Translations under genes and position numbers: made by a program | Notes under the pieces: model-generated | What the model was told of the DNA's origin: nothing | The model's database searches: none | The model's input: the letters and a program-made list of their open reading frames with translations, nothing else | Assembly (NCBI GenBank): GCA_964017235.1 | Contig: OZ024934.1 | Span: 90,114,706 to 90,178,705, forward strand | Direction of reading: 5' to 3' | Length of the DNA stretch: 64,000 nt | DNA from: Sabellastarte sp. h YS-2021 | Taxonomy: Eukaryota > Annelida > Polychaeta > Sabellida > Sabellidae | In this document: positions 1-64,000 of the stretch, one piece after another | Position numbering within the stretch: position 1 is the stretch's first letter | Layout: every line of letters starts with the position of its first letter

Positions 1-155
1 TGATGAGAGACCTGGGAATGATGGCTGAGCTCTAGGTGAAGTGTTTCCTTTTATGCTACTGGATGTACTGCTTGACTCCTGCTGGATTTCCATCCCGCAC
101 CCCCAATGTGAGTAGCAGTGTGAGGTGCAAGCTGACTATGATATGGAAAGTTGCC

Positions 156-530
156 TTAATGTGCTCGTTGGTTAATCAAAGGAATTGGCTTTCCCTGTTC
201 CAACTGGTCTACCCACTTCATTAGATTTTGGTTGGATTGTTCAATTCTTTGTAGATATTCAATACTGGTACCATCAGTGGTGGACAAGGCACTCTGTATT
301 GCCGAGGAATTAGTATTCTTTGGGGCTGTACTTGTACCTGAGTTGTAGCGATGTAAGATCCATCTAAATTTGAGTGTTTTCTTGCTTACTTTGTGGAAAT
401 CCACTCCCAAGCATATGCTGTCACTCTTCTCCTCGATATTTTTTTTTACTCAAAATTTGATTGTGTTCTTGCTTTCTTTGTGGAAATCCACGCCCAAGCA
501 GATGCTGTCACTCTTCTCCTCGAACTTTTT
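156..530 (-). pseudogene. unrecognised coding relic with an 87-bp in-frame duplication
   Basis: Read on the minus strand, about 370-440 and 457-527 are two copies of one segment with a period of 87 bp (29 codons). Both encode a stretch containing SDSICLGVDFHK, and a TGA separates them. The frame then runs through a polar segment to IEYLQRIEQSNQNLMKWVDQ, which looks helical, and stops near 156. I do not recognise the family; a gag-like or transposon-associated protein is possible. The in-frame period suggests the duplication arose in coding sequence, and the stop shows it is no longer intact. Confidence 0.3.
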
Positions 531-814
531 TGGGGGTTTCCAACATCCTAAGGTATCGGGTATAGTCCACGTAAGACAACTTTGCTAAAATCCTGTAAAA
601 TGATTAGCTTCAACTCAAATATTTTCTCTTTTGTGGTGAAATTTCCATGTGGTTTGTTTGCTTTGTAAATTCTAAATGACCTATGTCAAGTTACCTGACA
701 AATGAGCAGAAAAATAAACGTATCTGATTGGTTGTCCCAAATAAACACAATGAGATGGACCTAAGAAATTAAGGTAATATGAAAACTGCCCTAGCAGGCT
801 GCTAACATGGCTGC

Positions 815-1110
815 CTCGCAAACTTTTCACGTTCAGCTGAGAAAGTAAGAGATCTGGGTGTCTTGTTTGATGCCGATTTCTGTTTTGCAGAGCATATATC
901 TGTTTGCAAGAATTCTTTCTTTTGCACAGTTGCTCTGTCTCAGACATATCTGACAATTGATGGTGCTGTACTTGCTGCAGAAGCTCTTGTGGGTTGGATT
1001 ACTGCAAGTTCCTTTTCAGAAGTTTACAATGCAATTAATATTACAGAAGACAGGACGGCAAAACAAAAGGTTCCCCAGCTTAGTACACCTTGCACAAATC
1101 AAAGAAATTT
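815..1110 (+). pseudogene. decayed non-LTR retrotransposon reverse transcriptase fragment
   Basis: The frame near 830-930 reads VRDLGVLFDADFCFAEHI, the typical block after the catalytic core of CR1/Jockey-type reverse transcriptases. Downstream, in another frame, comes LDYC (about 998-1010) followed by an LQK-like stretch, matching the order of the C-terminal region of these proteins. Frameshifts and stops make it clearly inactive. It probably lies in an intron or upstream flank of gene A. Confidence 0.55.
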
Positions 1111-1629
1111 GGTCATAATTTCATTATGATGCTCCTAAAATCTGGATGATGATGTTAGTTCAGTTTCTTTGTCACCTCCTTTATGAAGAAGCTCAAATCA
1201 TATTTTGTTCTACAAGGCCCTTTCCATTATGGTTTTATAAAGCTGCTGTCTCTGTAGGAAACCACCATTACTATAAACTGTTATAAAACATTGACAGATT
1301 AAGTGCTATAAATGTCATGGATAGAACAGAATGAAAAAGAATAGACAGTCTATAATCATATATAAGCTTTCTTTAACTTAGTCTTAATTTTCTGAAGCTT
1401 ACCCGAAGTATGGCCTGCTTTCTAAGAGCAGATAAAAATTCCTCGATTTAAGACTGGTAAAAAAACAAAATAAGATTAAGATAAAAAAGGTTTCATTGGA
1501 CACAGAAAAAGATCACCTGTGGGATGATACTTGATTCAAGCTTAAATTACCCATGTTACTAGTCTAGGAAAAGATGCTTAACTCATTTTTATACATTAAG
1601 TTCAGATATATCTGTGGTATTTATTTTAG
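1111..1629 (+). other. non-coding sequence before the gene A exons
   Basis: No exon with a Jacalin first-loop GGxGG signature is visible here, so the missing 5' exons of gene A must lie before the window. The last about 60 bp resemble the end of the corresponding gene B intron, including a conserved 29-nt stretch that begins TTCAGAT and ends TTTTAG just before the exon. Confidence 0.5.
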
Positions 1630-2315
1630 CCTTGGCTTTACCTATGGTACATATGTTGGTCCCTGTCGAGGAGGGACAGGAGGAACTGCACAAACCATTT
1701 CACTGAACCCTGGTGAATTCATCACCCGCATCAATGGGACTTTGACTGCAGACTTCGTAGATACTGGCATACTAAGTAGCGTAAGATTTCATTTTTGTGA
1801 AAAACATTCAGAAACATATCATAAAACATTAAAAGTAATACTATGAAGACCTTTATAATGAATACTGGGGTAAATTGTATAGTGGCAAAGATTAAAATTG
1901 TGGTAAAACCATTGTTTGGACTGGGTTTTAACTATTACCATTGCTAAATGTTGGAAGAACATTTATGCATGTTAGGGCATAGAAACGGTTTCCCAAAGCC
2001 TTATTTGGAGTAAATGAAACTAAGTTTTAATGGCTTACAGTCATGAATCTTAAAACCATAAGTACACATGTAACCCAATCAACTGTCAGTTAAAAGAAAA
2101 ATTGTATCATACAAAACATATTTTTAAATAAAAGGTGTTTCACTTTACAATTGCATTTTCAGATGACATTTTTCACCAATCAGAGAGAGCTTGGTCCTTT
2201 CGGAACTGAAGGTTCAACGCAATTTGACTTGGACTTCAACAACAGAAAATTAGTCTACCAGTCTGGACGATATGGCAGTTTAGTAGATCAGCTGACATTT
2301 CATGCCTTGTGTTAG
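1630..2315 (+). CDS. Jacalin-type lectin, last two exons only (gene A)
   Basis: Two exons, 1630-1780 and 2163-2315, join in phase 0 across a GT-AG intron (donor AGTAGC/gtaaga, acceptor ttttcag/ATGACA). They encode the second half of a Jacalin beta-prism domain: LGFTYGTYVGPCRGGTGG, then SLNPGEFITRINGTL, then the last strand pair ending YGSLVDQLTFHALC and TAG. The YGSLVD segment is the GxxxD lectin-loop motif of jacalin-related lectins. The Cys in GPCRGG and the C-terminal Cys are shared with genes B and C and could form a disulfide. Exon sizes (151 and 153 nt) equal those of gene B. Upstream exons are outside the window, so signal peptide and first GG loop cannot be judged. It is probably secreted, by analogy with gene B. 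Confidence 0.85.
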
Positions 2316-3286
2316 AGAAACCTTTAAACATGGAATCCAGTTGACATTAATGACAACATCCTGAAAATTTATTGATATTGATTTTGTCATTGTGTGAAAT
2401 TGTTGTATAAATAATTTCAAATGAATACACATTGCACAGAAATGGTCTTTATTGAAAGTCTCCCTCAAGATGAAATGTAAATGGGCACACAGTGTAATAT
2501 TGATATAGTGGATATTATATTTAACCTTTTTAATATTCTTGTTGATATACATTGGTTTTTAATGTTATAACTGATTAATTTTGATACATGTTCTGTTGAT
2601 TTGATATTTAAAAGTTATTATCTCATCTGAATTTAATCATCTACTGGCTAGGACTTCTGTAAATATTTTCAATTAAGCACTGCAAAATATATTGGACAAA
2701 CATGCCCCAGCAAAAGACAAAACTCTATGTACTGGAGCTAATCTTTCATAGTTTTATGAAAAAATCAGCTGCCTGTAGAGTGTAATGAAAGTGTGCAGAG
2801 CAGCACAAGATCAAATAATTCAATAATTCATTGCTGAAACAGAACACTCTGGACAAAACGTTAACTAGCTTGTATTAAATACAAAATCAGCATATTTCAT
2901 AAAGTCTAAAGATAATTCTATTGAAGACTCAAAATTATCTGCTCTAATTTGTTGCTGAATTAATATTGAAAAAAATATCAAACTTGCCAATTCTACAACA
3001 TTAGGGTCTGTCTAACATTTTATTGGTTATTTCAAAAACCAATCAAAAGTAGTAATCATGATGATCCCCTCGCCTAGGACACAATTACAGATAAACAGCT
3101 TGTCACCTTTGATCCAGTCTCCTTTGCAGATGTTTTTAAGCTTATTAGTTCCTCATAAATAGTGGTACTAACATTAAGGCTATATTAATCATTTAAAATG
3201 AGCCAGATCACTCAGACATAAGTACGACATGTTGCATGAAAAGAAGCCAAGAGTAAATTAATGGTTGGTTATTTCCTTCTTTGGGT
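2316..3286 (+). other. 3' flank of gene A, no gene seen
   Basis: AT-rich sequence. The first about 150 bp resemble the 3' UTR of gene B (shared AATACACATTGC block at about 2425 and 39478), which supports recent duplication of A and B. I see no canonical AATAAA close to the stop and no further exon. Confidence 0.5.
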
Positions 3287-3525
3287 TCAGATTTATTTTT
3301 GTTTTACATCACATTCAACAGCCATGGTCATATTGCGACGAGTAATTTACAAGTGGAGGAACCAGTGCATACTAGTGGTTTACATTCTGCACTGTAAACC
3401 ACCGAGCATCGGGAAGTAACTACCAACTTTCCAACATGAAGCGCCTGGGCCGTGATTCGAAACAGCAACCTCAGAGGTTGAAGGGGAGCACTCTAACTGC
3501 TAAACCACCAAGCCCCCACTTCTGT
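3287..3525 (-). repeat. tRNA-derived SINE, minus strand, diverged
   Basis: The reverse complement starts with a tRNA-like head (GGTGGTTTAGCAGTTAGAG as A-box region, GTTTCGAATCACGG as B-box region). It continues with the body TTGGAAAGTTGGTAGTTACT and a GGTGGTTTACAGTGCAGAAT segment shared with the SINEs at 38890 and 51571. The copy is old; I see no clear target duplication. Confidence 0.7.
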
Positions 3526-3986
3526 GGGTTCAAGGTTGTGGAAAGGACTGGCTGAAGACATAAGGAGTGTTGCTAGTTAAAAAATAGAAAAAAAAATTAT
3601 TTAAAGAACCAATGATAAATTAATCTGAGAAATATTATCATGGGTAAACTTGCTGAGCACTAATAACATAAGTGAGTTGATTTTTACGTTGATGCTGATG
3701 TCTGTTTATCAAGCACCCAAAAACCAAGCAACAGTAGTTAGTAAAGAAGGCTACCTCACTGGACCCATCTAGTCGTCCAGATGCAATAGCTTTGGTTGTC
3801 CTGTACAGGAGTTCAACACAATGGTGGCCTCTGAAAGCCAGAGAGAGTTAAGATATTATGTTGTATTTTACCTATCCTGCCTCATCAAAGTTCTTGTAAC
3901 CTAGTGGAATGGTTATAGCATAGATTTGGTTCTGATCTGGTTTTGAGGACATGGCAGCATAGTGGTGAACATGTTCAATCTATTAT
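3526..3986 (+). other. no feature seen
   Basis: Short stretch between the SINE and the Harbinger element, without a convincing exon, repeat or RNA gene. Confidence 0.4.
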
Positions 3987-4381
3987 GCCCCTGTTCCACC
4001 AAAGGACTAAGGGCCGATCCTGTCGGTGACCCTTAATCGTGGACAGTCGGTGAAGAAAATGATAAAATGGGCGGGAATACTGAATCGGTATCAAAGCCTG
4101 GGATTAAGTACAGATCGGCCTCAGGAAGCCTGAGGAGGCCCCAGGCGGCCCCAGACAGTCCCTGACTGGTCTGGGACTAAGAACCGATTAAGCCAGTTTT
4201 CTGGTTGGTTTCAACCATGATCCTGTCATACACATACTGACTGGGTCCCAGGAGGCCTCAGGCCTCCTGGGACTAAGCCCCGACTAACCCCCAATTAAGT
4301 CCCGACGTCCTCAGGCCTCCTCAGTCTTCCGCAGACCAATGTGGCCGATTCTTGTTTTGCAGAAAAGCTGGATTTTCTGGG

Positions 4382-4396
4382 TATATATATATAAAT
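4382..4396 (+). promoter_or_regulatory. TATA box of the Harbinger transposase gene
   Basis: A TATATATATATAAAT run lies about 43-57 nt before the transposase ATG at 4439. The partner gene at 16441 has a TATATAAG in a comparable place after a similar leader, so this is likely the core promoter of the element. Confidence 0.5.
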
Positions 4397-4438
4397 TCAG
4401 CGATCTAATTATCATTACTTTTATAGCAACACAGCAGG

Positions 4439-5676
4439 ATGCCACCTTTTAATGGAAGACAGCTTCAGCAACAACTTAGGGCTTTTTTAGTTTTTATTCA
4501 GTTACAAATAATGATGTGTTTGCTATTTCTACGTCGACCACAGCAACCACCACAAGCACCTCCACCACCACCACCAGCCATACAGAGACCTAGAAGAAGG
4601 CACAACATGTGGGTCAGGCCATGGCTACTACAGAGAGAGGAGAGGGGGGCCTACCACAACATTATGGCTGAACTGTATGCCACAGACATTCCAGGATTCA
4701 CCAATTACATGAGGATGACCCCAGAATTCTTTGAAATGATAAAGACCAGACTGGAACCACGTCTAGCCAGGCAGGCCACCAACTACAGAGCTCCAATCAG
4801 TGTTGGGAAGAAGTTAGCCTGCACCATCAGATATCTGGCCACTGGAGAGTCATACACATCATTATCCTGTCAGTTCAGGGTTGGCAGATCCACCATTTCC
4901 AAGTTTCTATCAGAGGTCTGCAAGGCCATCCAGGATGAGTTCACCAAAGAGTACCTCAGATGTCCTACTACTCCAGATGAGTGGAAAGAACTGGAAAGGG
5001 AATTCAGGATCAGGTGGAATATTCCACGTGCCCTGGGTGCCCTTGATGGCAAGCATGTGGCCCTGAAGAAACCCAAGAACTCTGGAACTCTGGAGATGCT
5101 GGTACAGCTGGATCTTGCTCAGATGCCCAGATATTTAATGCCTGTCAGCTGAAGAGGAGGATTGAGGATGGCAGGATAGGCTTCCCTGACCCAGCTCCTA
5201 TAACCCAGGGTGGTAGAGATGCCCCCTACTTCATTCTGGCAGATGATGCCTTTGCCCTCAAGACCTGGCTCATGAAACCCTATGGCAGAAGGATGTTAAC
5301 CAGAGAGGAAAGGATTGCCAACTACAGAATATCAAGGGGCAGGAGAGTTGTTGAGAATGCTTTTGGCATCCTGGTCTCAAGATTCAGAGTGATGTTGACT
5401 ACTATTGAATTACCCACAAAAACAGTCAGGGATGTGGTCATGACCTGTGTGGTTCTGCACAACATACTGAGAAGCCAGTATCAAGGTCAACATGGTGGTC
5501 AAGAGCCTGGAGATAATGAAGATGATGATGTGTCTGGTGATTGTCGACTGATTGGTGGTGCTGCTGGTGGTGGTCCAGACTGAAACCCTGCTAGAGAAGC
5601 CAAAAGACAGAGGGATTACCTCAAGGACTGCTTCAATAATGAGGGAGCAGTGGCCTGGCAAGATGGCAGAATATAA
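4439..5676 (+). pseudogene. PIF/Harbinger DDE transposase, broken
   Basis: The ATG at 4439 opens a proline-rich N-terminus, then a helix-turn-helix-like region (SLSCQFRVGRSTISKFL) and the first catalytic Asp in GALDGKH. After NSGTL (about 5095) a stretch of core sequence is missing and the frame changes. It resumes in another frame with SDAQIFNACQLKRR, then ILADDAFAL, the conserved Arg-rich segment, and the catalytic Glu in RRVVENAFGIL. The missing stretch covers the usual block around the second Asp. A TGA at 5581 interrupts the tail, after which the same frame continues NPAREAKRQRDYL to EGAVAWQDGRI and TAA at 5674-5676, a C-terminus typical of the family. So there are two lesions: an internal deletion with frameshift, and one nonsense codon. 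The product would cut and paste the element in the nucleus with its SANT partner; this copy cannot. Confidence 0.85.
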
Positions 5677-5693
5677 CTCCTGCTGCAGTAACC

Positions 5694-5709
5694 AGTCCTT
5701 TTCAGGACT
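5694..5709 (+). terminator. histone-type 3' stem-loop 1 of the transposase gene
   Basis: AGTCCT-TTTC-AGGACT forms a perfect six-pair stem with a four-base loop, 18 nt after the transposase stop. Size, loop and position match the metazoan histone mRNA stem-loop bound by SLBP. The first pair is A-T instead of the consensus G-C. Confidence 0.6.
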
Positions 5710-5716
5710 AATAACC

Positions 5717-5732
5717 AGTCCTTTTCAGGACT
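5717..5732 (+). terminator. histone-type 3' stem-loop 2 with downstream element
   Basis: This second copy of AGTCCT-TTTC-AGGACT is preceded by AACC and followed by ACCAAAT, like the flanks of histone stem-loops. The 20 nt at 5734-5753, containing CCAAAAACAA, are identical to 17672-17691 after the stem-loop of the partner gene and occupy the place of a histone downstream element, the U7 snRNA target. Confidence 0.6.
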
Positions 5733-5794
5733 ACCAAATATTCCAAAAACAATCAGCTATGCTTGTTCCAAATAACCCAAACATTACCAAACAT

Positions 5795-6262
5795 AAGTCA
5801 CGCCACCAACAAACAGACAAACCCAATGCCCGACAGAAGTCACGCAACCAACAAACAGACAAACCCAATGCCCAACATAATTCACCCACCCAACAAACAG
5901 ACAAACCCAATGCCCGACAGAAGTCACACAACCAACAAACAGACAAACCCAATGCCCAACATAATTCACCCACCCAACAAACAGACAAACCCAATGCCCA
6001 ACATAATTCACCCACCCAACAAACAGACAAACCCAATGCCCGACAGAAGTCACGCAACCAACAAACAGACAAACCCAATGCCCAACATAATTCACCCACC
6101 CAACAAACAGACAAACCCAATGCCTGACAGAAGTCACGCAACCAACAAACAGACAAACCCAATGCCCAACATAAGTCACCCACCCAACAAACAGACAGAA
6201 ATAAATGCCTTACAGAAGTCACCCAACTAACAAACAGAGAAACCCAGTGCTAAACATAATTC
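5795..6262 (+). repeat. 42-bp tandem repeat array, about eleven units
   Basis: The unit CAACAAACAGACAAACCC plus a variable half has a period of 42 bp (14 codons). Two variants occur, one with CCCGACAGAAGTCACGC and one with CCCAACATAATTCACCC, mostly alternating. The last two units are diverged. Because the period is a multiple of three and the unit lacks stops, several frames on both strands stay open; none has other support as a gene. The array starts right after the shared post-stem-loop block of the Harbinger copy. Confidence 0.9.
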
Positions 6263-6629
6263 TCAAAAGAAACACACAAAGCCAAATATAACTTCCTAAA
6301 TGGAATAAATATTGCCTATATTTTGAAAGCTACATCCTAATTTTACTTACATTTGGTTTTTCTATGGGAAAAATATTTGAAACAGAAATGTTTTCCTGGA
6401 AATCTTAAAATTAAAATATTTTACTCCACTTCACAAATATTTAGGAAATATAACCACCAAACTGGTTTTCTTTACAATGATGGGGTGTTAAGTTTGCAAA
6501 ATAGTTTGTTTCAATTGGACCACTTCGTCCTCCATGTGATTATGTTGGTCAGACATGGGTGTCTGAACTGTCAGTGGCGAAGGCAAAAAAATTTTCTTGT
6601 TCATTGTAACCCCTTGTAAATAGGGAGGT
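6263..6629 (+). other. no feature seen
   Basis: AT-rich sequence between the tandem array and the DIRS-like element. One 88-residue open frame is present but has no recognisable domain. Confidence 0.4.
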
Positions 6630-7046
6630 CATGACCTTTGACCCTTGTATTCCCGCCAAATGCAGCCATCTTCATTAAACTTTAAGAATTCAACGGGGAA
6701 ACACCCCTTTTACAAAATCAAATTTTTTTACATGTTTCGATTTTAGTCGATTTTGTTTTAATTTTTGGAAACTCTGAAGCTTCAGAAGCACTGAAACCTC
6801 AGAGTTTCAGTGTACTTTCAGAGTAGTGGCTGTTTTTGATGATGAAATTCGGATATTGAAGATCTGATGTTGGCTGTTGACGACTGTATATCTATCTCAG
6901 ATTATTGAGACAGGCGATACTGGCTCTGGGGTGACTTGAGCTTTGAAGGGCTGTATACATTTTATTATCTTTTAAACAAGTCATCACAGCCCTAGTATGC
7001 GTGTAGCAGTAATTTGATCACACTATTTGTGTTCCTAGATTTCAAT

Positions 7047-8004
7047 ATGCCAAAGACATTTGACTGCAACGCCTGTGGGGACAGGCACCAGAGACCTATC
7101 AATAGTAAATGTACACGAGTTATTGACAGTGAACCAGAGGATGGCATTAGTATTACAATCTGACATTAACCTTCAAATATTAAGCGAATTGAAGAGCTTG
7201 AGTGGTCGGATGCAGGCCATGGAGGAAAGAGTGGACAAGGTGGAGAAGCCAGGCAATCAAGCAGCTTCCAGGCCAGCAGAATCCACAGCAACAGCGTCAA
7301 ACACAGCGTCAAGCACAGTGTCAGACAGTGTCATCCCATCTATGGACTTCCTGAGAGCGTCAGACAATATTCAGGCCAGAGTGGACGACAGGATCAAGGA
7401 ACTTCAAGCCATGCACCCACAAGGCAAGTTCAAATCCCAAAGGGGTGGTTCTGATACTTATTGGTGTAAAAAGGAAGTTCCCTGGCCTCAAAATCATATA
7501 TTAAGTGGTGCTAGCAAGTCCAGGGTTTCTTATGACAGTTTGTCGATGGCCCAATGGGTCGCTGGTTTTTGTACAATTATAAAAGATGAGGGTAATGTTC
7601 AAACCAAAAATAACATGTTAAGTTATGTAGCTGACCTCATGGAGGACTGCCACGACTTTGGGTGGCAGTCAGCCAAGGGGGCTCACGCAGTAGTCTTGTG
7701 CCACATGGAGGAAAACAAAGTTAATTGGGAGGAAACCAATAGACTGGACCGTCTAAGACGGGTACATGCCCAGAAAACTCACAATTCAAGTGTATCATTG
7801 GGCCGAAAGTTTAAATCCAAAGAAAAGGGCATCCCATGTCGATTTTTCCAAAAGGGCACTTGTGGGCAAAAAACTGAACATGAAAATGGGGGTCAGCTGT
7901 ATCTCCACGTGTGTGAGCATTGTTTTGTAAAAGGAAAGTCTCATCCCCACCCAGGTAAAGAATGTAGACAAAACCATCAAAAAACGAGTAGGGCACTGCA
8001 TTAA
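7047..8004 (+). pseudogene. gag-like protein of DIRS-like element 1, frameshifted
   Basis: The ATG at 7047 starts MPKTFDCNACGDRHQRP, a C-x2-C-x3-H-x7-C motif repeated in element 3. A frameshift near 7120-7150 moves to the frame that continues with a coiled-coil-like stretch (SELKSLSGRMQAMEERVDKV), then the conserved block FKSQRGGSDTYWCKKEVPWP. Near the C-terminus is a second Cys/His cluster, CRFFQKGTCGQ, then HVCEHCFVKGK and a final Cys. The same cluster occurs in elements 2 and 3. It probably coats the element RNA. The open frame continues to the stop at 8002-8004. Confidence 0.7.
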
Positions 8005-8664
8005 TGCAGTGCCAGCCAAATGCAAGTAAAAAGTATTTCAGTACTCGAACTGTAGTAAATAGTAAAAAATGCTTTGTACAAAGTAGGGACTGGAAGCAAG
8101 ATTGGTGGTTTTGTAATAATGTGTCGTATGCTGATGTTGTGAAAAACAAATGTAAAAGTGTCAGTAGAGTTCAAGTGCAAAGTATTGATGGCCATGACGT
8201 GCAAGGTGTTGAAAAACACAGAAACACACGCACAAAAGGTGAGTGTATTGCTGATAAAAACATTGAAGGTTATTACAGTAAAAACATCACACCAACATGT
8301 GGCCACAATGCATCAAAAAGGTCATTAGCAAATGCAAATACTAATATTGCTGCTGACACAAAAACAAAGGACACAAATAGCCAGTGTCCTCGTGCAAAAA
8401 TCACTAAAAAAACCACAAATAACAAATATTCAATACCCAGACATCAAGAATGGTCAAAGGTGCGAATCTGAATACAATAGCCATATAATTAATGATGGTT
8501 TTGTACAGAGGTGCGAATTGGCAGACAATGGTCAAAGTCGCACTTCAAAACATGACAATAGAACCCGAAGTCGATGCAATTACACAACAAGTGTTAAAAA
8601 TAGATTTTGGCCTTTGTGCACTGAATAGAATGTTAAACACAGTTCACATGGTCACGAAGACTTA
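8005..8664 (+). other. low-complexity linker between gag and RT of DIRS-like element 1
   Basis: This stretch encodes K/N/T/S-rich sequence in changing frames with several stops. It may be the decayed, poorly conserved N-terminal part of the polymerase protein. The equivalent region in element 2 (18583-19086) is similarly rich in Asn, Thr and Asp. No domain is recognised. Confidence 0.45.
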
Positions 8665-10116
8665 GTGGGTGCGTGTGTCAATGACAGTAAAAGTAACAAA
8701 AAGGTGTCAAGTCGTGTCAGTAGTAAAAGTAAATGTCACTCACCAAGTGTGAATAGCTGTACAGCAAGTCCAAATCAAGTTAATCATCAGGACACAGTTG
8801 TATCCCCTGAAAACACAGTAACAGTGAGTGCAAATAAAAGTTATCTACTTGATGATCACAGTTCGGATCCGGACAAATATGCAATGGATCTTAGGTTTCG
8901 TCCTCAGCATAGACTTAGAATCCAAGAAGCCAAAAATTGTCAGGTTTTCAAACTTTGGGACAAGCAGATGTCTGATAAGTTTGGTTACATCCCTCTACAA
9001 GAGCAGATCATACCAAGTAGGGATCAAAGAAATACCAGTGTGACCAATGTCTTAAAAATGCATGATATTATTAGTGAATCTAACACTTACAACTTCTTGC
9101 AATGTCAGATACAGGTTCCTTCACAGCTAAATACTGATGTTTGGGAAAATTATCTGGGCGATTATTGGGACACCCAGTTAAAATATCTTATACGATATCG
9201 GTTTCCACTTGACTTTAATAGAAATGTCAAATTGTCTCATAAATTAGGTAATCATGGATCAGGAAATAAATATCCTACAGATATTGAAGCGTACCTAGCA
9301 GAAGAAATCGAACACAATGCCATCTTAGGTCCCTTTGATACTCCTCCAATAACAGACCTGCATGCATCCCCATTCCTGACTCGAGAAAAGCCAGGAGCCC
9401 CTCATCGCAGGGTCATAATAGACCTTAGCTTTCCTGCTGGCGAGTCTGTTAATGCTGGGGTTGACCCTGACCAGTACCTGGGTTCGAAATTCTTGCTCAC
9501 TCTCCCCACTATAGATACTATCGCCAGTAAATTAGTCAAATTAGGCAAGGGAGCCTTACTTTATAAAATTGATATATCTAGAGCATTTAGGCATGTTAAA
9601 ATAGACCCTGCTGACTATAAATATTTAGGTCTCCACTTTCAAAGCTACTTCCTTGATAGTTGCCTACCCTTCGGCTTTCGGCACGGTTCGGCCATCTTCC
9701 AATGCCTCAGTGACGCCGTCAGGCATATCATGTATACCAAAGGTCACAGTGTGACAAATTATATTGACGATATAGTCGGATATGCAGTTAAATCCAAGGC
9801 TCAGACCTCTTTTGATACAATGTTTAGCCTTCTTCAGGAATTAGGCTTCAAAATTAGTGAAAATAAGTTGGTCAGACCAACCACCAAAGCCATTTGCCTA
9901 GGCGTCGAATTAGACACTGAAAATTTACATGAAAAGTTACATGATATTCGGGCAGAATGTAACCAGTGGCTCAATAAAACCACTTGTACAAAATGCCAGC
10001 TTCAGTCACTACTGGGTAAACTCCTCTATGTTACAAAATGTGTTCGAGCCTCAAGATCTTTCTTAAACAGAATGCTAGATACCTTAAGGGCACTAAGCAA
10101 GATACCATTGTCATAG
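8665..10116 (+). pseudogene. reverse transcriptase of DIRS-like element 1
   Basis: This is the longest open frame of the element. After a non-conserved N-terminus comes GDYWDTQLKYLIRYRFPLDF, which is shared by all copies, then SPFLTREKPG and VIIDLSFP, the LPTIDTI block, KIDISRAFRHVKIDP, LPFGFRHGSAIFQ, and the catalytic YIDDIVGYAV box near 9760. The thumb follows (KISENKLV, LGVELD). The frame ends with a premature stop at 10116, while homologous sequence continues in another frame into RNase H, so a one-base lesion lies at about 10095-10105. No ATG fits the start of the open frame; the protein was probably made by fusion or frameshift from upstream. Confidence 0.85.
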
Positions 10117-10661
10117 ATTGTGAATTTAGAAGAGATATAAATTGGTTCATTAAGTTCTTGCCAGACTTCAATGGTATAACCTTCTTCAGTCATAAACCCA
10201 TATATACACATGTTGAGCTAGATGCTTCGCTCCAGGGTTTAGGGTTTATGTGTGGTCAAGAAATCTATGGCATTGCACTTCCAAAAGGCTACCAAAACTA
10301 TAACATTGTACACCTGGAAATGGTGAATATCCTAGTGGCGGTTCGAACATGGGCTCATCGGTGGCAAGGTAGAAAAGTGGTCATCCACTGTGACAACCAG
10401 GCTGTGGTCTCGGTTGTGAATTCAGGACACACTAGAGATATGACCCTTGCAGCTATGGCGCGTAATATCAACATGACCATTGCTTTCAAGGATATAGAAC
10501 TTATGACAGTCCACATTGAAGGTAAACGAAATGTCGTAGCTGATGCTCTGTCCAGACTATCCTTAAATCCGGCCCTCTTGCAAAAAATTCCAGAACTGGT
10601 CCCTGGGCATACATGGATCACTCCCAAAGCCAATGCATTGACAGTAGATTGGTCTATTTAA
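10100..10661 (+). pseudogene. RNase H domain of DIRS-like element 1
   Basis: In the frame after the RT lesion, four acidic catalytic positions are visible in order: the Asp in HVELDASLQGLG, the Glu in VHLEMVNILVAV, the Asp in VIHCDNQAVVS and the Asp in NVVADALSRL. This is the RNase H layout of RT proteins. The frame stops at 10661 and overlaps the start of the recombinase by about 50 nt. Confidence 0.8.
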
Positions 10662-11643
10662 TTGCAGGTTCCAATCCCCATTTGACACTATTATACCACA
10701 AGGCAGCTCGTAGGATGCAACAGGCGTTTGCAGAATCCACTAGAAGGTCGTATGCAGCAATGTTCAGAATGTTTCTGGCTTTCTTGGTTTTCCTTAACAT
10801 TCAACCAACCCTCATCTCCTCCACCCATGTTCTGGCCTTTTTAGAGTTTCTAGTTTTTAATAAAGTATCTCACTCACAGATTGCTAACTACTTATCGGCC
10901 ATCAAAACAAAATATGCAATGTTAGCCCTAAACACAACACCTTTCTTTGACCAGAGAATCAAATATTTTACTAAGGCTGTAGCTAGGTGTGCACCCCTCA
11001 CGGTTAAACTAAAAGCTATCATAGAACCTCCCTTATTGGGACAAATGATCCACCAGTGTCAATTCTTTCATATGGGATTTGTGTTCAAAGCTGCAATATT
11101 GCTTGCCTACTTTGCCTTCCTTAGAATTTCAAACCTAGTTCCTCACACCATTTCTTCTTATAATCCCCTTAAGCAGCTAGCCAGAGCTGATGTATTTTTT
11201 TCTCATCCTGGGGCCCATATCTTGCTAAAATGGTCAAAAACCATGCAAATGAATAATTCAGTCAGGGTCATAAAGATTCCGGCCCTTGGGGCCTCCCCCT
11301 ATGCCCTGTCTCCGCCCTTCAGGAACTTTTGGCCAACTCTCCTGATCAACCAAACAGCCCTCTTTTTCAGATCAAGTGCTACCAAAAATGGGTTCCACTC
11401 ACAGATACTAGACTGAGAAAAATATTTGCTTCAATTCTTGGCAGGCTTCACCTTCAGTCAAACATCACCTTCCACTCTCTTCGACATTCAGGTGCCACCC
11501 TGGCGTTTAATTCCAGTGTTCCTATTCAAGACATCCAGTCCCATGGCACCTGGACGTCGGAGTGCGTCTGGTCCTATATTACCCAAGACCACCAAGCCTC
11601 AGAAAAAGTGGCCTTAGCTTTCCAACAACTACTCCAACCCTAG
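10613..11643 (+). pseudogene. tyrosine recombinase of DIRS-like element 1, one frameshift
   Basis: The N-terminal SAM-like core-binding domain (RRSYAAMFRMFLAFL, SHSQIANYLSAIKTKY) is followed by the catalytic domain. Arg I is in LAYFAFLRISNLVP, the box II His and Arg in FHSLRHSGATLAF, the third His in QSHGTWTSE, and the nucleophile Tyr in VWSYI. A one-base indel near 11298 shifts the frame; the 3' part continues from ANSPDQ to the stop at 11641-11643. The enzyme would insert circular cDNA at a target without making a staggered cut. With the indel repaired the catalytic set is complete. Confidence 0.85.
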
Positions 11644-12355
11644 TCTACCTGGGCCTTGGGGTTTCCTTTCCAAGGATCTGACCTTATCTCATCTATATTA
11701 TATAATTAGTAAATTTGTGTAGTTTAAACTTTAACATAACCTTAAATTCAAACATACTATTAATCTCAGTGTTATGTCACTGGTTGTTTCTTTTATAGTA
11801 CTCTTTATCACATCCAAAACTTATAACCCCCATCTTAACTTAACATAAATTTTATCAACTTCGCTCCAAGTCATCCCTTAATCACCAGATCTTTCATATC
11901 AATAATCTTCTGTCCCTCTAGTTACACTCACCTTTCAAAAATCATATTTTAGGGTCACCTTATGTCAACCCTAAATAATATCTAGAAAAATTACCTCTTA
12001 GGGTCACCTTAAGTGCACCCTTCTTCCCAGGTTTTCCAGACTAAGATAATCTTAACTTGCTAAATTCATCTGGAAAACTCTTTATTTTCATTGTACTTTA
12101 ATATCATATCTTAATCTTTAGTTATATGTAAATATTAAGTTATGGTCACCTTAAGTGACTCTAAGATATCTACCCTCAGGGCACGCGGTATTGCGTGCTT
12201 CTCAAATGTCAATTGATTGATGTGTTTAAGGTCACCATAAAGTGACTTTGATGTAATTTAGTAGGTGTGTTTAAGGTTACCATAAAGTGACTTTCATGTA
12301 AAGTGTTAATGCTGTAATGTATGATCACCATAAAGTGACAATATTAATGTATTAC
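11644..12355 (+). repeat. 3' region of DIRS-like element 1 with six GGTCACC palindromes
   Basis: Variants of GGTCACCTTAAGTGAC lie near 11953, 12001, 12143, 12230, 12272 and 12323, several of them near-perfect palindromes. A short hairpin, GCACGC-GGTATT-GCGTGC, sits at 12181-12198. Similar GGCCACCTTA and AAGGTGGAC motifs lie at the 3' side of the minus-strand element near 42575 and 42665. Such motifs could serve recombination or 3' end formation; that is inference. Confidence 0.55.
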
Positions 12356-12359
12356 TGGA

Positions 12360-13260
12360 TTATGTATATAAAATAGTAAAACTAACATAGAAAGATCTAA
12401 TAAATTTATAAACCCCACCAGCTTGTGTTCTTGTAAATAGGCCACTGAGTCTTGGGTTGACCCTTTTCAGCTGTTCCAGGATCTGTGTTTGTACATCTGA
12501 CGCCTCCCCAGAGCTCTGACGCTTGACAGGTGACGCTGCAGTTAAACTGTGACCTTGTGCCTCTTCCATATCTTCAGTCAGCATATATTTACATTTCTTT
12601 CCAGGGCGTACCTGCATTGTCAAGCCCTTTTTAATTGATTTTATAGTCAATGTCCTAATTATCCGGAAATATATAAAGAGAAACCGTGCGCTGTATATAC
12701 TAACTTTATGCCTGCTTTAATTTAAGGTATAAACTTGGCAAATTATGTATCAAATCTCAGAAAATATGGCATTGCATAGGTTAGACCGTCCCTCATCTGG
12801 TAGAAAAAACAGGCTTAAGATTGTCTATACAGCACACAACAATAGTCAAGAATCCACCGGATTCAAGACTAGTATAGCAGAGTCAGTTCAATCACAAATT
12901 CATGAAAAGCATATACATAATGACCATTATTCAGTCTCAGCATGTTATAGCACAGTCATTAAAATGTTTCTCAGTAAAAACAAGTGATTCTAAAATGATT
13001 AAAACAACGTAAAACTCATAAAATAAAAGTTCCATAAATATTCAAATTCAAGACACTCTAGGAGCAAACAAAATATTTCAGTCTTTAACTGGCTCCAAAA
13101 TTTCAATGACCACATGTGTGCACAAGACCCCAGACTCATTAACCCCAGTCAATGAGAAGCCAAGACCCAATCCTGTAGTGCTAACCTCTACTTAACCCCG
13201 CCATAGGCACATTCAAATACCCCCCCCCCCCCAATGATTTTGAACTTAATCAGAACATTA
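12360..13260 (-). mobile_element. possible 5' fragment of a DIRS-like element, minus strand
   Basis: A minus-strand open frame at 12360-12650 encodes a basic, polar protein with ASDVQTQILEQLKRVNPRLS, similar in style to a retroelement gag coiled coil. Behind it, 12780-12830 (TTAGACCGTCCCT, then CAGGCTTAAGATTGTCTAT) resembles the leader of element 3 at 46580-46640 in the same relative orientation. A run of 13 C lies at 13220-13232. The family assignment is weak. Confidence 0.3.
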
Positions 13261-13265
13261 CCAGG

Positions 13266-13962
13266 GGCCGGATTCACGAACAATACTTAGATAAGGTGAC
13301 CTTAGATCTAAGTAAGGGAAGGTTTTTCACTTGACTAAGTTTTTCTTAGAATTGGTATTCACGAAACAATACTTAGATAAGGTCACCTTATATTTTAAGT
13401 AAGGAAAAAACCTCTCCTAACTCTTTAGTTATGGTTGTGTGAGTGAATCTGATTGGCCGAGAGCTATGGAAAATTTTGGTCTATACATTTGATTGTTTAT
13501 GATAATGACCCTCTGCAAAGAATATTAGTCACAGCTTATTAAAGTGAGATTTTTAACTATTTTAGCTGATGAGCTTGGAGAGTAAAATTAATTCCTAGTG
13601 AAAATTTTAATCTGTTTCTTTCAAATAGAATCTAGCCATTAGTGGAAATTATTTCTGAAGAATTAGTTAAAACTTCTTCTTACTAAAATTTTGACTTATA
13701 CACTAACCACATGGATAAATAAACCTCCCCATCCAAAAACAACACTATTATTGACCAATGTTTACAAACTAAATCATATAATATCAACATCCTGTCCTCT
13801 CAAGGTAGCTTTCAACTTGACTTAAAATCTAAGTACGGGTTTTAAGGTCACCTTAGAGTTAGGAATGTTTGTGAATAAGGTTTCATAATTTCTTACTTGA
13901 AATCTAAGTAATACTTAAAATCTAAGTTAGGAATGGTCTAAGTATTGTTCGTGAATCCGGCC
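13266..13962. mobile_element. MITE with long terminal inverted repeats
   Basis: The ends are inverted copies: GGCCGGATTCACGAACAATA on the left and its complement on the right, imperfect pairing extending inward (TTAGATAAGGTGACC). CCAGG flanks both ends (13261-13265 and 13963-13967), a plausible 5-bp target duplication. The inside holds no ORF. GTCACC/AAGTAAGG motifs repeat within both arms. Confidence 0.7.
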
Positions 13963-13967
13963 CCAGG

Positions 13968-14528
13968 GATATAGTAATTTCCTAGAAGAGACCCTCAGCC
14001 TGGTACCCGACCAAAACTAAGAGGAGGGCCAGAGGGACTGACCCCCCGAATGCTTGGACACTTAACACAACATTATCCAGCGTAACCCCAACGGGACCCA
14101 TAGTTTTAATATTAGAGACTATATAAGATTAGAAATGTAGTACTACACTTAAGCACATACGCATTACCAAATTTGTTATATAATGATGCTATATAATTCA
14201 GTCCTCACCCCAGAGAAACAAACAGTTCAGGAGCATTATGTTTATTAATAGTAAGAGTAACTTGTGACATGGTTGAAAGATATCTACTTATACCTTTGCA
14301 TAGAGATGCATGCAGTTTGACTTAGATATTAACATGAAACAAGTATGTTAAATACATCCAGGGTCTATGATCTAAATTTATTAAGATGTTATTGTCAGAG
14401 CTAAACACTTGTTCAATGACATTACCTATGAGTTTTAGAAACACCATCCAGCCATCACTTATCTGTACCAAGTCATCAAGAGACCAGGCACTTCTAGACC
14501 ATAAGGAGTGTTCAGTCTGTCTGTCTTA
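13968..14528 (+). other. no feature seen
   Basis: Unique-looking AT-rich sequence between two MITEs; no exon or RNA gene recognised. Confidence 0.4.
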
Positions 14529-14531
14529 TTA

Positions 14532-15250
14532 TGCCCTTGTTCCACCAAAGGATTAAGCCCCGATCCTGTCGGCGACCCTTAATCGTGGGTAGTCTTGGAA
14601 AAAATGGAAAAAAAATTGACCAATGGGGTGGAAGACAGAATCGGTATGAAGGTCTGGGATTAACTACAGATCGGCCTCAGGACGCCCCAGGAGGCCCCAG
14701 ACAGTCCCTAACTGGTCTGGGACTAAGAACCGACTAAGCCATTTTTGTGGTCGGTTTGAACCACGATCCTGTCGTAGACAAACCGACTGGGTCCCAGGAC
14801 GCCTCAGGCCTCCTGGGACTAAGAGCCGACTAACCCAGGATTAAGTCCCGACCCCACAAGGTGTCCTGAGGCGTCCCCAGGCGTCCCCAGACCGAGATAG
14901 CCGATTTTTGTTTTGCAATGGGACTAAGGGTCGCAGGAGGCCTGGGACTAAGAATAGAGGGTCTGGGACTAAGGGTCGGCGACTAAGGGTCGCAGGCGGC
15001 CTGGGACCACATAGGACTGTGTAAATTTGATCTGAGGAGGCCTGAGGACGCCTGGGACTGGACATTTTGTTTATGGCGGGAAAAAATAATCGGTTGGGGT
15101 CGTGTGAAATATCAAACATGTTTGATTTCTCACACGGCCCCAACCGACCACAACCGACCCTTACAGAAGGTCTGGGACTAAGCAAATATTTCAAACCGAC
15201 CCTCAAAAACCCTTAATCGGGAGCCTTAGTCGTGTGGTGGAACACCCACA
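14532..15250. mobile_element. non-autonomous Harbinger derivative (about 719 bp)
   Basis: The left end, TGCCCTTGTTCCACC, and about 390 bp of leader match the transposase copy at 3987. The right end is the reverse complement of the leader at 15612 (GTGTTCCACCACACGACTAA). TTA precedes and TAA follows. It is therefore the two ends of one element joined by loss of both genes. GGGACTAAG and GGCCT motifs recur at least eight times, likely subterminal transposase-binding repeats. Confidence 0.8.
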
Positions 15251-15253
15251 TAA

Positions 15254-15608
15254 GCAAATGCTAACTCTCTGAGAATATCACATATATTCAATCATGCATA
15301 CCTGTCATTGAGGCTAAAGCCTCTCAAAGGTTCATTTCGTGGGCAATCATTGTCCCGGAAAACAATCCTTGACTGTTTAAAAGAAATGTCTTTATTTTTA
15401 TAATAAATGGTACAATTATGTAAGGTTTGCACATAACGTTTTTCATTGATGTAACTTTTAACAAATTGAATAGATCATTTCACCACAAGTACATGTAGTT
15501 GAAAGAACATGTAAACTAGTTGGTGAAGATTCTGCATTGACAGCCATCAAGCACCAGCAAGGAACTATCAATTTTCCAACTACATGTATGGCAAAGAATA
15601 AAAAATAA
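15254..15608 (-). repeat. SINE body remnant between two Harbinger copies
   Basis: At 15510-15590 the minus strand reads TAGTTGGAAAATTGATAGTT, then CCTTGCTGGTGCTTGATGGC, matching the body of the tRNA-derived SINE. The head is not recognisable. Nothing else was seen in this interval. Confidence 0.4.
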
Positions 15609-16217
15609 TTATGTGGGTGTTCCACCACACGACTAAGCTCCCCGATTAAGGGTTTTTGGGAGTCGGTTTAAAATATTTGCTTAATCCCAGACGTCCTGTA
15701 AGGGTCGGTAGTTGTCGGTTGTGGCCGTGAGAGAAATCAAACATGTTTGATATTTCTCAAGACTCAAACCAATTTTCATTTCCCGTCGTCAACAAAATGT
15801 CCAGTCCCAGGCTTCCTCAGGCCTCCGCAGACCCAAATTTACACAGTCCTATGTTGTCCCAGGCGTCCTGCGACCTCTGTAGCTTAGTCCCAGGAGGCCT
15901 GTTTGGCAGTCCCCGACTCATAACAGATCTTTGAAGTTTCATGCGTGTGAAAGGGAATCAGTTTCATTAGTCCCGGGAAGCCTCAGACCATCTCAGGTGT
16001 CCTGGGACTAAGAAATCTGGGTCTGGGACTAAGCCCCGACTAAGAGAAGCCGACCCTAACCGATCCAAGCCGGCGTCCTCAGGCTGCCTGGGACAACGCA
16101 AATTTAGTCTGCGACGGTCTGAAGATGCCCCAGGAGGCCTGGGACTAAGAACCAATTACGAGCCGACTGTTTTCCGCGCGTCGGAAATTAAAACGAAGCA
16201 ACGAGGGGGTCTGGGAC

Positions 16218-16225
16218 TATATAAG
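16218..16225 (+). promoter_or_regulatory. TATA box of the Harbinger accessory gene
   Basis: TATATAAG follows the last GGGACT motif of the leader and precedes the first in-frame ATG (16441) by about 215 nt. The spacing leaves room for a 5' UTR, possibly with a short intron. Confidence 0.45.
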
Positions 16226-16440
16226 CAACCACGCACACATTCTCGTTGTTACTGACTGGTTGGCTACTGAGAGATGTGTGTCTCTGTTTTGTAGGGGTTT
16301 TCAGTTTTTTAAATATCATATAATACTTGAGCTTAAGGCAAATTTTACAGTTAGGAGACACATTTTAGTTTTTTACTTTTTTTTTGCTATTGACTGGAGT
16401 TTTGAGGAAAGAGAAAGGAGGGAAGAGAGGAAAGAAGAAG

Positions 16441-17295
16441 ATGGATGAGAGGCAAGAGGAGAGGGAGAAGGAAAGTGGAGAGGTGGAGGAAAAGATGGAG
16501 GAAAGGATGGAGGAGGGTACAGAGGAGGGTACACAAGAGACTGAAGAGCGATTGGAACTTACTGAGGAAGCTTGCAAAGAAGAAGAGAGGTGTGAGGAGG
16601 ATTCAGAGAGTCACTCGGCAGACAAGAGAGCCAGGGTCTGTTCAACTTTCACTGACAGCCAAGAAACTGCAATTGTGGAGTTTGTGAAGGAGCATCCAGA
16701 GCTCTACAACAAGGAGCATGCACGTTTCCACGACAGACAGAAGAAGGAGGCTCTCTGGGCAGAAATCTCTGCAGAACTGAAGCTCCAGCCCTTTGATGTC
16801 AGAAGATGGTTCAAATCCCAGCGAACGCGTTATGGCAAGCTGTCAAAACTATAATCTGGCCAAACCCCAAGGGAGATGACCAAGAGACAGTCCTGGGTCT
16901 ACCAGCAGATGGGTTTCCTTAAGATCCACATCAGACAAAAGGGGGCCAGCAGAAGTTCAGGGTTCGAGGCCAGTCCAAACACCAGCAAGCAGGATGAATC
17001 TAGTGGATCTACTACTGATACAGAACACCTTGAGTCCAGTGTCCTCAGGGAGAGTAGGAGTCAACCTAAGTTCACATCTACACCAGTTTCAATAGACTCC
17101 AAGATACTCGAGCACTTTGACCAGATGAGGACATTGATCTCAGGTTTCCTGCAGCGGAAGTCAGACAGGCAGCCCTTCTTTGACTACATGGCATCAGAGG
17201 CTGAAAAGATGACCCAAGAGGAATTTGAGGACCTCAAGGGCAGAATTTTAGAGATATTGAAAGCATTAAGTGCAACTGTAGACATCAACCACTAG
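16441..17295 (+). pseudogene. Harbinger accessory protein with SANT/MADF-like domain, one stop
   Basis: The ATG at 16441 starts a strongly acidic and basic E/K-rich region (about residues 1-65). A trihelix SANT/MADF-type domain follows: VEFVKEHPELYNKEH, WAEISAEL, VRRWFKSQRTRYGKL. A TAA at 16852-16854 interrupts the domain, but the same frame continues with MTKRQSWVYQQMGFLKIHI and on to a C-terminal helical segment (QPFFDYMASEAEKM). In Harbinger elements this partner helps the transposase reach the nucleus and bind the termini. Beyond 17295 a Gln/Pro-rich tail with stops (17400-17640) may be the decayed original C-terminus. Only one clear nonsense codon lies in the main frame. Confidence 0.75.
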
Positions 17296-17653
17296 CCAGA
17301 AGATCAGCCACTATTACCACGGAGTCCCAGAGGGTCGGGATACTGCCAACAACCACTCAACAGGCGTCTACTTCCACCTAAGCAGCAGCTAGCAGCAGTT
17401 ACGTCTACTACACACCAAGCCCACTTGGCTTTGGCAACCCTCCATCAGTTCTAACAGTACAGGATGAGGGCAGTAGACACAACTTAAGTGGAATACTAAG
17501 CCAGCTACCAGATCTGACATCTACACAGATCATTGAGCAACCTCAGCAGCAGTAGCAGCAGCCGCAACTCTTCACTATTACCACTATAGCACCGCCTCAA
17601 CAGCAGCAGCCTCCTCAGTAGCCATCCAGTCAGGGCGGGTCTTTGACCTGCCA

Positions 17654-17669
17654 GGCCCTTTTCAGGGCC
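17654..17669 (+). terminator. histone-type 3' stem-loop of the accessory gene
   Basis: GGCCCT-TTTC-AGGGCC followed by ACCCA fits the metazoan histone mRNA stem-loop consensus (GGYYYT, four-base loop, ARRRCC, ACCCA). Relative to the transposase stem-loops, two pairs are changed in a compensated way (A-T to G-C and T-A to C-G). The downstream 20 nt at 17672-17691 are identical to those after the transposase stem-loop. Confidence 0.7.
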
Positions 17670-17772
17670 ACCCAAATATTCCAAAAACAATTATTCAGCT
17701 GCAAGTTATTCCAATTCCCCTCCCAAAACATAACAACATTCTGCCAAACAGAAAAAGATAAGTAGTCTTTCT

Positions 17773-18520
17773 TTGGCTAGTAAATCATCACCTGTACAAG
17801 AAAGTGACTCATCTTCTGATGAATCTCTGGTGTCTAGTTTGAGTATGTTAAAATCAAGTAAGGACATTAAACAACAAGTGGATTCAAGGTTACATGAGCT
17901 GGAAGAATGTTCTGGGGTACAGAGTAATCAAAAGCAAAAGTTAAAGTCAAAAAGAGGGGGCAACGTGGAAAGTATTGTCAGTAAGAAAGTTGCTTGGCCC
18001 CATGATTCCATTCCAGGTGGTACTAGCAAAGGTTGTTGTATGACCAGCTTACATGGTCACAATGGGTTCAGGGCTTTGCCAGAAACATTTTGGGTGAAAA
18101 ATCTAAAAAAATCTAGGGAAACAATGCTCACCTATCTTTTTGATTTAATATAAGATACTACTGATTTCAGCTGGCAGGGGGCCAAGGCCTCACAAGCCAT
18201 TTTATTATGTGAAATGGAAAGGGGGCTGTAACCTGCGATGATATTGGTCGAATTGACCGAATAAGAAGATCTCATGCTCAGAAACATGTTACAAATTCAC
18301 GATTTTTTAGTAGAAATAATGATTCTGGCAACAAGCGTCCTTGGTTTTGCAGGTTTTTTCAGTCAGGTTCATGCAGTTTTAGTAAAGATCATGAGACCAA
18401 TGGGAAACTTCATAGACATATATGTGCTCGTTGCTTAGAAAAGGGTAAGCAACTCAATGATGTGGAGAAAGATTGTGGATCAGGAAAAAAGGGTTCAAAA
18501 ACGAGTAAGGGGCTGCACTG
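17773..18520 (+). pseudogene. gag-like protein of DIRS-like element 2, broken
   Basis: The frame from 17773 has a Ser-rich start, IKQQVDSRLHELEE, then the conserved block LKSKRGG and VSKKVAWPHDSIPGGTSK. It stops at 18153. Further 3', at 18336-18480, the Cys/His cluster seen in copies 1 and 3 returns: FCRFFQSGSCSF, HETNGKLHRHICARCLEKGK and a final Cys. Frameshifts lie between the two parts. Confidence 0.65.
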
Positions 18521-18582
18521 AGAATGCATTGCTTAGTGGCAGCTTTAAATCTCATGATCTTTCTACTTGAACGCAGAAAAGT

Positions 18583-19086
18583 ATGAAAAATACTGCAGAT
18601 ACTGCTACTGGGTTCAAATCTTTAGAAGTTGAAGAATTGTTAAATATGAAAAAGCAAAAAGTAATGGTCCTTTTCCAGGATAGAAACAGGTTTTCTACTG
18701 AGACTGCTGTAACTGGCAGTTTTGCCCAAGATGGTGGAACTCACTCAAACAGGTATGTTAGTACTGCACTTTGTGATGGTAGGGCATATGCTGAAGTGGC
18801 CAAGGGCTGTGCCTCTACAAAGGGGACTTACTTGTTTGACACACGTGCTTCACCTCGCTGTGGTAGTAATATTGATAAATATATCAAACCCAATACTGTT
18901 GTGTGCACTGAAAATACTGCATGCGAGAATAGTGATAATGTTGTGTGTGATAAAACTTGTTTCATTGCAGGGGATAGTGATAAAATCAAGATCTTTGATA
19001 TCAATGGACTTGACGATAAGTATCTTAGTTCTATTTTGATAAACTCGTGTCATGATGTTAATTCAGTCCCTGCTTGTAACAAGTAA
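18583..19086 (+). pseudogene. linker ORF of DIRS-like element 2
   Basis: A 167-codon open frame rich in Asn, Asp, Ser and Thr occupies the position of 8005-8664 in copy 1. No domain is recognised. It likely belongs to the variable region ahead of the RT. Confidence 0.4.
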
Positions 19087-19289
19087 ACACACAAACTTTG
19101 GAAGCACTAAACTGATTTTAACTTTGGTTTTATTCCCTTGGGTGAATTTCGTTTTTCAGATTGCACTGAGGTTAACTATTTGGCTGAATATTGTCCCATT
19201 ATTGCTCATAACACCGTTAAACAGTTAAAAAAAACCTAATTACTTGGGTGCAAGACTAAAAGTCGATTCACAGTTGAACTTAGATGAAT

Positions 19290-21122
19290 AGAAAAAAGAA
19301 TTAGTCGGATATTGGGACACTCAGCTGATTGGTTTGTTGCAATTTGGCTTTCCTTTAGATTTTAATAGGAATTTACCTCTAAAATGGGAAGGTTCGAATC
19401 ATAAGTCTGCAACTATTGTTGGCCCCTTTGATCAACATCCGTGTCTTGGAGGTCACATTTCACCTTTTCTGACTAGAGAAAAACCTAATTCTGAGAATCG
19501 CAGAGTAATTGTTGACCTTAGTTGGCCACTTGATCACTCTATAAATGCAGGAATTGATAAAGCTTCATATGTGGGTATTGATTTTCAACTCAAACTGCCC
19601 CCCAGATAGCATTCCTCTGTCAGACCGACATTGGCTTTTGGTTGCATGGTCGGCAGATTTTGCCAACATTGGGCCAATGTTGGCCCAATGTCAGCAGTTT
19701 TTGCCACTGTTGGGCCAATGTTGGCCCAATGGTGGCTTGCCAAGCACTACTTAGGTTAGATATTGCTATATTTTGCCAACGTGGGGCCAATGTTGGATTT
19801 TTATTCAAGTTGGCGGCGAGCAATAATAGGGGATTTTGGGAAACTTAGTAAAAAATTATTTATTATAGTATGTGTAAAAATCTTATTTCAGTGAGCCCAC
19901 AAATTGAAACTAGCCATTTAACAATTTTGGACATAAAATAATATTCTCATTATAAATTCACAGTAAAAAGTTGTTTGTGAACATTACAATTTTATCACTG
20001 GATCACTTATGACACTGTTTCACTATATTGTTGATGTTTGGTCCTGTGACTTATCAGGGATTCCCTTAACTAAGATCTTCCCGCAATCTGTCAATCACTT
20101 GCCTTCTGTTAAACAATGACCACATAACACCAAGCTGCAATCTGATTGGCTGATGCTATACAATGAGTAGAAGTTTTACCAGTGACTTGCTGACATTGAG
20201 CAAACGTCTCCTCCGCCGGCCAAAAAGCCATTTGGCCAATGTTGGCTGCCAACGTCGGACCGACAGATGTGCCAACATTCAGCCAACGTTGGTCCAACGT
20301 CAGAATGCTATCTGGGGACCACTATTGATCATATTACTGATCAGTTAAAAGCTTTAGGCAGAGGTTGTCATTTGTACAAAATAGATATCTCAAGAGCATT
20401 TAGGCATATCAAAGTAGATCCATTAGATTATGACATTTTGGGTCTCTCCTGGCATCACGTCTGCGTTGATACCTGTGTTGCTTTTGGGACAAAACATGCT
20501 TCCCAAATTTTTCAGCGTTGCAGTGACACTGTGCATTATATTATGCGTCAAAATGGCCACAGGATAGTGGGATACATTGATGATTATGTCGGGTTTAGCG
20601 TCCCGTCTGAAGCAAGTGCTTCTTTTTAAATTCTTATATGATTTACTTGGTCCCCTAGGTCTTACTATAAGCAGCAATAAACTAATTCCTCCTAGCACTA
20701 AGGATACTTGCCTAGGTATTGAAGTTGATACTGTGGCTGGATCCGTCTCCATCCCTGAAGAAAAATTGCAAAAAATGAGTGAACTTGTACATGAATGGGT
20801 TGGGAAACAACACTTTACAAAAAGACAACTTCAATCCCTTTTAGCTTACATTTTGTACATACATAAATGTGTAAAACCCACTATGATATTCCTAAATCAC
20901 ATGTTGCAAGTGTTAAGAAATGCTCATAACAGTAGTCGCAATGCGCTGGATCACAACTTTTACAGGGGCCTTAGGTGGTTCCAGACCTTTCTAAAAAAAT
21001 CAATGGCATTGCCTTTTATGACCACAAACCAGATGCATCTAGATGCTTATTTGCAAGGGTTGGGAGGTGTACTTAACAACATGGTTTATCATCTGCCCAT
21101 CCCTTTGAGGTATCAAAATTAA
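19290..21122 (+). pseudogene. reverse transcriptase of DIRS-like element 2, interrupted
   Basis: The N-terminal part at 19290-19599 has LVGYWDTQLI, FGFPLDFNRN, SPFLTREKP and VIVDLSWP. After the MITE, the frame resumes at 20318 with KIDISRAFRHIKVDPLDYD, FGTKHASQIFQ and the YIDDYVGF box near 20570. A frameshift near 20610 leads to the thumb frame (LTISSNKLIPP, LGIEVDTV) ending at 21122. RNase H fragments follow in pieces: LDAYLQGLG, LEMINILVAV and an ADLLSR box, with several stops to about 21420. Confidence 0.8.
19600..20317. mobile_element. MITE inserted in the RT of DIRS-like element 2
   Basis: The termini are perfect 15-bp inverted repeats: CCCCAGATAGCATTC at 19600-19614 and its complement at 20303-20317. 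Both arms are packed with GGCCAATGTTGG and GCCAACGTTGG motifs in both orientations. The flanking RT reads LKL before and TIDHI after, so the insertion is precisely within the LPTID block. There is no ORF. The superfamily is not certain. Confidence 0.85.
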
Positions 21123-21480
21123 GATATCATGCACTTAGAAATGATCAACATATTGGTTGCTGTAAAATTATTTGGAGTCCACTGGAAAAACAAGTGAGTA
21201 AAGATCTTTGTGATAATATGGCAGTTATGTGTGTACTGTAGTCAGGCAAGACCAGAGACCCCTATATGGCTGCCTATGCCAGAAATATCTGGCTGTGATC
21301 TGCAAGTTATGATATTGAGTTTGAGTTTGTACATATTAGTGACAAAACTAATGTAATAGCTGATTTGTTGTCTAGGTGGGACCAGTCTGACAAAGTAACA
21401 AAATTGTATGATCTGGTTCCTCATGCTGTTGGTATAATGTGTTGCTAGGTCACATTGACCTTAATAATGATATGTAACTG

Positions 21481-22430
21481 ATGCTATACTTTGTTGTAGG
21501 TCACCCCAGATTTAAGGGTCTGACAGAGAAAGCTTTATCAAGATTGAATTCTGCCTTCAGACCAAGCACTCAGGTTGCCTACTCCTCAATGTTCAGGGTC
21601 TTCGTGGCGTTCTGTTGTCACATGGGTATTTTGATGTCAAACGTAAATGTCAATGTTGTGTTGGACTTTTAGAATGTTTAAATGTAAATGGTGTTTCTGC
21701 TAACATGTTTAGCAATCGTGTGTCTGCTATAAAAGCCATATTTGTAATTTTTGGCCTTCCCATGAAGTGTTTAGAAAGTAAAAGGATCCATTATTATGTC
21801 AAGTCACTCAAAATCAACCGACAACTTAGCATCACTAGGTGCAACATTGTTAGTATTGAAGATTTATATTCCCTGGTTACCTACTGTGATCAATTATACA
21901 TGGGCCAAGTTTTCAAGGCCTATTTGTTATGGCTTTCTTGTGGTTATTTCAACTCTCAAACCTGTGCCCTTTATTCGTTTGACACTTTTGACTTTACCAG
22001 GCATTTTATCTGCAGGTGGTATATTTTTCCAATGTAACATGCTCAAAGTCCTTTTAAAATGGTCAAAAACTATTCAGTAACGTGATAAAATAAAAATTAT
22101 TTCATTGCCTGGTCCTGGGAGAGCAAAAATCTGTCATATTAGAGCAATAAGAAAGCTTTTCACTGTGTACTTTCCCATCAAAAATCAACCATTGTTTCAG
22201 TACAAATATCCTTCAGGATGGAAGGTCCTCATTGACTCTAAAGCCAGGAAAACTTTGACTTATCTTAATATCAAACTAGGCTATCCAACCCATTATTTTA
22301 CGTTTCATTAATTTTGAAGAGCTGGTGCTTCATTGGCTTTTGCCATTCATGTCCCTCTTCAACAAATAAAGTTTCAAGGTGCTTGGTCTTCAGACTGTGT
22401 CTGGTTCTTACATACATTCAAATCCAGATA
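21481..22430 (+). pseudogene. tyrosine recombinase of DIRS-like element 2, degenerate
   Basis: The core-binding domain is readable (STQVAYSSMFRVFVAF, then SNRVSAIKAIF). The catalytic part is eroded: the box II region reads FTFH, then a stop, and RAGASLAFAIHVPL only after a frame change; the usual HGTW has become QGAW. No catalytic activity is possible. Confidence 0.65.
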
Positions 22431-22500
22431 ATGCTTCTCAAGTAGCAACTACTTTTTCTCGCTTCTGCGCTATGTAAATCTAGCCTATATTCCAAAAATG

Positions 22501-22750
22501 CTTGTTTGGTTTTGAGGTACTCTTATAATGTACCCTTACAAAATTTTTACTGTCATATAATGTACTTGTGTTCAAACTTTTTCTAGATTCTTATCCCTGG
22601 TCACCCTGATTTATTATTGTTTTGGGTACTTTTGGGTTGAGTTTACTTGGGTGATCCGGTGTCCTGTCAGTTGTAAATTGACTTTCTCTTATATATGCAA
22701 CATATGCAACATTGATTCTATTGATTCCCAAATACATTGGGTAAAATCAT
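22501..22750 (+). other. AT-rich 3' region of DIRS-like element 2
   Basis: No coding signal. Scattered GGTCACC and GGGTACTTT motifs hint at the 3' end of the element, but the terminus is unclear. Confidence 0.3.
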
Positions 22751-22751
22751 T

Positions 22752-23030
22752 TTCACATATGTAATTATACAAATTATCATGTATTTATTCGGATTATTTA
22801 ATGATTGAATGTTAAATATGTGTTTATCTTATGTATCTATATTTGTAAACAGATATTATCACGTATAAAATTATGGTTCTCAAAAAATCAATAATGTCAC
22901 ATATGTAATTCCAGAAATTATCATGTATATTTTGGATCATGTAATGACTAAATGTTAAATCTGTGTTATATTATGTATTCTTATTTTGTGGATATATTTT
23001 CACGCATGAAATTATGGTTCTCATAGTTGT
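22752..23030 (+). repeat. 144-bp tandem duplication
   Basis: CACATATGTAATT starts at 22754 and again at 22898. Each copy continues through ATTATCATGTAT, GTTAAAT, and AAATTATGGTTCTCA. The copies differ at several positions, so the duplication is not recent. Confidence 0.75.
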
Positions 23031-23170
23031 CTTAATCTACTGTGTAATCTCTAACATCTTCTGTGTATCTATCATGGACATGTAAAAATGACTGTAGTTT
23101 TAGTAATTGTATATCATATTACTTGTTATTGTACAATAAATATGATTTCCCTCTGTCTGTTGTGTGGCTG

Positions 23171-23198
23171 TTTTTTTTTTTTTTTTTTTTTTTTGTTT

Positions 23199-23229
<31 letters not shown>

Positions 23230-23234
23230 GGGGG
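23171..23234 (+). repeat. homopolymer tract T24-G-T13-G26
   Basis: A long T run is followed directly by a long G run. Such junctions are prone to sequencing and assembly error, so the exact lengths are doubtful. The open frame across it is meaningless. Confidence 0.85.
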
Positions 23235-24418
23235 TCATTGGGGGATTGTCTCTGAAGATTTATTCTTTCAGAGTCATGGCTATATTTCCAAATTGAAGCC
23301 AGACATCCTTTCTATGTGAACTGGTAAGCCTTTGACATATCGTGCTGAAACTATTTTTCTTACTGTCAACTTATTTAACCAATGAATCAAAACGAAACTT
23401 AATATTCAAATATGGTTATATTTTCAAAAAAGCAGGCAAATGAAATTTGATGCAATATATGGAATTACTTTTTATCACTAAAAATTTTGCACTTTTCTTG
23501 AAACTTATTAATTTAACCAGGTTTAGTTTACTGTTTTGTTGTCTCCGTGTCATTTGTCAATGTGTCAATTACATGTTGCGATGCTGTATATATCTTGTCG
23601 TATGTATGTGAGTGATTATAACTCTGACTGAACATTATGTGTGGTGATGTTATTATACAAGGGTAGAGGGACCGGGCAACGAATTATGCAAAAAGTTCTC
23701 ACGCCTAACTCAAACTGAAGATTTAGCATCCACATTACAGGAGGGGTGAGATGCCCCACTAATAGAAAATTAGCAATTCTGCGGACCTAATCATTTACCC
23801 CAAATGTCTGTTTGTTAGCAGGATTACACAAATCTTAAAAAATCTTCCTAAAAATTCAGAAAATGGGTATTTTTCCAACTTAGATCCCATTAAATTAAGA
23901 GAGTGATCTAAACACCATCTGGATACAATGGATTTTGCCATTTACTTATTATTTCTTGCCTTGGAGAAGGTATTATTTTCTGTGTGCTCTTGTGTTAGCA
24001 AGACTGTGTGGGCAGTGCTGCTGAAGTATTGGACATTCTACCTGTTTACACATGTTAACTGGAACCGCAAATGTTGTTTCACTACTCTTGTGCTTTAAAT
24101 GTGAAAAATTGATCAAATACATTGGCCTTTATCACTTAAATTAAAGCAATATATTATAGTAATAAATAAAATGACCTAGCAAACAAATACCCTAATAACT
24201 GTATCGCTTGCTTGTGACAGTTGGTGAATAAAGGTAATATCATCTTACTATTGGTAGTCATATTTGAATGATAAATGGTAATTGGCTTAATTTAGTTTTA
24301 ATGTATATTCAATATGATACCAGAGGTTATAACTGGCAAGTCATTTTACCTACAATTCTACATTTTATGGGCGGTTGTCTTACCAACCTCACCTGAAATG
24401 TTTGGAGTGATAAATTTT
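23235..24418 (+). other. upstream flank of gene B with an old interspersed repeat
   Basis: At 23875-24000 the sequence CTTAGATCCCATTAAATT, then CACCATCTGGATA and a TGTGCTCTTG end, belongs to the repeat family also seen at 49565, 53790 and 57590 (here inverted with respect to 53790). No exon was recognised before the gene B start, and no clear TATA box. Confidence 0.4.
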
Positions 24419-24473
24419 ATGTTGTATCTGCTTACTGTGCTGTTACTGCTAGGACTATGTCCTGCTCAGCTTT
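24419..24473 (+). CDS. gene B exon 1, signal peptide
   Basis: The ATG opens 18 codons of a hydrophobic leader, then a split codon (phase 1) and donor gtaagt. T plus TA of exon 2 gives Leu. This is the only start that supplies a signal peptide in the correct phase. Confidence 0.75.
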
Positions 24474-27400
24474 GTAAGTGTTCTTATTAGATGTAGAAAT
24501 CAAATACATAATTACAACAATAAGATTTGTACTTTATTTATTCTAATTCCTTCTTATGTGATATGAACAAGACGTAAGCTGATAGAATGAAGGCTGAAAT
24601 TGTAACCTTTTTGTCGTTGGTAACCATTTGGGTAGTGAATACATGACAGGTAAAAACATTTATGTGGCAAATAAAAGAGGTACAGTAATAATGAGGGGAC
24701 AACTAGAGGGTTGTTCTATATTCTCATGTTAATTAGTATAAGTAACACAATAAAGTTCCAGAAGTTTGAATTTTACTCAAGGGTTAAAACATCACTGCAT
24801 TGCCACAAGCTGCTCTGATTTTAAACAAACCACTTTTATTCAGGCAACTGTGAAGACCTTTAAAATGGCAACCCATTTTTGATTGTGACCTAGTGCCTTT
24901 TAAGCAAACTGTTTGTACCTCTGTTGGCCGGCTAGTTATCGATCAACACTGATACAGAGCAACACAAGTCTGAAAAGGTTTTCAGTCTACACGCAGGAGA
25001 CATGAGTGGTAGGTACACTAGAATTTATGACTGGCAACAAAAACAAATTCCATGCCAGGTACATCCACCTGGCCTAGAACTCATATGGTCATCCAAGTAC
25101 TCATGTAGCCCATTGCTGCTCAACTTCAGTGATGAGATGGATACTCCTCACACTACGCCACAATTCATGAATGTCCGGTGATAAAAAACAACTTATCAGT
25201 AGAAGCACGAACCTTGCTAGAGATTATGCTTTAAAAAAGCTCCAACATCCATTTTTTGGTAATAAAATGAAAACTTTTAGGTTTTATAATATTGGAATGG
25301 TTTACTGCCATCTACTATTGCTCGTCTTTTTCCACTCTTGATATTGTTGTTACATTTTTTTGTTTTAGTAACAACAACAACGAAAGAATCTTGCAACAGT
25401 TGCTGTAAACCAAATGGTGCTGTCTATGATGAATGCTACAAGGGCTGTGAGTTTTGTTACTTATTCTTTGTTACTTTTTATTATGTGCCAATTTCCTCCT
25501 TTGATTGATACAGCATAATCATTTATTTATCATTAAATTCAAATATGACTTTTATAGCGCTTAATCTCTGAAAGGTGCAAAACATAGTTGCCTCAATAGC
25601 GTACGTTAAAAACCCATTTATATGGGGACATAGAAGGGGTCAGCAACCACGGAAACATAAGATAGGAACAGGAACTAAGATGGATAAGCTTTGGAGAATG
25701 TTTATATTTTGCTGATTTATCCATACCAATGAAATTAACCGTGTGAATTTAGTTTGCAATGAATACTACAACACTGAAATCCTCAATTACAATCAGAAAC
25801 AAACGACCATGGATAATATGAAGTGTCTTTCATTACACTGTTTGTTGATGTACTAATAGGAGATCTCCAGGATATTTTGATTTTGCTTTTAACAGTCAAT
25901 TAACATGGACAACAATAATTCAAAATATATTTTGGAACACTGTGCATAAGTATTTAGTATTATTCATTTTTGTGTGTTTTAATTATTTAATGAAGTTTAA
26001 TACATATCAGATTATGAGCCGAAGAAATGGCTACGTTATTTATCGAAGTTGAAAGTTGGGCTTTTACGTCGCATTCGACAGCCAGGGAGATATTAGGACA
26101 GGTCCTCAAAATTTGTCATTTGTGAGAGTCAAACCCACACAGAGGTGACAGCCTGCGATTAGATGTCAAACCTGCTAACCACTAGGCTACAGTGGACCTC
26201 TACTTATCGTCACTACAATTATCAAATATTTTGATCAGTAACAAGATTTATATCTGTGTAACACAGAAAATATAAAGATGTCGTTTATATTAAATGGAAA
26301 AATAATTTTATCAAAGTTGATACTTGTTCATCTGACGTTTATAGTTATTATAATTTCAAAATTATAATGTATTATCCCTCTCGTCCCAGTGTAGAGTGGC
26401 CGCTTATGAATTGATATTTCCATATAATTAACAAAAATTAACATGATTATAAACAACATGCAAACTATATCTCTCGGCCAAATATATTTATTCCAGTAAT
26501 AAAAACATTGCATTTTAATACTTAGCAGAGAAATGTGAAAGTATGTATGTTAAAAATGTGTATGAAGTATATGAAAGTACGTGAAATTCTTTACACATTT
26601 GATCTCCCTTCATACAAAATTTGCACTCATTTTGAATTGTTTAGTCTTACTTTTTAAAGGGTGACACCCAATGTATAATGCCACAACCCACTGTATTAAT
26701 GCACATTGCTTTCTGTTTCAGGTTCTGGTGATGGTGAATTCAGCATCATAGGTAAACTTTTACAGTGATATGAGTTGCCATTATTACCACAGTCTCTTCT
26801 TGAAGACGGTAAAACATTGCAATATGATATGATTTATTTAATATGTATGCTTTCGTATTTAGACAGATAAACTACATGACATGTAAACATTACAGTTACA
26901 CACAAAAAACCACTAAGCCTAGGAAGGTAATTTTACTCGAGAAGTTATGTGATAATTCTTGATTATCAGTGAAGCCGGACCAAAACCCTCTCAGAGACCC
27001 AATGTGCAATCCATTAAGGACTTCTGTTGGATTGCATAGGGTCTACATTCACAATGAAATTACACCAGGGCACTTCAACAGAGAATCTTTTTTAAGTCTT
27101 TGAAAAAGTCATAAATGGTATAAATACAATTTTGGAGGGTGGAGTTTAGCCAAGAGTTAAAAAGTGATGGTTGATAATGCAACAGCATTATAATACCATG
27201 TTCCCACTGTCAGGAATTTGCCTCGCTACCACCACGAGTCTACAGTCTCTGACATCCTTTTACTAGTCCTAAACTGTGACCAGTTTCCCCACTTTTTCAA
27301 AATGGCCAGTTGTGGGAGTCTGTGGACTTATTAATCAGCTTGGTCTTTTCTATGACATACAGAGGGAAAATGTATCAGGGTATACGGCCCAGTTGGAGGC

Positions 27401-30400
27401 GATGGTGGAACTTTTGAAACAGATGAAAACCTATTCTTTGACAATGGTACCATAACTGCTATACACATCAGAGCTGGTGCCTTACATCGACTGGTGAGTG
27501 AATTATCTACAGCATGATAACTTTTATATATACAGAGTCAGCTAACTCCAAATTTTTGTGATCATTTTTATGCCACAAGAGAGTTTCTTTATCCACCACT
27601 TTGCTTCAATGATAAGTACAGTTAGTGCATATTTTCAAAAAGGCAACAAAAATTATCATAATCATGTCCATAGTTACAGGTACTAGCTAAAATAACAATT
27701 ATTTAGGCGAGAGCTCACAATTCTCGAGATTACCTTATTTTTCTTTTTTTATTTTTAAATTTTGTCACTGGACTTTCATGAATTGTGGCATATCGTGATG
27801 AGTAGCCATCTCATCACTGAAGTTTAGTAGTGATCGGCAATGTTTTATGTGACTGTAACAATGTATCTGACTTGGACTTGTTTTTGTTGCCATACTTTAA
27901 TCAATTCTAGTGCACTACTTGTGTCTCTGATGGCTTTGCGGATGCCGGAAGTAGACCGAAGCACCGTTTGATCTTGTTTAGCCATTTGTCACATTAAAAT
28001 TTTCTGTTTTTTCTTGCATAGATTATAATTCAACAAAACAACCGCACAAGTCTGTAAAAGTACCTGACGGTGGGAACATCATTTATTGAATCTGCTATCT
28101 GCTGTCTGTATAAATGGCAATCCAATCAAATATCTTGGAGAAAATATCCAACTCGGTCTGATCATACACATCTTTCTCATCGTGTATAAGTGTAGGGAGC
28201 TAACCAACTCGTAATATTTCAGTTCAGATGTTTTTGTTACTTTATTTTCAGCCTTGGCTTCACCTATGGTACACATGTTGGTCCATGTCGAGGGGGGACC
28301 GGTGGAACAGCACACAGCATTTCACTGAACCCTGGTGAATTCATTACACATATCAATGGGACATTGACCCCACACTTTGTGACGTCCATGACCTTGAGCA
28401 GTGTAAGGTTTAGTAGTTTCAAAAAATGTTTTTTTTTATTAATCAATTTTTTTTATTCTGTAAAATTTGTCTCTATATTGTGAGAAATATTGGGAAAAAA
28501 GATTTTTCAAGAACCCTCCATGCCCAGAGATGCAACCTAAGACTACAATGCCCATCAAAACCAAAAGCAAAAACGAATGGATTTTTCTCATTCCACATCA
28601 TGATAATCGCAGATAAACCCCACCAGGTGTGAAACTGTAACTACAATCAGGTAGATTTGGAACTTTGCCTCCAAAAACACAAGTAAACCCAACCTTGTAG
28701 GAAAACATAAGGTCGACCTGATGCAAATGTTTTTAATTATGCTCGTGGACAAACAAACGATAAACAGATGTGATTACAATACCCCCACTCTCCCTTTCAG
28801 GGGTACAGTGGAAAAATATGACACAAAACCTGTGGTGACTGATATGTTGAAAGCTGAGAGATTATTGTTAATGTTCAGAGTTTATTTCTTGCTGAATTGA
28901 GATAAGATTATCTGTACCAATCATAGTTAAAATTGACAACTGTGTGACTCAAAGTTACTGAACAAAAAGTATTATTTTCAGTGTGATGAGCATTGTTTAC
29001 ACTGTGTTACAATGGTTACCATGCCGTCCACTTTGGTAAACATGGGTCTAATATATTTTGGATACATGATTACAATTAGAATCACTGTTCATAAAGTGAA
29101 AGTTTATTAACCATGTGAAAACATCAGTTAGTTTTACAAATTATGGCACGCATGTTGATTGATTTGCAATTACCGATTAGGGCACTCTGGGTTTCGGGGA
29201 GCCCCTAAAGTAATATACCAAATGTGTCTTTACATTTAGTTCACACACACATCCATGTACACCAGACTGCTTATTTGCAAGTCTGATTTGATAGAGTATT
29301 TGTACATAAATAATGGGGTCATCAAACAGAACAATATATAACATATCACACAACTGTCAAACTGGTTGTTTGAGGTGTAAAACTTAAAAGCATTTTAAAA
29401 AGAAAACAGTTATGCATTCCTGGTTTCAATCCAGTGAATTATTCATTACTGATCATAACATATTTTACAGACTTAAACATGATAATCAACAGCCAGAAAA
29501 CTGTAATGTTCCATTCATGGAAAAACTCCCGCTAAATTCCTCAATTTGCTACCTCACATTTTCAGTCATTTTATTATTGTTTGGTTAATCGAAATAAAAT
29601 ACTGGGTGGGATTATACATTTATTTTGAAAATAGTTTAAATGGTTTAATGGTTTAGTATCACTTATTCAGTTATGTGGGATATTATTTAGACATAAAAGC
29701 AAAGTTGATCCCAGATTTATGGCCCATCTTTGCTGAATTCTAAAAGTAACCTGCTCTAGTAAATTATGATTTAACCCATAAACCCAAAAGTAAAATATGC
29801 GGTGACTTGTGTGCATAAATTATGATTCAAGTCAAGAAACAAATGCAAAACCAAAAGTCAGAAATGTTTTGAATTTTTAGTAGAATTTAGTAATCATTAC
29901 CATTAATAAAAAGAAAGCAAAATGGGTAACCATAAAATAAGGGGGAGCCAATGAGCTACCTACATAGGGGTTGAATTTAGAAATTTAAAAGATACAAGAC
30001 CGTAAGCCACAATAAATAATGTTAAGGGGTAAAACAGCAACTTATAGGCATGGAGTTAAATATCATAAAATTTGCTAGTTTTTTCAAATAAAAAACCTGC
30101 GAAGGAAAATCGTCAAGCAGCCAAACTAGGAGCAATAAGCTTCTCCAGATTTATGTCTAGACCTACATCTTGCAAAAGTGTTAATAGAAAGTCGTAAGAC
30201 TGATAAATTTGAGAGGGTAATGCAGTATAAATATCAGGTCGTCAATATATTTCCGCATACCTATGAAAGCATATTGACATATAATATGGCCTATAGCATT
30301 ATTATTATTATTTCTATAGCGTTTTATTATAATTACTCAAAGCGCTTTAACAATGTTATAGAAAACTATTATCATTTTGTAAATAAAATCAACAGTTGTA

Positions 30401-33400
30401 AACTTTTTCAAACAGAAATGTTTTCAATTGCTTTTTGAATTTGTCAACTGAGGTAGCAGTTCTTATGGAATTATCAAGATTGTTCCACAGCACAGGGCCC
30501 ATGTAAGAGAAGGCTTTTTCACTGAATCTGTTAGGGATGATCAGTTGATTAAGTCTATATTCCTTGCTGGATCTAGTATCTCTAGATGACTGATGAATCT
30601 GGAGTAATTCTGAAAGATATTTGGGTGCCTGGGAGTTTAGGCATTTGAAGACATAAGTGAGAATTCTAAAATGAATTCTTTCTTGCACAGGTAGCCAATG
30701 AAGCTGTTGTAAATATGGTTTAGCGCTTTCATATTGAGGAATGTCAAAAATAAACCTGGCAGCAGAATTCTGGAGACGCTGTAGGTGATCAATATTTGCT
30801 TTCTTTGTTCCAAGAAGGAGGCTACAACAATAGTCCAGGCGTGAAATGACTAGAGCCTGTATCAAAGATTTACGTGCCGTAACAGTTAAATATTTATGAA
30901 TTCTGTACAGCTTTCTAAGTTGCCCTTGAATAGCAGCACATTTTTTGTGAACAAATACATCCATTGACATATGTTCATCAAAAAAAGCACCAAGATTGCG
31001 AACCGCTGACACACTTTCAATGTAGCTATCACCAACTGCAATTGTAATTACTTGGTTTTCCTTAATGAAGTAAGGGGAACCCAGAAGCAGCAGTTCTGTT
31101 TTACCATCATTGAGTTTTAGCATGTTATTTCCCATCCAGGTTTTAATTGCAGATAAACAACTATTCAGAGTTGCCAAAGAAGGACTATTGTTAATATCCC
31201 TGGGTGATATTGAGACATACAGTTCTGTATCATCTGCATAGAACATGTTTCCCACATTATGTTGTTGTGTTATATCTGCAATTGGTGACACATACAATGT
31301 GAACAACAGGGGTCCTAGCACTGACCCTTGGGGAACTCTAAAATGAAGTTTCTTCTTAGCAGATGTTGAATTTTCTATTTGAACACACTGGCTTCTGTTT
31401 GATAGATATGATTCAAATCATTTGAGGGAAGTGCCAGTGATACCAAATCTAGCTGACATTCTGCGGAGTAATATATCATGATCAATGGTGTCAAACGCGG
31501 CACTTAAATCCAACAACACCAGTGCCTCAAGATTCTTCTTACCAATAGAGTTGACAAGGTCATTTTGCACTCTGAGTAATGCAGTCTCAGTAGAGTGAAA
31601 ACAGCGATATGCAGATTGCATAGTTGACCAAAGATCATACTTATTCAAATGATTTTTAAGTCTTTCAGCAACAATTTTCTCAAGTAACTTGGATACGAAT
31701 GTTAAGTTACTAACTGGTCTGTAGTTTTTCAGTATATCCTTGTCTAGATTATCTTTCTTTATCAATGGAAGAATGTTAGCATGCTTTAGGTCATCTGGAA
31801 CACAGCCTTTTTCTAGTGATTTATTGATAATCCTAGTAATCAGAGGAGCCAGCATGTCAACATGTTGCTTGACCAAGCATGTTGGTAATGGATCATTCTC
31901 ACAGGTAGCCGTTGAACAATTTAAAACTAGCCTCTTGACTTCATTCTGAGTTGTTGGTGTAAAGCATGACAGTTTGTCAAGATTTGACATAGGAAACAGT
32001 TTTTCTTTTATTTCAGTAACTGCTGAAACAGTGGCTGATTTAGTGATATCTTCACGAATAGTAACTATTTTATTTATAAAATAGTCATTAAAGCTGTTGG
32101 CAATGTTGTCGTCTGAGCCCAAGTTTGGAAGAAAAGATTTTTTAAAATTTGCAGAGTTTTGGCAACACTAAAGAGCTTCTTCTTGTCATTTTCTGATTCG
32201 ATAACTTTAGTTGAAAAGAATGTAAGAATTTCACAATGAGAGCGATATTGGTCCCAGTTCTGTTTGGTTTTACATTTTTTCCATTTCCTTTCAAGTCTTC
32301 TCTTGATCACTTTTAAGTGGCGAATTTGTGAATTGTACCATTGAGTGTTTGGTCTAATAATAATCTTCTTTTGGCTTATAGGAGCATGTTTATCCAATGC
32401 AGTAGTCAGGTTATATGTGTGCAACAGATTATCCAGGTCATCCGTTGGACATGTAACTGATGACAAATCCTCACTCAGTGAGTCATGATCAATGTCCTTT
32501 AATTTCCTACAGTTTACAGTTTTACTAATGGGACTAGGCTTTGGAGCAAAGAGGCGACTGAAAACAGCATGATGATCAGATACACATGGATACCCAGGTA
32601 AGGTGACATAAAAAATGTTGTCATTTTGCCTAGTGATGACCAGATCAATACAATGTCCTCCTGCGTGAGTCGCAAAAGAAACAGTTTGCTGGAGTCCATG
32701 AGCTTGGAGTAAGTCCAGAAACTGTTTGACTTGAGCATTGCTTGAGTCATCACAATGAATGTTGAAGTCCCCAAGTAAAAGTAGGGACTCTGGTAGACAG
32801 GAAAGACTTGCAACATAATCAGAAAACTCAGAGTAGAACTGGCTAAAGGAAAAGTTGTTTTTGCTATTTGGTGGTGGCCCATATATAACACAGAGTCTGA
32901 CAACATTGATTCCCACCTTTAAAACAAATTCTTGATGTTCAAAGTTTGTGAAACATTTTCCTTTTATCTGCTTTAGTTTAATGTTAGATTTTATCACTAC
33001 TCCTGTACCTCCACCTCTGTTGTCACGAGGATTACTGTAGAAGCAATATCCATTTGGAGTAAGAGAATTAATGATATCTCTTTCATCTTGGTTCTCAGAA
33101 AGCCAGGTTTCAGTTACAGCTAAAAAGTCTAATTTATTATCCAATATAAAGTCATGTAGGACCACACTTTTATTTTTTATAGATCTGACATTCAACAAAC
33201 CAAAATTAATCCACTTCCCAGAACTTTTTAGGTTGGCCTCCTCTTGTGTATTGATACAAATAAGGTTTTTTCTACATGCACTATTAACCAAAAGTTTGCT
33301 TTTATTTGGCCTGACAGAATTTTGCTGCGTCTTGTTTTTTTCTTTTCAAGACTGTTCAGTCTAACATTGAATACTGTAGCTGGAGAAAGTTGACTGAGTG

Positions 33401-36400
33401 CTTTAGAATGGTTCACTGTTTCTCTTATCCACAGAAGATCTTGCCTTGTATATGTGTGTGTACACTTAAATTGTGCTGAGAGTCAGCACATTTCTGTGAT
33501 TCATCCCACTGTTTTACTGTACATCAGATTATTTTGTGGTGCTTTTTGTTGTTGATATCTATGAGCGATAAAAAAGAGGTGCATATTTACATTCCACAGT
33601 ATATCCAAAGTGACTTACATTTGCACCACAAAACAAAATATAAATGTTCTATGAAACTTGGTCTACACACTGACTCAACTTTAGCCTTTCATAATTTCAG
33701 TGAAATTTAACTTTTTGCAAAAAAAGCTTCCTGCTGTAGGGAGCTGCTATTAGACAGCGCTACACCTACAAAAAAAGCGTCACTGCAATGCTGAAATAGA
33801 ACAGACCCATGACAAAAACCAAAGTGCAGCGCTGTGTCTATATACAGACTATCATGATATATACCAAGTAAATTTATGTCCCCTGGGTCCACCCCAATAT
33901 TTCTGAAAACTCTATTTATGTTGATTCCATGCAACATAGCTCCAGGTTCTAATGAGTTAAAAGAATCAGTGATTTTGTAGATGGATACTGAAACTTAAAG
34001 TATGTATCCAGGTAAACATTCTTCCTCACTCCAACAATTATTGAAGCCCTTTTGGCCAGCTCAGACCCATTATAGTTCAACACTTGTTAGCACCTGCTTG
34101 GACCTAGCCATTACGGGTGAAACATGGGTAGCAATAGAAATGGACCCAATAAAGCTCCTTACTTAAGTTCAGTTCTCAATATATATTCCCTAACTTGCTG
34201 TGGGTGATCTATGGCAGATTTATAGTTTTCAAAAACTGACATAAGTGATAAGATCTACAAGTTAAATAAAATAAGTGTTTTGTGTCAGTGAGGTGAGAGT
34301 TATCCCTGAATAACCTTGCCTTATATTGTCCAAAATGTTTGGCAATATTTCGAAAAAATTATGAATTTTCTCATCAGAGGCTGAATAGTCATCCCACATT
34401 TGGTCCTAAGGTGCAAAAAACCAATCCACTTCTATCCGCTAAATTGAGCGGATAATCCGCCAAGTAGAGCCTCTAAAATGAGGATTTGGCGGATTTGGTG
34501 TTATTTAGTGTTTTATGGAGTGGGAACCCATATAATATATTAATAATACATTATTTACTGTATTTTAAGTAAAAATAACCCTGAAATATCCTTGGGATAG
34601 TTCATCAATACTAGTAATATATTTATACGAGTAACCACTAACTTTGTATTAAGTATTGGTTCAACACTCATAATTTATGGTTATGAATGTTTGAATAATT
34701 TTGTTTTATAACAATAGGAGGAAATTGGGACTGAAGAGCATAGTAGCTCCATAAATTAATAAAAATGATCATTGGGTACAGAAAGAAACAGTAAGGTGGT
34801 TGCATAACTGACTACCTGATTGCAATTGTCTCAACACATGTGGAGTCAATGTACCAGAACAGACATTTCATATTATAATGATTGGATTGGGACGTGTGTG
34901 TTGACACTTGTCTGATTGTGTGTGTGCTGGTCAACTCTTTGTTGTCTCAAATCAGTTTGTGATGAATGACAACAACCAAAAACAGTATACTGTTTGGGGA
35001 GTGACTGGTTAGATCAATTTTGGTACTACTTAGGTGAGATTTATGCATATTTTATTGAATGGTTGGAGTTAATGTGGAAAAAACGTAAGTTTTCCATCAA
35101 AAATTCCAATTCCTGACTAGATATGCTTTTGGTAAATCTCAAAACAAGATGTGAATTATTAAACATATGTGGTTAATATTTGGATATCATAACAATCGCC
35201 CTTTTTAAAATGAGGGGATGTTAAAATTATGTTGATATCTTGAAAATAAGTACCTGAAGGAAAAAAATGAAATCTTCAACTTTGGCATTTAATAATCGCC
35301 TTTTAATGAATAAATGGTGTTAGCATGTATGTACACATATATAACATAGGTATTTGGTAGTACCCACAAGATTAATAATATTTACAAATATAAGTAAATA
35401 AATTAATTAGTTAATGAATAATTATTAACCGTAAAGGAATAAAATATCTTAATATTAACTGTTGTGTTAAATAAAGTTTAAACTGCTACAGTTTGTAGTC
35501 ACAAATAGTCCTCTCCCTAAATGGGTGGAGTGATGTGGGTGCACAAATCTTCAAGATAATCCATTAGTTGGAACTTGGGTGTGTCATCGAGTTTGGGAGT
35601 GTTACCCCAAGCTATAGGGGAATTGTCCAGGTGTGGAGGGAGTGGGTTTTCACCATCATCATCATGAGTAGCACCTTGGTAAGTAACACCTTCAGGGAGG
35701 TGAAGTTCGCGCCTTCTGGCCTGGTACGCACTAGTGAAGTAACTAGGTATGTCTACTTCAGGAGTGAGAGGTGGACTGTCCACTGGGGAGTCCCATCCTT
35801 GAATTGGTTTATGATCAACTAGTGAGACATGTGGTGATGTGCAAGCTTCAGTAGTGATCGGTCCAAACTGGATGCTTTTGTCCCTGTTGAATTTCGGTGT
35901 GGTGTTACTGCCTGTGTGGGTCAGTTGTCTAATTGATGGGAGAGAGCAAATATCTGTTTGACTTCCCTGTGTAACTAGACTGTTCTTTGGTTTAAGAGGC
36001 CAACCTTGCATCGTGACTGGGTTGGTATCAGTGTAAGTTGGTGGGTCCACAGGCTTCTTAGAAAGTGTTGATGTGCTGAAAGAAGGGGAGGAGTTCATAT
36101 CCACAAAACTGTCCAGGAAGGTGTCTGCTGTGATGGTATTACTGTACTGAAGGTTGGTCTGTACAGAAGGTGGCGTAAAGGAGCAAAAGTCAGTAGTGGT
36201 GGCTTCTGCATACTGTTGAGATGATTCCTTGCTGATTGTATCCAGAAATTCATCTACATAATCATATTCTGCTGATTTTTAAGCTGAACAGTAATTATTC
36301 TGTTGTATATCTGGTGAGCACTCAGTACTAATACAATCGCGAATTCTTGAAAAAACATCATTATTGTCATGTTTTTTGGAAATGTGCCTTTTCAGGTAGT

Positions 36401-39390
36401 CTTTCCTTTTAAAACTTTTAGCACAATACTTGCAATTGAAAGATTTATCCATATGGTTACTGGACATATGGCGCCTCAAGTTACATTTCATAGTATATGT
36501 CTTATGGCAAATATAACATGTAAACCACATTTTTATTGGTATGGGTTAACTAGTCAATTTCATATATGAAAACGGTATGAACACAATATTATTCACAAAA
36601 AGTGTAAATCACATCTGTGTTGTTCACTGACTAAATGGTAAGTGATTTAAATTCAGCCCTTTTAAAAATACAGGTGAGGGGTAACCTAGGAACTTAGTCA
36701 GATTACTAAGTAACAGTGATGAGAGACTATGATGGTAATATGACGTCATTTAAGGTCAATTACGTCATTGTCTTTCATGACGTCACTTTTGTGACGCCCC
36801 TGATATTACAGCCCTTGTGTGAAGTGCCCAATATAAAAATAAAGTAGGACAAAGGGGGCACCTGGGTAATGGGTGCTGTGAGAGGGCATAGCTTCAGACA
36901 AACATGTTGATGGCTGCTGGGTGGAGTGTGGGGAATGCCCAAATATAGTATAATTCTCGGCGCCTGCACCTGGTTGTGGCATTTGGGCTGGTTGGATCCC
37001 CCATCCATTGCAAGATGCTTAATTCCATATTTTTCACAGAATGATTTTTCGTGTGAAGTGCCTTGAGACTGGAGTGGCCTTTTCGGCTTGGAATCTCTGA
37101 ACACTACTGTAGTGTTCATACATCCTATTTCTGATTGGCCTTTTGGTCTCTCCTATATATTGGAGACCACACTGGTTGCAATTTATCATGTAAATTACAT
37201 TAGATAGCTCACACGTAATTTTGTGCTTGGGTGGAAGTGCTTGACATTTAAATATCCTTTTGCTGTGGAAACTGGTGATTTGCTCCACTTTCTTGATCTT
37301 AGGGCAGTAGGTGCATTTCCCTAATCTGGTGCATACTGGCACATGCACTAGGGGTGTCCTCAAAGACTTGGGGACAGGTGGGTAGTTGATACTACTACTG
37401 GTCAATATGTCCTTGAGATTTGGTAGTCTCCTGTATCCAAGTAAAGGTTTGTCCTTGAAGATCTGAGTGAGTTCTTCTGTGTTTTGGATAATGTTCCAAT
37501 TAGTCCTCACCAGGGAATCAATGGGTAGATTGGTGGGGTTAAATTGAGTGATCATAACAGGTATATCATTTTGTGGGCATGGGACAGTGTCAAGTAATTC
37601 ATCTTGGGTGAATTTCCTTGCCCTGTGGTAATGTTTCTTTATGGACTTAAAATGATACCCTCTTTTTAGATAGTATCCAGTGAGTTTTTTGGCATTAATC
37701 TCAAAATCATGGTCCAGACTTCAAATCCTCCTTAGCCTTAGGTATTGTCCATAAGGTCCCTCAGTAAGGATACTATTAGGATGTGCTGAGGAGTGTTCCA
37801 CATACAGGTGGGTATCTGTGGGTTTGTTGTATAGGGTTGTGATGAGTGTCCTATTTTCACCAAGTTTGACTATAGTGTCAAGGAAGTCAATTTGAGTGTA
37901 GCTCATTTCATGAGTGAACTTAATAGTCTCGTGTAGAGAGTTAAGGTATTCAATGAATTTGTTCAGAGAGTCCTCCTCATGAGTCCAAATCATAAAAATA
38001 TCATCAATGAATCTTTTCCATGTTAGTGGTTTTAGTGGATAACCATCTAAGGCTTTGGTTTCAAATCTGTCCATGAACAGGTTGGCATAGTTGGGGGCTA
38101 AGGATGTGCCCATGGCTGTGCCACCTGTTTGAAGATAATGGTCACCATTAAAATTGAAATTCATACTGTGAAGAACAAGTTTGAGTAGATCAAGTATGAA
38201 ATTGGCGATTGGTCCTTTAGAGGGGTCTTGCCTCAGTTTAGCTGCTACAATCAAATGGGATTATGGGATAAAGCTATAAAATGACTATTTTAAAATTTTC
38301 TGTATTTCGGCTGATACACTAACCAAAAAATGCTACAATCAAATGGGATTATGGGATAAAGCTATAAAATGACTATTTTAAAATTTTCTGTATTTCGGCT
38401 GATACACTAACCAAAAAATGCTAAAACTGTTGCTGTCACACTATTAAATAGTATTTTAAGTCAGAGAAAGCACTTGGAACAGTAGATTCGTAGTACAAAT
38501 TTATATCTACAAATCTACTATTCCTTGGGCTTTCTGAATGACTGAAGTTAGAATGGAACAATGTTATAAAGATTTTACAATAGAAAACCCACAGACCAAT
38601 ACAAATTGTCTGTAATATTTCCCACACAGTAATCCATTATTAACTAAATAAACCATATAGTTTAAGGTGAGGAATGAGCCCACTGCACCAAGCATTGGTT
38701 TCACTGTAAATATCTGTGTATATTTCCACTTGAAATAATCACTACATTTCCATTATGTTGGACCATGGTATATACAAAATTTTATGTGGACTTAAAATAA
38801 TACAAAAAAATAGTGTTTTTGCAAATTCCCAGTGATTTGCAGTCATTAATCATGATCAATAAGTTTGCATCTCTTTCTCCTTAAATCAAGGGCCCACACT
38901 GGCAGAGTGGTAACATTCTCGCCTCCCACCTCTGAGGCCGTGGTTCGGTTCACGGCTGTACCTCAAGTGGGAAAGCTGGTAGTATCTTGCTGTTGGTCAG
39001 CAGTCTACAGTACAGAACCTTGACCAACTGTATGTACTGGCTTCCTCTGCCCTTCCAACTACCCGCTGTGATATGACCTGTACAGTGTTGAAAGGGATGT
39101 AAAAACCCAAATAAATAAATAAATTCTCCTTAAATCAATCAACAATCTGTCAAAATATGACAAAAGTATAAAGTGTTATTAAAAGTGCTGACAGAGTTTA
39201 AATATATCACATTATTCATCTATATCAATTTTTTCAGATTCAAATTTTCACAAATCAGAGAATACTTCCTCAGTTTGGAAGACAAGATGAATCCCCGTTT
39301 GACTTTGATTCCAATAATAAAAAGTTGGCCTACCAGTCTGGAAGATATGGTGATTTAGTAGATATGCTGTCATTTCACTTCCTGTGCTAG
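24419..39390 (+). CDS. secreted Jacalin-domain lectin, six exons (gene B)
   Basis: Exons are 24419-24473, 25369-25446, 26722-26751, 27363-27493, 28223 (or 28252)-28402 and 39238-39390. Exon 1 encodes a signal peptide (MLYLLTVLLLLGLCPAQL). Exons 2 and 3 give a short Thr- and Cys-rich module (ESCNSCCKPNG, YDECYKGCSGDG). Exons 4-6 form the Jacalin domain: VYGPVGGDGGTF first loop, THVGPCRGGTGG second loop, and SGRYGDLVDMLSF with a GxxxD motif, ending FHFLC. Using 28223 as acceptor the exons total 627 nt, 208 residues. Using 28252, the acceptor matching gene C, they total 598 nt and the frame breaks. The protein probably binds sugars outside the cell. The last intron is 10.8 kb and filled with transposons. 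Confidence 0.85.
25369..26751 (+). CDS. gene B exons 2 and 3, Cys-rich module
   Basis: Exon 2 is 25369-25446 (acceptor tgttttag, donor gtgagt) and exon 3 is the 30-nt microexon 26722-26751 (acceptor tgtttcag, donor gtaaac). Both are phase 1-1. Together they encode five Cys in about 35 residues between signal peptide and Jacalin domain. I do not recognise the module. Confidence 0.75.
26040..26200 (-). repeat. tRNA-like SINE fragment, minus strand
   Basis: The reverse complement has GTAGCCTAGTGGTTAGCAGG and a CTGTCACCTCTGTGTGGGTT block. Related pieces lie at 53020-53125, 56265-56310 and 62685-62760, so this is a second repeat family within the introns of genes B and C. Confidence 0.55.
27363..28402 (+). 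CDS. gene B exons 4 and 5, first two thirds of the Jacalin domain
   Basis: Exon 4 (27363-27493) ends exactly on a codon (CTG/gtgagt). Exon 5 uses either acceptor tttcag at 28251 (151-nt exon, out of phase with exon 4) or the AG at 28221-28222, 29 nt upstream, which restores the frame and adds about ten residues rich in Phe, Cys and Tyr. In gene C the equivalent donor leaves two bases of a codon and the downstream acceptor is used. Confidence 0.7.
28403..30297 (+). other. first part of gene B intron 5, no feature seen
   Basis: AT-rich intronic sequence without a recognisable exon or transposon until the LINE 3' end. Confidence 0.45.
30389..32122 (-). pseudogene. LINE reverse transcriptase domain
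   Basis: The RT begins NIANSFNDYFINKI, then PVSNLTFVSKLLEKIV, LLDLSAAFDTIDH, a TGA in place of the usual Trp before FESYL at about 31418, VPQGSVLGPLLFTLY and the catalytic FYADDTELY near 31230. The C-terminal part (LGAFFDEHMSM, SRLDYCCSLLLG, LHWLPVQERI) is intact. Apart from the nonsense codon the domain looks well preserved. Confidence 0.88.
32074..33475 (-). pseudogene. LINE endonuclease domain
   Basis: Catalytic landmarks of the exonuclease-endonuclease-phosphatase fold are present: Asn in GLLNVRSIKNK, Glu in AVTETWLSE, LLLGDFNIH, and the SDHHAVF box. The open frame runs 33291 to 32074. The upstream end is separated by a frameshift, and the downstream end leaves frame near 32145 before the RT. 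Confidence 0.85.
33707..33937 (-). pseudogene. DIRS-like reverse transcriptase relic
   Basis: The minus strand encodes ININRVFRNIGVDPGDINL, then IDTALHFGFCHGSVLFQHCS, which align with the DISRAFRHVKIDP to FGFRHGSAIFQ stretch of DIRS-like element 1. The sequence is short and isolated. It is a fourth DIRS copy in this window. Confidence 0.7.
33940..35516 (+). other. gene B intron 5, no feature seen
   Basis: AT-rich intron sequence. A small hairpin-like pair GCGGATAATCCGC lies near 34448. No exon or transposon recognised. Confidence 0.4.
35517..36530 (-). pseudogene. C2H2 zinc-finger protein ORF with one internal stop
   Basis: The minus-strand ATG at 36530 opens MWFTCYICHKTYTMKCNLRR, a C2H2 finger (C-x2-C, H-x4-H), followed by a second (FNCKYCAKSFKRKDYLKRH). 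A TAA at about 36279-36281 follows NNYCSA. The same frame then continues for about 250 codons without another stop: acidic and Ser/Thr/Pro-rich, with SPPLTPEVDIPSYFTSAY, and ends at 35517. It looks like a DNA-binding regulator or a transposon-carried ORF. It has no introns and lies antisense inside gene B intron 5, just downstream of the Penelope-like element. Splicing around the stop or an alternative start is possible. Confidence 0.6.
36600..38254 (-). mobile_element. Penelope-like element, 5' truncated
   Basis: The minus strand encodes a Penelope-type RT (GTAMGTSLAPNYANLFM, then KRFIDDIFMIW as catalytic box) followed by a GIY-YIG endonuclease. The frame from 38254 stops at a TGA near 37721 but continues in the same frame to 37034, so a single nonsense codon divides it. 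The GIY-YIG part reads VIYMINCNQCGLQYIGETK with a following RNRMYEH Arg, preceded by Cys-rich zinc-like spacing (CTYCPK). The RT N-terminus is missing at the truncation at about 38250. A related fragment lies at 50860. Confidence 0.85.
38244..38419 (+). repeat. 88-bp perfect tandem duplication at the 5' end of the Penelope-like element
   Basis: GCTACAATCAAATGGG starts at 38244 and again at 38332, and the two 88-bp copies read identically by eye. The first copy abuts the truncated RT frame. The identity implies a recent event, or one tied to the insertion of the element. Confidence 0.85.
38890..39123 (+). repeat. tRNA-derived SINE with 15-bp target duplication
   Basis: The head has CACTGGCAGAGTGGTAAC (A box) and GGTTCGGTTCACGG (B box). 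The body includes GGGAAAGCTGGTAG and GTACAGTGTTGAAAGGGATG, and the tail is AAATAAATAAATAAA. TTCTCCTTAAATCAA flanks both sides (38875-38889 and 39124-39138), a perfect duplication that marks LINE-driven insertion. Confidence 0.9.
39238..39390 (+). CDS. gene B exon 6, C-terminal third of the Jacalin domain
   Basis: Acceptor ttttttcag/ATTCAA, phase 0. It encodes IFTNQRILPQFGRQ, then KKLAYQSGRYGDLVDMLSF and ends FHFLC-TAG. It has exactly the 153 nt of the last exons of genes A and C. Confidence 0.9.
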   Translation: MQIFTNQRILPQFGRQDESPFDFDSNNKKLAYQSGRYGDLVDMLSFHFLC

Positions 39391-42300
39391 TGAAACCCTT
39401 TAAATGTGGGCAGTCATCAGTGTCAACAACCTGACTTTTTATTATATACCTGTGTTTTACAAATAGTTTTGACATGAATACACATTGCGCAGAATTGATC
39501 TTTCTTTGTTTAAAGATTACAACATATAAATTATATCCATATTTATGAAAGCTATTGTAGATTCACAAGCGCTAGCATTTTTCCATTTCACATTTTCTCA
39601 TATCATGATAGATAATAAGTTCGCTGTCTGTCGTTGAAATAAAGAATTCATAAACTAAGCATTTACATAAGTAACATGTCCAGAATGTTTCAAGACTTTA
39701 GGCTTTGTTGCACTCGGTCAAAATGTATCCATTACATAGATAAGTGAGTCCGGGACTTTACTGAAATAAATTGACATGTTGAGATCAATGTCCTTCCAGT
39801 ACAACCTTATTATCTTTGTTCAACTCGTCCAATATACTGAGTAAAATGGAATTTCACCACATTTTATGAAATTCGTCACTTGCAGCAGCCTTAACAAGTA
39901 AAATACAATTGTCAAACTTTGTACCAGTTTGGCATCAGGGCGATCAAAGGCGTGATGTTATCACAACAAATAACAAAGATTTTAAGAATTTCCCAGTAAA
40001 TTGCATATGTGTTAGCTGATGTAATGTTTTAACAAAAATAAAACTATGTCTGACAGTGAGAGTTACTGGAATTTACTAATGCTGCATTTGAATGTACAAA
40101 TGAAGCCGGGGATTTAGTTAATAGGATAGAATTAATTTCTTTTCAGAAAAGTGACTTATAAAGATCCACACACAATGATTTAACAACAAAAAAACTGTAC
40201 CTTAAATGCCTTAAACTGTACCTTTGGTACCTTAAAGTTAAAAGGTTTGAAGGCATTCAGGATCACCCATTCTATTTCTTAAATGTCAGTTGAAGCCCTT
40301 CAGAATTATTCACCCTGTTCCCTAAATGTCAATGTTAAAAGGATAAGAAAATTCAGAATCACGCCTTCATCGCTCCAATGTGATTACCAAAGTAATATCC
40401 TAACCATATGCATGGACAAGGAAGTATAATTAATACACATATCAAAGCTGCAACACTGCCGTACATATTATACTTTATAGACAAACTCACTAATCCAATA
40501 TAATGTGAACATTTATAGCAATTAATCTCCATCGTTTAACGGAATCTGAAGCACAACAACACCAAACTTCTTTTCAATAAGATTTTGTCCTTTACATAGA
40601 CGGGTCATACCACATACATAGACAGGAGATGGTTTGGCAAGGATGATAGACTTTTGCAAACCGGTTACAGCTAAGTTTGAAGCTTCTCTCTGAAGAAGGC
40701 AGTATAGGTTGAATACTGTACGTTATCCAGTTGGTATTCCTGATTTTAGGTGCATCAAGAGCCCAAACTGTAGCTAAATGTTTGACTGTTTTATGAACAG
40801 ACAAAACAAATGTTATCATACAGTTGATATTAAATGCCCCATCCCCTGACTAGGTTTCTTGATAATTGAAGAAAAAAACCTGCAAATGCACGAAAATGAA
40901 GTTTAATATAATAGTGGAATAGAAATTTCCCTCTGTAAGTTATAGTAAGGTGGTCTGGATTGCCTTGTTCTGTGCCACAATTTTTTTTATCATTGGGCAC
41001 CATAAAAGGAATACCTATACCAGCATCAAGGAAATTATTCCAGTTGACTGGATGGAATAGCTGTGATGCATGATTGACAAAAATAGACTGAAAGTTAAAC
41101 ACTTATTGGCAATTTTCTCCAAGTACTCTGTGTGCATCAAAAAGTACATGAATTTTGTGTGCACCAATCTACTTCATGTTTAAAAATTGTGGTTAATTTC
41201 TAAAGCATCTACGAACATATATTCACTGATCAATGCATTACTGATAGCTTCACTGGCATCATTTCTATGCTGTTTTCTTATCCCGAAAACTTGGACAAAA
41301 TGTAGGAGACAGAATGTTTGAAATGTATAATTTTTTTAGAATATTTGGAAACAATTACCAATACATTTTATGCAAGAACCAGAGTAAATACACGCGTCAC
41401 TACTGCCAGTTTTATTATTGTTGTCTTATAAATAATATGTAAAATCACTCATAGCACTTAACTCAGAAAAGCTACCAAAAATTATCAGAAATCACATTTG
41501 TATTACATACTGTCAAATAACTCCACCAGAATCATCTAACTGAATTGAGAACAAGACATAACATTCGAAACCTACTGCCTACTAACACTCAGACCTTGGA
41601 TCATACTCTATGTCAAAACACTGGTTCCATCCTTTACCAAGTACCATAGTAGATTCTTTACCTAATGGAATGAATTCAATTAGTCCTATGTATTACCCCA
41701 AGTAACATTTATCAAATAAGTCACGTGTATTACCCCATGAAACATTCATCAAATAATCACCATTCAGCCTGCAATCATATGACTGAAATCAAATACCATC
41801 ATGCACTATCAACTATATACAATTATAATATTTCAGTCCATTTATTTCTTACTAGGTTTTACACTGCCAATAGAAATAAAACATAAACTACTTCATTATT
41901 ATATCATTTAAACCCAGACAAACGCAACAGACAAAAAAGTATTAAATAAAACCCAAGCTACCCCCTGAAATAAACAGTTAAAATATTTTGATACTTTAAA
42001 GTAAATTCCCAAATTCCACCTGAGATGTAACAGATTTTACAGTGAAATTAATAGAAATTATACACAAAACATTCTCTTTTCCCTGCTTTAAAATATTACC
42101 AAAGTCATGTTGCAACTTTCCCCGTGGTCTTAAGTATAAAAATAACACCATGCAGGTTTTACCCTGATATCCCTAAAATCTAACCACAAAAGGAAATATC
42201 AGGTTTTACCCTGACATATCTGTCTCTGTCTAATGCTTTACCCATACCAATTCGGCAAGGAATGCAGAACTTCACCCTTCTTTTGTAGTGAAATCCCAGA

Positions 42301-42539
42301 CATGATTAACATTGATATAATTGGCTCACCTTTAATGCTAACTAGCAACACAACGTAGCAACCTAATCATCAGTGTTTGCAGATATACTGCTGTGATACC
42401 GAAGAGACATAGTTTTCATTGCCTCCCCAAGGTCATATTCAGTATCTGAAGGTTATATTCAGAGATTGAAAAAGCACAAGTGGGCTAAAAATTTATTACT
42501 AGTGATTATTTACAAATGTACAAATATACACCATTAGCA
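39391..42539 (+). other. gene B 3' UTR and intergenic sequence
   Basis: The UTR start resembles that of gene A. A canonical AATAAA at 39638-39643 is a likely poly(A) signal. Beyond it no exon is recognised. A two-unit imperfect repeat (GTATTACCCC plus CATTCATCAAATAA) lies at 41688-41760, and a diverged repeat with CCTTAAA and AAATGTCA motifs at 40198-40330. Confidence 0.5.
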
Positions 42540-42757
42540 AAAATAAGGTTGCCTAAACCTAACACATGAATTTAAGGCCACCTTACACACAAGTTTAAGA
42601 TTTTTTTCTGCAATTACATTGACATTTTACTTTAAGGTTATTAAAATTTAAGATTTCAAAGTTAAGGTGGACTAAAACCGATGTGAGAGCTACTAATTAA
42701 GGGGATTTTAGTGTTAAAATAGATATTAAGATGTAAGTAGACCCCAAACCCCCAAAA

Positions 42758-43365
42758 ACTAGGAAGTAAAAGGACGAAAAAGGAGATTTTGGAAGGCTGT
42801 GGCAACCTGATGGGAAGCTTGGTGGTCCTGTATGATGTACTTCCAAACACACTCCGAAGTCCAGGTGCCATGTGATTGAAGTTCTTGCAAGGGTGCATTG
42901 GAATTAAAAGCCAGGGTGGCACCTGAACGACAGAGTGGGTGAGTGATTATACCAGAATCTTGCAAACCAATAAATTTAAGTATGTTTTTGAGGTGGGATA
43001 TAACCTTGGTGGCTGTGAGGGATATCCATTTGATTATGTTTAATCTGAAAGAGGGGAAGGTAGGGTGATATGGTATAAGGTTAAGGAGAATTTTAGTGGC
43101 TACTACTGGACACAGGGTTATACAGGGCTAAACTTGCTTTAAGAGCTGATAAGTGATTTGCAATTGCCGAATGTGAAAAAATATTTTCAGTCAAATTTTC
43201 CAGATAAGCTAGTATGATAAGAGGGAAAGCTTGTGAAATATGGACTTGTGTGAAAGAACAGAATGCTAAAAACAACCTGAACATGGAGTTGTAAGCTGAT
43301 TTGGTGGCTGCTCTAAAACGAAGATGTATTCGTTTTAAAGCCCTGGAAGCCAGTGATAGTGCCAA
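42758..43365 (-). pseudogene. tyrosine recombinase of DIRS-like element 3, internally deleted
   Basis: The N-terminal core-binding part (ATKSAYNSMFRLFLAF, SAIANHLSALKASL) ends at 43093. The C-terminal part starts at about 42965: LCRSGATLAFNSNAP, LQSHGTWTSECVWKYI. Only about 130 bp separate them, so the segment with Arg I is missing. The box II His is also changed (HPLCRSG). Confidence 0.75.
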
Positions 43366-43437
43366 GGGGGAATACCTGGAGATTATATAGACCAGCCAGT
43401 TTCTAGGTGAGAAGGGTGTATCTGCACTACAGTGTGT

Positions 43438-44590
43438 TCAGGGAGTATTTGGTTCAACCACGACATTATTTTTTCCTAATATATGAACCACATTTAGATT
43501 AATATTTGAGGTTTTAATTGGCTTTAATTGGTCTGTAATAAAAATACTGTGCCATTGAAAGTTGCTAGAAATTTTTGGAACCAGTTTAAGTCTTGAAAGA
43601 AATCTACTGTTAGAGAGATGCAATATTTGTCTCCCATTTGATGCAAAACATCAAATATTCTGTTCAAGAAGAAATGTGACGCTGTGACGCATTGGGGGGC
43701 ATATAATAGTCGACCCAGTAGGGAATGCCGCTCCCTGCATTGGATTTTCTTATGTCATTGGTTACAGAGGTCAGAAATTTCTGCAAGTTTGCGTCTGGAA
43801 TGGAGATGGTGAAGCATTCTGTGTCTACCAATATACCCAGACAGTTGACGTTAGTAGAGGGTTCTACTAATTTTTTTATGCTGATGTCGAAACCAAGTTG
43901 ACACACTAATTTTTGGAGTTCAACGTAAGCTTTTGACGTAATGCTCGGGACACCCACCTATATTATGTCATCAATCTAGTTGATGACATCATAATTACAC
44001 TGCGTCATTATGTGACACAGTGTGTCACTTAAATGCTGGAACATGGCGCTTCCATTTCTGTACCCAAAAGGAAGACAGGTGTCCACGTAGTACGCGTTGT
44101 GACACAAGCCCAAAAGGTTGTAGTCTATAGGGTCTAACTTAACATGACGGAAGGCTCTTATGATGTCTAATTTATATAGGTGATAACCCCTACCCCATTT
44201 CTTAACTGCACTAGTTATGGTATCTATGGTGGGCAGTGTGAGCATGAAGGAGGTACCCAGATAAAGTCTTTTGCTACTCCAGCATTTACAGACTGACCCT
44301 TGGGGTAGCTGAGATCAATTATCACCCTCCTGTGGGAGCCCCTGGCTTTTCCCTAGTCATAAAGGGGGAATGATGCATATTTGGCATGGGAGCTTTTTTA
44401 TAAGGGCCCAAAATCGCCCCAAATTTAATTTTCTCTTGCAAGAATGCGTCAGTGTGTTTCCAGGGTACTGAAGGGCTGAGTTGTGATTGAGTCCCCCTGG
44501 TGCTAGGGTAGAGTTAACATCAAAGTCTAAGGGAAAACCATAACGAATTAGGTAAATAAGCTGCTGGTCCCAGTAATCCTTCAAAATAGC
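43438..44590 (-). pseudogene. reverse transcriptase and RNase H of DIRS-like element 3
   Basis: YWDQQLIYLIRYGFPLDF (44584 downward), LPTIDTITSAV, KLDIIRAFRHVKLDPIDY and LPFGYRNGSAMFQ are clear. The catalytic box near 43975 reads stop-I-D-D: the Tyr codon is TAG, and a second TAG follows two codons after the box. The thumb (DISIKKLVEPS, LGILVDTE) continues to 43664. The RNase H remnant at 43438-43623 keeps only its last box, VHILGKNNVVVEP. Confidence 0.8.
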
Positions 44591-45398
44591 TTCCTAAGCT
44601 TTTACATTCAATTGTGATTTGACTTCTAATTGACAATGCAAAAAAAAAATTTTTTTCCTGAGTTTTTAATTCTTGCATGCAATTCTAATGGGCTAAGATT
44701 ATGTTGGCTTTTATTGTCATGATCTGGAAGGATTTGGTCAGCTAAGGGGATAGAGCCAAAATTTCTATGACTCTCCATATCCCACAGCTGGAGAGTTTTG
44801 CACTCGTTGAGGGGTGGTTGTAATTCTTATACTTTGATTTCGTCCCCAACAATAATGCATATTTGTCATCAGTATTGTCTTTTATCACCTTGCCCCATTA
44901 CGTGCATTGTGTTGTTCAATGTCATTCTGAAATCTGCCATGGACAACATTATATGGCTTGGGTTTTGGTGAGGCGAATTTACTGACCCTAGGGGTATGCA
45001 CACCCCTTCTATTGTCAATGTATTCTTCACCTAAAGGAGCATATGCTGGGGATGTATCTTACGTGTTATTTTCAGCTAAGATTGCAAATTTATTGGTGCA
45101 GGGAATTAGCTGAAAATCTACCAATTTGCTTTCTTTGACTTTGGTACGAGGGGCTGCTTCTTGGACCTTAGAGGCGGTTCAAACCCTATGATCCGGTGCA
45201 GTTACAGTGTTGTGTTTATGGTGGGGGCTGGAGATTTTGAGACCACCTTTTTGTCTTTTGTCGCATGGTCTTGCTGAATGACAACTTTACTACTTGAGCA
45301 CATGAAAAATGCTTGAATCTATGATAGTCAGTTCTCCAATTGGAGCTGACATCGTTCACTTGATTGTTAGTATTAACAACTCTACTTTTACAAAACTT

Positions 45399-46447
45399 TT
45401 AGCTATGTTTACTTGGTTGTGCACTGCAGTATTGCTGTGCCTTACTCATTTTTACTGGTCTTACCAGCCTAAAGTCCTTGGCAGGGTGAGTCATTTTTCT
45501 ACCATATGCATTACAAATTGCACAAATGTGCTTATAATGTTGTCCCCCAGTGTTGTGATCCAATTTTTGTGGACAAGAATTATTCTGGTAGAATTTGCAT
45601 GGATTGGCATTGTCTGAAGATTTCTTATTTGCCAAACCTGTACTAACATGGCTACTGGAAGACTTTTGTGTATGTGTACACCTAACCCTGTTATTTTTTG
45701 CCATATGTTGCCCACTGATCTTACCCTCCTTCATACGGCAAAGCAATACAGTATGACTAGCTTTTGCTGGATTCTACCCAAAATCTTAGGTGTCATCCAT
45801 CAGTTCAGATATATAATCTAACATGGCATGTTTATTATCTGCATTTACCTCTTCCTTTATGATTTAACAAAAGCCAGAAATCCATTGGTAAACACTGAAA
45901 CTGTCATAATTAACTGTACTTTTACTAGGATGAAATTCTGGGGCCATGGTACTTGCTGTTTGACCCACACTGTGTCTGCCCCCTCCCCCCGGGACTTAAA
46001 CATACCTTTCTCATTCAACTGTTCTAGGTGCTGCAGCCGCTCATCCACTTGTTGCTGTATGATTTGGGAACTTCTTAAGGTCTGCACTGATGGTACCACT
46101 GTATCTTGGATTCTGTCTTGGTGCCAGGAGTCACTCTGGATGGAGGTTGACGCTCTTCCTGGCAATTGCTGCAGTCCGGCTAGAGCAGGGGAGGCATTCA
46201 ACCTCTCCTCGGTATGCTCTATTCTTTGCTCAATCACTTGAACTCACAGCCTATAACTGCACTTAGAATGTCATTGTCTCTATTTACACTAGTTTGAGCG
46301 TCAGCCCTAACAGAGCTGGACTGAGAAGAGTTCATAACAGGTTCACTGGATTCACCATTATCTGCTGCTTTCATGAATTGGCACTTATTACCTACTGGTC
46401 TCTGATGTTGTCCCTTGCAGGCACTACATTTAAATATTTTTTGGCAT
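45399..46447 (-). pseudogene. gag-like protein of DIRS-like element 3
   Basis: Near 46425 the minus strand reads KCSACKGQHQRPVGNKC, the same N-terminal C-x2-C-x3-H-x7-C motif as in copy 1. The frame 46237-45857 holds a coiled-coil stretch and FKSRGEGADTVWVKQQVPWP. The frame 45746-45399 holds CKFYQNNSCPQ and HYKHICAICNAYGRK. Frameshifts separate the three parts. Confidence 0.7.
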
Positions 46448-46870
46448 TATTCTGCTTTTGATATGTAAGTTCACTGAAAGTATATAAGCTTATCTGCCCT
46501 AGTGGTTTTATTAGACAACTCCACGCTTGACGCTATACTTGAAAATTTTGAAATTTGGATGACAGGGTGTAACAATTAAGTTAGACCATCCCTTTCTAGC
46601 CGTCTCCAAAGAGGCAATCAAGCCTGAGGTTGTCTATGATTATGCAGAGACGTGGATAAACGCTACAGCATTAGTGTACCAGTTCAACGAGTGCACAGTA
46701 GTCCATAAATGTAGATTCACAACTCCCTCATATAGTATGTAAAGTAAAAAACTTCTTAAACAGTACATAAAACAATTTAAAATGTGTTACTTTAAGATGG
46801 GGCGTGTGCTCCCTTCAACTTCCAAATTAAATATGGCCAGAATAAATTAGAGGGGTCAAAGGTCGACCAA

Positions 46871-47627
46871 TGAGAGGTTTGTAAGTCACAACAAGAAAAT
46901 ACTTTGAGGGCTGCAGTGAGAGGGTTGACGCCTAGGCGTCATCCCGACAATTTAAATAACAAGTGTTATGTGGCGGTGTGTTTTGTTTACTATTAAAACA
47001 TATTATTCAAGCAGCTAGATAGAGGACAATTGATATCATTTCCCGAAGAATCTTAATGCCAGGAGGACAGAGGATTAGATGACACACAGATAAATAATGG
47101 TAATAGGAAATTAAGTGTATTCCACTTATTTATTGTGCTTGTTGGATAGGCCTCCTATTGATGAGTTAAATATTCTTTACCTAAATTTAAAACACACAAA
47201 AATATATATTTATTTAATTTGAAAGAAAAACACATGTTTTGTATTAAATTTTAATTCCAAACCTTGTCTATGCAGAAATATCGATTGAAATCATAGCTTG
47301 GATGTTGCAATAATGTAATTTAGATAAAAAATATTGAAGCAATATGTGTGCCATGTATAAATGTATAAAATATAACCTTATGCTGATGATGCAGAAATTA
47401 ACACAATAATTGCGTAATATGCACTCAAAGATTTTATTTTGTACAGTTTATGTATATATGTGTAAATTTCTTATTTGTTATTTTTAAAAAATGCAACTGT
47501 AATGCAGAAGAACTAAAGATAATATTGATTTTATAAATTATACAAAACAATGTTAGCACAGTTATTTGTGTAACCACTGTCACACTTCTCCATCTCAGTA
47601 CCATTACAAAACCAAATTTGTAAATTA
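46871..47627 (+). other. intergenic, no feature seen
   Basis: AT-rich sequence between DIRS-like element 3 and a MITE; no exon recognised. Confidence 0.4.
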
Positions 47628-47958
47628 GGGGCCAGTTTCATCAAGGGATTTATCCCAGACTTACACTTAAAGTTAAGAATTTTGTTTTAAGCTTGGACTT
47701 AATCTGTGATCTTATAGCAGAAATCACAAAATTAGCTAAGTTTAAGCCTTGGAGAAGTCTTGGGCTTAAAGTTCACTACACCTGGTATGACACATACAAG
47801 ATATAGAAAACCACTGTGGTTATACAGGAAATCAGTCTAAGCTTGATCTTTAAATATCGTTTGTGATATCCTCTAAATTTCAAGACTTTATCCAAGCCAA
47901 AAGGTTTAGGCTAAAGTCTAAGATTAGCTTAGTCTGAGACTTTCATGAAACTGGCCCC
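47628..47958. mobile_element. small MITE-like inverted-repeat element (331 bp)
   Basis: GGGGCCAGTTTCATCAAGG at the left pairs with CTTTCATGAAACTGGCCCC at the right. The interior carries TTAAGTCTAAGCTT-type motifs in both orientations and can fold on itself. The target duplication is not clear. It resembles the 13266 element in having GGGGCC ends but has different inner sequence. Confidence 0.65.
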
Positions 47959-49218
47959 TGAGTTCATCCCTTAGTGTACTACATGTATATCAATGCAATG
48001 GACTTTGATCTGTTTTGCCGGTTTTTTTTCACAAAACCATGATAGGTGGTCGGAAGAGACAAGTTAATCAATATCAGGACTAGGAATTGAAACTTGTGAT
48101 TTTGTCAGTTAGATAAAGTGTCTCTGTTTTATTTCTAAAACCAAGAAGATTTTTATGTTTTTACTTCTAGCCCCTTTCAAATGTCTAGATTGACTTACAA
48201 TAGAAATCTGTACCAGTAACATCAGAACCTAAAGATGTGCTGGAGTTTGGCCATCAGAAATGTATTTGTATGCTGATATTTGATATATACAGTAACAAAA
48301 TACAATACATATTGAAAAGAAGAATACCACAATCACCCAACCCCTAAAGGGTTTATTTGTTTAGTTCAATCACAATACTATTAAAAAAATAAACACAAAA
48401 CTGATACATGTTATACAATATTAATAATTATTAAACTGGTAATCTAATATCATTTTAAATCTATGCATTAATTGATGTCTATAGATCCACTTGGAGATGT
48501 TGTAAGAATGTCTTTGTTTGCCCGGAGAAGTGCAAAAGCTGCAGAATGGATGACCATACATGAGTGGGTGTACTTCACTATATAACCCACATCTCATATA
48601 TAAACAGGAAGCCAACCATTTCATCAAAACTCAGAGATGGCCCACATGCAGTTTAACTTGCCCTGACTTGTTGAGTTGATGATGTGTCATTACTATATAT
48701 TTCAGCTGTTGTTAACCTTGTTATTCTACACTATCCTCCAAAAACGTTATGGCCATTGTGGTATTTTGTATTAGTAAAAGTACTTGATTAAATTTATTAT
48801 TAAAATAAAAGGTATTCTTTTATGATATCCATTGCTAAATGTCTCATAAAAAGGTGCAATATTTCTATCATATTCAATTTATTAAAATAAATAAATGAAT
48901 TAACAAAAAATGATATCCAACAATAAAACTGTATCTTACTATTTTTATATATTCATAAAATTAATGATGCTTCTTTCATCAATAATTTATTAAAGTAAAT
49001 TCATAAATCTGTACTTAACAAACTCCAATAATAAAAAGTAGCATCTTACTGTGACCTTCTTTAATACAACCAGGACCTAATACTACAACCTCCACACACT
49101 TGGATAGCCTCTCGATATATTTATATTGGCTCAAACTTTTATCACTCAGTGTACAGATTGTAGTTACTTAATAATTCCATCAGCCTCATATCCTCTAAAA
49201 TTGTTATATATATTTCAG
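47959..49218 (+). other. upstream region of gene C
   Basis: AT-rich. A diverged open frame on the minus strand at 48421-48627 is unrecognised and may be a transposon remnant. No clear TATA box is seen before exon 1; a ttttcag-like acceptor at about 49213-49218 suggests an upstream non-coding exon. Confidence 0.35.
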
Positions 49219-49273
49219 ATGATGGCGGCAGTTCATTTGAGTCATTTAATCTTTCTGGGCAGACACTTACACC

Positions 49274-49364
49274 ATGGATTTTCACAGAACACTGCTACTG
49301 TATTTTTGGGGCTGCGTTCTTTTACACTGCAATGCCTTTAAGATTGCCAAACGAACTGGGGCAA
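49274..49364 (+). CDS. gene C exon 1, signal peptide
   Basis: The ATG in ACACCATGG context gives a 21-residue leader ending HCNA and then FKIAKRTGA. The earlier ATGs at 49219 and 49222 open a different frame that ends at 49341, so they cannot be the start. The exon ends in phase 1 with donor gtaagt. Confidence 0.8.
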
Positions 49365-52300
49365 GTAAGTGTGACCTATTCTATATTTTTTGTTTGACTT
49401 AATTCTTGCCTGACAGAGTACTCTATTATGACAGGTATTTTTATTATCTTTAATCAGTCCTTTTAACCAGTAGTCTGCATTGAACCATGCATCAGAAATT
49501 GTGTCATGTTGAAATGGTTTGAGAGTTATTCTTACCGCTCAGGTTATCATGGCTATAGTATATTATTAACCAGAGCACTCTGAGAGTGCATATCTCTGCC
49601 AAGACTCATTATAATCAGTATATGGGGAATTCCAGATTAATTTGATCACTCTCAAGATTTAGTGTGATCTAAGTTAAACTAAGACCAATCTTCTACTTTT
49701 TCCTGGAAGATCCAAGCAGAAGTATTTTGGTAATTCTGCTAACAGACAGACAAACGGTTATGAAAATAATACCTCCTTCCTCGGTAGAGGTAATAGGATG
49801 TTTTAGTTTGGTTATTTATTTGTTTATCTGCATGTCTGGTAGTAGGATTTTGTAAGTATTCCAGAGTAAAATAGTGAAATATGTGTCCAGCACTGTTTAT
49901 TGTCCACTAAAGGACATAATTGCTCGAAATATATGAAATAGAGTTCGGTACATATTTTTTTCATGTTTTGGGGGGATATATAATTATCAGTATTTACAAA
50001 GAATCCTTACAAAACTATTATTATTTTTCTAGCTGAATATAACACTTTTTGACCACATTATCAAGGTAGAATCGCATCGATATTATTCCATTATATTTCC
50101 AGATAAATTTTATTCTTTTAAATAAAATAACCGTAGTATTTACACAGAATACTAACTCCTTTATTTTACATTATTCCTTAGCTGAATATATACTTTAAAT
50201 ATAATTCTAAAACAATATTTTTTTCTAGCCGAGTAGAAAATTCTATATTTATCACCACAGTATTGACGCAAACTGCTATCACTGTTATTCTATGACGTTT
50301 CTTGCTGGATATATAATTCTATCTTTAACTACGACATTTGCATAGATTTCTAGCACTATTACTTAGCTCTGTTCCTAGTTGGATTTATATTTCACTTTAT
50401 ACACTACAATATTTATATATAATCCTAACACTATTATTCTGCTTTATTGAATGCTGAATAAATGGTTGTGCACACATAATAGTGTGTATATATATAATAT
50501 ATAACATGTATATATACTATTTTCTAACCCTATTATGTTATTATTTATTTTACTATTCTAGCTGAATATATACCCCACCCAGATAATGACTGTGCTGGCA
50601 ATAGTGACTGGGGCGGGTATACCAGAACCCTGAGGGAGTGTCAGCAGCTATGTGACCAGAACCCTCAATGTGTGGCCTTCACCTTCAAAGTACTGTGTAG
50701 CTACAATGAACATAACTGCTGGCCTAAGGCCAGATGTGATGAGTTCTCGGCAAACTCCCAAGGATTGCATAGCTACACGAAAAGCTCGGGTGGGTTATGA
50801 CACTGCAATAGTGAGAAATTGTCACAAGACATGAACTTCAGAATTGTGAACTATTTCAGTTAGTAGTAAAAGGTGTATACAATGGTAAGATGTGAAGTGA
50901 CGGGGTATACCTTTAGACAAATATATCTATTCCTGCTGGTTGGATGGTGGGAATTACACTTCTCAAGTGTCATCGGTCCTGTTGAACCTTTGGTCTCTTC
51001 TATGTACTGGAGACCACAACTATTGCTGTTACTGATGTAAATCCAATTTACTTCATTCACGAATGATTTTGTGCTTAGCTTTAAGAATATGGGCTTTGGA
51101 AATAGAATTAATTCACAGTGAAAGTTTATAAGCCTGTGTTAAAGTTAAAATTGACGGCTAATAACATTAAGTAGTATTTTCTAAAATTTGAACATTTGAA
51201 AAAATTATGATTTGGCAGGCAGCCACACTTTCCGATTATTCAATATTTTTCATTGTCAACTTTGAAAGAGTGGCATAAATGGATTATTAAAAGTTAAAGT
51301 ATTACAGATAGAATTTATTTTGTCCAGTCTTACTGATGAAAGATATACAGTTTATCATCTGGTGATATCTTTCCGTATTCCTAGTATTTACTATTAGTAG
51401 ACCTAAAAAAATTTCACCATGAAATATGGTGATTTTCTTTGTCACTGTGAGGGATTATTCTAATTCAAAATAAATATTAATAAATCTTACACAGATTTGG
51501 AAACTTGAGTACACAAAATCTGAGGTTTGTTAGATTACTATTGTGTTTTGTCTTTGACCTTCACTAAGAAGGGGACATGGCGGTGTGGCGTGGTTAGCAC
51601 ACTCTCCTCCAACTTATCAGGTCCTGAGTTTGAACCTTACTGCCCCCCACTAGCCTGAAGTTGGAAAGTTGGTAGTTGCTTGTCGGTGCCTGGTGGTTTT
51701 AATGCAGAATCTTGACCTTTTAGTATGCACTGCGTACATTCATCCCCTCAAATGTGTCAGCTATTATGTAGCTTGATAGTGTGGTGTAACTAATGTAAAA
51801 CAGAAATAAATGAACTCACATTTACAAAATGTACAATACAATCACAAGGTTTACACATGTAATTGTATTTCTAATTTGACCCATCAAATGAGAAAGTGTT
51901 TCTAGTATATCCAACTATACAGTTATATTTCCATCTATTGTAGGTGCAGAACTGGGTGATACCAATGCAGGCAGTAATTCCAAGAGTAAGTAGTCTATTG
52001 ATATTTGTTTGACACAGCAGAAATGCAAAATTCAAATCTAAGAGTTTATATTGCCAAATAAAATGTCAAAAAAGAACATACTTCTACCCTAGTTCCGACT
52101 AAATTTTGTTATATTTTGTTGGAAGATGATATAAAATCAGTTCAGTGCTTTTCATGCAAATCTACAAGACCGACAAGGGCAGGTAAAGCATTACATATTT
52201 TATGATTGTTTAATACAGATGTTTTATTGTATCCTTCCCAAACCAATAATAATGTGAAGCACAAAACATGATATGACATGTATTTTGACCTGAAACTATT

Positions 52301-55300
52301 TGAAACATACCTCATGGCATTATTTAAGGCACAAATATATTTGTACATGAGCTGTAACAAGACTGACAGTCAGTCACTTGGCCCCCACCATTGTGATCAA
52401 GTGGCCGTTAAATCCAGCCACATCACAACGTATTAGATTCACTGTGGACCAAATTTTACTGGTCTGCTTGCAGATATAAAATCAGAGAGGCTGATGTTAG
52501 TTGGTGAATTGAGAAAGACCAAAAATTGATAAGGGTATAATGTCGGATGGCCATCCTAGCTTTATCATCTGAACACCACCTAAGGGACTATATGATCACA
52601 CAGGGCGTATTTTATATAATATTATCTGATATTTTACAAACTTTCTTGTGACTTGTTTGTCTAAATTGTTCTATTGTTAATAAGGAATTAACTGCTACTC
52701 ATTATGATATGCGGATATTGAAGATTATATTATACCTTCCAATGATGATATATTTTCTGACAGCTGAGTATCCAGTAACCACTGAGAGTGACTGTGCTGG
52801 CAATGACCACTGGGGTGGTTATACTTACAGCCTAGCTGAATGTCAGCAGTTCTGTGACCAGCAGCCCGACTGCGTGGCTTTTGTTCACAAGGATATGTGT
52901 TGGTATTCCGAGCACAGCTGCTGGCCTAAGATATCCTGTGATGACGTGACAACAAATAGTGAAGGATGGAACGTTTACAAAAAACAACAGATTCCAGGTA
53001 TGGTTCTAGTTATAGAACATTCAAAGTCAAAGTTGGTGTTTTACATCTCAATCAACAGCCAGGGTCACAAATTGGGGCAGACTCACAGTATTTGTCACTT
53101 GTGAGAGTTGAATCCACACAGAAGTGTCCCCAGGCAAGGATGTAATGATTTTATCATTTCAAGTGATAAAATTTAAAAGCATACTTAACTAGGGTCATTT
53201 ACATTCATTTCAAGTGATAAAATTTATAAGTATAATTCACAAGGTGTATTTTACATTCATTTCAAGAGATAAAAAAATTTAAAAGGATACTTTACAAGGT
53301 GTATTTTACATTCATTCCAAGTGATTAAATTTAAAAGTATACTTCATAAGGTGCTTTTTGGATTTAAAGGTATACTTGACAAGGTGCATTTTACATTCAT
53401 TATCCACCATTTTGTTTGAATAATAATAATAACATATAAGCGTAAAGAATACCAAATCAGCTGTGAAATGCTTTCATATTAAAGGGTAACAGCAAATTTT
53501 GAACTGTAAAATTTATCACTTGAGATTTCATCCCCCATTTCTACATGGATTTGAATGAAACGAATTGAGGATAAAATACTTTCAATAGCTAAAAATAACA
53601 TTCTTGTGTGTCGTGTTGTTACTTAAATATTTGCCAAAAATCGGCACCTGTTCATAAAAAAGTTCATACAGAATTTAAAACCAGTAATTACCTGATATTC
53701 CTTCCCTGTTTTTTGTGTGAAATACATTTCCTGGTAGATAATAGTCATTAAGCATGTGTTTCACCTCGTAAACAACCAAAATATGAAGCACTCTGAGAGC
53801 ACAGACCTCCGTCAAGGCACCAAATAATAAATAAATGTGAAAATCCAGATTATTTTTCTAATCCGGACGGTGATCCAGACCACTCTCTAAATTTAATGGG
53901 ATCTAGGTTGGAGCAATACCTATCTTCTGATTTTTTTTTCTCAAGAGGTTCCAACCAGTAGTATTTACGTAATCCTCCTGACAAGCAAACAGACAAATAA
54001 ACGGTCATAAAAAGAATACCTTATTGGCAAAGGAAGCAAGTTTCCAAATACTATGCAGGTCTCACTTCCTAAATGGCTACCAATTCAGACATTACAGACT
54101 TGGTTCTCTACTGAGTGATCATTGGTTTGAGGTCAGCTGTTGTCAACATGCCAGTTTCACAGAAGATCTGTTCTCACTGTTGAAGAGGACATAAAACTTT
54201 GATCTTTACCCAATTAGTGGTAAATTATTTATGTGTCCCACCGTTGAAATTAGTACAACTTGTTTCAATTAACACAGTCTCACTTTGTACATGTTCCTTT
54301 GTTGTATTTTTTACAGACCAACCAGGAGGCTGTGGTCTCCATGCCACGTTTGAGGCCTATCCAGGTTATGCCCTGTATGAGTATGATGATGAGACACTTA
54401 CAGACATCACAGAACCTGAATGTGCACGCAGATGTATGATGATGGGTGACAGATGCCTGTCCTTTGATTACAACAACTGTACAAAAGCCTGTGCCCTCAG
54501 TTCTGAGAGCAAGTGAGTTGGTGTAGATAATATGGTCATTATTATAGTTCTACACACCAGACTTAACTTTTTATAGAAATTATGGACTCCATTTTAGGTA
54601 TATTCGAAATTTGAAATTATGTGGTCCAATAAATGTGAAAATAATCTTTAAAAGATGCATAATTCAGAAATTAGGATGAGGTTGGAGTTTGCAGAAAAAA
54701 ATTGGACTAATGCTCAACGAAGCTATTGCAATGTTACACCATAGCAGGTTTGTGTGATGTCAAAGATACTTTCTTATGTATCTAGAATCTTTACTTTAAA
54801 AGCTCTTTGAAAATCACATTTGATTTGATTTAGATGGCATGATTTGTTCAAGGAAAGAACATCACAAAACTGAAAATAGGTCCATGTTCTATATTACTAT
54901 TCTATTTACCTCATATTTACACTGAATAATCTCCTAAAAATGGCTTTTCTGCATCTTTTGTCTTCCATAGGGACACAGTGGCGAGATTAGCCAGACATCG
55001 CCCCACCACCTACTACCACAAAGTCTGCATTGGGAGTGACGGGGACAGTGGGAACCCTGGCGGAGATGATGACGGTTAGTGTTTCACTTATGGACCATTC
55101 ACACAGTTGTAGTGTTAACACTTATTTGAGTTTTCTTCCTGGCCTTGTCCTTATTGCTTTGTAAATGGACCTTATTTTCAAGTAGTGTATGTTTAAATAT
55201 GAACCATACCAAAAAACATTCTGCTCCACAACACTTCACCCCTATGATATATCCATTTTAGTTAGCACATGGAAGCTTGTGAGAGGTTTTTGAAGTACAT

Positions 55301-58300
55301 GTATTTAAAAAATAGCCGCCACATGCTGAAATTGTCAGTGTTGTCACAGGTTGTCCTCATTTCACAAACCTCTGCTTTGCACAAGATATGGTGAAGATAA
55401 AATATCTTATAACATTTGTAAAATTAATGCCGTTTTTGATACCAAATAAGGAAATCAAAGTGGCGAACTGGTGATCCCCGTTTTTAATTTACATACATCA
55501 GGAAGGAAAGCCTAAATTTCTCACAAAAGAATAAGACAAACTATCTCCTGACGTTAATCTTCACTTAAAGTTTATCATAATTGGAGGAAGCCTTGTATAC
55601 CATGTGAAGTTATTATTATTATTCCATTTTTCAGAAGACGATGACGATGAGGTATCAGCTGGTAGTGCTGATGGAACAGGTAGATTTGGCTACTAGTCTT
55701 AAACCTTTGATAAATTATCTAATTCAAATAATCTCTTCTTTGGCAATTCTACTTTTCACTAATCTTTATATGTCTCTCTGATAATTACTATTATTTGTCA
55801 TTCCACTCTTAAGATGACCATGATGTTGGTGAGGACATTTATCCGGGAGTATCTCATCCAGACATTGTTAGTGGTGATGGAACAGGTAGATTTATTGCTT
55901 ATCTTAAGCTTTTGATAAATGATCTAATTCAAATAACTGCTTATTTTTGACAATTTGATGTTTAAGTAGTCAATATGTGTTTCTTGCATCAAAGCACAAG
56001 ACACACGGGGGATTTTTGATCCAGCCAGGATCATGTATTACTACTTTCTGTGTCTAGGGCTTCTCTATGTGACATCGATTATGTTTTAACCATGTAATGA
56101 CACTTTATATGTATACTACTACAGTGGTTACACCAAGGTGGATATTTACAAATGCCTTAACTATTTATCCAACAAGACACACAATAATTACAATTAACTA
56201 CACCAATTCTTCGCTTGATTTGTTAAGTCCTTACTGGCCAAGTGCATTTTTGGCCAACTTTTGCATGTTATCCCTGGCTGTCACCTCTGTGTCGGTCCAC
56301 CTCCCATAAGTGATTAGGGTTTGCCCCTTCTGCAGCTTTTCAGTTCATAAATATAAAGTTCATTTCAAAAAGAGTTGAAAACTCTGGAATGATTAGCCAC
56401 TGGAAATCCGAACTTCCTCTGCACCTATCATGACTTAAAACTTACTTGTGTCAGAAGTCTTTTGCTTCCTAGGTTTTCTTACTACTAAAGACTGATTGTT
56501 CCCAGGTGACAACCTTATTACATTTTACGACTTCTGATTGATGCATTATGATTTGAGTCGTGTACTTAAGAATCCACAAGGGGGCCACGGTGGCAGAGTG
56601 GTAACACTCTCGCCTCCCACCTCTGCGGCCGGGGTTCGATCCCCGTCATGGTCGTAAGTGGGAAAGCTCGTAGTTGCTTGCCGTTGGTCGGCAGTTTACA
56701 GTACAGAACCCTAGCGAACTATATGTACTGGTTTCCTCTGCCCTTCCAACTACCCGTCGTGATATGACCTGTACAGTGTTGAAAGCGACGTAAAACCACA
56801 AACAAACAAATTAAGAATCCACAAGTTCGGATATTAAGCACATGGATACGTGATACCTAATATGACCCTGGCTCTTGAAAGACATGTAAAACTGCATCTT
56901 GACTTGATCTGGTATCCATTACCTGGTCTGGATTGCTGTCACAAATCCATTTTTGTGTGGGTGTATGGGGGTGTGGGTGTGTTTTCTCAATACTACCAGT
57001 GGACAAGGGTCTCTGTGTCCACAGGCACTGTTTTAAAGCCATTGCAAGGCAGCTGATCATTCCAAAACCATATCCTGTTTGTATGGTTAAAATTCAAGTG
57101 TGACATATTATTTTGCAGATGACACAGATGATGAGGATAACACAAAACGTAAGTTTATACACTGCCCTTATAAATGTATTCAACAGCTACATCTTTATTT
57201 GTAAACCAAACCGTATAAATATTTATTTGATCGGTCAATTTAAAATGATTTATCTGGTCTTGTGGTTCTAATTTAAGTGATGCATTTCATACATCTACAT
57301 CTAATGATTTCGTAAGAAAACTGTTTTTGATGTAAAAAGTTCGTTTGGTTTTCCTCAAACATCAATGAAAGTCACTGATTAGTTATTTATTGGAAGTCAA
57401 TGAAAGCAAGCCCTTTAAATTATTTTGATTTCGATGTTATGTGATCACACCTCCACGTAATCTAACAGGATGATGTTTGCTTGCCGCACAGGTTTTGGAA
57501 AACAGACTGTTCTGACCCATGCAGGAATTAAATGCATAACTGCTTATTCTTGTTTGCTAAATTGATTATGCTCATCCTGAAGGCCGGGGCTCCATGAAAA
57601 ATAAGAAGATGGTTCTCGCTCCAACTTAGATCCCATTAAATTTGAGACTGATCTGGATCACCATCTGGATAAAAAATCCTTGTTATTAGTTGTGCCTAGA
57701 GGGAGGTATGCTCTCTCTGAGTGCTCTTGATTAGTATTGCCTACACAATATATTAAAGGTGACATTGCAAACTCTATATATAATAATTCAATTCAAACCA
57801 TTAATACAAGGGATCACATTGCCTCCAATAAGGAATATGATTTTTATAAGGATGTTTTCATAATTCGTCATTGATATTATCATCTTCTAAGGAACGGACT
57901 TCCACGAAAACATTGTCCAGATATATACAGAATGTGGAAAATACAATAAACACCAAGCTTTCGCCTTTGTAATCATTGGTGCACTTCATTAGCATTAGCA
58001 CTTCAGGGCAGCATGCGAAAAACTAGTGATTCTTCATATGAATATGACTTTAATCATTAAAAGGGGACAGAAAATACCAAATGTTGACACTGGACTGTTC
58101 TATATATTTAGGTGACTGCAAATTTACAGCCTATCCAGGTTATGCACTGTTTGGTCACAATGACCAGATTTACAGGGAGGTGAGCTTGGAAGAATGCACA
58201 GAGTTCTGTGAACTGGATGAACTCTGCATGTCCTTTGACTATAGTCAGACCACTGGCTCCTGCTTTAACAGCTATTATTCTAGGTGAGTAGTGGTGTGGT

Positions 58301-61300
58301 TTTCTTAATATTATTACATATAAAGGAAGTGACTAATTGACATCAGTAGCTAGGCAAAGCAGGTGTGTAGCTTTGGGATATAGAAAATCTCCAATACACT
58401 TAAAACTGTTAAAAATACTTCAGAGAGATGTGGAATGTATTTATAAGGAAAATAAGTGTAAGATCACCTCTATCTGGTCACAGAGTGATGTTCAGATTAA
58501 AGACTAGTATAAGATTAAGAACTATTATGAATGCCTTTGAAAACAAGATAAATCCTATATACAACACGGTCTTATGTCTAAAGTTGTAAAGAGTCTCTCA
58601 ATTAAGACTAAGAGTTACACAAGATCTTTAGTGAAAATATGGTCCTGAAATTTTCACACAATCCTCTACAAGAAAAAAAAGATTGGTTGAATAAATTAGG
58701 AAGCATAGCTCCTTATAGATTCGAAGGAATATGTTCTAACTGCTTCAATCCACTAACAAGTTATAAGCCAGATGCAAATTGACAGAGACGGTATTTTTTA
58801 AACTGGATGTCCTTTATAATGGTGTAACAACGGACCTCACCTATTGACATAACCAGCTTCAATGTTTTTAAAATAAGTTGATGTACATTGTAGTTGTTTA
58901 ACCTCTGACCTTTGACCCTGGACAGTTAGTTTCATTTTATTTTACCCATCTGGTGTGTATTGTAGTTATCTCAACTTTGACCTTGGTCAAGTAACTGCAT
59001 TGTATTGTCACATGTTTGATGAAAACCACCATGGTTTGACCTTTCACCAACTTATACCACTGAACCGCTGTATTTCAGCGATGTTAGCATTGTCTAATCA
59101 TTGCGCATTAAAGGGTATCTTGCTTTCTGCATAACATTGCTGAACACTCAAATGATCAGAAAGTTTATATGTGTGATTTTAGATGTATGTCTAACCTTTA
59201 CCACCACAGATACTGTCTCCTTTGTGGTCTTTTCTTCAGTTGGGGCAACATTTAGACTCTTTAATGTCTTGCTCTTAATCCTGATCCAAACCCCATCCTA
59301 ATATCAAAATTGCAAAAAAATCAGAGTTTTTTCGGAATGAATCCACAGACACGAGTTCGACAGGAAAGAGGCAGATATTGTTCCACTGTATTTACAATAT
59401 TGTGAAAAAATTTGGCATCGTGCATCACAGCTGTTGGCAACTGCCAAATGGACATAAAGTAAATAATGCTTTCTTCAAAAAAACAACTATATTTTACCCA
59501 CAATTAGTGCATGGCTGTTAACATATTAAGCCATCACTAGCCACACTTATCTTTTTATATGTCTACTTGTATCAGGCTTACAGCTCCATTGGATTTTGGC
59601 ACCCACTCCACCTTGACCTATTATGAACTGGAATGCAATGTCACACAGCCAACTGATGGGGGAGATGATGGAGGTAAGTTGTATTTTAATTTTAAAAGCA
59701 CTCAGAGAGTGCAGACCTCTGCCAAGCAGTTTGTTTCTACTCTGAACTTTTCCTTCTCCAGATGTTAGTATCTGGAATTTTCGCTAGGATCGAGTTCAGG
59801 CTAAGATATATTATAGACATTATTGTGGGAGTGTCTTGACTTTTGTTGCCAAGCAGTTTGATGGATTACTTATTGGGGGACATGCCGCCGTGGCCCCAAA
59901 AGATCCTTTTAAAATATATCCAAATAAATTATTTTGCAGACAAAAAACATATCCTGTCAGAGGTTATGATAGAAATAATGTCAGCTTTATGTTTATCGTT
60001 TTCATGAATAAACATGCCTACATCCTGAATATAGATGGGCTTTTGTGACTTAAGGGCTAGCAAGATTGATAGATCATTCCTTGACTCAGATGCTTCTGAC
60101 TTTTCACAAACACAACCCCTGATGGAGGCCTGTGCTCTATGAGTGATTTCTAGTTGGGAAAGCAACACAAAATAATCCAAAACTGTGCCAATTTTGAAAA
60201 AAAGGAGATCAGAAGCCTTGTATGGGCACCAAATGACAAATATGGAAATATTTTTTTCAAAAGTCAATGAAATAAAAGTGGCTTTTCTCACGAGCGATTT
60301 TCACATTTTGTTCACAATCCTGATGGTTTTTAAATTTCTCAGTTTATCAGCATTATGTTATGCATGTTTAATTGTGTTGTAATTTGTTTTGTGATGTTAC
60401 AAGCACATTAATTCATACAGAACTGAATTGTATTGTGACAACATGAAACAGTAAAACATAAGGCTAGGTGTTTCCTTCATATATGTGCAACCGAGCCTTA
60501 AACAATGATTTGAATGAAACTGTGGAACTTCAATAAGAACATGTCTCCATTTTCAGATGTTGTGGAGGAAGGGTCCAGTGATGGATGGGAGATGTCCGGT
60601 TCAGGAGCCTTTGATAGGGACAGTGATGATGAAGATACAACATCGAGTAAGTGTCTACCTTGCCAATGAATTAAATGTCATATGTGGAATGGACTGTACG
60701 CCTTAAGACACTGAAATATCCTATAGAAATTTAGTGCACACATGGTTAGTGAGGTATTTGTGTAGTCTGTGATTTGATGTATTGTGGAATGTATTCCGTT
60801 GGCTTTTAAGCCCTGATTTTAATGTCAAAGTCTGTATGTAATGCTGCAGTAGTCCAATCATCATCTAATTGGAATACTTCCAGTATTCTCCTTCAATTTC
60901 TTTGTTAAGCTTATTTATTCTGTCAAAATGTACACTACACTGATTTCACTTTGACATGCCTTGATTTTTTTCGTTAATTATTAAAATAATTCTGTTCTGT
61001 GTCAGTATTCTAAAGCACATTTCAGTGAAATTTCGATCTTATTTACAGCTAACTACATCATAGTAATTAGTTGGAGGTTGAATAATTATTAAATTCACAT
61101 AAAGACAAAGAGTATATTTTTGGTCATATGGTAACAATTTTCTTGAATGTAGACATATATTCAAAAATTTAGTATATTTGCACAGTAGACAGAAATGGAT
61201 CTACATAATACAAAAAATTTCCAAAATATATCCTATCCAAGTCCATTGTGACATAGAATATGTTTATTTCAAAACTATTTCAAGAATCTGTGACTTGCAT

Positions 61301-63136
61301 TTTGTATTTCTAAAGCCTCCTTCAGTCTTAATTATTAGTGGTCTTTCATGTGTTTTATATAAAAGTGTTTCTTAAAGTGTGAACAAAACAACAGTCATGT
61401 TTAGGTTGTACGCCATGATAGCTACAAATATCTCAGTGAAAAATGATTGTTAACACGTTTCCATTCTACACCGGGAAACATTTCCAGAAATTTTAGGAAC
61501 AAAGTTATGGTTGTGAGGTGAAATCATCGTCATGGCAACATATTCGATTTACGAGGGCCTGGGATCCAGCCCCTGCTTTGCAACCAAACAAAGACAGAGA
61601 AACAAAATAAATACTCACTCTAACATAGCCTGCTCGTCTCCTACAATCAGTATATGTTGTCCTCTTTATATTTTACAAGCCAGTCTATGTCTGAGCAAGC
61701 TGGGTCCATATGGGGGCAAAAATGGCAACCCTTTTTCTGACAGGAAGAAATTTTTGAAACACCAGGGAGCCATTTCAAAGATACACGTCAGACATGCTAC
61801 CTATATTGATTGGTAAGTCCAAAGATATCTCAACTCAAGATAATTCTGAAGTTATCTAAATATAAAGTAATCTAAATGTTCTTGATAATCAGTCAATTTT
61901 TAGAAAGCAATTTCATTTTGTTGGAGATATTAAGATGTGGTTTCAATAAAGATTTATTTTTTCTAATTTGACTCTTACATTCTGTCTTCCCTAACAGGAA
62001 GTTTGATAAAAATGTTTAATCAATCTGGTCTTGCAAATATTACCACTATCCATATGATCACTTTCTTTACAAGATGATAGCAGATACAAATTACAGTAAT
62101 AATTGCATAATAATTCATATATCTACTGTGTGGTCTAATGCCATGCAATTATAAAGATTCTGCGAGTTTGCAGATAGAAATTAGTTGTAGTAAAATACTA
62201 TTGTTTGACAGCCTTGGCTTCACCTATGGACGCGGGGACCAGGCTGTTGAAGGACATTGCCGTGGGGGTGATGGGGGTGAGGAAGAAGTCATAGACTTGG
62301 AGGTTGGAGAGATAATCACTGGAATCAAAGCCAGAACTGGGAGCCTTTTTGACCAGGTAGTATAAAATATGCCACACACAAACATATCAGTATGCAGTCA
62401 TGTAAATTAAGGTTCTGTAGAAACAATATTTTTTTCAGGGGGAAAAAAAGACTTGGCTTCTGAGTTCAGACTTTTTGGGTGACAGTGCCTCAATAATGGA
62501 ATTAACACCTTTAGTTTTTACTTGAGGCTATTTCGTGATTTTAATCACTGATAGACACTAAGCTGGGTTAGTTTATTTCCATTATGACTTTTTTGAAGAT
62601 AATAAATAATTTTACTGCAGATCAAAATGCCCTGATACAAGTCTATGTCTTTTTTTGCAGTTAATACTCAGGTATTTAACCACAGACTGTCACCTCTGTG
62701 TGGCTTCAACTCCCACAAGTGGAAATGATGAGTACCTATTCCAGTATGACCCAGTATAATTAGCCTGTGCTCGTAAAGTGCTCTATTTATCCCAAGATAA
62801 TTAAGTCATGCATGCAACTTAATTAACTGATAAGCATGAAAATACCTCTTGGCAAGAATAGATTCTGCAATGTCCCAATGAGGACTCCATAAAAATATAT
62901 GTAAACTGAAAGAATGAAATATGTATAGCTAGAAAAATATCACATCCCCTGATTTAAATGTAATTATTTTCTCTCTATATCAGCTGACCTTTGTCACAAA
63001 TCTGAGAGAACTTGGACCATACGGAGGCAGTGGTGGCAACGTTCTCGTTGCAGAAACTGGCGGCAAGCAGCTTGCGTATATATCTGGCAGATCTGGCAGC
63101 CTATTGGATCAGCTGACACTGCACTTTTACTGTTAA
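49274..63136 (+). CDS. secreted mosaic lectin: four PAN/apple modules plus Jacalin domain (gene C)
   Basis: Coding exons: 49274-49364, 50562-50789, 51944-51985, 52764-52997, 54317-54512, 54971-55074, 55635-55679, 55814-55885, 57119-57148, 58112-58283, 59576-59673, 60557-60646, 61680-61812, 62212-62356, 62984-63136. All introns are GT-AG, phases match at every junction, and the sum is 1833 nt (610 residues). Residues 1-21 are a signal peptide (MDFHRTLLLYFWGCVLLHC). PAN-like modules lie at about 38-105, 125-198, 201-290 and 348-428; acidic Gly/Ser linkers at about 291-347 and 429-470; Jacalin at about 472-610. PAN/apple modules bind protein or sugar; Jacalin folds bind sugar. A secreted pattern-recognition, mucus or matrix protein is likely. 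No transmembrane segment was seen, and nothing in the frame is broken. Confidence 0.88.
49568..49800 (+). repeat. interspersed repeat with CTCTGAGAGTGC head
   Basis: It starts GCACTCTGAGAGTGCATATC and ends with ACAGACAGACAAACGG then AATACCTCCTTCCTCGG. Related copies lie at 53790-54030 (plus), 57590-57730 (minus) and 59697-59760 (head only). It probably derives from the 3' end of a LINE. Confidence 0.6.
49970..50561 (+). repeat. degenerate repeats carrying copies of the exon 2 acceptor
   Basis: TCTAGCTGAATATA-like strings occur near 50028, 50179, 50225, 50301, 50374 and 50451, before the real acceptor ttctag/CTGAATATATA at 50561. Spacing is roughly 45-150 bp, and TATTTACACAGAAT-like text recurs between them. 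The unit seems to be a piece of intron end plus the first bases of exon 2. Confidence 0.55.
50562..52997 (+). CDS. gene C exons 2-4, PAN-like modules 1 and 2
   Basis: Exons 2 (50562-50789) and 4 (52764-52997) encode paralogous modules, each on a single phase 1-1 exon. Both show DCAGN, WGGYT, the ECQQ-x-CDQ-x-P-x-CVAF core, then CWPK and a further Cys near the end. Exon 3 (51944-51985) is a 14-residue Gly/Asn/Ser linker. The spacing of six to seven Cys is PAN/apple-like, but the fold assignment is from pattern only. Confidence 0.82.
50860..51080 (-). pseudogene. Penelope-like GIY-YIG fragment in gene C intron 2
   Basis: The minus strand reads NSCGLQYIEETKGSTG, matching CNQCGLQYIGETK of the element at 36600-38254. 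It is short and decayed. Confidence 0.65.
51571..51816 (+). repeat. tRNA-derived SINE, diverged subfamily
   Basis: The head is GGCGTGGTTAGCACACTC and CCTGAGTTTGAACCTTAC; the body GGAAAGTTGGTAGTTGCTTG is shared with the other SINEs, and the tail is AACAGAAATAAATGAA. No clear target duplication. Confidence 0.7.
51986..52763 (+). other. gene C intron 3, no feature seen
   Basis: AT-rich intron without a recognised repeat or RNA gene. Confidence 0.4.
53020..53125 (-). repeat. SINE-like fragment in gene C intron 4
   Basis: CACTTGTGAGAGTTGAATCC and CAATCAACAGCCAGGG match the repeat at 26040-26200. It starts about 20 nt after the exon 4 donor. Confidence 0.5.
53155..53400 (+). repeat. 52-bp tandem repeat, four to five units
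   Basis: CATTTCAAGTGATAAAATTT recurs at 53155, 53206 and 53258 and, diverged, at 53313. Each is followed by ACAAGGTGTATTTTACATT. The unit length is 51-55 bp. Confidence 0.8.
53790..54030 (+). repeat. interspersed repeat, second copy
   Basis: It starts GCACTCTGAGAGCACAGACC, has CCGGACGGTGATCCAGACCA and AATTTAATGGGATCTAGG, and ends with AACAGACAAATAAACGG. It belongs to the family at 49568. Confidence 0.65.
54317..55074 (+). CDS. gene C exons 5 and 6, PAN-like module 3
   Basis: Exon 5 (54317-54512) ends in phase 2 and joins exon 6 (54971-55074). The module reads CGLHATFEAYPGYALYEYDD, ECARRCMMMGDRCLSFDY, and closes with YYHKVCIG. Exon 6 then runs into an acidic Gly/Asp linker. The split inside the module at phase 2 matches module 4, which marks modules 3 and 4 as a pair distinct from 1 and 2. 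Confidence 0.85.
55635..57148 (+). CDS. gene C exons 7-9, acidic linker exons
   Basis: Three short phase 1-1 exons (45, 72 and 30 nt) encode EDDDDEVSAGSADGTG, then a 24-residue unit ending SGDGT, then DDTDDEDNTK. Exons 7 and 8 end in the same GATGGAACAG/gtagattt, and the following intron sequence (TTTGATAAATTATCTAATTC and TTTGATAAATGATCTAATTC) is also alike, so they arose by tandem duplication. Each can be skipped without changing frame. Confidence 0.75.
56581..56810 (+). repeat. tRNA-derived SINE with 15-bp target duplication
   Basis: It is a well-preserved copy: GGTGGCAGAGTGGTAAC as A box, GGGGTTCGATCCCCG as B box, body GGGAAAGCTCGTAGTTGC, and a (CAAA)n tail. TTAAGAATCCACAAG occurs directly before (56566-56580) and after (56811-56825). 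Confidence 0.92.
57590..57730 (-). repeat. interspersed repeat, inverted copy in gene C intron 9
   Basis: The reverse complement of CAACTTAGATCCCATTAAAT, CACCATCTGGATAA and TGCTCTCTCTGAGTGCTC matches the repeat at 53790. Confidence 0.6.
58112..59673 (+). CDS. gene C exons 10 and 11, PAN-like module 4
   Basis: Exon 10 (58112-58283) encodes CKFTAYPGYALFGHNDQIY, then ECTEFCELDELCMSFDYS, and joins exon 11 (59576-59673) in phase 2. Exon 11 ends the module with TYYELECNVTQ and starts the next acidic linker (DGGDDGG). The GYAL and C-x-SFDY blocks are shared with module 3. Confidence 0.85.
60557..60646 (+). CDS. gene C exon 12, acidic linker
   Basis: A phase 1-1 exon of 90 nt encodes DVVEEGSSDGWEMSGSGAF followed by an Asp-rich end. 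It joins module 4 to the Jacalin domain. Confidence 0.8.
61680..63136 (+). CDS. gene C exons 13-15, Jacalin domain
   Basis: Exon 13 (61680-61812) gives the first loop KLGPYGGKNGNPF and ends TYIDW/C in phase 2. Exon 14 (62212-62356) gives LGFTYGRGDQ, then GHCRGGDGG and EVGEIITGI. Exon 15 (62984-63136) gives LGPYGGSGGN, and the GxxxD motif in SGSLLDQLTLHFYC, then TAA. The three loops correspond to the threefold repeat of the beta-prism. The exon boundaries match genes A and B. Confidence 0.9.
62685..62760 (+). repeat. SINE-like fragment in gene C intron 14
   Basis: CTGTCACCTCTGTGTGGCTT and CCCACAAGTGG match the family at 26040. It is truncated. Confidence 0.45.
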
Positions 63137-63502
63137 CGCCCACAGTCACATGACACAGATGTCTTTTGTTTTCTGATTATTTGTTTGGGGCAAGGGGAAT
63201 TTGTTTACAAACATTTGCTGCCCGAATTAGTTATCTTTTGTTTTACGACATAGTGGAGTTTTCTCACAAGAGTTAAGTGCAGCGGAATAATAATTAGACT
63301 GTTGAATTCTGCAAGTTGTGGGTTTTAGATGACACTGTGATACGTGTTGTAATTCCAGAAGTGTTTTAAATTTCGTGGATATGAACTTGTTAAAGTATAG
63401 TATATAATATTATGTAGGTAAACAATGTTATACTATGGTAAACTACATGTTGATAAATATCATTGTAAGGTAATGCATTATAGTGACTAATCTGCACTGG
63501 TC

Positions 63503-63508
63503 AATAAA
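63503..63508 (+). promoter_or_regulatory. poly(A) signal of gene C
   Basis: AATAAA lies 367 nt after the stop codon, followed within 30 nt by a GT-rich stretch (AAAGTTTGTTTCATTTGTT). This is the best candidate for the mRNA end. Confidence 0.65.
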
Positions 63509-64000
63509 CATGTCTATGTAAAGTTTGTTTCATTTGTTCTATATTGCTTTCATATTTCACCTTTGTTGTAGCTCGTGAGATCAGTTATGTGGTGAGTTTT
63601 GTATCTACCAGATAGCATCCATTAAATACCATGGTTTATGTATGGGTACACTGCCTCAGCCGCAATGTGTAGAGATTTTCTTGTACCCCTCTCCAGGAAA
63701 AACTATTTTAGGTAGACTTCTCAAATCTGCAGGATATGTTAAATAAATAAAAATAGTTAAATACTAAAAATAAAACAAATATTAATGAATTAAATCCAAT
63801 TGTTCTCAAAAGATTACAAAAGTTACAAAGCAGTTTAATGTCTAAGCAGATGGATTGTTAACAAAGTATACCAATCATACAGTAGAACATATTGAAAGCC
63901 AATTATTCTTAAAAAGATCTCAAAAGTAATGATCCCATATACAGAGGCTATGCATTTAGTAAAATTGCACTTTAAATAATTGTCACGTAAACAAAAATAT
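63509..64000 (+). other. downstream of gene C, no feature seen
   Basis: AT-rich sequence without a recognised exon; the window ends here. Confidence 0.4.

Follow-up and report, generated by a model that had tools for sequence, protein, structure and literature searches.

The window, by which we mean the whole 64-kb stretch of DNA analysed here, carries histone-type stem-loops and downstream blocks just behind a PIF/Harbinger transposase gene and behind a Myb/SANT-like accessory gene, and ends of the same kind recur behind related genes elsewhere in the genome. Judging from the sequences alone, we consider it probable, at roughly three chances in four, that a clade of two-gene PIF/Harbinger transposons produces intronless mRNAs which use the SLBP/U7-type 3' processing of the host.

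Stem-loops and downstream blocks in the window

Direct reading of the + strand of the window located AGTCCTTTTCAGGACT at 5694-5709 and again at 5717-5732. These are two stem-loops of the form AGTCCT-TTTC-AGGACT, and the first stem begins after 17 nt from the stop codon TAA (5674-5676) on the transposase side. Behind the accessory gene, GGCCCTTTTCAGGGCCACCCA begins at 17654 and corresponds to GGCCCT-TTTC-AGGGCC-ACCCA, with the stem-loop itself at 17654-17669 (+), 32 nt from the TAG (17619-17621) that is the stop codon of the accessory family. The transposase and accessory stems of the window differ at pairs 1 and 3, and both differences are compensated. The same 20 nt, CCAAATATTCCAAAAACAAT, are found at 5734-5753 and 17672-17691. 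They belong to blocks resembling the histone downstream element, which extend on the + strand over 5734-5759 behind the transposase, where direct reading and comparison showed a core equal to that of the host histone genes, and over 17672-17703 on the accessory side. The initial annotation had described the doubled hairpin shortly after the transposase stop, the two compensated pair differences and the identical 20 nt after both stems, and all three descriptions agree with our reading.

It had also held that the accessory stem-loop fits the metazoan histone consensus, and had proposed a check with the Histone3 covariance model. Rfam Histone3 (RF00032, gathering cut-off 34 bits) matched the accessory stem at 17649-17694 with 35.8 bits and an E value of 1e-6, the sole match at curated cut-offs in the window. 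The transposase stem reached 27.8 bits at 5712-5756 (E 2.5e-4), a weaker match below the cut-off.

Organization of the window copies and of their intact relatives

Both genes in the window are broken. The PIF/Harbinger transposase gene (4439-5676, +) matched DDE_Tnp_4 with 40.1 bits on its second piece; about 25 residues are missing, the frame breaks near 5093 and an in-frame TGA lies at 5581-5583. The relative L013 scored 106.1 bits with the same domain. The Myb/SANT-like (MADF) accessory gene (16402-17621, +) showed the domains MADF_DNA_bdg (40.9 bits) and Myb_DNA-bind_5 (23.3 bits) and matched an uninterrupted relative of 402 aa at 84-89%; it has no ATG at the start position of that relative, and its frame is stopped early at 16852-16854 and broken near 17250. 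By eye, TATA-box-like stretches were seen 5' of both genes, at 4382-4395 and 16218-16224. Upstream of the accessory gene there is also a large inverted repeat (15023-15839) with arms of 231 nt that are 87% complementary and separated by 355 nt, and smaller palindromes lie inside it.

Two copies of the terminal inverted repeat TGCCCCTGTTCCACCAAAG, the second with one base changed, follow a TTA triplet on the + strand and begin at 3986 and 14532. Comparison of the repeats placed the left ends, triplet included, at 3983-4008 for the transposase copy and at 14529-14554 for the copy with the accessory gene. The repeat was present in 29 of the 30 loci that best matched the transposase (L009-L038), and in 23 of these 29 it followed TTA or TAA when read by eye; this count refers to left ends only, and the accessory-side end of the copy on C18 was not found. 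The initial annotation had assigned the two genes to one Harbinger transposon. They are Harbinger genes, but they are the halves of two broken copies, and a single element with both genes in the same orientation was discarded because a separate left end is present in each half and the genes of other copies are convergent.

The convergent arrangement was seen in the copy on C18, in which an accessory frame of 402 aa (+) and a transposase frame of 434 aa (-), both uninterrupted, face each other, with a stem after the stop codon of each of the two genes. In locus L019 the stems of the convergent genes are separated by about 0.7 kb. On C1 below 83.1 Mb, the span covered by the first 100 stems, 14 of 17 family transposases were followed, 0.8-1.9 kb downstream, by an exact accessory-type stem on the opposite strand, an arrangement with a chance of about 0.2% per site; eight of these came from the 11 found by the transposase search and six from the six found by the DDE_Tnp_4 search and assigned by score (116-119 bits). 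None of the three transposases of other scores in the same span had such a stem. The frames are uninterrupted, that is, intronless, in intact copies of both genes. A run of 42-bp tandem repeats 3' of the transposase stems of the window (5782-6281, +) corresponds to the region that lies between the convergent genes elsewhere, and its number of units appears by eye to vary among copies.

Distribution in the genome

The accessory-type hairpin followed by ACC, GGCCCTTTTCAGGGCCACC, occurs 1,966 times (1,027 + 939) in the one genome analysed (1.786 Gb) and not once in the reversed control; these are exact pattern matches, counted irrespective of the sequence in front of them. No exact GGCCCTTTTCAGGGCCACC was found in viral contigs. 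At C1:64935297-64942615, six exact accessory-type stem-loops spaced by 1,460 bp represent a part of the transposon in tandem array.

At least 150 copies were scored in the transposase search. Whether other copies of the family lack the paired stems was a point that the initial annotation had raised against its own reading. Among the 30 best loci (L009-L038), one or more intact stems lie 3' of the transposase in 27, which leaves 26 of 29 once the window copy (L009) is set aside and does not refute that reading; no intact stem was found downstream of the transposase in L010, L020 and L022. The C-terminal motif is kept in 27 of the 30 copies, and 26 of those 27 keep the junction between stem and block. 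These 30 copies are close (91-95% in the part searched), and we take them as a sign of spread and not of selection.

The genome search with Histone3 scored 75 of 382,297 candidates, and 28 loci around its matches were examined, in two batches of eight and 20. Four contain histone genes (L007, L039, L049 and L050). Based on tblastn, 20 of the 24 non-histone loci matched the accessory protein of the window; L001, L040, L042 and L046 gave no such match at E 1e-3, and the L001 stem points towards a transposase fragment on the opposite strand. A protein search with the accessory protein returned 788 matches.

Behind 20 DDE_Tnp_4 transposases outside the score range of the family, neither stem nor block was present on the gene strand within about 620 nt downstream of the domain in any of the 20, which were counted as single transposases and not as separate families. 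AATAAA or ATTAAA was found in 15 of these 20 regions, and one of them has an unrelated hairpin on the other strand. Exceptions also exist among the relatives. The transposase of L001, a related family, has no stem and has AATAAA; the transposase stem of L119 is decayed; L115 and L118 showed neither transposase nor stem, and L116 a stem with no recognised transposase. Of the two kinds of stem, the one behind the accessory gene seems to be the more general. The transposase ends of L002-L005 have two stems and no TTCC block, and the accessory-type ends of L041, L046 and L008 have altered blocks. AATAAA follows the stems in L019 and L022, and the host H3 gene has one too.

Covariation of the stems

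Host, accessory-type and transposase stems were aligned (27 sequences, 24 of them distinct; the rows L001, L040, L042 and L046 are labelled Myb though they have no accessory match). Not one of the 144 pair cells departs from standard pairing, which is partly built in because the sequences were chosen for having the stem; the paired differences between families are not. Pairs 1, 3 and 4 vary, with changes on both sides in 13 cells and on a single side in one (U-A to U-G), and at most 61% of cells were paired when the partners were slid. The covariation score of 0.313 was reached by none of 500 shuffles, while the number of both-side pair changes was reached by 105 and the number of further pair types by 489 of the 500. 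Pair 2 never changes: it is G-C in every one of the 24 distinct sequences, AGTCCT included. Its G (G7) is the sole base contacted specifically by SLBP according to the available text of PMC10388802. The ACC flank is present in 23 of the 27 rows, the exceptions being the first transposase stem of the window (w_Tnp1), both transposase stems of L002, and L008.

Transposase identity to the window family or to its C18 relative is about 57-65% for L002-L005 and L119 (longer matches), 51-60% for L117 (in two pieces) and 44-52% for L001, and accessory-protein identity runs from about 30% (L047, L053) up to 97%. Within the family, mismatch in 27 close copies amounted to 0.013 at the coding end, 0.026 immediately ahead of the stems, 0.040 and 0.028 within them, 0.025 in the block and 0.059 in the stretch that follows. 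Conservation within the family was therefore rejected as a proof of selection, the stems being conserved no more strongly than the coding end.

Likeness to the histone 3' ends of the host

Pfam searches identified host H3 and H2B genes in L007, H2A and H4 in L049 and H1 in L039; the Histone match of H4 (22.9 bits) is below the cut-off and this gene was named by reading its sequence. In each of the five genes the stop codon is followed at 31-41 nt by GGCTCTTTTCAGAGCC, then by ACC and then by a TTYCAARAAC block, which reads TTCCAAAAACAATTAAT.AGCT in H1 and H3, TTTCAAAAACAATTATTCAGCT in H4 and TTTCAAGAACTTTTATTT.AGCT in H2A and H2B. These histone 3' ends place the host among the animals. TTCCAAAAAC is common to host H1 and H3 and to both genes of the window, and TTTCAARAAC is found in H2A, H2B and H4. 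Both kinds of host block recur in the elements, as CCAAAAACAATTA and as CCAAGAACTTTTATTTAGC, the latter like that of H2A and H2B. The first kind, as in H1 and H3, is present in most transposon families read; the H2A/H2B-like kind was found behind the L119 transposase and behind the stem of L116. In a comparison of 22 accessory-type ends, the information content was about 1.2 bits per base along the block and 0.14-0.67 in its flanks; the block alone was used here, as the stem columns are fixed by the anchor pattern and hence uninformative. That the elements carry the local dialect of the block and not a hairpin alone is the main reason why we think that the signal works.

The accessory-type stems of L001, L002 and L006 scored 43.6, 43.5 and 43.0 bits with Histone3, at least as high as host H3 (42.9), H1 (41.9) and H2A and H4 (40.7 each), and those of L022 and L019 scored 37.8 and 35.8. 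The transposase stems, in which the first pair is A-U, scored 27.8, 31.0, 31.0 and 28.3 bits, all below 34, and the transposase-side stems of L002, L116 and L119 gave no Histone3 match at E 0.01. At C4:31445721-31509289 there are 32 histone-type stem-loops, mostly spaced by 1,932 bp, and the two units that were read contain H1 genes (L039).

A U7 snRNA gene was also looked for. Rfam RF00066 gave no match in this genome, nor in its own control genomes. The pattern TTTTTGGAA..TTTGTCTAG gave one match, at a site that is not U7-like, against one in the reversed control, and a looser pattern gave 27 + 23 matches against 26 + 37 in the control. None of the 33 sites read among these 50 was acceptable as U7 by eye. 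At the U7-pattern sites L066, L078, L086 and L090, the hairpin behind has about -9 to -11 kcal/mol.

Proposed 3' processing and alternative explanations

In the accessible text of PMC9756948, PMC2642717 and PMC10388802, SLBP is described as binding the histone stem and the U7 snRNP as pairing with the downstream element, with cleavage by CPSF73 between the two; the resulting mRNA has no poly(A) and is tied to S phase. Replication-dependent histone genes have no introns (PMC5636114, in the portion available). On the transposon mRNAs, host SLBP would likewise bind the stem-loop shortly after the stop codon, the host U7 snRNP would pair with the downstream block and CPSF73 would cut between the two, so that these mRNAs would have the stem-loop, and no poly(A), at their 3' end and would accompany the histone mRNAs into S phase. 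We infer the use of this pathway because each RNA element that it needs is present in order in the transposon genes of the window and because the frames are uninterrupted in intact copies. We lean slightly towards the further view that both element mRNAs lack poly(A), are bound by SLBP and are made in S phase, with transposition coupled to host DNA replication. Cut-and-paste elements could gain copies at that time, and the mRNAs would bypass poly(A)-dependent control. Possible gains would be an expression timed to replication, the production of both proteins together, clean ends for convergent genes 0.7 kb apart and less dependence on poly(A).

As AATAAA motifs lie 3' of stems, poly(A) ends may occur as well. 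One alternative contains the preferred reading and extends it: the ends would be cleaved as in histones in dividing cells and polyadenylated at AATAAA elsewhere. Stem, block and AATAAA do coexist, and dual processing is described for H2AC18 (PMC9756948) and for H2A.X (PMC7807067) in what is available of these papers; AATAAA is, however, frequent in AT-rich DNA, and we hold this extended version to be possible but doubtful. The same motifs would also suit an ancestral element that took up a piece of histone 3' UTR, now hitch-hiking passively, with polyadenylation at the downstream AATAAA. The block and the AATTAWT..AGCT that follows it are as in host histones, the L001 transposase does without a stem and close copies reveal no extra constraint on the stems, all of which such a capture would explain. 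Yet the stems differ from the host GGCTCT by paired changes and stay paired across families that are about 57-65% (transposase) and about 30-97% (accessory protein) identical to the window family, both genes have a stem in several families and two block types occur, so we regard passive capture as unlikely.

The paired changes bear also on the idea that the palindromes are DNA sites for the Myb-like protein or the transposase, and not RNA signals. Short palindromes repeated behind genes, one of which encodes a protein with a MADF/Myb domain, would agree with it; but paired swaps keep a helix while altering a DNA site, and a position just after the stop codon, in the orientation of the gene, with the histone loop, the ACC flank and a block of host type is not what DNA sites would call for. 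We consider this very improbable. The initial annotation had judged the pattern hard to obtain by chance. The motif is short and the transposase stem taken alone misses the Rfam cut-off, but an E value of 1e-6, 1,966 occurrences against none of the reversed pattern and retention in 26 of 29 other copies uphold that judgement and make a fortuitous resemblance in the window negligible as an explanation.

Relation to known systems

The ends described here share with the histone 3' end (RF00032/SLBP/U7/CPSF73) the 6-bp stem, the 4-nt loop, the G at the second position, in most cases the ACC flank, a block of the kind found in the host, a stem soon after the stop codon and intronless frames. They differ in the genes concerned, which encode a transposase and a Myb-like protein, and in the stems, which are GGCCCT or AGTCCT in the elements whereas the host histones read have GGCTCT. 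The transposase stems moreover occur as two copies in two families and score below the Rfam cut-off, and the likeness to histone ends is here one of sequence. With PIF/Harbinger elements they share the DDE_Tnp_4 transposase, the Myb/SANT-like partner, the terminal inverted repeat after TTA or TAA and the presence of two genes, and differ from them in the histone-type ends. H2AC18, H2A.X and the bdelloid H2A variants combine a stem-loop and a poly(A) signal in one 3' region, as far as the available text goes (PMC9756948, PMC7807067, PMC2642717); these are histones, unlike the genes of the elements.

According to the accessible parts of PMC6303110 and PMC10388802, no metazoan protein-coding mRNAs other than those of replication-dependent histones carry a 3' stem-loop instead of poly(A); stem-loops in the histone mRNAs of a bivalve are described in that of PMC6210712. 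Searched by term within the text available, a teleost survey (PMC9179366) contained no use of stem-loop, hairpin or polyadenyl and four unrelated uses of histone, a bivalve survey (PMC10294476) none of histone, stem-loop or hairpin, and PMC8905726 none of histone or stem-loop. No report of such transposons was listed in a literature search on the histone stem-loop, SLBP, U7 or the downstream element in connection with transposons, transposases or Harbinger, whose coverage lay largely outside subscription papers and preprints. If our reading is correct, this class of metazoan mRNAs would here have its first members outside the histones, and a high-copy transposon would break the histone-only rule for mRNAs with a 3' stem-loop. 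The elements would then offer a natural set of substrates other than histones in which stems and downstream blocks vary, S-phase timing of DNA transposon activity by an RNA-level device would become testable, and libraries selected for poly(A) could miss such elements.

Other elements in the window

DIRS-like retroelements lie 3' of each of the two Harbinger halves, at 7060-11643 and 17773-22037; both have a reverse transcriptase, and tyrosine-recombinase domains were found in the first. A strong palindrome at 19661-19737, matched below the cut-off by several microRNA families, is probably part of a repeat. On the - strand, a broken non-LTR retrotransposon (30389-33291) has an Exo_endo_phos domain and an RVT_1 match just below the cut-off, and a Penelope-like fragment (37034-38254) has a GIY-YIG domain and a reverse-transcriptase match below the cut-off. 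On the + strand, PAN-domain pieces at 52709-54516 (PAN_1 above and PAN_4 below the cut-off) probably belong to a host gene.
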